A stretch of 64,000 nt of DNA. It comes from Capsaspora owczarzaki ATCC 30864. Lineage: Eukaryota; Opisthokonta; Filasterea. The position numbers and the translations under genes are program-made. The first letter of the stretch is position 1, and every line of letters begins with the position of its first letter. The stretch lies in contig NW_011887296.1 in NCBI RefSeq assembly GCF_000151315.2, positions 431,337-495,336 on the forward strand, written 5' to 3'. Below, in pieces: positions 1-64,000 of the stretch. The notes beneath the pieces are model-generated. The model was not told the origin of the DNA and did no database searches. It was given only the letters and a program-made list of their open reading frames with translations.

Positions 1-2202
1 TCGCCGGTAATGTAGTAGATGACCTTCTGCTTCTCGGGCATGCGCTCAGTGTACTCCTTGAGGGAGGTGAAGTCGTCGCCAGACTTGGACGAGAAGTAGC
101 GGAGGAGCTCGGCGAGCTTGGCGCGGTTTTGGGAATCTTCGTGGATGCCAAGCTTGAGGTTCTTGCCAAAGTTCTCGTAGAACTTCTTGTAGTCCTCCTT
201 GTCCTCGGCAATCTCGGTGAAGAGCTCGAGGCACTTCTTGATAATGTTCTTCTTGATAACCTTGAGGATCTTGGACTGCTGGAGGGTCTCGCGAGAAATG
301 TTCAGGGGCAAGTCCTCAGAGTCGACAACACCCTTGACAAAGTTGAGGTACTCGGGAATGAGGTCCTCGCAGTTGTCCATGATGAAGACGCGGCGGACGT
401 AGAGCTTGATGTTGTTGGGCTTCTTCTTGTTCTCAAACATGTCGAAGGGCGCGCGCTTGGGAACAAAGAGCAGTGCCTTGAACTCGAGCTGACCCTCAAC
501 CGAGAAGTGCTTGACAGCGAGGTGCTCCTCCCAGTCGTTGGTGAGCTGCTTGTAGAAGGCAGCGTACTCGTCCTTGGTGATGTCGTCGGGGTTGCGAGTC
601 CAGATCGGCTTGGTCTTGTTGAGCTCCTCGAGCTCGAGGACAGACTCCTTGACCTTCTTCTTCTCGGCCTTCTTGCCGTCCTTCTCCTCGTCCTCGACCT
701 CCTCAACGGCGGCCTCGTCGTCCTTCTTCTCGGCAGACTCGTCGTCCTCAATCTCCTTCTCAACCTCCTTCTGGACGTGCAGGTAGATGGGGTAGCCAAT
801 GAACTGCGAGTGCTTCTTGACAATGTCCTTGATGCGCTTCTCCTCGAGGTTCTCGAGCTGGTCCTCCTTGAGGTGGAGAATCATGGCAGAGCCGCGGCCA
901 AGACGGGGGCCGTCAGTGTCGACGGCAATGGTGAACGAGCCACCAGCAGTGGACTCCCAGATGTACTGCTCGTCGTCGTTGTGCTTGGTAATAACGGTCA
1001 CCTTGTCGGCAACAAGGTAGGCAGAGTAGAAACCGACACCAAACTGGCCAATCATGCTAATGTCAGCGCCAGCCTCAAGCGCCTCCATGAACTGCTTGGT
1101 GCCCGAGCGAGCGATCGTGCCGAGGTTGTTGACGAGGTCGGCCTTGGTCATGCCGATACCAGTGTCGCGGATGGTGAGCGTCTTCTTCTCCTTGTCGGGG
1201 ATGAGCTCAATCTTGAGCTCCTTCTGGCTCTCAAGCTTGGACGCGTCAGTGAGCGACTGGTAGCGGATCTTGTCGAGGGCCTGTGTTTCAATGGATGGTG
1301 AAGGGTGAGTGTTGGTTGACATCCAAACGAAATCGAAATCGAAATCGAAGGAGCAAGAAGAAGAAGAAGAACAAGAAAAAAAAAAAAAAAAAAAAGAACG
1401 AAAACTGTGCAAGTGAAACTGAGCAAATCGAGCTGGCACGTGCGGCATTGGTCACGTCGTCTGCCACTCGAACACCAACCACTTGAATAGAAAAGCGAGC
1501 GCAAGAATGCAAACGAAAGCACACCCAGGGGAAAAAAAAAAAAAAGGCAGCAGGAGCAGAAACTCGAAAAAAAAGAAAAACAAAAAAGAGTCACAGAAGG
1601 CGATGGAAGGCCGTGGAAGGAATTGGAAACAACACGAAAACTGTGTTTCTTGGCGATGAGAGCGCGCGTTTGCAGAGCGTCAAAGACCAACCCCCAGGCA
1701 CTCCCCGTTGCCGCGTCATGAAGAAGGAAGCGCGAGTGCGAAATGAAGCGCATTCAGCGCAGGAAAACGCCACCCGAAAGCCAGCAAAAAAAGCAAAAAA
1801 AAAAAGCAAAAAAAAGCACATGGACGATTTCGAGATCTTTCAACCAAACGAGTCGTTCAACAAGCGCACTTACATCCGAGGCGTTCGAGATGAGCTCACG
1901 AAGGTAGATCTCCTTGTTCGAGTAGAACGCGTTGACAATAAGGGACATAAGCTGAGCAATCTGTGTGCAGCAACATCAAGAAAAAAAAATCACAGAATAA
2001 AAAAAAAAAAAAAAAAAAACGTCAGTGTTCAATTTCATCTCGTTTTGCTGCACGGCGCACTTTGCGCGAAGCGTTCAAAGCCGAGCAGTCCATCACTCCA
2101 AAAAACCCCCAGTGTGAAACCAAAACAATGCCAAGCAAGCAAACAACCACATCTCGAAAAGCGAAAGCGCACCTCAGCCTGGAAGTGGTAGGTTTCCGCC
2201 AT
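1..2202 (-). CDS. HSP90: Cytosolic HSP90 molecular chaperone (3' end outside window)
   Basis: ATP-dependent cytosolic chaperone of the GHKL fold. The coding exons I assign are 2173-2202 (10 codons from the ATG), 1874-1960 (29 codons) and 1280 down to 1, which runs off the window. Junctions fall at CAGGCTGAG|GTGCGC and CCTCGGAT|GTAAGT, and they rebuild the family motif [16 protein letters not shown] exactly across the second intron. About 465 residues are visible. They cover the N-terminal ATPase domain ([27 protein letters not shown]), a charged linker rich in E, D and K, and most of the middle domain ([28 protein letters not shown]-type region, LNISRETLQ). There is no signal peptide and the N-terminus is the short cytosolic type, so this is not the ER or mitochondrial paralogue. 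The C-terminal dimerisation region and any MEEVD tail lie beyond position 1. The long open frame on the + strand at 129-1301 is a shadow. Confidence 0.97.
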
Positions 2203-2307
2203 TGTTGTTAGCTGTTTGGAAAAAAAAACGAAACAAAAATTGGAGTGAGGATGAATGGAGAAAATGCTTGTTTTGGATGGCTTTTCTTTAAAAACCGCTC
2301 TCAGCAT

Positions 2308-2322
2308 GGAAGCGTCTAGAAG
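2308..2322 (-). promoter_or_regulatory. Three-unit heat-shock-element-like site upstream of HSP90
   Basis: The 15 bases read as three adjoining 5-bp HSF units. GGAAG matches nGAAn, CGTCT is nTTCn with one mismatch, and AGAAG matches nGAAn. The site lies about 106 bp upstream of the HSP90 ATG at 2202. Alternating GAA/TTC units are the known HSF1 binding pattern. Function is inferred from position and pattern. Confidence 0.5.
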
Positions 2323-2392
2323 CCCCGCGCTTTTGTTTTGTTTGATTTTGTGTGCGGAAGAATCGAGACCAACACAGCCAAAAGCCGTCCAC

Positions 2393-2402
2393 CTTCAAGA
2401 AT
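2393..2402 (-). promoter_or_regulatory. Two-unit heat-shock-element-like site upstream of HSP90
   Basis: CTTCA followed by AGAAT forms a perfect nTTCn-nGAAn pair, about 190 bp upstream of the HSP90 start codon and 70 bp from the three-unit site at 2308. A two-unit site alone occurs often by chance. The pairing with the nearby site makes it worth listing. Confidence 0.35.
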
Positions 2403-2652
2403 AGCAATGGTCGAGTTTGGAGAAAGAGGTGGAACAAAATGGAACAAAATGTCCAAAAGCAAGAACAACATCGGATTGTCAATTGCACAGTGCACAAACT
2501 CGCACGCCCACGAATGGACGGCAGAAAAAAAACCTCACAACAACGACACCACAACGACGCACAACCAGCAGGAAATACGGACGCAAAGCCATGCAAGAGG
2601 GAGACCAGAAACGAACAAAATATCAAATCAGTCGTCTGCTGTCATCTGCCGT

Positions 2653-5274
2653 TTACTTGCTTGCAGCGGGCACTGGCGCCCAGAAAGGCTCCTTGTCTGC
2701 TTGTGCCACGAGCTGCTTGACGGACTCGTAGGTGGCGGAAAAGTCTGCGTTGACCACCGTCGCGTCAAAGAAGAAGCCAACGTTGCGGTCGATGCGGTCG
2801 CTGGCCTTGACGACTTCTTGGAGCTTCTCCTTGGCAATCTCGGGGTTCTTTTTTGCCAAGACATCTGTGTTGGATGTTTGGGTTGGCACCACAATGAGAA
2901 AAAGTCAATACCAACAACAACCACACAGACACAAAAAAAAAAAATCAAACATCCCAACGAAAAGCGCAAAACGTACCAACAGATGGGGGCTGCACAAACA
3001 GCACAAACGGGTAAGGCTTGATGAGCTGGAGCTGTCCAAGGGCATGGGGATGCACCTCGAGCAGGACAGTCTTGCCGGCATCGATAAGCTTTTGGACCGA
3101 TGAGACGTGCGTGCCATACAAGTTGTCCTTGTACTCGCCATGCTCAATGAACTTCTTCTCAGCAATGTCCTTGGTCATGACATCCTTGCTCGAGAAGTAG
3201 TATTCGCGGCCTTCCTGTTCGTTCTCTCGAGGTGCGCGGGAAGTGTCTGTTCAAAGCGAAATCAAATGCAAGTTGAGTGAAGAGTGCAAAGCAGAGCACG
3301 CAACCAAACAAAAAAAGGGGGGGGGGGCGAGACTCACGAGGAACAACAGTGGACAGCTGGCCAGAGAATTCGCCCAACAGCTTGCGACGGATTTCGCTCT
3401 TGCCAACACCATCCGTGCCAACAATGACGAATGGTCGCTTGCGGCCAGCGGCCGGCTGTTGCAGCTCCACAGTCTCGTAGAAGCCGAGGTTGCCAGTTTC
3501 GTCGACTAAGCGGGAGAGCAACCAAAAGTGTGCGTGAGAATCATCGACAGCCATTGGAAAAAAAAAAAAAACCACCCAACAACAAAAAAGTGCTCCTTCC
3601 CCACCACCCCGAAAAAACACTCACCGTCCTTCGACTTGGAGGTGGCAATATACATGGACTGGTTGCGCATGGCAAGGGCTTTGCTGTCCTTCTTGCGGAA
3701 GCTGGCGTTCGAGTCAGAGCCATCGTCGTCGCCGCCGGCGCCGTTGGCAGCCGCAGAGTCGCGCGATTGGGCGTTGCGCAGGGCAATGACCTTGGCCCGT
3801 CGGACCTCCTGCAGGGGGAGCGAAGGAATGAGGCCAATCTTGGTGGTGCCATATCGGCGCGCTTGCCACCAGTTCTCGTCGTCCATATTGAGGATTTCGA
3901 GCACCTCGCGACGCTTGAAGGCGAGCATCGCGTCCACGCAGGGGGTGAGCTCGTCCTTGGCGGGGACGTACTCAAACTGCGCGCGCACAGTGCGCTTGAT
4001 CTCAAGCGGAGGCGGCGTTGGGCCGTTGTCTGTCTGCGCCGAACGCAGTCGGAACGACACAATGCCCGTCGCGCCCTTGATGAGCGAAACAACCTGTTCC
4101 ACCGACTTTTTAGAAATGTCCTGGTCGTTGACGGCCAGAATCTCGTCACCGGGCGTCAGCAGACCACTGTTAGCAGCAGCGCCGCCAAGCATGAGACGCG
4201 CAACATAGATGCGGCCGTTCACCTCGGCGACCGTGGCGCCGAACGACTGACCGACATTCTTTTCGATGCGGACTGTCTTGATCGGAACCTCGGCGGGNNN
4301 NNNNNNNNNNNNNNNNNNNNNNNNNNNNNNNNNNNNNNNNNNNNNNNNNNNNNNNNNNNNNNNNNNNNNNNNNNNNNNNNNNNNNNNNNNNNNNNNNGCA
4401 GCACAGAGCAGCGCGCGGAGCAGCAGGAGTGACAGTCTTTACCACAGCAGCAACAGGGGCGGCAACGACAGCAGCAGCAGCAGCGACAGGAGCGGCAACA
4501 GCAACCGGGGCGGGAGCGGGAGCGGGAACGGGTGCAGGTGCAGGTGCAGGTGCAGGCGTGGGAATGACAATCGGAGTCGGGACGGCAGAGATGCGCTTGC
4601 TCTCCGCGGGCACGTCAGCAATCTGAATAATGATGCGGGGCTTGCTGGTGTCGGCCGTAAAGTCCTTGTTGGCGATCTTGTCGTGCGCCATGACAGCCGA
4701 CAGGAACTGGGGCGTGCTGAGCAGCGCACGCACCGCTTCGATCTGCGCGCCAGACTTGCCTGCAAGCGTCTCGGTCAAAAAGTCCTTGACGAGCGTGAGC
4801 GCGTTGTTGGTCGACGGAGCCAGGCTCTGCTTGCCATGCGCGCCGACCTGCTGGTGGATGTCGTACAGCGCCTGGAAGCGAGGGCTGGTCAGGTGCGACT
4901 TGAGCGAGGCCTCGTCCACGCCACCCAACTGGCCCTTGTACTGGTCGAGGAGGGCGACCACGGCCGTGAGCGAGTTTTCTGTGTCAGGATTTTTTTCAAG
5001 CGGAAGATGAGCGCAAGAATCAAAATGACAAAAAAAAAAAAAAAGACAAAAAAAGGCAAAAATTTAAATCAAAAAAAAAAAAAAAGCGGTTGGAATGATA
5101 AAAAGAAAAAAGAAAAAAAAAAAAAAGGCCCCAACGCAACCTCGTGTGAACGAACGAGACATCGACAGCAACGATGGGGTCTGCCACAAAGTGAACAACC
5201 AGCAATTTGCAGCAAGAGCGGGCACACGCGGCGTCGCTCGAGGAGTGGATTCAAGACGCGATCCCTGCCAAAAA

Positions 5275-5306
<32 letters not shown>

Positions 5307-5920
5307 GGATTTGGATTTTTTTTTTTTTTTTTTTTTGTTTTGTGCTCGACTGTTTGGGAAAAACCGCATTGCGGGACGCATCGTGCCGATGGAAGAGCGA
5401 AAAGAGCGATGACACAACAGCGCCCGACTTTGCTCCCTCCGACTCTCGTTCGAGGCGCTCCATCGGCCCGCGGATGCTCGTTCAACGTGAATGTGGGGCG
5501 TGATTGGATTTTTTTTTTTTTTGTGTGTGTTGCTGGGATTGCATTGAGCCAAGACGCGAGATCTCGCTTTTGCTGCGCCGCGCTCTCCCACCGACAGTGG
5601 CCAACAGAGCCCCACTTTCCCGAGAGACTCAAGAGCGAGCAGTCTACCACAGTCCGTGGTGGATGGTCGTCGATGTTGCTCTAGGGCAGCGATGGGGAAA
5701 GAAAAAAAGGCAGCCAACGAAAAAAAAAAAAAAAAAAAAACGAGAAAAAAAAAAAAGCCGGCTAGACTGCGGCGGCGAAATGTTGCTCCGCCCTGACGAC
5801 GCGCACTTGTTCAGCAGCACTCGCGCACTGCTCACGACGAGGAGCGATGCCGAGGCGATCGAGTGGTGCAGGGGATCGCGAGCGCGAGGAAGGCACCAGA
5901 GCACACTCACCTTGAGACAT
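2653..5920 (-). CDS. MAGUK scaffold, p55/MPP type (L27-PDZ-SH3-guanylate kinase)
   Basis: Membrane-associated scaffold of the p55/MPP branch. Exons: 5911-5920 (only ATGTCTCAAG), 3625-4978 (contains the N gap), 3338-3505, 2977-3246 and 2653-2864. They give about 638 residues plus whatever the gap hides. In order I see one or two L27 repeats just after the start (VVALLDQYKGQL, then TPQFLSAVMAHDKIA), an Ala/Pro linker, a PDZ domain (GQSFGATVAEV, AANSGLLTPGDEILAVNDQD), an SH3 domain (VRAQFEYVPAKDELTPC, DDENWWQARRYG, GLIPS), a hook region and a guanylate kinase-like domain (VIVGTDGVGKSEIRRKLL, VPHTSRAPRENEQEGREYYF, HPHALGQL). The SH3 and GK parts closely match animal MPPs. The frame differs by one across the gap, as expected for unknown missing length. 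The 932-bp first intron is full of homopolymers. Likely role: organising cortical membrane complexes. Confidence 0.9.
4298..4397. other. Assembly gap of 100 Ns inside a MAGUK exon
   Basis: Exactly 100 Ns, the usual placeholder for a gap of unknown size. It falls between the Ala/Pro-rich linker after L27 and the start of the PDZ domain. The flanks encode low-complexity alanine and proline codons, the likely reason assembly failed. Reading frame cannot be carried across. Confidence 0.95.
5278..5336. repeat. Two poly-T tracts in the first MAGUK intron
   Basis: A run of 29 T (5278-5306) is followed closely by a run of 21 T (5316-5336). Further A runs of 14-18 bases occur nearby at about 5032-5125 and 5720-5755. 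All lie within the intron 4979-5910. On the gene's sense strand the two T runs are A tracts. Confidence 0.9.
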
Positions 5921-6568
5921 TGTGACTTTTGAATTCAAAGAGAAAGAAAAAAAAAAGCAAAAAAAATGAATGATTTTTTGGTTTTTGAAAAAGCGCAAAA
6001 CCCCCCCCCCCAATGATGTGATGTTGTCTCACTCGTGAGCTTTTGGGTCGGGATGGAGCAACATGCGAGTGCCATTGCGATTTTGCGACATGGTTGGACC
6101 AGGAGAGCTGTCGGCTGATTCAGAAGAGCGAGAGCGAGAGACGTGTTTTTTTTTTTTTTTTTTTTTTGGGTTGACAGTCGACCAAATTTGGCTCGTCTGC
6201 AGACATCACTGCTCAAAGCACGAGGGACACCTCAGCTCCTGAGCCTCAGAATACAACAACCCTTGCTCGAATCGAGTAACTTTCAACTTGTTTATTTTTG
6301 TTTTGTTTTTGTCGTTTTGTACGACCTCGAACATTTTGTCAAAAATCGTAAAAAAAAAAATAAAAAAAAATTCACAGCTTGGATTTCTCACCCGGCAAAT
6401 CACACAAAAGGGGGTGATCGCGGTGGCCGTGCAAAAACCAAACCACCAGCAGCTGTAGAGCATGGAGGGTTAGACATCAAGTGTCTGTCAAAAGTAGCAG
6501 CACAACACACATCCAAAACAACCGAAAAAACACAAAAGAAGACAAAAGAGAAGACAAGGGCTCGGACT
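5921..6568. other. Spacer between MAGUK 5' end and eIF1 3' end
   Basis: 648 bp between two minus-strand genes. It should contain the MAGUK promoter and the eIF1 3' UTR. I see runs of T near 6147, C near 6001 and A near 6350, and no conserved coding exon or RNA gene. Confidence 0.6.
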
Positions 6569-7661
6569 TTAGAAACCGTGGACCTTGAGCTGCTCCTTCT
6601 TGGCAAGATCAAACTTGACAAGGAATTCGCAAATGCTGTTACGCTGATCGCCTTGAAGTTGGATGACTTCGCCGTACTCGGGATGCTCGACAATGGTGCC
6701 GTTGCAGGCAAACTCCTTCTTAAACGCCTTGACCAACTTCTTCTTGTCAAACTCCTCGCCAACGCCTTGGACAGTGGTCAGTGTCTTGCGGCCGTTACGC
6801 TGCTGGATGCGGATGTGAATGTAGTTGCCGCCAGGCGCGTCCTCGCTCTGGTCGTTTGCAAAGGGGTCTGCCAACACGAAAACAAACAAAACAGAACAAC
6901 AACAAAAAGAAAAAAAAAGTGAGTGCCAGTTGCCAACAAAGAATCACAAAGACAAGCAAATGAGGATGGTTTGCGGCATTAGAGCTGAAAAAGGCGGAAA
7001 AGGCTGAAAAGGCTCACATAAAAAAAAAAAAAAAAAAGCCCAATGCAAACTTCATAGAAAAAAAAAGAAAAAAAAAGAAAAGTGAAAAGCGTGTCGCAAT
7101 CATCGTCGTAGACATCCAGACATCCAGTTCGGGAACAGCGGTGCTCATCAGCCAAAGGCAAATGCTATCACAAAAGCACCCCACCACGCCACAAACCACC
7201 AAGCACCCCTTTCTGTTATCGATCAGTGATAGACGAACAAGGAGAAAAAAAAAAAAAAAAAAGAAGCGAAAAAAAAAAAAAAAGCTTCCTGTTCTCGGTC
7301 TTCGACACAGAGAGCGTCATCGTGTCAGCAGCGAGTCGCTCGGCGTCGCTGTTCGAATAGAGACGAAGAGGGCGTCGTTGTTGACAACGGAGGCGGAACA
7401 AGGCAGACCGTCGCACACTTGCAGCGACGGTGAGCTCGGGCTGAACGACCAGAACAAGGACGACGACACATGCTGGCGCAAAAACGAAACGACACACGAG
7501 CCGCCCGTCCGTTCGGTGTCCCATCCAATGAACACAGCAAAGTGACAGCGACATGCATCCGAAAGGCCCAATGACGGAGCACGAAGGGGGGGGGGCGAGC
7601 CGGAGGATGGGAAGAGCTTCTTACCGAGCCGCGAAGGCACAAAGTTCTGGATAGTTGCCAT
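6569..7661 (-). CDS. eIF1: Translation initiation factor eIF1 (SUI1 family)
   Basis: Small 40S-binding factor that keeps the scanning preinitiation complex open and enforces AUG selection. Two exons: 7625-7661 (12 codons plus one base, ending CTCG|GTAAGA) and 6569-6867, giving 111 residues, close to the usual length of about 110. The product starts MATIQNFVPSRLDPFAND. It carries the SUI1 core: IHIRIQQRNGRKTLTTVQG, the KKLVKAFKKEFACNGT block, EHPEYGEVIQLQGDQR, and the ending EQLKVHGF found in animal and plant eIF1. The junction rebuilds the Asp of the DPFA motif. The 757-bp intron contains several A runs. Confidence 0.96.
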
Positions 7662-7924
7662 GTTGAAAGACTGAGCACCTAAGGTATGGTTCAAATTTGG
7701 AATGAAAACGGTCGAGATACTTGGTCAAGTCTAGGACCGAGCGGGGATGGGTGGGAAGGGAGAAAGGAAGGCGACGACCGTACCAACACCGCGCAAATCC
7801 CCAACACCACAACGACGAGCTGCAACAACGATGAAGAGGATTAATGGGGTTATTCTGAACAACAAAGAATCGAGCAATGACATCCAAGGAAACCAAGAAA
7901 CACAAAACAACAAGAGCGCTTTCA

Positions 7925-9439
7925 TTAGCTGTGGCCGTACACAACGTTTGCCAATTCCGCTTGCTTCTCTTGTGTGCAGGGAGCAAGATACTTTCGGCGT
8001 TGCGCGGAATCAGCAGCGAGATACTGGCGCAGGACATTGGCAATTCGTCCGGATGCTGCGCCATCACCAAAGACGTTCTGGCCTTTGATGCGTTGGTGAT
8101 ACTCGACCAAGTTGTCAATCACGTTCTGCGTGTCGCTGACAACGCGATCCTCGTTCGTGCCAGCAAGCCGGACGGTGCCTGCGTAGACACCCTCAGGACG
8201 CTCAGTTGTTTGACGCAGCAGCACGACCGGCTTGCCGATGGACACGGCCTCTTCTTGCAGGCCGCCCGAGTCGCTGAGAACGATGGTGACCTCCTGGAGA
8301 AGATAGGTCAGGACGTCATAGTCGAGCGGGTCGGTCAGCGTGATGCGGTCGACATTCTTCAAGTGCGCGAAAACCACTTTCTGCACGTTCGGATTGAGAT
8401 GCACGGGGAACACAACGCGCACGACGGGGTTGTCTTCCACAATGCGCTTGACGGCGCGGCAGATCGACTCCAGCGGCTCCCCAAGGTTCTCTCGCCGATG
8501 GCTGGTTACGAGAATGATCACAGGCGGAGCGTCGTTGACATCGCACGCACCGCCGGTGCAGGTCTGCAGCTGGGCAATGAGGCGGCGCGCCGCAGCGGGC
8601 GGGTCGGCGTTCAACCGCGCCAGCACGGCGTCCACGCCCGTGTTGCCGGTGACAACAATGTTTCGCGCACACGTGTTTTCCCGCCGAATGGCTTCTGCAG
8701 CGTATTCTGTGGGCGCAAAGTGGAACGTGGCAAACGAATCGATTGCGCGACGGTTCATCTCCTCAGGGAATGGGTGGTTGAAGTCGAACGACCGCAGCCC
8801 CGCCTCGACGTGGGCCACTGGGACGCGCTCGTAGTAGGCTGCCGTGGCGCACGCAAGTGCAGTCGACGTGTCTCCTTGCACCAGGACCACCTCGGGCCTC
8901 AGCGACGCAATGACGGCGGTCGACTGCGCGACCACGGCGGCGAACAGCGCGCCCAGATTCTGGTTGTGCTGCATGACACTGAGGCCGAGATCAATCTTGA
9001 GGTCAAAGCCGCGCAGTGTCTGCGCAAGCATTTCCCTATGCTGGCCAGTGCTCACCACGATCGTGTCGAATACGTGGCTGTTGACCGAGTTCTCCTGCAT
9101 CTCGTGCACGAGCGGTGCCATTTTGATCACTTCCGGCCGCGTGCCCACAAACACGAGTGCCAGCGGTCGCCGTCTCGCCTGGTTCTGCCGATGTTGGGCA
9201 AGCTGGTGCAGCTGGGCAGCGAGTGCAGCCGGCAGGGGCGAGACTGCGTCCCCGGAAGCGCCGGGCTGCTGCTCCGAGAGCTGGACGTCGACGTTGTCGG
9301 GGGCGGGATTTCCGAGTTTCCAGCCATTGAGGCCCGTGCTGGACGACAAGAGCGCCAGTGCGACAACCAGCTCAAGCATAAACACCAACGCCAGCACGGT
9401 TGGTTTGCGCACGAAAGGGGGCAGTCGAAAGCTGGGCAT
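7925..9439 (-). CDS. Non-hydrolysing UDP-N-acetylglucosamine 2-epimerase with N-terminal membrane anchor
   Basis: Single exon, 504 residues from the ATG at 9439. The open frame extends 12 codons further upstream only through a TTG. The catalytic domain (about residue 95 to 480) matches bacterial WecB/MnaA enzymes that interconvert UDP-GlcNAc and UDP-ManNAc: VGTRPEVIKMAPLV, STGQHREML, VLVQGDTSTALA, HVEAGLRSFD, EEMNRRAIDS, VTGNTGVDAV, TSHRRENLG, FPVHLNPNV, SDSGGLQEEA, GKPVVLLRQTTERPEG. The GTRPE signature is that of the non-hydrolysing class. Animal GNE, the hydrolysing kinase fusion, has a different motif, and no ROK kinase domain follows. Unlike bacterial forms it begins with a short basic tail and one hydrophobic segment (LALVFMLELVVALALL, about residues 17-32), so it looks like a type II membrane protein, perhaps of the Golgi or ER. 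The lack of introns and the bacterial motif pattern suggest ancestral transfer from bacteria. Confidence 0.93.
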   Translation of the reverse strand: MPSFRLPPFVRKPTVLALVFMLELVVALALLSSSTGLNGWKLGNPAPDNVDVQLSEQQPGASGDAVSPLPAALAAQLHQLAQHRQNQARRRPLALVFVGTRPEVIKMAPLVHEMQENSVNSHVFDTIVVSTGQHREMLAQTLRGFDLKIDLGLSVMQHNQNLGALFAAVVAQSTAVIASLRPEVVLVQGDTSTALACATAAYYERVPVAHVEAGLRSFDFNHPFPEEMNRRAIDSFATFHFAPTEYAAEAIRRENTCARNIVVTGNTGVDAVLARLNADPPAAARRLIAQLQTCTGGACDVNDAPPVIILVTSHRRENLGEPLESICRAVKRIVEDNPVVRVVFPVHLNPNVQKVVFAHLKNVDRITLTDPLDYDVLTYLLQEVTIVLSDSGGLQEEAVSIGKPVVLLRQTTERPEGVYAGTVRLAGTNEDRVVSDTQNVIDNLVEYHQRIKGQNVFGDGAASGRIANVLRQYLAADSAQRRKYLAPCTQEKQAELANVVYGHS

Positions 9440-9842
9440 GGTGGTGGAGCAGCTCTTCAGGGAGCAAGAGAGCAAGAAACAAATGGAAATGAGGGGACTG
9501 GCCTATGCTATGCAAAAAGCAATCACATCATCAACAATGGAGCGGGGGTGCGAGAATGAGAAAAGGTGTATCGAATACAAATGAACACTCCCGAAAGGCG
9601 GGAGAAGAGAAGGAAGCACCGAAAAAAAAAAAAAAAAAAAAACTAGCGAACGAGACCAACAGGACCCACATCACTGCGATGAATTGAACCAGTCAACCAA
9701 AGCGTGTGAAGAGGCAAGGGGGCTTGGCAAAGCAATGAAGACCCACCAAACAAACGAAAAGCAAGAATCACAAACGAATTGCGAACACACACAACAACAA
9801 CAACAAAAAAAACAAACAACAAAAACAAAATCAAGTCTGCTT
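9440..9842. other. Spacer between epimerase 5' end and RRN3 3' end
   Basis: 403 bp with an A run at about 9620-9640 and A/C-rich low-complexity sequence near 9785-9835. No coding exon or RNA gene seen. Confidence 0.6.
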
Positions 9843-12800
9843 TCACAAGACGCGCGAGTTGCGCCCTGCGCGCCGGCCAGGTGCCGAAAAGACGGGCAAG
9901 TTGGCTGCTCGTTGTAATTGTTGCTGTTGCTGGAAGTGCATGGCCATGAGGGCAGCACCGCTATTTTGATGTCCATCGGGCGTAATCATCATCATATCGT
10001 CCGACGACGGTTCATACTCAGCCGACACGTCGCGTGCCACTTGGGGAATGGCCAAACCGGCACCAAGCGCAAAACTCCTGCTGCCAAGACCCGGAGTGGT
10101 GGTAGCGCCGAGCAAACTCGAGCCCGCGCGAGGATTGGCACGATACTTGGAATTGCCACCGTCATAAGTCGAGCCGTTCAACGCCATCGCTACAGCGGAC
10201 ATGGAGTCATCATAGCTCCCTGCCGTTTGACTGTGGTTGGAACTGATGCTGCCGGTGCTCAAGTTCAGCATGTCTTGTTCTTCCTCGACATCGTCGTCGT
10301 CGTCGTCGTCTTGCGCGGCTTCATCGTTGTCATCGTCGTCGTCATCGTCGTCGTCGCCGTTCACTTGGTTTGGTAGCGCAGCGGCATTCCAGTACTGTGG
10401 TCGCAAAACCACCCAAAGCGAAAGAAGAAACAAACCCCAACACCACGGTCAGAAAAAAAAAAACAACAAAAACCAAAAACAACTCCGATACCCACAAAAC
10501 CAACAAGCCTCCAACTACAGCAACCTCCCAAATACACCCCAGCATGACCAAGAGCCAAGCAGTAAAACAAGCAGCATACCTGATAAAACGGTTCAATATA
10601 TCGCTTGGAGCGACGGAGCGAATAGGGATCGAAGGGGAAGAAGGCTTCGAGAACACTGGACGCCGGCAGAACAATCTTCTTGTTCCGATCGATAATGTTA
10701 TGGCAGTAGACGAGTTCGTACGCTCGGGTGATTTTGGCAAACTCCTTCACAACGTAGGGAAGAACGACTTTGAGAGGGTTGAAGCGACAGCCGACGATTC
10801 GCTGGAAGCACAATCGCTGGATGAAAGCAATGCCATTCTCAAGGGCGAGTAGCTCGGCATGCCGGTAGCAGAAGGTGTACATGGCCGCTTGGCACGTGTA
10901 GAAGAAGACGCTGTGCTGGGCAACGTTCACGAGCTCTGCGGAAGCAACCTTATGCTCGTGCACTTCAATATACTGCAAGAGCCAGTTGCAGGAGACCTCC
11001 AGACACTTGCACACCATGGGAAGCGGAAGGTACTTGGCGCGCGCCACAAAACTGGCCATGTACGACGCAGCAGACTGCCGAATAGCCGTATGGCCACCTT
11101 CCACGAGAGCCTTTTGCAAAATAAAGCCGAGAAACAGCTCTGCCAGGCGAGGATCAAAGCTGCAAATACGGAAGAGGAGGAACTGCACAAAGCGGGAGCG
11201 ATGGGTGGGCAGGATGCGGTGCTCAAAGTTGCGAAGCAGGATCGTGAAAAGTTCATACACGATCAGGTCGCCGCTGACCGCCAATCGACACGTGTCAATG
11301 TACTCGAAAAGCAGATGCATCATGCCATCCATCTTTTGGACCATCTCCATCGCAGGCGAGAGTCGTTCGGGGGCAGTGACCGCGCTGCCGTCTTCGTCGC
11401 TGTCGTCGCTGTCGTCACTGGCTGACTCGTCATTGTCGGATTCGTCGTTGGCGTCGCTCTCGTTGTCTTCGCCATCATCGGCCTCGTCGTTCTCATCATC
11501 GACTTCCTCGTCGTCATCATCTTCATCGTCGTCGTCGTCATCGTCGTCGTCGTCGTCACCATCATCAGCGTCGTCGTCTTGATCGGCAGGAATCTCGACA
11601 TCAATCTTGAGCATTCGATCAATCGTCAGCTCGACAATCTGTTCGCGCAAAAGAGGAATGTAGAGCGACAGCACCAGAATGTTGCGCAGGAAGGCTTCGT
11701 GGTCGTTTGCACTCTTTCGTCGATGCGGGAAGGCGTCGCAAATGGCAGCCATCAACGTCCCGAGACTTGTAGGCACGCGTGCAATGACGGTCGAAATGGC
11801 AATATGGGTTCGCTGCGACACGACGTTGAGCGCAGCAATGGCGAATGTGTTGTCGGCGGGCAGTGGCAGCGGTCCGCTGTTGCCTGCGCTCGCAGCGGTC
11901 GACTCTGTTGGTGGTGGTGGTGGTGGTGGTTGGTGCAGCGAGGCAGCGGCTTCGGTCGTGTGAGATTCAACTGCAGCGGCAGCAGCAACAGCACCAGCAG
12001 CCGCAGCGACTGCAGCAGCTGACGAGGTGAGATTTGTGTCGAGGTCGGACCGTGGAAAGAATCCCCGAACAAGGAGCTTGAGCGATGGAATGGCATAGAA
12101 CGCATGCGCCGACAGCAACATGTCGAGGAAGACAATGTAGGTTTCGACAAACTCGTCGTTTTGGCCAACCCATTCGACCGACAGGGCTGCGTTGACCAAC
12201 TCATGGCACTTCTCGTTCAGCACTGAAACGCACACCGTGAGGCCTTGGAGCCAGCGCTCCATCGCGGTCGGGTCGGACTTTGCATTTTCCCTGGCCATGG
12301 CCACCTTGGCGATCAAGTCCTTGTACCGTTGTGGGTTGCCCTGTGATGATTCGCAAACAACGACAAACGGGCATTTGTTGCAAAGTGAGTGAGAGTTGTT
12401 CACGCGAATGGAAGGTGATGATGATGACGAACTGAATCCCTCCATTGCACAATCAACAGCAACGGAACTTGCTGAACGTGACTTATTGCGTCTGGTCCAC
12501 CATCACAACCACAAAGAAGAAGAAGAAAAAGAAGAAGACACTGTCTTTGGTTTCCACCTTCGCGCAACATGACGCTCCAAAACGGACATGAGCCAAAATG
12601 CTGCGCAATGCATTGGCAACGCAATGGACTCTCCGCCATGGAAAGGCCAACGTGCGAGCATTTCGTGCACCACCACGGAGCACTGCTTTTCGACCTCCCA
12701 TCCGCCCGACTCATGCTTGCAGAAGTGGGTGGGCGGTGGCCAGCGAAGGGTGGACCTCATGGTGTGAGCGAAGAGCGCCACACGCGGGAAACACGAGTCC

Positions 12801-12968
12801 GCCGCTGCTTTTTTTGCTCGCCCCCCCATTCCCGCCTCACACTGGAGACAACCACAGCATCGCTTGCGAGCTACACTCTATCACTTGCGTCCGATTGCAA
12901 TTGGGAGGGGCTCCAAACCAGCCTGGTGGTGGTCTATTTGGGAGCAGCATCCAGCCAAAACGCAAGCC

Positions 12969-13001
<33 letters not shown>

Positions 13002-13532
13002 ACGAGCACTCACCGATTGGCGTTCGGCAATCGCTTCGACAATGTACGCGCCGACAATCTCTGCGCCGTGGGGCGTGGACGGCGATTGCGACTGGGGCAG
13101 GGTGGCTGTTGTCTGTGGCAGCAGGTGCTGCTGTTGTTGTTGTGTTGCGCGCCCGCTGACAGAAGAAGAGGTCTGAGCAATCCTGGTCCGTGTCGGAGTT
13201 GCACGCATGGCTTCATCGTCGCTGTCGTCGAGGTCGCTGCTGCTGCTGGTGCTGCTGCTACTGATGGCGTCGCTGCTGGATGCTTGGACCCGCGCTGTGT
13301 GTGCGTCGCTGGAGCTGGACGATGTGCGGCTGCGCTTGGGCGGCGAGGCGGGCGTCGTGCTGCGGCCTTTGCCATGGCTGCTCTTGTTGCTCGCGTGGGA
13401 CGCCGTCGCCACAGCGGACGCGACGCGTGAGTGGTGTGCGCTCTGATGTGATGCCTGCAAGTGCGATAGTGGCGGGGCAGAGGACGCTGCCTGGCCTGTG
13501 CGCCGTGGTTGCGCGTTGGGCTTTAGCATCAT
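9843..13532 (-). CDS. RRN3: RNA polymerase I transcription initiation factor RRN3/TIF-IA
   Basis: Bridges RNA polymerase I to the rDNA promoter complex and is the growth-regulated step of rRNA synthesis. Three exons: 13014-13532, 10580-12340 and 9843-10394, all phase 0, totalling 943 residues (human RRN3 is about 650). The RRN3 HEAT-like body is in exon 2: YKDLIAKVAMARENAKSD, LVNAALSVEW, FLDMLLSAHAFYAIPSLKLL, TIDRMLKIDVEIP, ARAKYLPLPMVCKCLEV, and the hallmark FFPFDPYSLRRSKRYIEPFYQ-type block just before the second intron. The extra length is low complexity: a Ser/Thr/Ala-rich N-terminus (173 residues), a poly-Ala/Pro insert, a central Asp/Glu tract (about 11450-11580) and a second Asp run in the C-terminal exon. 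Yeast and animal RRN3 also have an acidic loop here, but this one is unusually long. Confidence 0.94.
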
Positions 13533-13711
13533 TTCACACTAAAATAGAGTCACGGAAAAAAAAAAAGACTGAGAAAAACAAAAATGAAAAATGTTCTGTT
13601 GTCCACTAAAACAATATGAATTCTACAGTATTAAATAAATGTACACAGGCAAGGGAGGGAGAGGGCGAACAGAAGAAACAATGTTACGAGAGCCGAAAAC
13701 AAACAAGCAGC

Positions 13712-15109
13712 TCATTCGCGTGGTTGGGTCATCCAGGACAGCGTTTGGAGGCCTTCTGCAGACAAGCGTTGGCCATTGTCTCTGAAACCACGACAAAACA
13801 GCGTCACCAAACGAAAACCGAAAAAAAAAAAAAACAGAAAAAACAATGAGTGCTCACGTCCGAACGAGGAGCAAAGCCACATTTCGCACACAAACTCACC
13901 GTTGCAAGCAGAGAAGCAAGAATTGGGAGGCTGGAGTGCTCAGATGAAGCGGAAGCGGCGGCGGACCAGTGGCCGTGCCAATACGGAACAATGCAGCGAG
14001 GGGTTCCAGTTCCGACCACGGCGGGCGGCCGGTGAACATTTCGATGATGGTGCAGCCAAGGCTCCTGCAAAGTGACAAGAGCGATGGCTTAGAAACCAAA
14101 ACAACCCCCCCTCCTTCGCCGAGCAAACCACACAAGACTTCAAGCACGACCTACCAAATATCTGACTTGCGTCCGTAGCCCGAGCCATTGACAACCTCTG
14201 GTGCCATCCAATAGGGCGTGCCAACTTGAGACTTGCAGTTGGACATGATTCGGATGCTTTGCAAGCGTTTGGATGCGCCAAAGTCTGCCAGTTTAACATT
14301 GTCGCCAGAGTCGAGCAGAATGTTGGCACCCTTGATGTCCCGATGCACAATCATGTGCGAGTGCAAATATTGCAAGCCTCGCAGAATTTGACGCGTGTAG
14401 CGAACAACGCGGTCTTCCGCAAAAGGACCAACCACTTTGAGCTGTGTTGCGATGGAGCCACCAGGCATGTACTCCAAGAAAATGCACAGGCGCTTGTCGG
14501 TGCGCTCCGTTCCGAAATACTGCACAATGGAATCGTGTCGCAGATTCTTCAACAGAGCAATTTCCGATTCCAGCGATTCGAGTTCCTAAGAGTACAAGTT
14601 GTAGTGGCGTGGGGCAAATGGAATTTGCAGACGATGTGAGTCAACAACGATGCAGTGCAACGAGCAAAAAAATTATTTCAGTCATAGTATCGACCAACCT
14701 TCGTCATGTCCATGCCACCGGCCGTGTAATCGACCGTTTTGACAGCCAAAAAAGCGCCAGTGTCCTCGTCCACACACAAAAACACTTGGCCAAACCCGCC
14801 AGCGCCGAGCAACCGATCCATTCGCCAGCGAACTGGCTTGCGACGCTCTCCCTGCGGCAGCGCACCAAACGAGCCTGTAAACTGCTGTGCTTGCTGCTGC
14901 TGCTGCTGTTGCTGCTGCTGAAGAGCGCGCTCTTGAAGCGCTAGCTGCGTGGCAGCGGGTTGGGCTCGCGGTTGTTCAAATTGCGGTGCGATGAAAGGCA
15001 CACCTTGCTGCTGCTGCTGCTGCTGCTGCTGTGGCGGCTGCCGAAGAGCAGGGTGATGCTGCATGTAGGAAGGCTGCTGCTGCTGTTGCTGCTGATACTG
15101 CATCAGCAG

Positions 15110-15182
<73 letters not shown>

Positions 15183-18100
15183 AGTTGCTGCTGCTGTTGT
15201 AGTTGCTGTTGCTGCTGCAGATACTGCTGCTGAAGCATAAATGCTGACTGGGCTGCTGGAGGCTGGTGAGACGAAGCAATCATCGCCGCGCGGGATGGTT
15301 GGGACGCGGCACGAGACCGAATGGGCGTCAATGCAGAAGAGTCTTCGTCTTCTTCGCGGAAAAATTCAGCAGGGGATTGGCCGATCGACGCTTGAGCTAG
15401 ATGCACGGGTGCATTGTTCCGACCAGCAACCAACGTCTGCTGACCTCCCCCGGCAGCCAGAGTGCTCACATTCAGCGCCGGTCGGGGCCGAACGGCTGAA
15501 TCGGTGAGCCCTCGAGGGCGGAAGGGCTCAAGCGGCGGCTCCTCGTCCGCGAGTTGCGGAATGATACCGCCTGGGGGCTGCGCCACTGACTGCTGCGGCA
15601 GGAACGTCTGAGCAAAGGAGTGAGGAGGCGCTGGATGCCAGCCGCCGGCGACAGTGCCTGCAGAGAATCCAGTTCCCGCGGCACCGACAGGAACCTGGGC
15701 GGGATGGTGGAACTGCGCAGCTGCAGCTGGCACAGCGGGGAGACCTGCGTGCACGTCGATGGATGGAGCACTGAGAGAACGTGCAAACGTGGACGGAGCA
15801 GGAACGAGCGATCCGCCAAGCATGATGCCTCTGGTCGGGGCTGGCACAGGCGTTTCTGCTAACTCGGATGGAACGCCGTTGAACGAGCTTCGCGCCAGGA
15901 ACGAGGTTGGTCTCGAAGAGCGACGCTCGGTGGGCTCAGTATCGGCAAAATTCACGCTGCCCGAGCTCCCGTAAGCGTCTCCTGCTGCGTCGCTTTCCGA
16001 GTCTGGTGCTTCGCCAAGGGTGGAGCTTGAGCCGACGCGGAAGTGTAGGTGGTGCGCAGGTAGTCCATTCTGATGCACGTGTGAATCCTCGTCATCGTCA
16101 TGGTCGGCGATGAATTGGCCACCGGCGTCGGGGCCTGCTTCAGTTTCAACGGCGAGTCTTGCACGATTTCCAACGTCAGCTCGCTCTGTATCATGGCCCA
16201 CACCGCTGTCGTACTGGGCCATGTTGGATCCGGAAGACGCGCGAAACAAGGCAAGGAAATTTTCGCTGCTCACCTCGGGTGGGATGGATGAGCGTCGCTG
16301 TTGGCTGATGAAACCAGGGGGAGGCGAGTTGGGCGCGGAAGCATCACGATCAGGAGGACTATCCAGTCTCGAGTTCGACGGGAATGACACGATCGACACG
16401 GGTCGGGAGGGTGTAGAGTTGACATTGCCCAGACTTCGACGTCGAGCGAGCACCGTGGCGCCCACTGGAAGAAGCGTAAGCTGCGGCGATGTTCCATTCG
16501 GCAACGCCAGCGTCTCGCTCGATGGCGCGGACGATAAGCCGGCAGATGTGACCGCTGCGGTCGTAGCAGCAGCAGCAGCAGCAGCAGCAGCAGTCGACGT
16601 AACTGTCGGCATGGCAGGAACCGAGGAGGCCAGCAATGCCGGTCCAATCGACAGGCCTTCTTTGACAGGCGGGTCAAATAATAGCGCTCGGACTCGTGTC
16701 AACCCAGAAGTGCTGTCAAACCCTGGGTGAACGGATGAATTCTTGGGCGGCAGTGGGCTGGCGGCGATGGCGTCGAGAGGGAGCAGCGGTCGCTGGTGTT
16801 CTGCATCGACAAACGGGCGCCCTTCCGTATACGACCGGGACCGAGGGCGTATTCCAGGTGCAATTAAGCGAGAACGACTACTTGGTGGAGCATTCGACAG
16901 AGATACGGGAGCCGCTGGCGCTGGCGCTGACGTCCGAGGTTCCGACTGGCCTATTATCGTGGAAGGGCTCGATGCAGACCCCTCCTGCGAGGGGTGGCTG
17001 CTACCATCGTTCGAAAAGCTGCCAGAATCAGAGACAGACGTTGGGAGGGACTGTTGCCGTGGAACTGCGCCCCGTAGGCGTGCTGCTCCCGGGACAACAG
17101 GCCCAGCTGGTTTGGCGATCTTGTCGGGTAGCGACAATTCAGCATTGTCTGCTATTGTTGGTGTTGGTGGAACGGACTCAGGCAAGACCTCGAGCGATGT
17201 TCGCCGAACTACCGAAGCTGCGGGCTGCAGGTAGGTGGAGGTCGGCGCTGGGACAGAGCTCGCTGCAGGTTCGGCAAAAGCGTCGGCCAGCAGACGTTGC
17301 AACATTGCTGTATCGCTCGCCTTCATCGATTGTTGGCGATCTACACGCTGCTCTAATGCATGCCGTTGAAACTCTGAGCTAGTCGAAAGCCCGGCTCTTG
17401 CCAGGTGGCGACCGAGCGTCTGAGGTGGCGACGCGTGAGATCGAGGTGAGAGCGAGTCGCTCGATTGCGGGTTGGAAGGAGCTTCAAAGACTTGTGGATT
17501 GGTAATGGATGGCCGGGAGCTTCGTAGCGGATTGCGAGACGGCATTGAGTTGCTCCGCGAGTGCGCAAAAGAGCTGCTCGGTGCGACCTTTGGAACTGCC
17601 GGAATGAGTTGGAGTTTCAATTGCGAGTGCTCCAAGTCCTTGTCAAAGTTCATCACTGCTTGATCCAGTTCGTATTGTGACTTGATTTCGAGCACATCCG
17701 TCTACAGATGCACAACAACCAAAAAACAACAAAAGTCAAATCGGAGCGTGAGAGGTGTGGAAAAACGAACCAAAAAACAAAAAAAAAAAAAAAACCAAAC
17801 CGATGCACACAAACGGATGACTCGCCTCGAATGAACAGAAGGTGACGGCAATATCAGCCATGTTCAACTTGCTGGATCCGTCGGATGAGAAGGTCTCGCT
17901 GATGCGCTCTTTGAGCTTTTGGTAACTTGGTGGCCGATCCAACGAAAACACTCTGCACAGCACAAGAGTCGATAAAGATGTCAAAAACCTTGCCTCCCGA
18001 CTCCTGCACCTCCCCCTCAAAAGTAAAAATCATAGCTTTTGTGCTGCCTATGATGATGACAAGTTTTTCTAACCTCCGCTCTGTTTGATACTGGCACTTG

Positions 18101-18641
18101 AACTTGATGCTCGTCTTCCCTTGCTGCAGAGTACAAAAATCGGCGAGTGGTGCTGAGTTGTTCTGGTCACTCTATCCACCATCTGCGCACACCCCAGAAA
18201 ACAAAACGGTCCAAATGTACCAACCTCTTTCTTGATGAGCTGAACAGCTGTGAGAGGGAGCTGCGGCTGCTGGAATGGAACATAGCCAAGTCCAGAGCTG
18301 GCGGTGCTAGCATTGGTTTGCGGCTGCCACACGAGCTGGGGCTGGGACTGCGGCTGGGGCTGCTGCATGGGATGGTGATGAGGGTTGTACATGGCTGACT
18401 GGGCGGACTGCGGCGGGTTGGCAGGTTGCCGCGCTGCCACCGAGATTGGGCGCAAAGCCGTGAAGGATTGTCGGTTGCTGCTGCCGGGTGCGTCGCCTCC
18501 TTCGCTTGTCGCAGCCGCCGCCGCCGCCGCCGCCGACCGTGCATTGCCAAAGCCTACCAACGGGCTGTTCGATGTTGGCAAGCTGCCGACGGGGAGTCCG
18601 GCCATGAGCGGCTCGACCGTGTCTCCTCCGTCCAGCGACAT
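13712..18641 (-). CDS. MAP3K-like (STE11/MEKK) Ser/Thr kinase with N-terminal PB1 domain and polyglutamine
   Basis: Seven exons: 18225-18641, 18074-18123, 17826-17952, 14699-17701, 14155-14585, 13900-14064 and 13712-13781. They close in frame to 1,420 residues. An in-frame TGA precedes the ATG at 18641. A PB1 domain spans about residues 142-227 ([51 protein letters not shown]). A roughly 900-residue disordered Ser/Pro-rich linker ends in a Gln-rich stretch (about 1016-1140). The kinase domain is C-terminal (about 1154-1415): GAGGFGQV, Lys about 1186 (LAVKTV), [11 protein letters not shown] with Asp about 1282, DFGAS at about 1300, [34 protein letters not shown] with [10 protein letters not shown] is the STE11/STE20 signature, and PB1 plus a C-terminal kinase resembles MEKK2/3. 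It probably acts at the top of a MAPK cascade. Two donors read GTTGGT, and one intron appears to be GC-AG. Confidence 0.9.
15108..15183 (-). repeat. CAA-repeat (polyglutamine) tract in the PB1 kinase gene
   Basis: About 25 uninterrupted TTG triplets on the + strand, which is CAA for glutamine on the sense strand. Mixed CAG/CAA runs flank it from about 14885 to 15235. It encodes the longest pure Gln run in the window and is a likely length-variable site. Confidence 0.95.
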
Positions 18642-19085
18642 GGAAATGGATGATCAGTTGCTTCTGTACGAGGCCGTCGTCGTCGTTGTCGCTTCAAAGC
18701 CGTCGCAGGATGTGATTGGAAACACAAGCAGGGAAGAGTCAGCGACAGTGGAAGGGCGCCTGGGCGCGCGTGCGTCTCGTCTGTCCAAGAAAAAGAGAAA
18801 AAAAGAGAAAAAAAAAAGAAAAAAAAAAAAAAAAGAAAAGAAAAAAAAAAAAAAAAAGAAAAGAAATAGAAAATGAATGAATGAGAAACGACAGCAAGCT
18901 CGGAAAGTGCAGACATCGAACAAGAGAAAATTCGATGAAAGAAGAAGAAGAAGAAGAAGACGAAGAACAACGACTTCATTTCGATCGATTGGAAACTTGT
19001 AGGAATGAACCAAAAAAACGCGCACGCAAGAAAACCAGTCTGCTTTTCGCTCGAGAAGACCAGGGATCAGATTGTACAGACCGAG
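18642..19085. other. Divergent promoter region between PB1 kinase and Dad2-like gene
   Basis: 444 bp between two start codons on opposite strands. It contains a purine-rich A/G run at about 18785-18870 and a GAA repeat at 18940-18970. No coding exon is evident. Confidence 0.6.
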
Positions 19086-19637
19086 ATGGCATCATCCACG
19101 TCGTCGGCAGCGGCCGAGGTGAGTCATCAAGTCCTGTGGATTGTTGACAATGAAGCAGCTTTGGGCATTAAAGTGTTGAGAGAGAGCAAGAGTGTGAGTG
19201 AGAGAGAGGCAATAAGCTCGTCACTGAAGTGAGTTCAACTGCGCTCACCTGCTCACCTCACAGCACAAGGAACGCATGAGTGAGGTCGCCATGCTGCAAG
19301 ATGTGCGAGCATCTCTTGAAGCCATGTCAGCAATGTGCGAGACGATCGAACAGGTGCGTGTGCGCGAGCCCTTGTTTGGTTTTTTTCCCGCCAAAATCCT
19401 GTTCCTCATCATCGCTCTGCTCACAAATTCCCTCATCCGCCTTCAATCTCTGAACGACAGGATTTGTCTGTGCTGGCGTATAACTATCGAGACCTAAAAG
19501 GTATAGTGCTCTGGACGAAGGTGGGCGGTTTGTGCAGAGTCTGGTTTTAACCAAACAATTTGTGATTCTCAGACGTGAACGCGAAATGGCGCTCAGTCCT
19601 ACAAAGCACGCCAAGCACCCTGGATCGTCGACGATAA
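19086..19637 (+). CDS. Small coiled-coil protein, DASH/Dam1 complex Dad2-like
   Basis: Four short exons (19086-19118, 19264-19353, 19461-19500, 19573-19637) join in frame to 75 residues, each with good GT-AG borders (GAG|GTGAGT, CAG|GTGCGT, AAAAG|GTATAG). After an 11-residue Ser/Ala start the product is one amphipathic helix (KERMSEVAMLQDVRASLE, then MSAMCETIEQDLSVLAYNY), then RDLKDVNAKWRSVLQ and a basic tail. Fungal Dad2 has the same plan: a short coiled coil with a conserved Asn-Trp-x-x-(I/V/F)-(I/L) block (NNWDSII in budding yeast) matching NAKWRSVL here. Dad2 helps couple kinetochores to microtubules and is known mainly from fungi, with scattered occurrence elsewhere. A profile search is needed. 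Other short coiled-coil families are not excluded. It shares a divergent promoter region with the kinase and converges on SET1, with 129 bp between stops. Confidence 0.5.
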
Positions 19638-19766
19638 TTTGCATGGTTGTTCAATGAAACGAAAAAAAAAATCAGAAACTGTTTTGTTGCACCAAGCCAT
19701 TTCAAACAAAGGCAGATGCAGGGATCTTTGGAATGCCAATCAACCCGTCTGGAATAGCCTCCACAG

Positions 19767-22700
19767 TTAGTTGAGGAACTTTTTGCAGTTGACAGCGCCA
19801 CATAGACACGGAATCTTGTTTTCTTCGTAGGGGAACTTGTAGTCGTAGGTGATTTCCTCACCCTTCTTGATGTCACGTTTCGAGTAGATGACGATTCGCT
19901 GGTGCCCGTCGACCATGATAATCTTTGCATAGCAGTTGGGCTGGAGACAGTTAGGGGGGGGGGCAGATAGAGATTGAGAGCATTGAAAAAAAAAAAAAAC
20001 GACAACAAAACAAAAAAACAAACAAAAAAAAAACAAACAAAAAAATTTGAATGAGCAATGTATCGTCCGCGTGTCCAAGAGCACTCAAACTCAACAATGA
20101 ACATACCTCACAACAGTGATTCATGAAGCGCGCCAGATTACCCTTGTAGGTCGCGTCAACAACGTGATCTTCGTCGATGCGGAAAAAGTAGCTCGAGCCA
20201 ATGCCACGCCGCTCGTAGTGGTGCTCGCGAATGTCAGAGATTGACTGGCGAATCACCTCACCAACGTACTCGATAACCAGGTCGTTGGCGCTAATGTTTT
20301 CTTGCGAGAAGAGGCCAAATGCGTGGATGCCAGAGCGTTGGAACTTGAGCAGCTTTTTGCGCGACTTGAGCATATCCAGCGAGAAGGTGTCGCTGTTTGT
20401 TGCTTGTTCAATCACTGCCGCAAATTGGCGAAGCTGCAGCCGGTTGGCACGGTTGACTGACGCGTTGGCCATGCCCAAGACGCTGGGGCTGCCCGACGCC
20501 AAGGCCGTCGACACGGTTGCAGAGCTTGTGCCAGGCGTTTGCGGGCTTGCATCACTCGCGCCAGTGACGGCGTACATTGTATTTCGGAGAGTGCTGTCAA
20601 ACTTCAGGCCAGGAATGCCCGTCAGGTACGCCGGCGCGCCGTGCATCACGAGCTTCTTGTCTTCATGACTGGGTTTGTAAAAGCCCTCACTTCGTGCACT
20701 ACCCGTTGCATGAAGGCGCGCCCTCTTGAGTGTCCTATCCTGGTGCGTGAGCGCATCCGAGGCCACAGGGAGCTTGGCGGCGTTCGACAGATACTGCTCC
20801 AGATTGCTCAAATTCAGCGGCCAGGTCGCTTCCACCTCCTCGGCCGCGTTGAAGCCTTGCGCCCCACCATCCATACCACGCGCTTCAAGATAGCGCGCAG
20901 CGGCTGCAGCGTACCACGAGTCTTCCTCATCAAGGTGCGAGACATCCAGATGGGGCTGGTGCCACGGGTTGTCCGAGACAACCATTCTCATGCCGTTGAA
21001 CGAGGCAAACATTTGCTCGTCAGCGAGCTTGAGGCGGGCTAGCCCACCCTCGGAAGTCGGCAGAGCAGAGAGTTTTGAGATGTCATCGAGCAACAAGTCA
21101 TGCAGGACTGGCGGAGGCTCCAGAGATGCTGCAGCTGCTTCGGCGTCCAGATCGTCCTCGTGTGCGCGCTTCCGCGAGGAGGACTTTGGCCTGCTGTCAG
21201 GCTTGCCCGCAGCAGGAAGGCCTGCGGCCTCGGAATCATTGTCATCAAGCTCGTGCGCTTTGCGCTTGGCACCACGCGCACTTGAAGCGGAGGACTTTTC
21301 ATCTTTGAGGCGTTTTTGCGTTCCTTGGTTGGCGAGCGCGTTGGCATGCACGCTCTGCTCCTCCGCCGCAGCCTCCGCTTTTGATGGCTTGCTGGAGTGA
21401 GGCAGGTGCTTGGAAGGAGTCTGCTTGGCGGACTTGCCGTCGCTACGGGAGTCTTCAGAATCACTGTCGAGACTCGATTCCGAGGATGATTGGCTACTCT
21501 CGTCGCTCTCGTCGTCATCTTCACTATCACTGACTCGGGCGTGGCGCTCAGATCGGCCAGACGAAGACGATTGGCGAGCAGGTTTCGAGCCCCGCTCCTT
21601 GGCGGATGGCTTGGTACGCGTGGAATCCTTGCGCTGCGACCCGGCATCAAAGCCGCGTCGTCCGTGTTCCAGACGACTGGAAAGACCAGAGCCGCTCGAC
21701 GAGGATGGCTGGTGCTCTTGGCGCCTTTCGCTCGCGCCCGGCTTGCGAAAGGAAGGCAACGCCCAGACTGCCGAGCGTCCAGCCGCGCCCGATGCTCCGA
21801 GTCCCAAAATATTAGTTTGGAACAAGGGCACGGTGCGGGCCGGTGGGACGGCAGTCGTCGAGTGGGCTTCGCCGTTGCTTTGGGCAGTCAATGAGTTGTT
21901 GCTGTCGGTGGCGGCGGCGGTGTGCGAATGCGAGGCATCCCCTGAGCGCTTTGGATCTTTGAGGGTTGCAGCTTGCTTTGCACGCCACTCGAGCAGCTTG
22001 TTGAATGCAGGCTTCTCAACATGCTGCGCTCGTAAATCCCGGGCAACGGCGGCAATGAGATCTTGCTGCAAAATTTTAATGACACGCTCCTCCAGAGACT
22101 CTTTCGGCACGTTTCGAGGACTGGGTTGGCTTGGTTTGGAAGTGGGCTTGGCTGCGGAAGCAGGTAAAAGTGGAGGAATCGTGGTGGATTGGCGAGGCAC
22201 AGCAGAGGAAGATGGTTTGGAGCTTGAGGATGCAGAGGACGAGGATGAGGAGGTCGCGGGAGGGGGCGCAGCCGCTTCCGGAAGAAGCGGACGCAGTTTG
22301 GGAATGACTGGTGCTGGCTGCGGAGGCAGCAGATGTGGAGGCAGAAGAGGTGGTAGCGGTGGCATGATGAGTTGTGCAGCAACCAGCGGCGGCTTGGCTG
22401 CGCCGGGAGTGGGAAGCAATCCGGTAGGTGCATGGGTCGGGATACTTCCACCAGGCATTGATCCAACAGGGATTGTTCCAGGAAGGCCAAGAAGTGGGGC
22501 AGCAGGCACAGGCACAGGCACAGGCGCAGGCGCCATTGGACCGCGACTAAGGGAAAGATAAATGCCATCAACGGTGGTTCGATCAAATCGGTTCAGCGCG
22601 CGATCGCGATCGTTCGGGTTGAAAAACTCGACAATCCAGATGCGATCGCCGGGGGATTGATAAATGCTAACGACGTAGAAGCTTCGGAAACGGTCCTCCA

Positions 22701-24384
22701 GCCACTTGCGGCTGAGCAGCTGAGGATTGACATTGACAATGATGTTTGGCCGTTCGATGGAGTCGGGAGCCATTGCAATTGGGTTTTGGGCGGAGGCATA
22801 TCGATTGTTTCCGACGTGCGCGTCACCCGCACTAGATGCGTGGGATGTCGCCATCGGCGTAGCAGTCGAGACGTCGCTGTCATCCCAGCCAGACGTTGAC
22901 GGCTTCCACTCCAAAAGTCCCGTACCGGGAGCTCCGCCATCAGAAGGCTTCTTCTGTAAAGGACCTTGGCCCCAGCGACTTGGGGGTGCGGCAGGCTTGG
23001 GTGGCTCGGCGAGCAGCGGCGCAGTGTCGGCGGGCGTTTGGCCCCAGCGAGATGCCAGCCGCGCGGGCTCAGTTGGCGGAGGTGGTGGCGGAGGGAGCTC
23101 TGGCAGTTGCGTTGGTGGTGGTGGCGGCGGGGGTGGTTGCTGTGGTTGTGTCGATAGTAATGGCGGGGGTCGTGATGTTGGTGGGGGCGTAGGAGTTGCC
23201 GGCGTTGGAGCGGGAGCCTGGGTGAGAGGCGCAGCTGCTGTGCCTGTCAGTCTCGCGTATTCTGTTCGCCGTTTAGTCTCTACAAAAAAACAAACCAAAA
23301 ACAACAACCGAATTGAGTGAATGAATGAAGTGTTTGAGTGCGCAACTTATCGGCCTTACCAGAGCCATCCAGCTCGGCTTTGACTGGCTTGCCCATAAAG
23401 GTGCGCCCATCTATCAACGGCAGCAGTCTGGTGCATTCCCGAACGGACGGAAAGACGACACTTGCTATCCCCAGATGCCGTCCGGTCTGCGGATGGTGGT
23501 GTACTTTGGCAGTTTCCACAGAGCCCAGTTTCCGCAGCTCGTCCAAAAGGAAGGACGACTCGACATTGTCGTTCAATTCGCTCAGGAATAAGATGCGATT
23601 TGGGGCATCTCCGACAGAGTGCTCGTCAAACTGTACTCCATGCGAATGCCAGGTCAGAAAATCTGCCCCAATAGGCCGGACAACAACATCCCACCGCTAT
23701 CTGACCTTAAATCGAGGAATTGTCAAATCAAGTGTAGCGGTATACCGTGGCGGCCTGCCACGCCGGGGATCGACAACTGTAACGGGAGTGTTCTGGTTGG
23801 TTTGGAGCAAACAAAACCGAGACTCGAAGTGAACGAAACGATTTTCAATCTCTTTCAGTGTTGCTCCTATCCATCGCGTATTGCATGGACAGATAGATCG
23901 ATTGGCTAATTCCGACGACGACTGACGGCAAGGTGAGTGGAGCGTTCGGTGAGCTCTGCTCAACGGAAATGCAGATCATCAAGCCCGACGCACAACGCCG
24001 CCTGCTGTGGCGACTTCTACTCCGACTCCGACTACTACTACTACTGCTACTGCTACTGCTACTACTACAGCTGCTCAAACACCAGCAGGGGGAACGGTGC
24101 TGTGCAGACCGAGCGATGCTGCTGCTGAACCAGAACCAGCGCGCTCATACTCGAGTGCGCGGACAACCCAAGGACTTCTCCCTTCCCCACCGCCACGTCA
24201 CTCGGGTGCTTACCGTCTTTGGATCAATGCCGTCGAATCGCCGCTCGAGCTGCGCATGTCGGTCGTGCGAGAGACCCGGATCAACCAGCACCTTGAAGTC
24301 CTTTGTCGACGGTTCATTGGCAGCACCGTCTTTCAGTGCGTCCGATCCACGCGCGACCGCATCGTCCTGCGCAGATCCAGACAT
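19767..24384 (-). CDS. SET1: SET1/SETD1-type histone H3 lysine-4 methyltransferase (COMPASS catalytic subunit)
   Basis: Five exons (24214-24384, 23706-23792, 23360-23630, 20107-23279, 19767-19940) give 1,291 residues in frame. The N-terminus follows SETD1: [11 protein letters not shown] and [10 protein letters not shown] in exon 1, TVVDPRR and LTIPRFK in exon 2, then [12 protein letters not shown] and an RRM ([28 protein letters not shown]) in exon 3. A second RRM-like unit (about 352-428, [19 protein letters not shown]) follows. A long Pro/Ser-rich middle leads to the N-SET region with a WIN-type WDR5-binding motif (GSARSEGFY, about 1035). The SET domain is at about 1150-1275: [62 protein letters not shown] post-[16 protein letters not shown] ends the protein. 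The usual NHSC is NHCC here. It methylates H3K4 at active promoters together with WDR5, ASH2 and RBBP5 homologues. Confidence 0.95.
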
Positions 24385-24622
24385 GAGGGGCAACAAGGGA
24401 AGCAGTCAAGCACAGGCGAGCCACGAGTGAAGGTGGGGGGGGGGGAGGAGGCAAGTTCTATTCCAAGGACTCGTTTGTGGCGCTGAAAAAATTAAAAACA
24501 AGAAAAAAAAAAAAAAAAAAAAAAGAGTGGCGCCAAAATTCTCGTCTGAGTGTTTGTCTCTCTCTATCTATCTATCTATCTTTCTCCGCATCCGAGTCAT
24601 TTCGTTATTTAGCCGAAGAAAC

Positions 24623-24958
24623 ATGAGGCACAGAGCAGAGTCTTTCCAAAAACGGGCGCTGTCGTTGCTGTTTTTGTTTGTGATTTGTTTCTTCGCTTTC
24701 TTTTCCATGAGCACTTTGACCATCTCGCATCCATGCGACCGCCCTTGTGCTTCACTTCAACTGCCAGAAACCGACAACGGAGGTGCTCAAGGCGTACGCT
24801 GCTCGCACCAAGTAAACGGCGTCTCTGGAATTTGTGTTGTACAACTGAGTACACTGAGGAGTACCGCTCCTCTTATGTGTGTGCCGAGCAAACGTGTTCT
24901 GAACAGTATCGTTTTGTGGTCTGCTGTGCTCGCGAAATTGCACTTTCACTGTTTTTGA
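24623..24958 (+). CDS. Hypothetical 111-residue Cys-containing secretory-like ORF (doubtful)
   Basis: ATG-initiated frame of 111 codons. The first 30 residues are a basic start followed by a hydrophobic stretch (LSLLFLFVICFFAFF) that would score as a signal peptide or anchor. The remainder has six or more cysteines and no family I recognise. An AATAAA at 24990 lies 32 bp after the stop. Against it, the frame sits in a divergent promoter region and overlaps open frames on the other strand, so it may be chance. Listed as a candidate only. Confidence 0.2.
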   Translation: MRHRAESFQKRALSLLFLFVICFFAFFSMSTLTISHPCDRPCASLQLPETDNGGAQGVRCSHQVNGVSGICVVQLSTLRSTAPLMCVPSKRVLNSIVLWSAVLAKLHFHCF

Positions 24959-24989
24959 CCCATGTCACGCTGTGATCGAGTGATCTTTC

Positions 24990-24995
24990 AATAAA
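24990..24995 (+). promoter_or_regulatory. AATAAA polyadenylation-type hexamer
   Basis: Canonical hexamer 32 bp after the stop of the doubtful ORF at 24623 and 130 bp before the TIM9 start. It would support a short transcript ending here, but single AATAAA matches are common in A/T-rich spacers. Confidence 0.3.
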
Positions 24996-25124
24996 GCTGC
25001 TTTCGGCTCTCTTAAGGCTTTTTGAAAATGAAACCCTTTTGGATGCTCGTGCCTTGTTCCACAGCTTATCTCTGAATTCACTCGTTTTTTTTTTCTTCTT
25101 CTTCTGTCGTACGATTGTCATACA

Positions 25125-26077
25125 ATGGACTTTTCTGGCCTCAGCCCAAGCGATCAAGCCTACATGGCTCAAGTGCTCGAGCGCAAGCAGGTGCGTCGTC
25201 GTCCACCTCGCCTTTGTTTCTATTTCCAACAAACGGGAGTTGTTATAACGAAATGCGCTGTTGGTGGTCGATCGGGAAGGCGAGATTGACTGCGATAGGG
25301 CGAGCAGCGAAAAAGGTCCTCATGCATTGCCAAGAGAGCGAGTGCTTGTAGCCATGCATCGCCACGCTTCCTCACTGTGCCCGCTGCTGGGCACGCCCTT
25401 TGGTATCTCACAACCAACATCTGACCGTGTCTCAAGCATCACTACGCAAATCCACGACAGCCGCAAGCTCGGCAGTCCTCATGGAGCCCCTCCAATCGAG
25501 CGTTGCGCGGTCGCCTCGTGCGCCGCCTCAAACGACCGCGACTATCGATCGTCTACTCTTGCGCAGCAATTCGATAGCAATGGCATCGGGGTTGGATGCA
25601 AAAAAAAGGGTTGGAATCGGGGGAACTAGGCGAATACGACCAACATCCCTCCCGTCCACTCCCTGTGCTGGACCGTCTTGCACTCACTTGGCGCGCATCG
25701 GCTGTGAACTTCAAATTGTAGATGCAAGATTTTGTGCGCATGTACAACCACTTGTCCGAGCGCTGCTTTTCAGACTGCGTGAACGACTTTACGTCGCGAA
25801 CCACCACCACCAAAGAGGTATGTTTTGAGAGGCCGGTCTTCCGTCGGTCCGCTGATGGTGTTCCTGTGGTTGCTCCATGCTAACCAAGTGTATATCGAAC
25901 TTGCATGCATGTCTGTGCATTTCTCCCGGACTTGGATACCGAGCGCAGCAAGGATGCGTCGGACGTTGTGTGCAAAAGTTTGTGCAACTTTCCCAGCGCG
26001 TCGGCCAACGTTTTAGTGAACAGCAAGCACTGCAAGCAGAACAACAAGCTGCCGCTGCCGCCGCTGGAACCCGCTAA
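25125..26077 (+). CDS. TIM9: Mitochondrial intermembrane-space chaperone TIM9
   Basis: Small Tim protein that pairs with Tim10 in a hexamer escorting hydrophobic precursors across the intermembrane space to TIM22 or the sorting machinery. Three exons: 25125-25190, 25722-25817 and 25949-26077, phase 0 throughout, 96 residues (human TIM9 is 89). The twin CX3C signature is present as CFSDC (exon 2) and CVGRC (exon 3). Surrounding residues match Tim9: [42 protein letters not shown]. The tail is Gln/Ala-rich. There is no cleavable presequence, as expected for Mia40-dependent import. Confidence 0.95.
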
Positions 26078-26423
26078 GCAGCACAGGCGGCGGGTGTCAT
26101 TGGATTGTATGATTTGTTTGCAGACAACCTTTTTTTCTTTTGTTGTTTTCTGTTCTTTGTTGTCGCATTCACCATCATTCATGCCTCCCTCCGTAGCAAG
26201 GGGATGTGCACTGTGGCACACTCAACCGAAAAACCCCCAAATCCAACAAGTTTCAAACAAAGTTAGAAATCACAAGGTGGAATTGAGTAGAAAACACTGG
26301 TACACGCACATAAGAACATCCAATACAAGCCATGAAGAAAACAAACACACAAGATAAAAAAACCAGAATTGCAGAGGCGGCAGCATCAGCATCAGCAGGA
26401 CCGCCTATTGACGGTTTGATTGC
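26078..26423. other. Convergent spacer between TIM9 and ribonuclease kappa
   Basis: 346 bp between two stop codons facing each other, holding both 3' UTRs. A/C-rich near 26230-26350. No gene seen. Confidence 0.6.
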
Positions 26424-26950
26424 TCAAGCCTCGGAATCCATCGCGTACTGGTGGGCAGGCGCTGCGGGGCGGTTCTGGTTGAGCTTTCGCTGGCAGAGGG
26501 AAAGCAGGAGTGTTCCGGCGTAAATGCCAGCAGCGATAAAGCAGTTGGTTCCAGTTTTAGATGAGTCGTCGGTATCCTCGAACAGCGAGACGGTCTTGAC
26601 CTTGAACAGGATGCCAAGGACGATCTGGCAAAAGGAAAACAAGCGAATGCAATGAGTATGTAATGCTTTGATAAACTTGGATCGATTCCCCGATGGTCCG
26701 AGTGTTGAAAATCGTTATGGACATGCTGAGACATGCAGGAGTAGACTTTGACCATCCTTTGCATTGCATTGGAGCTGGAACGTTCAATCGTGCAACTCCT
26801 CTCTCTGACCCTGCCGTTGCGCCATTTCCAGCTTCACTCATGTTGCCGCGCACAGTCGTTGACTACGAAGCGAGAGAGGGAGAGAGGGAGAGAGGGAGAG
26901 AGGGAGAGAGAGAGGGGAGGGCAAACACAAACACAAGCGAGTGCTCCACC

Positions 26951-26987
<37 letters not shown>

Positions 26988-27249
26988 ATTGGGGAAAAGC
27001 TCAAGTCACAAGTTTTTTTTTTTTTTTTTGTTTTTGACTGGGGAACCATTGAAGCAAAGGAAAGGTGTGCAGCTCGAGCTGTGCGAGTTTCAGAGACGCC
27101 AAAAGGGGAGCTAGTGCGGCCATGTGCAGTGCCTGCAGAGTTGAGCACGGCAGCCTGTTCGACGGACCGGCCGTGGTGTGCCAGCGGGAGGACAGCGAGC
27201 AGCACGAGTCCGAAAAAAAAAAAAAAAAAAAAAAAAAAACTTGGTTCGA

Positions 27250-27295
<46 letters not shown>

Positions 27296-27914
27296 CCCGG
27301 TTGAAAGGCCGTTGGTCGGGACTGACTTGCCGAGAGCAGCGACACGCGCTGTGCGCATGTAGAAGATCCGTAGCACGCAGCGGACTGACAGACCCACCAT
27401 TCCAATGCGGTTGGCCGCGAGGGGAAGCAGCGCAATGAAACTGGTCTTTTTTTTTTTTTTTTTTTTTCCCCCTTTCCTTCATTTTTCCTTCCTCCTGCTT
27501 CTTCCCCCAACATCGCAGCTCGCCATCACCGCCAAGCACTCTGCTTCATGAGCTGATGCGCAAGGTGCACTGTGCTAAAAAAAAAAACGAGACGCGTCCA
27601 CCGCGGTGCCGCACAACAAGACGACGAGAAATCACAATGATCGAAGCTCCACGCGAGCCAAAAAGCAGTTTCCACTTTCCCCCGTCCAGCAGCAGTGCTT
27701 TGATCCCAGGGAGGGGGGGGGGGTCCACTGGGTGGTGGACTGGCTGGGCAGAGGTCAGGGAGCCTCAATGGGTGGACGCGCCCGCCAAACTGGAGTCGCA
27801 AAAACTCACCAGCATGAGAATACCCCAAATGCTAAACACCATGCAGCAGGACGAGCACTTTGGCCCGCAGAAGCGGATGGAGAGCTGAAACTTCTTCTTC
27901 TCTGGCGGTGCCAT
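26424..27914 (-). CDS. RNASEK: Ribonuclease kappa (RNASEK), V-ATPase-associated membrane protein
   Basis: Two exons, 27810-27914 (35 codons) and 26424-26624 (66 codons plus stop), phase 0, 101 residues (human is about 98). Matches RNASEK throughout: FCGPKCSSCCMVFSIWGILML in the first exon (human has a CGPKLAACGIVLSAWG-type block), then IVLGILFKVKTVSLFED, TNCFIAAGIYAGTLLLSLCQ and RLNQNR. Two membrane segments are evident. The family is described as an endoribonuclease and as an accessory subunit of the V-ATPase needed for endosomal acidification. The 1,185-bp intron 26625-27809 carries some of the longest homopolymers in the window. Confidence 0.94.
26872..27294. repeat. Cluster of simple repeats in the RNASEK intron
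   Basis: A GAGAGGGA-type purine repeat (26872-26918) is followed by poly-A runs of 34 (26952-26985), 27 (27213-27239) and 42 bases (27253-27294), with a T run at 27012-27029 between them. On the gene's sense strand the A runs are T tracts. Confidence 0.92.
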
Positions 27915-28285
27915 TGTCGAAATGAGAGCAAAAATAAAAATAAGATGGACTGGTTTTTTTTGAGAGAAAACCGTGGCAGAGAAAACCGTGGCAGGGGAGA
28001 CAAAGTGAGGCGCAGGGTTACGAGCAGAGAGAGAGGATGAATTTGAATCGGAGCAAGTTGAATTCAGCTGTCGAGTGACAACTACGCTTGCCGTGGTCTA
28101 TGAGCTGTTCCGGGATAACTCCAGGTTTATTTTCACCACCCAGCACCAAACCCAACATCTGCAGGGGGTCTGTCTTTCGGAAGAGCAGAGCTGCTGCAGT
28201 CTTTGAAATTTGTGTGCACCAGATTCATTGAATCAAGCCTCCCCCCACCTCTTTCGTCCCTCGCCATCTCTCCTCAGCTCGCCTC
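27915..28285. other. Divergent promoter region between RNASEK and NDUFAF1
   Basis: 371 bp between start codons on opposite strands. It contains a direct repeat of about 14 bases, GAGAAAACCGTGGCAG-like, at 27962-27994. No exon seen. Confidence 0.6.
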
Positions 28286-29241
28286 ATGCATCGCGTAGCG
28301 CGCCCGTCCGCTGTAGGAGCAGCCGCCAACTTTGTCAAAGGCGCGTTCGGATCGCTCAAGCCAATGGCGCCGCAGCCTCGACAGCAGATGCTCTACGACT
28401 TTTCACAGCCACGCGATCGCGCCGAGTGGAGCGTCACGTCCGACGCGGCGTTTGGTGGATTTAGTCGTGCGAATCTCGATGCCACAACCGACAGCTCGGC
28501 CATCCGCTTCGACGGCGTGCTCTCGCAGGCCAAGCCGCAAGGGTCAAAGCTGGTTCGGAGCGGCTTTGCCGCCATCCGCTCCAAGCGATATCCACGGACG
28601 CCACTCGCGCCTTACACGATGAATCTGGAAGCCTTTGATACTGTCGAGCTCATTTTGAGAGGCGACGGCCGCACCTACATTTCCAATCTCTCAACGGACT
28701 CGGTTCAAGAACACGATGTGTACCAGTCATTTGTGTACACCCGAGGTGGACCCGAATGGGAGCGCATCCTGGTAAGATTTGCATTTTCAGTGTTTACAAG
28801 AGGCGATGTGTGTGTGTGTGTGTGGGGGGCCGGTTGGAGGTGGAACGTGGAGGTGCAGTAGATTGTTGAATTGGACCACGTCTGAGCAGCGTAGCTCTTC
28901 GTCTTGCAGCACTAACTGTTGCCGCTTTGCTGCTTGCAATCACTAAACCACACATCTCACGCACACAGCTCCCGTTTGCTCGTTATCTGTTGACCTACCA
29001 CGGCTATGTGCAAGAGGATCAGCCAGTATTCAACAAGCGCGCGATTCGGACGTTTGGCTTTTCGCTCGCCGATGGGGTGGAAGGCCCCTTTGCCCTCGAG
29101 ATTAAGAGCATTCGCGTTCTCAACACTGACAACGACGATGTCGCTCCAGATAACTATCCCGATTCAACTCCAACAGACAATTCCGCCGCTCCACCAGCAA
29201 AAACTCGACCAACCCCCGACGACCACCCTCGTAGCGCATAA
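28286..29241 (+). CDS. NDUFAF1: Complex I assembly factor NDUFAF1/CIA30
   Basis: Mitochondrial assembly factor for the membrane arm of complex I. Two exons, 28286-28771 and 28969-29241, phase 0, 252 residues. The N-terminus (MHRVARPSAVGAAANFVKGA) is basic and free of acidic residues, typical of a matrix presequence. The CIA30 beta-sandwich follows: YDFSQPRDRAEWSVTSDAAF, GGFSRANLD, FDTVELILRGDGRTYISNL, YQSFVYTRGG, LPFARYLLTYHGYVQ, and FGFSLADGVEGPFALEIKSI near the C-terminus, nearly the same as animal NDUFAF1. The tail is acidic and Pro-rich. The intron carries a TG repeat. Confidence 0.94.
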
Positions 29242-30977
29242 CGCATGCATGCGCTTTGACAACCTGAAAGTATTGGTGAAGTTGATTTCTGTTGTAGGGG
29301 AGCCTCAATCAAGGCTTTATGGCAGCAGATGGTGGTTGTGGTTGCCGCCATTTTTGTTTTCCTGATGCTCGATGCTTGTTGTTGTTTTGCGACTCTGTCT
29401 ATGACTAAACTTTTTTCCAAGAGCAGCTCTTTTGCGTGTCCCGTTGAGTCAGCATTGCTGCCACCGAAAGTCCCGTTTTTTTTTTTATTATCGTTCTTGA
29501 TGCGACGAAATAATCAACTCGGATGTGTCGTACTTCCCTCACGGCTGCTCCCTTGTCGGCAAGCTCTCGTACAGTGTGCAGCAGAACAATCAGACCTCGG
29601 CGCGTTGTACTGCATGGAATTTCCACGAGATAACGAGCTTCGACGCAGATTTCGTCCTCCAAACCAATCACTTGCCGGAGCACGCGTCCAGTGCACTGTA
29701 ATAATTCGCGCAACGAATGAGGGCGTCGACGACCATGCATTTGTTGAATAGTGTTGAGCAGTCTGACTGTGTTTGTTCGGTTCGGCAGAGAAAATGCTTG
29801 ACGCAAGTGTTTGCTTTTTTTGTATTTCCTCCGTGGAGCGGTTTGTCGCAGTCCCTCGGGAGTGGGTTTTTTTTTGCCTGATGCAACGGTGTGTGACATG
29901 AGCTCGTTGTGTCAAGTGACCAGAGAGCGCGAGAGAGGGATTGCGAGAAATGCAAATGGCATTCTCCAGAGACATCGCAAATTCGCAGGAATCTGACGAG
30001 CCAAACCCGTGCCGCCCAAATCTGGGCAGCGAATTGCATTTTTGGGAAGGGGTGATCTACGAACGACGACCTGATTTATTCTGAATCTATGTTTCGTCAC
30101 CACACGGGAGCAAATGGCCTATGTAATACTCGACTTGCATCTGGCATTTTCCGTGAACACTTTGCTCGGTGCCCTTAAGATGCGGGTTTGGCGCCAAAAC
30201 CAAAACAAAAGAACAAAAAGAAGGAAAAAAAAAGAAAAAAAAAAAAGGAACAGACGAAGCAAGAAAAGCGCTCGCTACTGTTCCCTCCAAAAGTCAACTC
30301 ACTAAGCCAGCATGCTGTTACATCGAAGCTCGGTGTTCTTAGTCCGATAGTAATTTCGATGTCACCCGGCGAAATCCTCACCGAACAGGGCCGTCATAAC
30401 CATTCTTATTCTTTTTTTCGTTTCTTTTTCCATCTTTTTTTTTTTTTTTTTTTTTTTGCAACACCTTCGTTGTCTTCGTTTTCGCCGCCATCCCTCTCTC
30501 TTGTTCTTGCGTACGTTCCGGACGTCGTCCCCGTGTTGAATTTTACTTGTGCCTTGTTGCTGCACCTCGAAGACGGGCGTGGAAGACGCGAGTTTACAGC
30601 GGAAATACAGAAAAGAACAAAGAAAAAAAAAAAAGAAGAAAAAACCAAACCCTCCATCTTTTCGAGCTGCTCTCGTCGGAGCATCGCCTGATCGTCTGGT
30701 CGCTCTTGTTGAAGCCTGCACCTGCTGCTTTCGCTTTTATGATGACTTGCGCTGTCTGCGCCACTTCCCCCCGACTCCCACTCCCACTCCCACGCGCCTT
30801 CCCTACTCCCGGCCTTCCTTGAGCCTTTCGCACCATGATTTCACATGGCCGGATGCGATTTTTTTTTTTGAATTCCATCTCACTCTCTGCTTTCTCTGCG
30901 CGTCGAACGCAGGTCGTTCCACAGTCCTCCCACTTGGCAGTTATCAGGCTTTTTGTGATACTTCCCTCGAGGCTTCG
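29242..30977. other. Long spacer upstream of the adhesion GPCR
   Basis: 1,736 bp. It should hold the NDUFAF1 3' UTR and the GPCR promoter and 5' UTR. The frame of the GPCR first exon stays open upstream to about 30549, but no better start was found. Open frames of 120-165 codons on both strands show no family resemblance. No tRNA or snRNA pattern was recognised by eye. Confidence 0.55.
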
Positions 30978-31220
30978 ATGACTGGCGCGCAACTGGAGCG
31001 AGGTGGCAGTCCAACGAAGGCGCCGCCGCGCCTGACCGCTCACCCTCGCGGTTCTCGGCTGCTAACTCTTCGGGCCGCTTTCTCATCTGTTCTGCTGCTG
31101 CTGCTCGGTTTCCTCGCAATCTCTGCCGTTGGTACTAGCACTGGAGGGGTAAGTTCATGACCGTACCTTGATGGGAGAAGCCAGGCGCGAGCGGGGAGTT
31201 TGATTCCACTTTCCTCGCCT

Positions 31221-31272
<52 letters not shown>

Positions 31273-34200
31273 GAAAGATTTGGAAGCATTCATCACATTT
31301 GTGATTTTCGTTTCGGCGAACAAGCACTCACTTTCACAACCCATCATGCAATTTTGTACCTTGAATTATTGAACCATTTTGTCGCGCGATCGACTTGGCT
31401 TTGGCTGCACTCTCGATGCACAGAACCGTGAGTAACCCGAGCTTGCATCGTGATGCTAATGATAACGCTATCAATCGCGTCTCCCTTTTGACTCACTTCC
31501 CTTTCCCCCTCCCCCCGCCTCCCACAAACCATCTACAGCTCAACCCATCTTTCTGGACTCAATTTCATACACGACCTTGACGACGGATTGCAACTATCTC
31601 GACCAGTACTTTTACGGCACTCAACTCATCCACAAGAGCCGGCTCGACATTTGTGGCAACACGTTCACGGAAACGCTGTTCTACCACACCGAATGCTATG
31701 GAGCGCCAGTCTTTTCGCTGAAGACGTCTGGATACATTTATCAGACGGGCTTTGAGCTGGATGCCGGCAACTTCCAACTTGCTTTGAGCAGCCTGACAGT
31801 GAACGCCAGCTCGGCAGCTGGATTGCGTGCTGTCCAAGACTATTGCAACGTTTCTAGCGGCTACAAGCAAGTCGTCGATGTTTCCACCACGGGTTGCCCA
31901 GGTCTCGGTATTGCACCGCTTTCAGACTGCCCCATGAGGTTTGTGTCAATCTCCTCGTACGACGTAGCCACCGTCAGCCACTTGCTCCTGTCGGCCGAGC
32001 CCTTTGTTCTCGCGTCTTGCTCCCTGCCATACACGAGCTCTTCGGTTCATGGACGCGAGGCTTACACCTCGAATTATGACGTCTGCCCCTATCCGAGCGA
32101 TGGACCGTTCAACGTCTTCAAATCAATGGCCTCGTTGAAGTACGCTACTGAGGGCGATGCCGTATCTGCAACTATTCGACGTTGGTCTGGTCCTGTGGAC
32201 ATCCCGTTCGAGATCAACTGCACCGTCTCGGAGGAGGAGACCACTGCGGCTCCCGGCGACTATGTTGTTCTTTCGAGCCTCGTTCTGTCGTTTGGCAGCG
32301 GTGTTCTGTCTCAGGATGTCTCTGTGAGCTTTCCGCAAAATGCCGCCCCAGCCATGACCCGTAAATTGGTTCTTGAGTGCGCGAGCTCAGCCGCAACTGT
32401 GCATGCAGCCTCTGGGTCCTCTGAGCGCATCGAAATTGTTCTCTTCGACGATGATACCGATCTCTTCTCCTTTGCTACACCGTCGGTCAACAGTTACCCC
32501 GACCGGGCTGGATCCGTCCTTGTGGAGCGCACGCCAGCCTCGCCTGAAAGCGGCACTGTTCAGTACTACTTTGTGCTGGATGACATTGCTCCGGAGGACT
32601 TTTCCGACTCGTTCCCGCTTTCTGGCGAGATTGAGTTTGGCCCGGGACAAGAGTCATTCCTATTTGAGCTGCCGATGCCGGCGTATAACTTTGACGCACA
32701 TGCGCCCTACATTTACTCGATGCACCTCAATGCATCGGCGAACTCGGTTGGAACGCATTCTGTCCTCGAGGTATCGGTTGGTGGCGCCTATGATCCTGGC
32801 ACGCCCTACTTCCAGAACGTGGACCACCCACTCGTGCTTGGAGAGACAATTTACATCTCCAGCAGTTTCGACTCTGAGTTTAGCTTCTTTCAACCTTTTA
32901 CCTGCAAGTGGCGTCTCTCGGACGACTCCTGGACTGGCGCGCCTGCCTCTGAAACGTTCGAAGTCGTCAGCGGCATCTTCAGCTGGGAATACTCGTACAG
33001 CTCGCCTGCTGTGACATTGGTCGTTCTCCCAGCTGAAACTACTCTCTCGAAGCATTTCCAGCTAGTGCCGTTTGACTGCCTGGGCAGTTCTGTGAGCGAC
33101 GGGTCCGACGGCGTCCAAGTTGCCATCCAATATCAAGGCCTCGTGCCTTCCATTCGGCTGCTCGCTGACAACTACCAAGCATCCGTCTGGGAAGGAAGCA
33201 TCCAGGTGAATGTGGCGCTGTCCTCGGCACTTGAGGAGGATGCCACATTCCCTTGGGAAATTGTGCCTGACACAGCAGTGGCCGACGAGGATTACTCGCC
33301 TGCGAATGGCCTCATCCTTTTCAGTGCTGGATCAACTGAGGCGACTGTCGAGATCACCCTGCCACCCAACAGCTCCCCGTCGTATGGGAAGAGCTTCACC
33401 TTCCGGCTGATGACCGAGGACCCTTCGTTTGCTGTTGTTGCCATCGATCTTCCGAACGCCATGCTGGTCGAAATCTACGCGCACGATAATCCTGACGGCG
33501 AGTTTACGTTTTCCAACGTCACAGCCCAAACGATTCCGGAGGGCCAGTCATGGTCAGTCGAGCTGGTGCGTTCGGTCAACTGGACCCTTCCTGTCGAAAT
33601 CGTGTTGGACGATCATTTCCACGAGCGCCGCAAAGACTCCACTTCTGCCTCTACTACGCGGTCCAACCGTGGTCCTCGGTCAACCCGCAACGTGCCGCAG
33701 CCTGGTCGAGCGTCACGTCCAAATGGTGAACTCGAACCGACGCTTGGTCGCAAAGCATCCTTGAGAACTCGCCGTGATCGTGACGTTGTCGAAGAAGACG
33801 CTCGTCTGCAGCTGAGCCCAAACCCTGTGGTCTTTCTGCCAGGCGAAACGACAAAGACGATCACAATCACTGCGCTCGACGATGACCGGCCCGAGTGGGA
33901 CGAATACTACCCTGTCTACATGCAAACGTTCTCAATCGACACGGTAGGGGCGGCTGCCTCACCCGAGCAGGAAATTCTGGTCCTCGTGCCCGAGAATGAC
34001 GACCCCCACGGCACATTCACGATTGAGCAAGGTGTCTCAACTCCAGTCGGAACGTTCCTTGCGATCAACCTGCACCGAGACGGCCAAATGCCCTCAAACG
34101 GAGTCGGCTACAATGTCTACTATGAGATTATTCCAATGACTGCACTGCCTGGTGTGGACTACCTCGTGCCGGAGAATAATTATACGGTCTTTGACGGAAA

Positions 34201-37200
34201 CGTCTGGAGCCTTGACACGTCGATCCAAATCCAAATCCTCGACACTGGTCTGCCTGCGCAAGACAAGTTTTTCGAAGTCCGACTTTTGAGCATCGAGTGC
34301 CCATGTGTCAATCCAGTCATCTTTCCTCACATCAGCCAAGTGGCCAACTCGACAGTGGTGCGCATTGAGGCTCAAAATGGTGCCAACGGCCACTTTGCGT
34401 TTGACGATTTCTCCCCTCGCGCAATCAACGTTACGGAGGGCGGCGTTTCACTGACTGTCGTGCGTACCGATGCACTCTACGGCGCGTGCAATTTGACAAT
34501 CAGCAGCACAGGCCAAGCTTCGCTCGGCTACGACTTTACGAGCGATCCCATCCAGTTTGTGGATGGGCAGGCCACTTCCACACTGTATTTGCAGTTCATC
34601 CCGCAGATGGACCCCGTGATAACGCGAACGGCAGAGGTCTATTTGAGTGGTTCCTGCAGCGGCGCGACCCTTGACTCGACTCCCGTGACCATCATCTTCC
34701 CGGTTGCCAACAACCCGTTTGGTGTGTTTCAAATCGAACAGCGAGATTACCCGTTCGAGACGTTCGGCTCTTATGACATTGCTGTCACACGAGCATGGAC
34801 CAGTCTTGGCGCTGTGCAGATCAACTATGAAATATTTGATTCTGAGGGCGAATCGCCTTCTGACATCCAGGACAACTCTGGCGGTTCGATCACTATGGAA
34901 CCTTACCAGTCGTACGCCTACATTAGCTTTCAATACGTTGATGTCAGCGCATCCCAACCCCGCCGGACCTTTTTTGTGAACATCACCTCGATTACCAAAA
35001 CCGACGATCCCGACCCAGAACCATTGTCTGCTCCAGTGATTGGTGTTGGACTGGGCCAGTATTGGCTCGCGCCCACCGGAACTGCTGGTGGTGACTTTGT
35101 TCTGCAGCAAATTTCCCCGCTTGATCTTGTGAAGGGTGGACCGCCTCAGCCTTTCCGAGTCGACCGGCTCAACTCTGCGTCTGGCAACGTGACCGTCTAC
35201 CTGTACTTCTACTCACCTGTACCATTCATCCTGACTGACCAACTGCTGTTTGTGGATGGTGAGACCACCAAGACGGGCTATATTCAAGCGGTCGATGATG
35301 GCAGGGACTCGAACGCCGTCGCCGAGAGTCTGAGCATTGACCATATCGACGGCATCGCCACCTCGTACACGAGTGACACTCTGAATGTGACGATCGCGCG
35401 TGATGGCTTCCCCGGTGGCACCTTCTTCATTGCGCCCGTTTCGCAGAACATGACCGTTGACCGCTTGGCGCCTGTGGACCTACTCATTCTGCGAGCTGGC
35501 GACCGTGCAGGAGAGGTCAAGGTCTGGCTGAACGTAGTTGGCACTGGCGACGAGCATACCGCTGCTTTCGATACAGACTATACCCTCGCCCCCAATCCTG
35601 TGACCTTGGCCCCGTTCCAGGCCGCGGGCGTGGTCACCCTTTCCTGGCCCATTTCCGAATCACCAATGCCGTACCAAAACATTCAACTTGGCATCGTCAG
35701 TTTGACCTCCGCTGACTCGGAGCTGAGTCCCACGTACCTCGAGTCGGCCACGGCGATGCTTACCGTCCTGCCCGACGAGTATGCAAATGGTCTGTTTGCG
35801 TTCGATCTCGAGTTCGTGTCGCAAAGCGTTTCCTCGTCCGGCGACGTGACCTTCACCATCTTTCGTTCAGTCAGCACTGTGGGCGCAGTCTACGTGACGA
35901 TCCTCCCAGAGGCTGATTCGGAGTTTCCCGAGCCAGCTGTGTTTGGTGAGGATGTCATTGGCCCCGAAAACCCCATCATTGTGACCTTCGCTGATGGTCA
36001 GCAGGTCGGAGAGTTTACTGTCACTGCTGTCATGGACTCTACGCCCCAAGTCGCCAAGCGCATTCTGTTCCGAATTGCGAACGTGACGTCTGCAGACGGT
36101 TTGCTCATCAATGCCGGAATTGACTCGGACGTGTATCAAGCGACTTTGGACCTGGAGGCGCATGACTACCCGCACGGTGTGTTTGGATTCCTGGACGCGA
36201 TTGTTCATGTGGATCCTTTCAATTCAACCATCCTGACACTGACAATCAAACGTGACGGTGGTTCAATTGGCGGGGTTCGCGCTCGCGTCTCAACCGCGAC
36301 TGCGACTTTTGGCGAGCTCGCCGACCCGAACACCGACTTTGTTTCGGTCGACGGCATGCTCGTTGAGTTCGCCGACGGCCAAACGGAGGCCCAGGCGCAA
36401 ATCACGCTGCTCGAAAATCCCGAGCCGCACCCCGATTTGAACTTCCTCGTCGTGATTGACGACGTCACGCTCAAGCCCGCTCTGCCCTTTTCTGGCGCGG
36501 TACCTGAGCTAAACGAGACCGCGTCTTCGGTGCAGGTTGTGATCCGATATCACGATCTCGAGTCTGGAACCTTCCAGTTCAGTGTCACATCTGCCAGTGT
36601 GAACACTGGAAGCGGATTCTGGCTCGATATCGATCGCATTGGTGAGGACAATGGTGACGTTGTCCTGCAGATCACGCCTGATTTACTTTCTGAGCAGTAT
36701 CCGTTGGACTTGACGAACAATCTCCCCTCGTTCTTGGCGCCCATGACGGTCTCATTTGCTGATGCACAACTCAAGCAGTCCATCTACTTGTCGACGCTGT
36801 CGTCCATCGCACCATCAGTCGATTCCAGTGTGTCCCTCATCCTGACCGTGCTATCGCACCAGTACGACAATGCAGCGATCGGTACCAATTCGATTTTCAA
36901 ATTCACGGTCCTCGCTCACGACGACCCGCATGGAACGATTGGGTTCAACCCCTCCGAGTACACAGGCCCTGAAGGCACGATGGTGGCAGTGCGCCTCGAG
37001 CGGTTTGGCGGCCTCATCGGTGCCGTGACCGCGTCGTTTACCGTCTCCTTCGACGGCGCAAGCGCGGCTGATATCCAAGTCAGTCCAGCGACTTCTGTGA
37101 CTTTTGCAGACGGAGAAAGTGAACAGTTCATCAACGTGACCATCGTGGACGACCACATCCCCGAAGAACTCGAAGTGCTCCAGATCACCATCTCTGACTT

Positions 37201-40200
37201 GGTGGTGGACCTGGAGAGCACTGGCGCCACTCCGCACTATGGGCAGCTCTCGAGCCAGATCACCATCCCCGACAACGACCAGGGCGAATACGGGACTGTA
37301 TTCTTTGCGTCAGAGCTCGTTCTCGCTGAAGAAGGAGCCTCAGCTGTCGTTACAGTCACTCGCGTGAACGGTTCCTATGGTGCGGTCGCAGTGGCCCTCA
37401 GTGCGTCAGGCAATGCCGAATCGCCCAGTGACTACACTTTATCGTCGTATCTGGTGTCGTTTGCTGATGGGGAAGTCTCCCAGAATGTGACCATCGACAT
37501 TATCGCTGATGGCATCCCAGAGCTGCAAGAGTCCATTTATCTCGAACTGCAAGACCCAGAAGGTGGCGTTGCCATTGGGTCGCCTTCCTCCATGGAGGTG
37601 CGCATCGCTGCCAACGACAACGCCTACGGCACCATCTCCTTTGCTGCCGATTCTGAGACTGTGACCGTCGTCGCGTCCGAAACAGACTCGGTTCAGGTGA
37701 CGTTGAACGTGACGAGGACTGGCGGCACGATTGGCAAGGTTCGTGTGAGATACAGTACAGTCTCAGGAGGCGTTGCGGGTGTTGGTCCCGCCTCGAGCGG
37801 TGTCGACTATACTGCGATTACTTCGAACGAATTTGTCATGCTGGCCGGCGCCTCGACGGCTCAGATTACAGTCACAATCCTCGCCAACAACCTTCCGACG
37901 TTGGATGTTGGCTTCCTTGTGTTCATTGAGCACGTGGAGATTGAAGAAGATGTGATTATCGTGTTTCGACGTGGCAACGACAAACCAGACATTGGTTCAC
38001 GCAATGCCTCCGCGATTACGATTGCTGCGCACAACGACCCGAACGGTGTGTTTGAGTTTGCGACGACTGGCGCGATCGTTCAGTCGACCAGCGGCACGTA
38101 CACGCTCATCGTGCGACGCACGGGTGGCACAATTGGCACTGCATCGCTGAGCGCTACGGCGTCGGTGTCTGGCCAACAGTATCCGATTGATTTGGTCCAG
38201 GATGCGTCGCTCGCGTCGCCTCTGGCTGTGTCGTTTGGCGACGGTAGCTCGCAGGCATCTGCAATCATCACGATTGTGAACAACGGGCTCCCTCGTGTCA
38301 CGTCGACGGCGGTCATCACTCTGTCCATTGGCAGCGCCGGTGCTTACGGCCGTCTTGGCACGAACACGACGTTCACACTGACCATCCCTGCCCACAACAA
38401 CCCGCACGGTATCGTGTCGTTCGGTGCGACGTCGCAATCTGTTTCGTTGGTCTCGTCGACATCTTCGGCAGTGACTGTGCAGCTCAATGTGACGCGTACT
38501 GGCGGTAGCATCGGAGCACTGACGGTCCTGTACAACACTGTTTCTGGTGGTGTTTCCGGTGTCGCTTCGGCCACTGCTGGAACGGACTACGTTGCTGTCG
38601 CTTCAGGCTCGCTCTCGCTTGCGGATGGTGTTTCCAGCGGCAGCATTGTGATTACTCTGCCTGCCAACAGCATTCCTACCTTGGACGTTGGTTTCCAGGT
38701 GCTGTTGTCGTCTGTTTCGCTGACGTCGCTTATCGGCACTGGCGCAGTCCCCACGCTCGGCTCGGGTGCTGCTGCTCAAGGCAACATTACGATTGCTGCG
38801 CACAACGACCCGAACGGCGTGTTTGAGTTTGCCACGACTGGCGCGATTGTGCAGTCGACCAGCGAGTCCTACACGCTCGTTGTGCGACGCACCGGTGGCA
38901 CGATTGGCACTGCATCGCTGAGTGCTACAGCTTCGGTGTCTGGCCAACAGTATCCGATTGACTTGGTTTTGGATGCATCGCTCGCGTCGCCATTGTCTGT
39001 GACGTTCGGCGATGGTAGCTCGCAAGCATCCACGTTCATCACGATTCTGAACAATGGGCTCCCTCGCGTCACTTCCACGGCGGTCATTACCCTGTCCATC
39101 GGCAGCGCCGGCGCTTATGCCCGTCTTGGTACCAACACGACGTTCACGCTGACCATCCCTGCTCATAACAATCCACACGGTGCTGTTTCTTTCGCCGCCG
39201 GATCTCAGGCGTTGACGGTGGCCCCGTTGGCTGGCGCAGCTTCTTCCATTCAGCTCAACCTGACTCGTACTGGTGGCAGCATTGGCACTCTCGTTGTGAC
39301 CTACCAAACGTCTGCTGGAGGTGTTGCTGGTATTGAGGCAGCGACAGCCGGTGAGGACTTTACTCCCATTGTCGCTGCGACTGTGACCATTCCTGCTGGC
39401 AGTGCTTCTGCGTTTGTGATGGTGACCATCCCCTCCAACGTTGCTCCTGAGCTCGACCGCGGTTTCCAGGTCTTGTTGACGAATGTCGCTGTTTCTGACC
39501 TTACGAACACTGGCGCTACACCATCTCTCGGCAGTGGTGCTGCATCGATGAGCAACGTGACTCTTTCTGCGCAGAACGATCCCAACGGCGTGTTTGAGTT
39601 TGCTGTGACATCGGTTGTCGCAGATTCGACCAGTGGATCCTATCTCCTGGTGGTGCATCGCTCTGCTGGCACAGTTGGAGCGGCAGTGCTCACTGGCACA
39701 GCTTCCGTTTCCGGACAGCAGTATCCTCTTGACTTGGAGCAAGACGTTTCGCTCACTACGCCTCTCGTCTTCAATTTTGCGGACGGCGCAACGACTGCGT
39801 CTGCTAGCATTGTGATTGTCAACAATGGACAGCCTCGCGTGTCGTCTACCGCTGTCCTCACATTGGCCATTACGAGTGCTGGGTCGTACGCACGCTTGGG
39901 TGACAACACGACTGTCTTGTTCACCATCCCTGCCCACAACAACCCGCACGGCACAGTGTCGTTCGGTGCGACGTCGCAATCTGTTTCGGTGGCCTCTTCG
40001 ACATCTTCGGCTGTGACTGTTCAGCTGAACGTGACGCGCACTGGCGGTAGCATTGGAGCGTTGACGGTCCTGTACAACACTGTTTCTGGCGGTGTTTCCG
40101 GCGTTACTTCTGCGACGGCTGGAACAGATTACGTTGCCGTCGCTTCAGGCTCGCTCTCGCTTGCGGACGGTGTTTCCAGCGGCAGCATTGTGATTACTCT

Positions 40201-43200
40201 TCCTGCTAACAGCATTCCTACCTTGGACGTTGGTTTCCGAGTGTTGTTGTCGTCCGTTTCGCTCACGTCGCTTGTCGGCACTGGAGCAGTCCCCACGCTC
40301 GGCTTGGGTGCTGCCGCTCAAGGCAACATTACGATTGCTGCGCACAACGACCCGAACGGTGTGTTTGAGTTTGCGACGACTGGCGCGATCGTTCAGTCGA
40401 CCAGCGGCACGTACACGCTCATCGTGCGACGCACGGGTGGCACAATTGGCACTGCATCGCTGAGCGCTACGGCGTCGGTGTCTGGCCAACAGTATCCGAT
40501 TGATTTGGTCCAGGATGCGTCGCTCGCGTCGCCTCTGGCTGTGTCGTTTGGCGACGGTAGCTCGCAGGCATCTGCAATCATCACGATTGTGAACAACGGG
40601 CTCCCTCGTGTCACGTCGACGGCGGTCATCACTCTGTCCATTGGCAGCGCCGGTGCTTACGGCCGTCTTGGCACGAACACGACGTTCACACTGACCATCC
40701 CTGCCCACAACAACCCGCACGGTATCGTGTCGTTCGGTGCGACGTCGCAATCTGTTTCGGTGGTCTCGTCGACATCTTCGGCAGTGACGGTGCAGCTCAA
40801 TGTGACGCGTACTGGCGGTAGCATCGGAGCACTGACGGTCCTGTACAACACTGTTTCTGGTGGTGTTTCCGGTGTCGCTTCGGCCACTGCTGGAACGGAC
40901 TACGTTGCCGTCCCTTCAGGCTCGCTCTCGCTTGCGGATGGTGTTTCCAGCGGCAGCATTGTGATTACTCTGCCTGCCAACAGCATTCCTACCTTGGACG
41001 TTGGTTTCCAGGTGCTGTTGTCGTCTGTTTCGCTGACGTCGCTTATCGGCACTGGCGCAGTCCCCACGCTCGGCTCGGGTGCTGCTGCTCAAGGCAACAT
41101 TACGATTGCTGCGCACAACGACCCGAACGGCGTGTTTGAGTTTGCCACGACTGGCGCGATTGTGCAGTCGACCAGCGAGTCCTACACGCTCGTTGTGCGA
41201 CGCACCGGTGGCACGATTGGCACTGCATCGCTGAGTGCTACAGCTTCGGTGTCTGGCCAACAGTATCCGATTGACTTGGTTTTGGATGCATCGCTCGCGT
41301 CGCCATTGTCTGTGACGTTCGGCGATGGTAGCTCGCAAGCATCCACGTTCATCACGATTCTGAACAATGGGCTCCCTCGCGTCACTTCCACGGCGGTCAT
41401 TACCCTGTCCATCGGCAGCGCCGGCGCTTATGCCCGTCTTGGTACCAACACGACGTTCACGCTGACCATCCCTGCTCACGACAACCCCTTCGGAACTGTT
41501 TCGTTCTCCTCGGATAGCCAAGCTTTGTCGCTTCAGCAGTCGGCCTTTTTGCTGACCTTGAACATCACGCGCCAAGGCGGCACGTTTGGCGACATTGATC
41601 TCGTCTTCTCCACTCGCAACCCAACCAATGCAGGGCTCTTACCTGCGGTCCCTTCGGTCGATTACCAACCTTTGTCGTCCGTTACTCTTCGCCTCGTGAG
41701 CGGCCAGTCTCGCTCGTTTGTTAGCGTGATGATCTTGGCGGACACCACTCCAAGCTTTGACGAAGCTTTCGAGGTTGTGCTGGTCAGCGTTTCCACCCCT
41801 AGCCAGTCGGCTGGTGCGGTGCCCTCGGTTGGCGTGAACAATGTTGCGCTGGTCACGCTGCTCAGCCATCACTATCCCTCGGGTGTGTTTGCCGTTGCAA
41901 CTCCCAACCTTTTTGGCATTCAGAGCGGCGAATCCATTCCCGCCAGCTTTGTTCAGCAAGTTCAATCTGGCAGTGTCGTTGTGGTTGTTCAGCGCGGGGC
42001 TGGTGCACTGGACGAGGCTGTCGTTTCATGGACCTTGTCGCCTCCTTCATCGCGCCTCTCGCCGACTTCCGGAGCCTTGGTGTTTGCTGCAGGACAGCGG
42101 GAAGCCCAGGCTGTGCTGTCGATTGTCGCCTCGCCCGTTCCAGCCGTCTCATCGACTATCGATTTCAGCATCTTTTCCGTCACTCCTGCGGTTACCTCGT
42201 TGTTGAACACTTCTGCAGCTCTGTCGCGAGTTGTGATTGTCGGAAATGGCGATCCGTTTGGTGTGTTTACGCCCCAAGATGCGCGTGTGACTGTCGCCAC
42301 GGGTGCTCAGACCGTCACCGTGGTGATCAATCGATCGCAAGGCGCTCTTGAACCGATCGAAGTCCGCTATAGTACTGCTGTCATCCCGAATGTCGATCGA
42401 CGCGAGATTGCCTTGCGACCCGCGCTTGCTGATGTTGATTTTGTCCCCGTGACCAACCAAAAGTTGACGTTTGCTGCCGGTCAAACCAGTGCCAGCGTTC
42501 AGATTGCACTGCTTGGATCATCTCGCCCGCACTTGGCTCTGGGCTTCAAAGTGGTTTTGGTCTCGGCTCAGCGTGTTGGCGAGCTGTCGAGCACTGTCCC
42601 CACGCCAGGCGGCATGCTGTCATCGTGGGACTCGCTTACGTCTCCCAGGATTTCAGCCGACCCTGCGACGATGGTCGTCATCCCCGCATCGAATGCACCT
42701 ACCGGATCTTTTGTGTTTGACACCTCCAGCACTTCCGTGCAAGTCTCGAACACCTCATCGTCCGTGTCTGTTCGTGTTTCTCGTTTGGGTGGCTCGACTG
42801 GGTCTGTCACGCTCGGCGTCAACGCGAGCAGCTTTGATGCTCGACCCAGTGTCGATTTCAAGCTCATCACAACAACGTTGACCTTCGCTGCTGGTGACAC
42901 CAGCGCCAATGCTACGATTTCGATCTTGGCTGCTGCTTTCCCCAAGGCTGCTCAGACCATTACCCTGAAACTGAGCGTGCTCACGACGATGGTAGATGGC
43001 TCCGTTGTGGTTTTGCCAGATCCGGTGGCGTTGTTGGGCTCCCCGTCCACCTCGTTGCTGCTCCTCAGCCAGTATGGACGACCTGGCGTTTGTGAGAGCC
43101 AGACTGTTGGCAACTATTCTTGGCCAGAGACGCTTGCTGGAGGCTCGGCGATCGTGCCTTGCGAGTTTGGTTTTGTCGGGAATGCGTCACGCCAGTGTCT

Positions 43201-45403
43201 CAGCGGCCAGTTGGCGCTGTGGGCAACAGCCGACGTGTCCGGCTGTCGAGACGTCCAGTCGTTGCTCAGCGACCTCCTGTCCGTTCCTGTCACGGAAGAC
43301 TCTTTGCAACTTCTCGCCGAAAACGCCAACACCATGTCGACCCAAGTGGGCGCATTGGACGAAGGCGCACTGGGATCGCTTGCGACCTTGCTCTCGGAGA
43401 TGAGCGCTGTCGGTGCTTCTGCGGGTTGGCCTGGACAGTCTAGCTACAACATGATGAGCGTGTTTGATAATCTGCTCGGCAGTTCGAGTGCTGGCCTGGC
43501 GGCGTACCAAGGAGGCAACAGCGGGGCGAACAATCTTGCCAACGTTCTGACAAACTTTGGATACTCCTTGCTCGGACCAAGCCCTACAGCTGGCACGACT
43601 GTGACGCGCTCTGGCGAAAACGCCATCATCTCGGCGAGTGCCGTGAGTGTGGGCTCGGACGCCAACTTTACGACTTCATCTGGTGGCAACTTCTCCCTGC
43701 CCGGGTCTCTTTTCGACATGCTCAACGGCCAGGAAGTGCAGGGATTGTTCGCGGTCAGCTTTGCTCTCTACCAAACATCCGACCTGTTCCCCGCAGTCAA
43801 CCAAACCAACTCGGCAGTCTCGAATGTGATCTCGGCCTCCGTTCAGGGCCGCGAAGTGTACAACCTGACTGAACCCGTCACGTTTGTGATTAGCCATGCA
43901 CCTCTCCCCACTCCACCGACTTGCACATTCTACAACTTTGCTACTCAGCAATGGGATGCTGAGGGCTGCGTGACGTCAAGACTATCGAGCACCTCGACGC
44001 AGTGCCAGTGTTACCATCTGACCAACTTTGCTCTCTTCTTCAGTCTTGGCGACGATGAAATTGACTCGATCAGCGCAGACATTCTCTCGAACATTACGTA
44101 CATTGGCTGTGCGCTCTCCATCTTTGGCACGGTGGTGACCTTCATGACGTTTGTTCTGCTCAAGACCCTGCGCACGTTTGCCATGAAGTTGGTCATGCAT
44201 CTGTGCGTGGCCGTGTTTGGCATCAACGTGGTCTTCCTTGCGGGTGCCACTCAGACCGGCAACCAGGACCAGTGCAAGGCGACAGGAATCTTCTTGCACT
44301 TCTTCTTGCTGTGCTCGTTCTGTTGGATGCTGTCGCTTGGCGTCAACTTGTACCTGGGTATTGTGCGTCTCAACACTGACACGTACATTTACTACAAGCA
44401 CATGTTGATTGCTTCTTATGGTGTACCCACCCTCATCGTTGTCATCACCATGGCGGTGGACATTGACAATTATGGCGGCACAGAGGCTTGCTGGATCCAA
44501 GACCAGAACGCATTGATCGGTGCCTTCTACGTTCCCGTGCTGCTCGTCATCGCGGCCAACATTTTCATGTTTATCAAGATTGTCATTGCCTTCCAGCGTG
44601 CCGCCAAGGATCGCCGCATTCTCGGCGCGGAGGAGCGCAACAATTTGCGCGTCCTCGTGACCATCTTCCTGATGTTGGGCATTACCTGGGTCTTTGGTGT
44701 TTTGGCGATCGACTCTGCCACGACGGCGCTTCAGTACCTGTTTGTCATCTTCAACAGTTTCCAGGGCTTCTTTATCTTTGTGTTTTACTGTCTCAACCAG
44801 CGCGTGTTGCAAGCGTACAGGGCAACTCTTGGAGGTCGCTTCCCGTTCTCGTACATTTCCTCGCTCGCTGCTCGCACATCGCAAACGAGTGCCGGCTCGA
44901 GCTCGGCCGCGACCGCGGCAAGCTCTGTCGGCGAACGTCCGGCATCGTCCACCTCATCGTACTTCTCTTCCCTGCCGACGACCTCCAAAGAGGCTGGGTA
45001 TGCAAGCGGGACATTCTCGAGTACCACTGACAGTATGCACGATGGAGGCGAGTCGGGCACCCAAAGCCACTCGTCTGGCGGCCGCGGTAGCAAGGAGGCG
45101 CGCCGCGTAGCGACTCTTCCAGGCTCCGCCACTGGCACCGCGCTTGACAATAGCTTTGTTCGTCAAAGTGAGGCTGCGTTCACTGGCCTCCGGCGCCAAC
45201 TGGATGCCGATCGTGCTGCTTCCCCTTCGCGTCTCCCGGCAAGCCTACCTACCACAGCGCACCCCTCCACGGCGATCGAAATGCAACAGATTGTTGCTCC
45301 TCGCCCCGTTGCTGTGCAACCGGCTGTCTCTACGCGACCCGCACGAACACTCTCTCCCCGTGATTTGAAGCGACTCGATACCATTGACTTTTCCAATGTC
45401 TAG
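30978..45403 (+). CDS. Giant Calx-beta adhesion GPCR (ADGRV1/VLGR1-like architecture)
   Basis: Three coding exons: 30978-31148 (signal anchor or signal peptide, LLTLRAAFSSVLLLLLGFLA), a 4-nt exon 31424-31427 and one giant exon 31539-45403, totalling 4,679 residues in frame. The ectodomain (about 250-3900) is a tandem array of roughly 25-29 Calx-beta repeats, joined by linkers of the form AH(N/D)-x-P-x-G-x-F and rich in N-glycosylation sequons. Then come an HRM-type domain (about 3909-3962; WPETLAGGSAIVPCEFGFVG, ASRQC), a GAIN region and a GPS (CTFYNF...QQWDAEGC...CQCYHLTNF) with the cleavable HL|T at about 4219/4220. A class B/adhesion 7TM unit follows (about 4240-4483; ITWVFGVLAI in TM6, FNSFQGFFIFVFYCL in TM7). 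The cytoplasmic tail of about 196 residues is Ser-rich and ends DFSNV, a class I PDZ ligand. Likely a surface adhesion and mechanosensing receptor. Orthology to ADGRV1, as opposed to convergence of domains, is not proven. Confidence 0.93.
31225..31271 (+). repeat. 47-base poly-T tract in the first GPCR intron
   Basis: Uninterrupted run of 47 T in the intron 31149-31423, the longest homopolymer in the window. It is on the sense strand, far from the acceptor, so it is not simply the polypyrimidine tract. Confidence 0.95.
31424..31427 (+). other. Putative 4-nt microexon (AACC) of the adhesion GPCR
   Basis: Sequence CACAG|AACC|GTGAGT has a consensus acceptor and donor around four bases. Exon 1 ends in phase 0 (GGAGGG|GTAAGT), while the giant exon begins with two bases of a codon (CTACAG|CT CAA CCC), so direct joining shifts frame. 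Four extra bases restore it, giving Gly-Asn-Pro-Gln. Inferred, not proven. Confidence 0.55.
38015..39165 (+). repeat. 1,151-bp near-identical internal duplication, copy 1 (Calx-beta repeats)
   Basis: Matches 40328-41478 at a constant offset of 2,313 bp. By eye I count only four substitutions across 1,151 bp. It encodes about 3.2 Calx-beta repeats starting at the AHNDPNGVFEF linker. Sequence diverges sharply at both ends. Confidence 0.9.
40328..41478 (+). repeat. 1,151-bp near-identical internal duplication, copy 2 (Calx-beta repeats)
   Basis: Second copy of the block at 38015. The offset of 2,313 bp equals 771 codons, three pairs of Calx-beta repeats, so the reading frame and repeat register are kept. 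The intervening block 39166-40327 is related but more diverged. Confidence 0.9.
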
Positions 45404-45778
45404 AGTGCTTTTGTTTTTGTGATTTTTCTCTCTTTGTTGTTTGATTTGAACCCTTTGTATTTCTCTCAGGACTTTTTTTTTTCGTCTTCGATGTTTTTGT
45501 GGTGGTTGAATTTGATATTGTTTTGTCTGAGTGTATTTGTTTCGTGTTTGCTGTTTGCATTTTTTGCTTTGCTTTGTTCGTTTGTTGCACCGTTGTGCGC
45601 ATCCATACACTGGATGCAATACATTGTTTTGCAAATCTGCTCTTGTTCGTGTCCCTACGCCTTCCCCTTCATGTGCATTGTGACTCGGTAAGCTTTGTAA
45701 GCTTTGTCCCATCACCCAGTTTGGTTTGTTGCAACGATCAGTCCTGTTCTACGTTCTGTGTTGGATTCCCAGTTTGAG
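45404..45778 (+). other. Spacer between adhesion GPCR and SLC41 gene
   Basis: 375 bp, T-rich, holding the GPCR 3' UTR and the SLC41 promoter. A donor-like GTAAGC (45687) and an acceptor-like CCCAG (45768) suggest a possible 5' UTR intron. No coding exon in phase was found. Confidence 0.5.
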
Positions 45779-47047
45779 ATGCGCCGGTCTGTGTACGGAC
45801 CCACTGCCGCCGCGCCGTCGGATCGAGCGTCACTCTCGTCGCTTGAACGCGCTCTGTTGGAGCTGCGCGATGTCTGGCGTCGCGGGATTGACCGACGGCT
45901 GCTGAGCGAAGTGCTTCCGACACTGCTCATGTCTGGCTGCGGGCTGATGCTCTCCGGCGTGACCCTGAGCTTCCTCATGCAATCCAGCGAGGCGTTCAAG
46001 GCCGTGCCTGCGCTCGTCGTGCTGCTGCCCGTGCTGCTCGGGCTCAAGTGCTGCCTCGAGATGACCCTCGCGAGCCGACTCTCAACCGCCTTTCATACGC
46101 AGCTGCTCAGCGACGCCGGCCCGAAAGACCAGCGCCGCAGCGTCATCCGAGCCAATCTCGGCGTCGTCATCATCCAGGCCACCTGCGTTGCGCTGCTCGC
46201 GACGGCGTTCGCGGCTGGAATCACCTCGTTCGAGTCGGAGGAAGGATGGGTGTCCCTGCATCATCTGGTCGTGCTGCTCTCGTCCGCCGTGTTAACGTCG
46301 TGCATTGCGGCGCTGCTGCTGGGCATGTTCACAGCGTACGTTGTGATGGAAAGCAGTCGGCGCAACGTCGATCCAGACAACATTGCCGGTCCGCTGGTGA
46401 CGGGCATGGGCGACTTGCTCGCTGTCGTCCTGCTGGGCTTGACGAGCACAGTGTGCTTTTACTTTCCGGTGGCAACAACCATTCTCACGGCGCTTGCGAT
46501 TGCGATGATGCCATACTGCTTCCGCATGGCCTCGGCACATCGACCAACCTTTGTCGTCTTGAAAACGGGCTGGCCCCCGATTCTCGCCAACTTTGTCCTG
46601 AGTCTGATTGCAGGAATCTTCCTTGAAGGTGACGTCGACGAGCTCATGGGAGGCCTGGCCACCCTCGTCCCTGTCATCAACGGGACGGGCGGAAACATTG
46701 CTGGCATTTACGCGAGTCGCTTTGCCACGTCGTTGCACAAGGGCAAACGCGGCGGGCACGAAACCACCGGCTCGACACTGGCCCTCACCACTGTGCCTGC
46801 TCATCTCGCGTTTCTGTTGATTCTGCGTGTGTCTCCCGTCGATACCACGAGCGTGTCGTTGCCGATCGCCCTCGCCTACTTGCTGGCTGGTACCATCCAA
46901 GTCCTGGTGTTGCTGCGCCTCGGCAAGTACCTTGTGAAGCGTGCCTGGGCCCGAGATCTCGATCCTGACAACCATGTTGTTCCGTATCTTACGGCGCTGA
47001 GCGATCTGATCGGGACGACGTCCATTGTTTTGCTATCCAAGTTGTAG
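45779..47047 (+). CDS. SLC41/MgtE-type divalent cation (Mg2+) transporter
   Basis: Single exon, 422 residues from the ATG at 45779. It contains two related membrane units, each with the SLC41/MgtE signature near its acidic start: DPDNIAGPLVTGMGDLLAVV in the first and LDPDNHVVPYLTALSDLIGT in the second. About ten hydrophobic segments are seen (LPTLLMSGCGLMLSGVTLSF, VPALVVLLPVLLGLKC, and others), plus the ATLVPVINGTGGNIAG loop with conserved Asn/Gly. Animal SLC41A1-3 are about 510 residues. This is a compact version lacking long tails. Likely moves Mg2+ across the plasma or an internal membrane. The frame is open upstream to 45704 without an ATG, so a 5' extension by splicing is possible but not in phase with the best donor. 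Confidence 0.9.
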   Translation: MRRSVYGPTAAAPSDRASLSSLERALLELRDVWRRGIDRRLLSEVLPTLLMSGCGLMLSGVTLSFLMQSSEAFKAVPALVVLLPVLLGLKCCLEMTLASRLSTAFHTQLLSDAGPKDQRRSVIRANLGVVIIQATCVALLATAFAAGITSFESEEGWVSLHHLVVLLSSAVLTSCIAALLLGMFTAYVVMESSRRNVDPDNIAGPLVTGMGDLLAVVLLGLTSTVCFYFPVATTILTALAIAMMPYCFRMASAHRPTFVVLKTGWPPILANFVLSLIAGIFLEGDVDELMGGLATLVPVINGTGGNIAGIYASRFATSLHKGKRGGHETTGSTLALTTVPAHLAFLLILRVSPVDTTSVSLPIALAYLLAGTIQVLVLLRLGKYLVKRAWARDLDPDNHVVPYLTALSDLIGTTSIVLLSKL

Positions 47048-47331
47048 TTTGTGTTGTCGTTCTTGTTGTCGGTAGTCGTAGTAGTATTAGTAGTATTAGA
47101 AGTAGTAGTCCTCGTAGATCGAGCAGTTGAAGTGTAAGAGTCGTTGGAGCTGACTATTCCTTTGCTCTGTGCAATCTCCTTTTTTTTTTTTTTTTTTTTT
47201 TTTTGAAAGCCTTCATCTCCAGTTTCGCTTGCTTTATTTTTGACTTTTGTTTGGGTATCTCAGCTGTTTTGACTTGCTTCTTTTCTTTTCTTTTCTGAGC
47301 GTCTCAGTCATTTTCTCCCCACTCCAATACA

Positions 47332-47448
47332 ATGCGCATTGTCTCTGCCATCCGCCGGATTTGCGCCTCGTGCCAGCTTGTCGTCCGCAAGGGCCGCCGC
47401 TTTGTGATCTGCCCCGTCAACCCTCGCCACAAGCAGCGACAGGGGTGA
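47332..47448 (+). CDS. MRPL36: Ribosomal protein bL36 (mitochondrial large subunit)
   Basis: A 38-codon ORF, MRIVSAIRRICASCQLVVRK, continuing to a C-terminal NPRHKQRQG. This matches bacterial and organellar bL36 end to end (bacterial form 37-38 residues, ending KHKQRQG). The zinc ligands CX2C, C and H are in place (CASC, VIC, RH). The protein binds 23S-type rRNA near the L7/L12 side of the large subunit. The ORF was easily missed because of its size. In-frame TGA at 47296 lies upstream, but an acceptor-like CTCAG at 47303-47307 would allow an upstream exon carrying a mitochondrial presequence, which the 38-residue form lacks. GC-rich codons are like neighbouring genes, so it is nuclear and not a bacterial contaminant. 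Confidence 0.88.
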   Translation: MRIVSAIRRICASCQLVVRKGRRFVICPVNPRHKQRQG

Positions 47449-47488
47449 ACAGTCATCCTCAGTGAGCCGTGCCAATGGAGGTCCATAG

Positions 47489-47519
<31 letters not shown>

Positions 47520-48718
47520 TCATCGTCCTCCTCCTCCTCTTCCTCCTCCTCGTCTTCCTCAACCCACACCACTGATGCTGCATCCACCCTTGTTTCCAAA
47601 ACCCCTTCCTTCTTTCTCACTCGCGCTCTCATCACCTCGTTTCGGCTGCGTGTTCGTTTTCCCCCGTTCGCGTGCTCCGAAGTGGAGAGCAGTGGGAGAT
47701 GCACATGCTCCTATTTGCTTGCTTCTTGGCAATGGGATATGGGATATGGGATATGGGGGGTTGCTTTTGTATGTATGGGGTTTCCATTGGGGACTTTTTG
47801 AAATCATAATAATAATCATCAGAATGCTCGAACGGCTTTGTATGGCTTTGGACATTGAGATTGCTGCTTTGTATGGACTTCCATTGAGGCCTTTGGTTTC
47901 CACAAAGTTCCATCATAGGTTTTTGCTCGTTCGTTGACTTTTTCTTCTTCTTCTTCTTCGTCTTGTTTTATTTTGTATGATTTTGTACAATGATGCATTT
48001 GTCTGAGTCGCTGTGAGACACATAGGGAAGGACCTTTGGCTGCCATCTTCAGCAGTTCAGCATTGCTGAGTGAAACCAAACTGCACAGATCATGCACGAA
48101 ACCAGAATACCAATACAGACTGACAATCTCCTTGCCGATGATGGTCTTTTGCTTGTGATGAGCACTCACATTGATATCTGATGCATTTGTTGGGTTTTAG
48201 ACCTGTTTCGACCAATCCTTTGACCGATTCCATGGAATACCATCCCCCGCCTCGCTCTCTCAAGTCGATACCTTGCCAGCTGAAACGGGACAGATTTGTT
48301 GCACGATCTGCTGGTCTGGTTTTTCCATTGTTTGCTGGTTGGGTGCTTTGGTATCTGTGTCTGTGTGGTTTTGTGCGCGCTTTTCAAGCATTGTAGTTTA
48401 CCTGAAATGAATGAAGAAACAACAAAAGAGAGTGGGAAATCGTGATTCTATGTGACAACGCGACGAGTCAAGAAGGCACAACGAACGAGCAGGAAGTATC
48501 GAGTATGGTACAGGAAACAGTGAATGAATGCGCCTCAAAGCCCCGTTTGGAAGAGAGACGGCGCGGTTATAATATACATATTTGTGTTGCTTGGTTTGTG
48601 TATATGCGGGATGACTGTAGACCTCGCTGAGAGCCTTGAATTCTAAGAGAAAAGCCTGTCAAACCGGCACTGGCAGAGCTTCCAAAAAGCAAGCTCCAAA
48701 GGCCGTGCCGCGGGTGCT
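47449..48718. other. Long spacer with simple repeats, no supported gene
   Basis: 1,270 bp holding a CT dinucleotide run (about 47497-47519), a TCC/TCT-rich stretch to 47565, and three copies of GGGATAT near 47735-47755. No open frame on either strand resembles a known family, and no RNA gene was recognised. Confidence 0.55.
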
Positions 48719-48988
48719 TTAGTGCTGCTCCATTGCAACAGCGTTGGCAGAGATGGCAACGGCAGCAGCAGCAGCGTTCGCAGCAGCATTAGCAGCGGTG
48801 GCGGTGGTTGCTGGAGCGCCGTCCAATGGCTCCAGCAGGGTCATCGGGACTTGTGCGCGCACGACGGTGATTGTGATGCACGCGACAACGAATGCGCAGA
48901 GCTTGAAGAAGGTTGCGTTGTTGATGCGACGCACCTCGTCCTCGGTGCGCCACTCGCGGTAGATGCGACGGAAGTTTGGCAATGCCAT
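48719..48988 (-). CDS. Small single-pass membrane protein, unrecognised
   Basis: ATG-initiated ORF of 89 codons with no intron seen. The N-terminal half is basic and aromatic (ALPNFRRIYREWRTEDEVRR), then comes one hydrophobic segment (FKLCAFVVACITITVV, about residues 28-43), a short PMTLLEPLDG motif and an Ala-rich tail ending AMEQH. The organisation resembles small tail-anchored or inner-membrane mitochondrial proteins such as TOM and respiratory accessory subunits, but I cannot assign a family. The conserved-looking N-terminal half contrasts with the low-complexity tail, so only the first 55 residues may be functional. It could also be a chance ORF. Confidence 0.5.
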   Translation of the reverse strand: MALPNFRRIYREWRTEDEVRRINNATFFKLCAFVVACITITVVRAQVPMTLLEPLDGAPATTATAANAAANAAAAAVAISANAVAMEQH

Positions 48989-49502
48989 TTCGAACCGGAA
49001 AGACTACTAAGAAAGTCTGAGGATCAGTCTGCGAACGGCAAATCTAAGCAAGTTCAGGATCAAAGTAAAGTAAAGCCAAGTCGATGATGGCAACACCTCG
49101 AATCGCAGATTTGCTGAACGCTCAAAGTACTCCAAAGGAACCCAAAGAAAAAGCAAGAGTGTGATGGGTGGAACTTGATTTGGAAAGCAAAATCGGGTTC
49201 TGAGCAACTCGGCGTGAACACGTCCATCTTCTTAACTTTGTGTTTTGGTGACACATCCAACAACCCCTTCGTCCCAGGGTCGTGGCGACTTCGGGGTACT
49301 CAAGTTCAAAGCGCAATTCGGACGGCCGCGAGTTTTGACTGCCCGACTGCTGCCTCGTTGCTTCATAATTCACAGGACGAAACACATGCAACGACAATGC
49401 TGAACGCAGAGTGCGAGGTCACAGCTCACCCAAACTTGCTTTGAGCTTGTTTTTGATCTGCAGTTCTCAGTCCCACTTTTGCACAACAAACAAAAGGGGT
49501 GG
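48989..49502. other. Divergent spacer between small membrane protein and TauE/SafE gene
   Basis: 514 bp between opposite start codons. Balanced composition and free of long homopolymers. No exon or RNA gene recognised. Confidence 0.55.
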
Positions 49503-51338
49503 ATGCGATCGTCGTCCTCTGCTCTGACTTCCATGCTTAGGATGACGACGACGACGACGACAATGATGCTGATGAAGATGATAGTGCTGATGCTCTGTGT
49601 TGGATTGGCGACTTGCGCCTCGAGGGCTCGAGCGGAGCAATTCGGCGCAGCGGAGCATTCTGAGCAGCAGCATTTCGCAGCAGCACCGCGGTTTGCCGAG
49701 GCACCAGCAGAAGGAGCTCCAGCGGCGGCGAACAGCGTCCTGCTGCTGCGTGAACTGCGTCTGAAGGGCAACCCAAGCCCGTTGGAGCGGCGGATGGATG
49801 GCGGCCGGCTGAGCGACCAGGAGGACAGTGACCGGCAAATGCGAAAACGATCTACAACCCAACAACCAGCGCAGCCAGAGCGCGACCCCGACGCAGACGC
49901 AGCCGCAGACGCAGCCGCAGCCGATGTGGGTGCGCAGACAGGCAAAGCGTGGATGGCGCTTGCGTCTGGAAACGGAACTGCGCCAGAGGACGAGCGGACG
50001 ATTGCCGATCTGCCCGACTGGGCGGTCGTGCTGTGCATCGGCGTGTCGGCGTTTCTGTCGGGCGTCGCAATGGGCCTCACGAGCTTTGGCTCGGCCATTG
50101 TGTTCCATCTGTGCTGGCAGCTCTTCTTGCTGTTCTCTGGCATTGCGCACGACGACTTGAGCCAGCTGGTCGGGCTGCTCGCCATCATGGACTGGGGCAC
50201 CGTCCCGCCCTTGCTCTACATTTGCTGGAAGGACGTCGACGCCACCATCCTTGGGTATCTTGTCGTGCCCATGGCCGTGACCACTGCGCTTGGATCCTAC
50301 ATTCTCGTGACCACGCCTCCAGACATCCTCAAGCTCATTCTGGGCATCATTTTCATTGTGTTTGCGACTTGGCGCATTCTGCTCGAGGTGTTTCAATCTC
50401 CCCGCGGCATGGCCTGGCTCTCTCGCATGCACCTGGAAACAAGTACATTGCAACGGAGTCTTGCACGATGCTTGCTCGTGCTGTTCCCGCCACCGTCCTT
50501 GCTTACGGTTGCCGCGCCGGCCGACGAGTTTGGCCAGCACGAGATGGCCGTCGTTGTGCCCCTGGATGGCACTGCTGCCGTCGGTGAACCACCAGTTACA
50601 ACAAAGCAGCCTCAACTCGATGCACAAGATGACCAAGCACACCTCGTGTGCGCCACCCAGGACGAAATCGACGAGAAGGTTGACTCTATCCAAAGTCTCC
50701 AGCCATACGAATCCGACGAACAACTCGATGTGGAGCCCGGAGTGCAGACTGACTTGGACGAGCCGTCCGAGCCACCAGCAGCACGCCGTGCCAACAACAC
50801 CCGATGTGGCTGCTATCCGTACTGGCCCAGAACAAATCTGTCCACTGGACGCAAGATCTTCACGGCCATCGCGGGTGTTACAAGCGGCTTTTTGCGCGGT
50901 TTGTTTGGCGTTGGTGGGCCCCCACTCATGGTCTATGTTTCTCTGTCGGGACTGGATAAGAAACCCCTCCGTGCCACGGTGACTGCAACCTCGATGGTTA
51001 CCCTCCCCATCCTGACGGGATATCTTCTCATTTACGAAGGTCGGTTGAAATCGGACGAGTGGCCGCGATACTTGACGGCCGTCTGCTGCTCCTGTGTCGG
51101 CCTATTGATTGGCAACTTGCTGTTCAAAAAGTTCAACACCGCCACAGTGTTGCGCTTCATCCTCGTCCTTCTCGTTGTGGCTGCGATGACGATGATGAGC
51201 TTGCCGATGATTCCCACGATCGTCTTGCTTGGCCTGCTAGCAACAGGACTCGTGACGCTCTGGCTGCACAACAAATGGCGCCAACGACAGCGCGAGCGCG
51301 CGGAGGCTGAGATTTCATTCGAGTTGTTGAGAGATTGA
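49503..51338 (+). CDS. TauE/SafE-family membrane transporter (putative sulfite/organosulfonate exporter)
   Basis: Single exon, 611 residues. A signal-like segment (MKMIVLMLCVGLATC) precedes an Ala/Glu-rich luminal or extracellular stretch of about 120 residues. Then come two half-units of about four helices each, the TauE/SafE fold. The first half has GVAMGLTSFGSAIVFHLCW, and the second half the hallmark GFLRGLFGVGGPPLMVYVSL. The halves are separated by an acidic cytoplasmic loop of about 110 residues. The tail is short and basic (KWRQRQRERAEAE). Related proteins occur in bacteria, plants and protists, with roles in sulfite, taurine or sulfoacetate export, and in plants some are linked to protein trafficking. 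Substrate here is unknown. A start 10 or 13 codons later is possible, because the N-terminus is Met/Thr-rich. Confidence 0.88.
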   Translation: MRSSSSALTSMLRMTTTTTTMMLMKMIVLMLCVGLATCASRARAEQFGAAEHSEQQHFAAAPRFAEAPAEGAPAAANSVLLLRELRLKGNPSPLERRMDGGRLSDQEDSDRQMRKRSTTQQPAQPERDPDADAAADAAAADVGAQTGKAWMALASGNGTAPEDERTIADLPDWAVVLCIGVSAFLSGVAMGLTSFGSAIVFHLCWQLFLLFSGIAHDDLSQLVGLLAIMDWGTVPPLLYICWKDVDATILGYLVVPMAVTTALGSYILVTTPPDILKLILGIIFIVFATWRILLEVFQSPRGMAWLSRMHLETSTLQRSLARCLLVLFPPPSLLTVAAPADEFGQHEMAVVVPLDGTAAVGEPPVTTKQPQLDAQDDQAHLVCATQDEIDEKVDSIQSLQPYESDEQLDVEPGVQTDLDEPSEPPAARRANNTRCGCYPYWPRTNLSTGRKIFTAIAGVTSGFLRGLFGVGGPPLMVYVSLSGLDKKPLRATVTATSMVTLPILTGYLLIYEGRLKSDEWPRYLTAVCCSCVGLLIGNLLFKKFNTATVLRFILVLLVVAAMTMMSLPMIPTIVLLGLLATGLVTLWLHNKWRQRQRERAEAEISFELLRD

Positions 51339-51389
51339 TGTACCGTAGCGCGTGCTTTTTTTTGTAAGACCAATAACACAATGTATTCT

Positions 51390-51395
51390 AATAAA
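51390..51395 (+). promoter_or_regulatory. Polyadenylation signal (AATAAA) of the TauE/SafE gene
   Basis: AATAAA 52 bp after the TauE/SafE stop, the expected distance. The stop of the opposite-strand DPF gene is at 51421, so cleavage would occur at or inside the end of that convergent gene. Confidence 0.55.
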
Positions 51396-51420
51396 ACAAA
51401 ATGCGCTAGTACGAGTACGA

Positions 51421-53574
51421 CTACTTTTGGCAGTACCGACATGCTTGAGTGTCACCTGCTGAACAAAACGAACAGACCACCGCAAAACAGACAAACGAAA
51501 AAAAAAAAAAATGATAGGAGAGGGCAGTGACTAGGTGAGCTCCAGGGCAAGTCACGAATGCTGAACAATCAACAAAAGAAAACGGCTGCACGCGATGCTG
51601 TACCATTTCGTCGACAAGCAGCGTGAGCGGTGCGATCGCACTTGTCGCAGACAACGCTCGGATGATGCTCAATTGCAGTGCCGCAAACCTCACACGTTTT
51701 GCAATGCAAACACTCCCACGGGTAGGATGATGCCTCGGCAACGGCAGTGACTGCCACGTAGGCACAAGCAGGGTGATCTGAGTTTTGAAACGCAAAGACT
51801 GGTGAGCACCACATCCCGCTCAACCCACAAACAGCATCGTTTTTCAGGACCATACAGCAAAGGGAGCAACTCGAACAGCATAGCGGCTTTGTTTCCGAGT
51901 CAAATCCACGCAAGCACGTCGCGCAGGCGATTTGCACGTCGTCCTTGTTCCGTGGCTTGGCTGTGAAGCATCTGAGGGCAGTCACTATGGCTTGATCAGT
52001 TGGGCCATGGTCCCAGTGAGCGTAGTGGTGCTGCAATCCGTTTGGATTCTTGTAGAGCTTTCCACAAACTGCAGCGCGAGCGATGGAATAGGAGCAACAG
52101 CAACAACGGAAACATCCAAAAAGTCATTCCAACATGCGCTCGCACAAACGCCACCACCCACCCCATCTATCAAACGAGCTTTCAAGTCACCTTTGCAACA
52201 GTATGGCCGCTCGCGTTGTAGAGGCGACATGTGGCTCAGCTCACGATCAGTGGGTCTGCGAAGCGGAAGTGCGCACAACAATCGAATCAACTCTTGCGAT
52301 TCGGCTCCAGTCCATGAAGGGTCGTAAGGCGTTTGCTCAGCACCTGCGTGTGATAACGTCATGTAACGAAGCGTGTGCGCTGTTCCAACCAGGGAAGCCA
52401 GCTGCATGCGTTGCTGTAGGGTGATTGGAATCTTGTTGGCAAAATCTAGCGGGTGTTGGTGATGGTGTGTGGTGTTGATGGATGTATCGGTGCCCAAAAT
52501 GTGGCCAGACTCTTGCACGATGACTGAGGGAAGCTCGATGCGGTGCAGATCGGCACGTTGGTTTCCGCTACTGCTGCTGATGCTGGTGGACGCGGATCCC
52601 TCAGAAGAATCGCTTGGACTCTGTTTGACGTCGGCCTCTTTCGATGCCGGTGGTTTGACTGGGGGAAGTATGTGAGCGGGAGGTCGTGTTGCCAGCAAGA
52701 GGGGCTCGGAGCTCGCATGTGCTCGTGAGGCACGTCGCTTGGCCTGGAGGCGACGGCGCGCTTCGACGTCCGACACGCCGCTTCCGCACGTCACCCTCCA
52801 TCGCCCATCAAAAACGGCAGGGCCGTGTAGGGATGGCGGAGGCTCTGTCGTGACGCTCCACCCGTGTCGTCGGTGTCCATAAAAGATCGAGCCTGTCTGA
52901 ACATCTGAGAGCGGCCATCGCATCCCGGCTGCGTGGGCCAAGTGGCGGTTCCACGTCGCCAGCGACTCGATAGCGTTCGCAAACTCGCGATTCGAGCTCC
53001 ACGAGTGGCTTGCTGGCTCCCGCGGAGTCGTCTGTGTTGGCCGTCCAGCAGTCGCGGTGGCGGCAGGAGGCGGCGGTAATGGCTGGTCGATGAGACTGGC
53101 GGCAACTTGATCTGGTGCACGGCCTTCCGGTGGTGGGCACGACGCGTCCGATGGAGTGCTCTTGTCCATTGCAGTCGTCGTAGCACTCGTCGCAGCAGTC
53201 GTTGCATCAGTCTCGTCCACGCTACCACTGCCGCTGCCTTTGCTTTCGGCTGCGAATGCTAATCGTGCGTCAGTCGGCGGCGGCATGCTGCTCGCTGCAG
53301 TCGCTCCACTGGCCTCAATGTACGGCGTCCTCTTGGCGTGGCTTTCGTCTGAGCGTTGGCCATGAGCACTGCTTGAACCCGCGTCGCCATCGTCGTCCGC
53401 GGATGGCTGGTGCCGCTTGACAGCAGGAGCCGCGACGATCACCACCGCGTCCGTCCCCATCGCCGCAGCACCGCCGGCGTCCAGACCAGCGGCAGCACTC
53501 CCGTGATTCAATGCTGTTGCTGCAGCACTATCGTCGTCGGGCAGCGGTCGCTTGAGCCGAATGTCGCCGTCCAT
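51421..53574 (-). CDS. d4/DPF (BAF45)-type chromatin reader: Requiem_N, C2H2 finger, double PHD
   Basis: Four exons: 52191-53574, 51856-52068, 51604-51777 and 51421-51455 (11 codons). They join in frame to 601 residues. After a Ser/Ala-rich, Pro-rich start there is a Requiem_N-like block (NREFANAIESLATWN, MRWPLSDVQTGSIFY, GRWRVTCGSG). At about 457-482 lies the d4 C2H2 finger, YCCKVCGKLYKNPNGLQHHY, rebuilt exactly across intron 1. Two tandem PHD fingers fill the C-terminus: PHD1 (CATCLRGF, CCSSCSLCYHPACAYV, YPWECLHC) and PHD2 (CKTCEVCG, VVCDKCDRTAHAAC, ACRYCQK). Animal DPF1-3 and PHF10 are SWI/SNF (BAF/PBAF) subunits whose double PHD reads acylated H3 tails, so this is probably a SWI/SNF subunit. 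PHD2 lacks the usual Trp before its last Cys pair. It converges on the TauE gene with 82 bp between stops. Confidence 0.92.
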
Positions 53575-54083
53575 TGGGTTTTGCTGAGTTGGCAACCAAA
53601 GGAAAAAAAAAAAATGAACAATGGAAAAAAAAAAAAGGCGCCAAAATCAAACAATTCAAGTCAAAAGCCGGGGTTGTGTTCTGAGGATCATAGAATTCAG
53701 TGGTGTCCTCAGACAGCGAGAGTGTTATGGCATGAAACAGCCGAGTGGAGGAGATTGGCTGCAACGAGAGAACGGCGAGGAAAGCGCTTCAATTTGCGGA
53801 TTCCGAGTCGAACGCTTGTGCTGCACCTCCAACAGTACATGTACAGTAAATTTCTAGTGGAAGCAGGTGCATTCATGATGCATGTCGTGTGCATTTCTAC
53901 GCAATGCCAGGTTTCAGTACAGCACAAGGAGGTTTCCATTGAGCCTCAGTTTGACTTTTGCTCAATTTCTCGTTTCCACCACCGTTTCTCAGATCAGATC
54001 AGTCCATTAGTCTTTTTTTTTTGTCTTTTTTTCCCCTTTTTATTAGTTTTCTCGTCGTTGTTTGTGCTCAGCAACTCTTAGCC
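53575..54083. other. Divergent promoter region between DPF and SmE genes
   Basis: 509 bp between opposite start codons, with short A runs near 53600-53635 and T-rich sequence before the SmE ATG. No exon seen. Confidence 0.6.
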
Positions 54084-55265
54084 ATGTCGGGTCGCGTTCA
54101 GAAAGTGATGGTCCTGCCCATCGTAAGTCGCGAATCCGCTGTTTCTGGATTGCGCGCGTGCCAAGTGCTGCGTTTTGAGGTTGGAGAGCTGAAGGGACGA
54201 GCGCGAACAGGAGGAGGGTTGAGCGAGACACAGAGAGCGAGAGCGAGTGAGTACAATGCAGAGATCGCAGAGCAGACGATCGAAGGCGCAACGTCCGCGA
54301 GTGGCACACACGAGCGAGGTCCCTCGTTTGTTGGCTTTCACTGGGCAACACCAAGTGGGGGTGGGGCAATACGGTTGGAAACGACGAAGCAAGTTGATCC
54401 AGGTGAAGGCTGTCTTCTGAAGAGAGAGCAAGCGAGGGAGAGAGAGAGAGAGAGGGATCAATGGAAGCTCACTCACTCACTCTGGTGCCTCACTCTCAAT
54501 GTATGACACGGCAATCTGATGTTTTGCTTCGAGAGCGAGGAGAGACAGAGACAGAGACAGAGACAGAGACAGAGACAGAGACAGAGTGAGCGAGACAGAC
54601 GATGAAGCACTGCCAATGGGATCCACACTCAATCTCCATTCACATCCACTCTCACTCTCACTTTACTGCTTGTCTGCGTGCTGGTCAACTCACACTCTTG
54701 TTGGGCCGTATTGCTGTTGTTGCTGTTGCTGCATGCTACTGTCTCCAAAACAGAACTTGATCTTCAAGTACTTGCAAACGGTACGTGCTTTGCTTTTCGG
54801 AGGTTCCTCATGGCGATGTTGCTCTGAACCAAATGGCTTGCGATACTCACTCGGACATCATGTCGTTGATGTTGGAATCTACGAGTAGAAAACCCGTGTG
54901 CAGATCTGGCTGTATGAGCAAGCTTCGATGCGCGTCGAGGGTGTCATTGTGGTAAAAGCTGAATCTTACTCTGTCGGAGCTGAACACAACGACAAAGCCT
55001 CATTCGCTCTCTTTCTCGCTTGTAGGGCTTTGACGAGTACATGAATCTTGTGCTGGATGATGCCGAGGAGCTGAACGCCAAGTCACAAACGCGCAAGAAC
55101 GTTGGTACGCTGTCGAACGAACGATTGACCCCCTTTTCTTTCTCCCCCCTTTCCACAAAGTCTCACGTGTCTGGTATTGTTCCCCCAATTTTGGAATCTC
55201 TCTGTACAGGGCGGATCTTGTTGAAAGGCGATAACATCACCTTGATAATGGGCGTGAGCGCGTAA
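54084..55265 (+). CDS. SNRPE: Small nuclear ribonucleoprotein E (SmE)
   Basis: Core spliceosomal Sm protein that joins the F and G subunits in the heptameric ring on U1, U2, U4 and U5 snRNAs. Five small exons: 54084-54122, 54754-54780 (9 codons), 54889-54951, 55026-55104 and 55210-55265. They give 87 residues (human 92). The product reads like animal SmE throughout: VQKVMVLPI, NLIFKYLQT, TRVQIWLYEQASMRVEG (Sm1), GFDEYMNLVLDDAEE, GRILLKGDNITLIMGVSA (Sm2). All junctions are in phase. The high intron count for so short a gene contrasts with the intronless genes nearby. Confidence 0.97.
54541..54586 (+). repeat. GAGACA hexamer microsatellite in SmE intron 1
   Basis: About seven tandem copies of GAGACA, within the purine-rich first intron of SmE, which also has GAGA runs at 54424-54455. 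Confidence 0.9.
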
Positions 55266-55575
55266 AAAGTTTCGCGCACCAGTTACAAACAAATCAACCC
55301 TTCCCTTTGCGTGTTCGTTGTCGTTGTCGTAGTTGAGTCTCAAATGCTTGTGATCGTTGCATCTCATTCGGTGTGATGGAACAACTGGATCGTCGTTGTC
55401 GTTGTTTCCATTGTCTTTCTGCATTGATCGCTGCAGTTCGTTGTAATTTTGATAAAAAACGTACCAAAAAACAAAGTACTCAAGCTGCACGGAATAGAAC
55501 GATCTGAAATAACAGAAACATACAATGCGGTCCAGTCTTTATTTTTTATTTTATTTCACTTGCCCTCATTCAGCG
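55266..55575 (+). other. Spacer between SmE and AP-4 beta
   Basis: 310 bp containing the SmE 3' UTR and AP-4 beta promoter. The last 40 bases are T-rich and end in an acceptor-like CATTCAG just before the ATG, so the start codon could sit in a second exon of the transcript. Confidence 0.5.
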
Positions 55576-58500
55576 ATGAGCCAGCAGCATCAGTCGCAGC
55601 CGCAGCAGCAACGGCCTGGTGGTTACTTTGTCGATCCGAAGCGCGGCGAAGTCGGTGAACTCCGGTACGCGCACCTTTTCCACCCTCGTGCCACCCCGCT
55701 CTTACAAGACAGAGAGGACCGTCCTTCTGTTGTCTGTGTTGCGTTCCTTGCATCAGCAGAAGGCGCGGACGAGAAGCAGAGCAGCCGTTCATATTCTTTC
55801 TTTCTCTCTCTCGCTCTCTCTCTCTCGCGCTCTCTCTCTCTCTCTCGCTTACCCTTGCCTCTACCAGAGTTGCGCTCTGTACTCATCTATTGTTTCTCCA
55901 TAAACCACCTTTTGCATTAGATCGTTGCTGCGAAACCCGGAAATCCAGCGCGATGTCAAGAAGCATCGACAGGTGAGACTCAGAGCCCATTGCATTGCAA
56001 TCGCCATCTCCCCCTTCCACAGTGACTCTGTGGCACTGTCATGATTGGCGTCGCGTCGCGTGGATGGACGGATGACTTGTGGAGGGGGAGGTGGGGGGGG
56101 GGGAAAGCGGACGATTTGAATGATGGTTGAACAAGTCTAATGCGAATCCACTAACCGTCGTTCTCACTGTGACTCTGGTCGTATTGCAATCCACACAGGC
56201 CGTTCAAAAAGTTATTGCAACAATGACGCATGGCATTGACGTTTCGCCGCTCTTCTCGGAAATGATTATGGTAACGATTGCCCAACAACTTTGTTTGATG
56301 TACCGAAAAAAATCCAAGTTGCTGAGAAGTCGTCTCGATTGGTACAACTGCCAGGTCTCTGCCAGCAAAGACATTACGCTGAAAAAGATGGTGTACCTGT
56401 ATCTGTGCAACTACGCCGAGTCCAACTCGGAGCTCTCCCTGCTGGTCATCAACACGCTGCAAAAGGATTGCAGGTTTGGTTTTTGTTTTTTTGTTGCACT
56501 GCTTCGCCTTGACTTTTTGGTTTGCAACTCTCACTCGTGCTACTCGTGCCGACCCACCCTTCTATCGCTTTTCTGTGATGTGTTTTGGCTGCTGCCACAG
56601 AGATGAAAACCCCATGATTCGAGGCCTGGCCCTGCGCAACATGTGCTCGCTGCGCTTGTCCTCGCTTCTCGAGTACATTCTGCCCCCACTGAAGAACGGC
56701 CTGGCAGATCGCAGTCCTTACGTGCGAAAGACGGCTGTAATGGGTGTTTTGAAGGTGTACTACCTCAATCAGCAAGCCATCCTTGACAGCGGCCTCGTTT
56801 CCACGGTCTACTCGTTGCTCACCGAAACCAGCCCAGTGGTGGTCGTCAATTGCCTTGTCGTGCTGAACGAGATTTTCTCCAACGAGGGCGGTACGTGTGC
56901 TTGATTTCAGTTGTTGATTGAACATGAACTGCATCTCACTTTTTTTTTTTGGTTTTTTTTTCTCGCTGCTGGTTTCCGACAGGCATCGAAATCACCAAAC
57001 CCCTCGCATACATGTTCCTCAACCGCTTGCTTGAGTTTAACGAGTGGGCCCAGGGCATTGTGCTCGACTTTGTTCGTCGGTATTCGCCCACCTCCGAGGA
57101 TGAAGTGTACGAGATTTTGAACGTGTTGGACTCGCGCTTCAAGCACGCCAATGCCGGTGTGGTGTTTGCTGCCGTCAATGTGTTCCTGCAAATGACAGAT
57201 GTGAGCAACCTTGTCGTGTGGTGTTTGTCCTCTTGACCCAGGTTGTGGATGTGTGGCGGTGTTTGTTCCACGTTTCTGATTTATTTCGTTTTTGGTTTGC
57301 CCTTCTTGTGTTGGCTTCCTGCAAACTGGTAGAGTCTCCCGCACTTGCTGGACGATGTGTACCAACGTGTCAAGGTTCCGTTGCTTACCTTCATGTCCAC
57401 GGGCACCCCCGAGATGAGCTACGTGTGCCTCCAACACTTGCACATTTTGCTGCAACGCCGGCCGCGCTTGTTCGAGTCGGACATCAAGCTCTTCTTCTGC
57501 AAGCACCAAGAACCCACGTACGTCAAGCTGAAGAAGCTTGAGCTGCTGACCGACGCTGCCAGCGTCGCCAACATCCAAGATGTTGTGGATGAGCTGACTG
57601 CCTACGTTACTGACGTGGACGTCGAAATGGCCAGCCGCTCCATTGCCGCTCTCAGCAAAATTGCCATGCGCTTTGAGTCGTGTGCCGAGTTTTGCATCAA
57701 CCAGCTGATATCTTTCCTTGAGCTTGACATTAGCCACGTTTCGGCCTCCACGCTCCTTGTGCTCACCGACGTGCTTCGCAAGTTTCCCGACCGCGCAGCA
57801 GATGTCCTTCCACAGCTTTCTCAGTACGAAGCACCTTTTTTTTTTTTTTTTTTTGTGAATGTCGAGTTTTGCCATTCCATGCTCTAATTGTCGTCACTTT
57901 GCGCTTCCTTTGACTTCTAGTTGCTTGTCCTCTGTTGACATCCCGGAAGCGCGCGCAGCCATCATTTGGATGCTCGGCGAGTTTGGCGAGGCATTGCCCG
58001 CCAGCCCTTACCTGCTCGAAACTGTTGTCGAAAATGTCAAGGACGAGCCCTCGCACGTTGTGCGCCAGCAACTCTTGACTTCCTGCATGAAGCTCTTTTT
58101 CAAGCGGTATGTCGGTCCTTGTCTGTCGGGTTTTTTTTTGTTGCTTTATTCTTTTTTTTTGTTGTTTTGTTTTGTTTTGTTTTGTTTTGTTTGTTTTGTT
58201 TTGCGGTGCTAACTCAATCCTCTTCGATTGGGTAGTGCGCCGGAATGCCAATCCATGCTCGGCCAGCTGCTCGAGTACGAGGTCAACGACGAAACGCACA
58301 TGGATGTCCACGATCGTGCGCTGCTGTACTACCGCCTTCTGCGCAATGATGTTGAGCAAGCTGCGCGAATTTTGTCGGTCGAGAACGGCGCTGCAGCCTT
58401 GCGCGCAACGCGCTTTGCCGAGGACGAGCTGCTCGAGACTCGCGAAAAGCTCCTGGAAGTATTCAACTCCCTCTCCGTGGTGTACAACCAAGTTCCCGAG

Positions 58501-59358
58501 GCCTTCCTGAGCCAGCAAGTCCCGTACACCCAGCACAAGGCGGCCTATGGCGAGCGATACTTTGCATCGCTGACCAACTCGTCCGAGGGCGGGCAGTCTA
58601 CGCATGACGAGGCTTCGCGTCGTGTCATTACGCTGCAACACCAAAGCTCCACCGGAAATCTGCTAGACGTCGAGGATGACATGACCTTTGGCCTGGATCA
58701 CGCAGCAGGCGATGCCTCAATTCAATCGGCAGTGCCGATGCGGGCTGCTGCTGCTGCTGCGGCGCCACACTCGCACTCGCTCCACTCGGATCAAGATTTG
58801 CTCGGCCTTGGTGCCGAGGTTGCTCCCCGCTCATCGTCTGTTGGCGTTCAACTCGTGCCCAACGCCACGCTCGATCCTCAGAACTTTGAGAACCTGTGGT
58901 TTGCCACCACCAACAGCGTAGAGGCAGCCATGACCCTTTCCGTCGTTCCGACGATGGCAGAACTGGAGCGCACATTTGCAGCCAACAACATTGCCACCAT
59001 GGCGTCGAGTGAAGAGTTGGAAGCGATGCGGTTTTATTTCTACGCGCAACTGGTGAGTTGGCGAAGGGTGGTGGTGGTGGTGGTGGTGGTGGTGGTTGTT
59101 GGCGCCTGCAGAACGCGCTTTGAATGAATCGCGTTGTTGACTTTGTTCCTTTTTTTTCTCTCTCTATCTCTCGCTTTTGCTTTGATGCCTCGGCGGAAGC
59201 AGGTTACTGGCGACTACGTCCTCATAGAAGCCGTCTTTGACATTCCGTCGCAAGAACTGGCTGTCACGTTGAAAGCCGACCAAGCTCCTCTCTTGGGTGA
59301 GATGGTGCGGATTTTCAAGAGCTGTCTGATTGGCAAGTTCATGAATCCGGACGATTGA
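55576..59358 (+). CDS. AP4B1: AP-4 adaptor complex beta subunit
   Basis: Large subunit of the AP-4 coat, which sorts cargo at the trans-Golgi network without clathrin. Ten exons: 55576-55664, 55921-55972, 56199-56270, 56355-56473, 56601-56890, 56983-57200, 57333-57823, 57921-58106, 58236-59052 and 59203-59358. They join in frame to 829 residues. The HEAT-repeat trunk matches beta adaptins: SLLRNPEIQRDVKKHRQAVQ, TLKKMVYLYLCNYA, ENPMIRGLALRNMCSLR, SPYVRKTAVMGVLKVYYLN, SPVVVVNCLVVLNEIFSNEGG, YVKLKKLELLTDAASVANI. The APECQSMLGQLLEYEVND block and the C-terminal platform domain (LVPNATLDPQNFENLWFA) pair best with AP4B1, not with beta1 or beta2, and there is no clathrin-box hinge. It is the most intron-rich gene in the window. 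Confidence 0.94.
59065..59097 (+). repeat. GTG triplet repeat in AP-4 beta intron 9
   Basis: About ten GTG triplets directly after the exon 9 donor. Similar TG/GGT-rich sequence occurs in the EF-Ts intron at 59960-60000, and a TTTTG repeat at about 58165-58200 in intron 8. Confidence 0.9.
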
Positions 59359-59635
59359 TTTGATTTCTTTGGAGGCAGGGAGCGTTCACGTCCCCTGCGT
59401 GTAATGTGTGATGTGTGAAGTGTGCCATTTGTTGTTTTTGAGTGGGGATTGTGTTTCCGTTGTTCCTGCTCGTTGTTTTCTTGTTGCAGTACAGTACAGT
59501 GTGATGGAATCGAAACACGCAAACCGTTCCCTTGAATCGCTCCCATTCTCACTGTTATCATAATTCCATGTTCATTTTGTTATCGCTCAGTGTTGTCTGA
59601 GACGCTCACTCTTTTCTCAGCAAACAAGAAAAAAA

Positions 59636-61153
59636 ATGCTCCGCTCTTCGCCGCAACTTTTCTCTCTTGGCCTTCGCCGCGCATGTGCGTCTGCAACTGT
59701 GACGACGCGCGTCGCTGCCTCTGCGTTGCCAGCGTTCCTCTCCACCAGCGCCGTCGGCCATTCCGCAGCTGCCTCGTCGACTTCGCCTGCTGCTGCTGCT
59801 GCGACTGGGACTGCGACTGGCGGTCTGAAGGTCGGTCGTTGAAATCGGAATAAACAAGGGCGACGTGCAAACCTCGCGTTTTGAAGCATCGCTACTTAGA
59901 GACATGGATGGGTGGTGTGAAACTCGCATGCTCATTCAATGCTTGTTGTTTGGTTTTGGTCCTGGTGGTCATGGTGATGGTGGTGGTGCTGGTGGTGATT
60001 GTTGGGCCGCTTGGTGCATCCGCAGGTGGACAAGGAGCTGCTGCAGCGACTGCGCAAGGAGAGCACGCTGCCGTTCAACCTGTGCCACGAAGCGCTGCTC
60101 AAGAACAACAACGACTACACCTTGGCCTCGACGTGGCTTGAGAAACGCGCCACTGAAATCGGGCGCGCCAAGATGGAAAAGCTCAAGGATCGCGTCGCGG
60201 CGCAGGGCATTGTCGCCGTCTGCGCGCACGAGGCCACTGCGGCCGTCATTGAGCTCAACTGCGAGACCGATTTCGTCGCCCGCAACCCTCTGTTTGTCAA
60301 CACGGCCAAGGAGATTGCGGCAAACGCGCTCCAGGTCCACGCAGGTCAGATTCGCGCGGGGGCGTACGATCCGTCAAGCACTGCAATGTCCAAGGCCGTC
60401 GCCGATGCTGCCGACAAGGCCCGATCGGATGCCCAGGCAAGCAGGGCAGTGGGTGTTGCGACTGGCACTGCTGCGGTGGTCAGCCCACTGCCGCAGATTA
60501 AGAGCAGCGCAACGTCCGTGCATAAGGGCGAGGCCTCGACAGACGGCAGCGCCACGGGCATTCCCCTCAACCAACTGCTGCCATCGCTCATCTCGGAGCA
60601 CGGACAGACCGTGTTTGATCGATTGGTGCACGTCGTCGGACGCATGGGTGAGAAGGTTGACTTGCGAAGCGCCTCCGTCCTCGATGTCAGCCATGTGACC
60701 GTCTCGTCCGGCATTCCTGGGGAAGACAAGCCGCTGACCGGCCGCGGTGTTGTCGGCGTGTATACTCACGGTGGCGAAGACAGCCTGTGCGGCGCTAAGG
60801 CCAGCGCAGTTGCTCTCGTCTCCTACCCTCCAATCACCAGCGCCACTCCCGCCGACACCGTCAAGGAATTGTCCAAGATCGCACACGGCCTCGCTGTCCA
60901 TGTGCTGGCCCATGCCCCGACAGCCGTGGAGAAGGTTTCTGCAGAGCGGGCAACGCTCAAGGACGACGTCACCCAAGTCGCCGCAGACGCCATTCTCCTT
61001 GAACAGCCTTACTTTTACGACACGTCCAAGAAGGTTCAGCAAGTGCTAGAGGAAGCCGGCAAGCGCTTCGAAATGCGCCTTATTGTGCGCTCGTTTACTC
61101 GCATGGTTGCCGGCGAAGGCATTGAGGTGCCCCGTGCCAGCGGTCTTTCTTAA
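59636..61153 (+). CDS. TSFM: Mitochondrial translation elongation factor Ts
   Basis: Guanine nucleotide exchange factor for mitochondrial EF-Tu. Two exons, 59636-59830 and 60026-61153, phase 0, 440 residues. The first exon encodes a basic, Ser/Ala-rich matrix presequence (MLRSSPQLFSLGLRRACASA). The mature part has the UBA-like N-terminal region (VDKELLQRLRKESTLPFN), the EF-Ts core with AVIELNCETDFVARNPLF (the conserved T-D-F-V EF-Tu contact), the two subdomains and a C-terminal region ending VPRASGLS. Length exceeds human TSFM (325) because of a longer linker near residues 160-210. The donor AAG|GTCGGT is non-consensus after GT. Confidence 0.95.
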
Positions 61154-61380
61154 ACTTCAGATTGTGATTGCACCGAAGCAAGGCAGACATTGTGGTCATG
61201 TTTTTTTTTGTTTTTTGAGCCTATTTCAGTCTCGTTGTACTCTCGAAATACCATTGAAACTCCAAAATGCTGTTGTTTTAACTTTTTCAGACATTCCAGT
61301 TCCAACGCTTTGAAACAATACCAAAAACATATCAATGCGCAGACAGGAGCTGATGAAACAAAAAAAGCAATTCAAAGGCA

Positions 61381-61546
61381 TTATCGGGAGAACTGCCGTG
61401 AGTCCTTTGAGAATCGCTCGCCGGAACGGAAGTTGTGCGACTTGTTGGCCTCTCGAGCGTTCTGGTAGCCAGCGCCATAGCCGCCACCGCCACCGCGCCG
61501 TTGGACTTGGCCCTCTTTGCTTGAATTAACGTCTGAGGCACGCAAC

Positions 61547-61584
<38 letters not shown>

Positions 61585-63972
61585 AAGGTGCGAATGTGAG
61601 GACATGAACCGGTGCCAATGAAGACTTGGTCGATTTGGGTGTGTGCTGTCTGTACGCTCTCAAACTTACTCAATTGCACAGACGGGGGTGCAGTAAAGCC
61701 AAAGGCCTGACCGACTTGCTGCAAATCAAGCTTGGTGACATCAAAGATGGAGCGGTGAGCGTGCGAAGCGTACGCCTGCAGGTACGAGCGGTAGCCATCG
61801 CGAGCTGAGCGGTGCAGGTAATAATTCTTCTCGATGAGCTTTTCAAGCTGCAGCACACAAATGACATAAGGCCAACATGGCAAGAATTGAGCGTTGCGAT
61901 ACAAAAAAAACCAAAGACCAAAAAAAAAAAAAAAAAAAAAACCCCTGTCAACAAACTCCTCCATTGAACCCACCTGAGATTGAACATTGTGAATCTTGCT
62001 CACGGGGAACTCGTATTCATTCAATGGCACCTTGGCCTGCTTGAGATAGCGGAGGAATGCAAGCTCTTCGGGGAGCAAAAAGAGCAGTGCATGACCACTG
62101 CCATTCACGCCACGAGCGGTACGACCGACACGGTGGATGTACTCCTTCGGATCATCCGGGGGATCGTACTGAACAATCCAGTCAACGGCCGGAATGTCAA
62201 GACCACGAGCCGCCACGTCTGTGCAGAGCAGAATGCCAGTCTTTGCATTGCAGAACTCAAAGAACGTGTTTGTACGCTTTTGTTGCTTTTGGCGACCCTG
62301 TAAGAGAGATAGATAGAGAGAAGTAAAAAAAATACAAGTCACAAGAGTGAGCATTGATTGTGTTTCTTGAAATGTCCAACCATCCGTTGTTGCAAAGGTA
62401 GTCATGGAGCTTTTTTGCTTCCTCAAACACGCTCGTCATCTACAACACTCCATCACTTCACCCCGCCTCGTCAACAAACAAACCAAAAAAAAAAACACTC
62501 ACGTGAATCTCCAGAACGGGAAGATCAATGTAGTTGAGCAGCTCGGAATGGAACTTGACAGAGTTGCAGGAAGAGAAGAAAACCATGACCTTCTTGTTCT
62601 GGTTCTTCTTGAGGAAGGTGAAGAGCAGCAAAAAGCGCTGGCCCGCCTTGCAGACGACATAGCCTTGCTCCAGGCCCTCGGCAGTGGCGACAATCTTCTC
62701 GTCATCAACGCCAATGTAGAGGGGCTCCTTCTTGAGCGAAATGCGAGCCAAATCCTCAACGTTGCGGGTCTGGGTGGCCGAGAACAGAACGGTGCGGCGC
62801 TGTGAATCCTTGGGGAGGAGACGGATGATTTGCTTCATTTCCTCCTCGAAACCGATTTCGAGAATTCGATCAGCCTCGTCGATGATGAGCATCTCGAGGT
62901 GCTTAAAATTGAAGCCCTTGGTGTTTTGCAAGTGATCGAGAAGACGACCGGGGGTGGCAATCAAAATGTTGATGCCCTTGCACAGCTTTTCGGCCTCCTG
63001 CTTGCGGTTGGCGCCACCCATCACAAGGCCAAAGGTGTGGTTGTGGTGGCGGAGCAAGTCGCGGCACACGCCGTACGTTTGCAGCGACAGCTCGCGGGTG
63101 GGCGAGATGATAATAACACCAGTGCCGTTTCGTGGCATAAAGTTGAGCTGGGACATGAGCTCGATCGCAGGGATGAGGAAGGCGAGCGTCTTGCCCGAGC
63201 CCGTCTTGGCGGCAGCGAGCAAATCCTTGCCGGCAACCAGCGGCGGGATGCAGCGGCGTTGGATCTCAGTCATGTGTGTAAACTTCATGTCCGCGATGGC
63301 TTGGAGCGTCTTGTCCGACACGGTGCCAGCGAGCGACGAGAATGGCACGCGCGAGGTCGCGGTGCTGCCCTGAACTGGCGCGTCGGCGCCGCCGGCAAGC
63401 TCACGAGCCCACTCGTCGCGTCCAGCGCTGCTTTCAGTCTGCATGGGCTGGGTGTCAGAGTCGTCTTCGGCTTGTGCATCGTCGTCCTCGTCCTCGTCTT
63501 CCGGCTCTTCCTCCTCGAGCTCTTCCTCCTCGAACTCTTCCTCGTCGTCGAACTCGTCTTCGGGCTCCTCGTCCTCGTCGTCCTCATCTTCGGAATCGGC
63601 AGCCGGCTGGGCGACGGGGGCCTTGCCCTTGCCCTTGGCGGCAGTGGCGGCGGCGGCGGCAGGGACCACATGGGTTCCGTTGGCCTTCTTTGCGCCGTGC
63701 TGGCCGTTCGCCGCAGCCTGGACGCCCTTGCCGTTGGATCCATGCTCCTTGGCATGGCTGCTGGCCTTTGCGCCGTGCTTGGCGGAGGAGGCAGCGCTGG
63801 CGGTGGGAGCGGGTGCGGCGCTGGCGGCCATGTGGACCGCGCTCGAGGTCTTCACTTGCTTGCCCTTCTGCTGCTGCTGCTGCTGCTGCTGCGATCCAGC
63901 CACCTTGGTGGCCGCAGCTGGCTTGGTGGTTGCAGGTGCAGATTGCGCTGCAGTTGTCTGCTTCTTGACCAT
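61381..63972 (-). CDS. DDX18: DEAD-box RNA helicase DDX18/HAS1
   Basis: Nucleolar ATP-dependent RNA helicase for 60S (and 40S) ribosomal subunit maturation. Four exons: 62503-63972, 61974-62297, 61670-61847 and 61381-61532, 707 residues in frame. A Lys/Ala/Gln-rich start and a long Asp/Glu tract precede the core. Motifs in order: Q motif region ([17 protein letters not shown]), Walker [32 protein letters not shown] in [17 protein letters not shown] in [32 protein letters not shown] and HRVGRTARG. The C-terminus matches DDX18 beyond the core: [34 protein letters not shown] and a final DSRQFSR. The 3' junction rebuilds the family LNVNS sequence. It converges on EF-Ts with 227 bp between stops. 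A 5' UTR of only 28 bp is visible at the window edge. Confidence 0.96.
61548..61580. repeat. Poly-A tract (about 33 bases) in the last DDX18 intron
   Basis: Run of about 33 A on the + strand (T on the sense strand) within the intron 61533-61669. A similar run of about 22 A occurs at 61920-61941 in the preceding intron. Confidence 0.9.
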
Positions 63973-64000
63973 TGTCTTGGTGAAGGAAGCAGAAACCCAA

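Follow-up and report, generated by a model that had tools for sequence, protein, structure and literature searches.

Gene Structure and Genomic Context

The window analysed here is a 64-kb stretch of the Capsaspora owczarzaki genome (positions 431,337-495,336 of contig 5; the searched genome comprises 27.46 Mb in 29 contigs). On its forward strand lies one very large receptor gene, whose features are collected in Table 1. Reading the window for ORFs gave an uninterrupted stop-to-stop frame of 4,645 codons at 31466-45403 (+). Its translation, P0001, contains Calx-beta, HRM, GPS and 7tm_2 in that order by Pfam. Residues are numbered by P0001, which excludes the upstream exon.

Table 1. Features of the receptor gene, in window coordinates.
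Feature	Position	Strand	Basis or remark
Coding part of exon 1, with ATG and signal peptide LLLLLGFLAISAV	30978..31152	+	Hydrophobic start read in sequence; 3' end uncertain
Large exon, rest of receptor, single open frame	31539..45403	+	Stop codon 45401-45403; acceptor CTACAG ends 31538
Calx-beta array, 27 supported repeats and ~2 cryptic	32117..43066	+	Pfam, self-profile, dimer model
Duplicated/converted block, copy 1	38015..39165	+	1,151 bp inside array
Duplicated/converted block, copy 2	40328..41478	+	1,151 bp, 2,313 bp downstream of copy 1
HRM (hormone receptor motif), HRM-like by homology	43082..43246	+	Below Pfam cut-off
GAIN domain, ends in GPS (43916-44035)	43247..44035	+	
Predicted autoproteolysis site L4185/T4186 (P0001) and start of tethered agonist TNFALFFSL	44018..44023	+	CQCYHL/TNFALFF
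Class B 7TM domain	44084..44776	+	7tm_2 E=1.7e-43 (Pfam); seven long helices in model
C-terminal FSNV, class I PDZ-ligand pattern	45389..45400	+	Sequence pattern

The initial annotation had given the protein 4,679 residues and a signal or anchor segment at its start. The hydrophobic start after the ATG at 30978 is real, and the long frame with an upstream signal-peptide exon stands, but the exact length does not, since the donor is not fixed. There are three candidate donors for exon 1 (31132, 31149 and 31153). By computed phase, 31132 and 31153 fit the best acceptor (31538/31539) and the strong GTAAGT at 31149 does not; 31153, which yields 4,679 residues, looks weak. That figure is one among several possible receptor lengths and depends on an unproven splice junction. 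The same annotation had allowed that the exon might be two genes. Two genes or a pseudogene are rejected on the single open frame with its domains in order. Its description of the genome as compact and unicellular was right.

An MgtE-type divalent cation transporter (45704-47047 (+), 1.2e-33) lies directly downstream of the receptor. Elsewhere the window holds RRN3 (10361-12445 (-)), a SET-domain protein (19951-23307 (-)), a TauE-like protein (49479-51338 (+)) and a DEAD-box helicase (62458-63972 (-)). Rfam gave 0 matches on the whole 64 kb. Regarding the assembly, two homology arms and one 26-nt piece of coYki have no match in it. Of a coWts targeting primer given in PMC10959527, the initial 100 nt match at 100/100 positions, and two GAPDH qPCR primers given in PMC9170242 match exactly at one locus. 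Because coWts and GAPDH match exactly, the missing coYki is taken as an assembly gap; that the DNA comes from a very closely related sister strain is a less likely reading.

The Calx-Beta Array

Pfam detects Calx-beta on P0001 with E=3.5e-75, and 11 stretches pass. We built a self-profile from 21 of 25 motif-anchored repeats. It reports all 25, of which those 21 match by construction, as well as residues 218-319 (iE 9e-7) and 596-675 (2e-7), with an additional 1.3-bit match at 350-397. None of 200 shuffled copies of the protein gave a reported match at E<=10. Pfam and the self-profile together give about 27-29 repeats, in agreement with the 25-29 proposed initially. The model of a Calx-beta dimer has a pLDDT of 91.6. 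Its best Foldseek match is NCX1 CBD12 (TM 0.45 by query), and against single Calx-beta domains of integrin beta4 and NCX the TM is about 0.8 by target.

The two 1,151-bp copies inside the array have 4 mismatches in 1,151 positions, two of which change an amino acid (L to V, A to P). The spacing of the copies equals three 771-bp two-repeat units (window 38015-41478). The pair is a recent duplication or conversion, so the length of the array may differ between strains.

DDxxPE is the acidic calcium-loop motif of Calx-beta. The N-terminal part of the receptor (3,867 residues) contains it 4 times, and the self-profile alignment puts it at the aligned loop in only two of the 21 repeats (r678 and r1823). 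Most repeats are therefore probably poor calcium binders at that site.

HRM, GAIN Domain and Predicted Cleavage Site

The HRM (PF02793) is weak in sequence. On P0001 it gives E=0.015 and 16.1 bits, and scanning the 607-aa core alone raises this to 19.5 bits, still below the cut-off of 26.2 bits. A search of the genome returned two HRM matches, both in paralogs (L001, 31.2 bits; L003, 27.8 bits, or 23.1 when the core is scanned alone), and the window receptor was not among them. However, the receptor HRM is 53% identical to that of L003 (30/57), and HormR-GAIN structures match the predicted model. The HRM named in the initial annotation is thus present, with the HRM-GAIN arrangement backed by structure comparison, but as a sequence match it is below the cut-off.

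As in adhesion GPCRs, there is a GAIN domain with a GPS (E=1.5e-10 by Pfam on P0001). The HL/T site proposed initially was correctly placed: its L4219/T4220, numbered under the earlier splice model, is L4185/T4186 of P0001. Structure prediction of the GAIN domain had been suggested as a check. The matches to HormR-GAIN structures favour the assignment, but the HRM-GAIN-7TM model, made from a five-row alignment, is of modest confidence (pLDDT 58.6).

The 7TM Domain

The 7tm_2 match in Table 1 bears out the claim of a class B adhesion-GPCR 7TM outside animals. The best PDB matches of the core are ADGRG6, G2, L3 and D1 at 1e-51 to 2e-47, and the best secretin-type match is at 2.8e-13. This places the 7TM closer to adhesion receptors than to those of the secretin type by PDB score ranking rather than by a tree, and a secretin-type or cAMP-type receptor is rejected on that ranking, which adhesion GPCRs head. 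Pfam also matches Dicty_CAR (4.1e-8, over its cut-off) and Ocular_alb (0.028) to the stretch covered by 7tm_2, both much more weakly.

Our comparison with ADGRV1 used PDB bit scores of the core. The window core scores 63.1 bits against ADGRV1 (9fte), compared with 141 against 7TM-only ADGRL3 and 134.6 against ADGRD1. ADGRG5 falls below ADGRV1, at 47.5 bits. Among PDB chains, ADGRG2/G6, L and D1 score higher than ADGRV1. In the same kind of ranking, which is not a tree, the paralogs L003, L004 and L006 score 56.3, 62.5 and 27.5 bits against 9fte. ADGRV1 is ranked 26th to 28th in the four PDB rankings of the window, L003, L004 and L006 cores, and it is absent among the best 60 PDB rows for L001. 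It is also absent among the best 50 matches of each of two structure comparisons, which is not evidence of difference. Judged by bit scores, we find no signal in the 7TM that is specific to ADGRV1, which may itself sit on a long branch.

The C-Terminal Tail

A class I PDZ ligand has the pattern S-x-V. The receptor ends in FSNV and so carries, as a pattern, the C-terminal PDZ-binding motif of ADGRV. Nine of the last 20 residues are common to the receptor and L003, which ends in DSRV. L001 ends in ETRV, and both paralogs have class I PDZ patterns. The four other 7tm_2 frames whose C-termini were read (SVHV, SEAV, SIHM and MTSR) do not fit class I.

PDZ domains have 17 matches in the genome. One lies in the window at 4055-4276 (-) (E=9.5e-15), ~27 kb from the receptor with its PDZ-type tail, and is followed in the same frame by a putative MPP/p55-type SH3. 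The proximity of this gene to a PDZ-tailed receptor is probably a coincidence.

Paralogs and Calx-Beta Domains Elsewhere in the Genome

A genome search with 7tm_2 gave 10 matches, which make 8 loci once neighbouring pieces are merged. Among the open frames of these matches, only that of the window receptor is included in the 51 Calx-beta matches of the genome. The closest relative of the core that we found is L003 (contig 4, 2,090,739), with 84% identity over GPS-7TM, 60% over GAIN and 69% over the aligned core. This paralog, to which L003 and L044 belong (contig 4, about 2,086,000-2,091,900), has before the HRM-GAIN-7TM a repetitive stretch of ~1,100 residues that is 41% Ser and 35% Ala. The N-terminus of L003 has no Pfam match at E<=0.1, and none of the 51 Calx-beta matches is on contig 4. 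BLAST of the N-terminal part of the window receptor against those of L003 and L001, with the low-complexity filter on, gave nothing at E<=1.

The other paralogs have further N-termini. L001 has furin-like Cys-rich repeats and is 55% identical over GPS-7TM, L004 has receptor-L domains (41%), and L006 is at 31%; the frames of all three have no Calx-beta match. These identities are all that we use from a five-row tree, which has no supported fork. The core is one of a set in Capsaspora whose N-termini are exchangeable.

Calx-beta is a recurrent ectodomain in this genome. We scanned 9 further ORFs, out of 28 Calx-beta stretches besides those of the window (several come from one gene). Three of the nine have a tyrosine-kinase domain in the stretch examined (L014, L018 and L033), and window repeat r2315 is 35% identical to L014 over 131 columns. 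One other carries LCAT and cNMP-binding domains, one EGF repeats and two ephrin-receptor-like repeats, and the remaining two have no other family over cut-off. The ORFs among these nine that carry partner domains are L014, L018, L033, L020, L037, L010 and L012.

A Working Model of the Receptor

The open frame, its domains and predicted folds, the GPS and tethered-agonist sequence and the PDZ-type terminus suggest a Calx-beta adhesion GPCR of Capsaspora with a tether array, a self-cleaving GAIN domain, a tethered agonist and a PDZ-docked tail. We consider this explanation as a whole, including the evolutionary part discussed below, to be likely. Animal adhesion GPCRs cleave themselves in the GAIN domain and are retained as a complex; their tethered agonist becomes exposed once the N-terminal fragment is released or distorted. 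In this model, the Calx-beta array (~3,650 residues) would act on the cell surface as a tether or reach domain, plausibly on filopodia or within aggregates, and would bind an adjacent cell or the matrix. The GAIN domain is predicted to cleave itself at HL/T, with the halves staying together. A pull on the long N-terminal fragment, or binding to it, would expose TNFALFF, which would then activate the 7TM and in turn a G protein. The SNV tail may dock to a PDZ scaffold.

A Calx-beta tether of this length is suited to reaching from cell to cell. In Capsaspora aggregates, contacts through filopodia have been reported as the mode of adhesion. Against a filopodial site, cells in mature compact aggregates are described as no longer having filopodia (PMC3870316, 2013). 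Transfection and gene editing of Capsaspora are reported to be possible (PMC6001378, PMC9170242, PMC10959527), which opens both the working of the tethered agonist and the part played by the array to direct test.

Origin of the Receptor

Krishnan et al. 2012 (PMC3251606) describe CASP_EFW45600.1 of Capsaspora, with five Calx-beta domains, as a "putative orthologue to VLGR1", and a figure legend in that paper gives seven Adhesion receptors for the species. We infer that the window receptor is almost certainly this protein (GenBank EFW45600.1). Both are Capsaspora adhesion receptors with Calx-beta, GPS and 7TM, and the printed N-termini (312-4202 aa across S. rosetta and C. owczarzaki) extend to a length close to the ~4,240 residues before TM1 here. 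The five Calx-beta domains of the paper differ from the 27-29 found here, where Pfam passes 11 stretches. Most likely, then, the receptor has been in print since 2012 and hence is not new. The initial annotation was right to see a VLGR1-like set (Calx-beta array, GPS and 7TM) on an adhesion GPCR outside animals, though this was already printed. What is new here is the Calx-beta-free sister receptor L003, by which the VLGR1 orthology looks weaker than printed. A later study (eLife 2025, PMC12716839) describes ADGRV orthologs as clear in choanoflagellates and filastereans and reports HRM in 6 filasterean adhesion receptors. It groups the choanoflagellate theta 7TM with ADGRV at 83% bootstrap, and the filasterean link it describes is N-terminal similarity.

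If the receptor were a true ADGRV/VLGR1 orthologue, it would descend whole from a Calx-beta adhesion GPCR of the filasterean-choanoflagellate-animal ancestor, and L003 would have lost its Calx-beta. Orthology is claimed from Calx-beta in the 2012 paper and from N-terminal sequence similarity in the 2025 one, where filasterean ADGRV is "clear". The receptor does have the Calx-beta array of ADGRV in its N-terminal fragment, in the common order of Calx-beta array, GPS, 7TM and PDZ-type C-terminus. However, similarity of Calx-beta N-termini can come from the shared domain. In the signalling half, the GPS-7TM is nearest, among the relatives found, to a paralog that lacks Calx-beta, the score of the core to ADGRV1 is less than half of those to ADGRD1 and ADGRL3, and L004, with its receptor-L domains, scores nearly the same to ADGRV1. 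The 2012 tree, as the text of that paper describes it, puts the Capsaspora receptors in a cluster with representative metazoan ones, and VLGR1 in a position basal to the metazoan sequences. In addition, the EAR/EPTP repeats that the initial annotation proposed to search for were not found. At E<=1, Pfam matches 8 families on P0001, and neither EPTP nor LamG/pentaxin is one of them, in a search that strongly diverged copies could escape. We give descent from the common ancestor somewhat less than an even chance.

Independent assembly, in which a filasterean HRM-GAIN-7TM core received a Calx-beta ectodomain that internal duplication later extended, stands in our judgement at about even. It is in keeping with the absence of Calx-beta from L003 and from the L001, L004 and L006 frames, with the presence of Calx-beta on tyrosine kinases and with the recent duplication inside the array. 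Parsimony favours a single gain of Calx-beta, on the branch of the window receptor, over losing it separately in L003, L001, L004 and L006, in a count that is unpolarised and takes L006 by its open frame. Against it, the direction of change is unpolarised without other filastereans, the five-row tree gives no supported fork, and a low score need not mean distant kinship if ADGRV1 is a long branch; ADGRG5 scores lower still. That the giant receptor is instead an artefact, being either two genes or an array made over-long by assembly error in near-identical repeats, is very improbable. Repeats such as two blocks of 1,151 bp with just 4 differing sites can be misplaced in assembly, but the 4,645 codons stay open with ordered domains, and the paralog frames of L003 and L001 likewise have HRM, GPS and 7TM without an intervening stop.

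The initial annotation had left the choice between a premetazoan origin and independent assembly. The data lean to the latter or leave the question open, and they lean that way because the nearest relative of the core found lacks Calx-beta and because ADGRV1 is not its preferred 7TM match. We therefore weakly prefer that the Calx-beta ectodomain was swapped onto a filasterean core rather than kept from an ADGRV-like ancestor, and regard domain swapping as at least as likely as VLGR1 descent. A more far-reaching version is that VLGR1-like giants arose by assembly more than once, and in Capsaspora by placing a kinase-type Calx-beta ectodomain on a core with a Ser/Ala-stalk sister, and that the printed VLGR1 orthology is wrong for the signalling half; we rate this just under even.

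VLGR1 is an Usher-syndrome gene and a hearing receptor of animals. The filasterean Calx-beta receptor has been used to date it before animals. Should the core truly be related to a paralog whose N-terminus is different, the basis of that date is a shuffled domain and not orthology. The sister receptor L003 makes the orthology of the filasterean receptor to VLGR1 a question for testing and not a settled fact.

Comparison with Known Systems

Animal ADGRV1 (VLGR1/GPR98) has EPTP and LamG/pentaxin and is not known to carry an HRM. The window receptor resembles it in the Calx-beta array, GPS, class B2 7TM and C-terminal PDZ-binding motif, and differs in having a weak HRM and no EPTP or LamG by Pfam. 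V1 is described in a review as binding harmonin and whirlin through its PBM (PMC13197933). The choanoflagellate theta receptors, set beside ours by their description in PMC12716839, are likewise ADGRV-like adhesion receptors outside animals. Within Capsaspora, L003 is alike from the HRM through the GAIN and GPS-7TM to the last residues, at the identities given above, but it has a Ser/Ala-rich repeat N-terminus in place of Calx-beta. The kinases L014, L018 and L033 show the converse: they share the Calx-beta repeats of the ectodomain and carry a tyrosine-kinase domain where the receptor has its GAIN-7TM.
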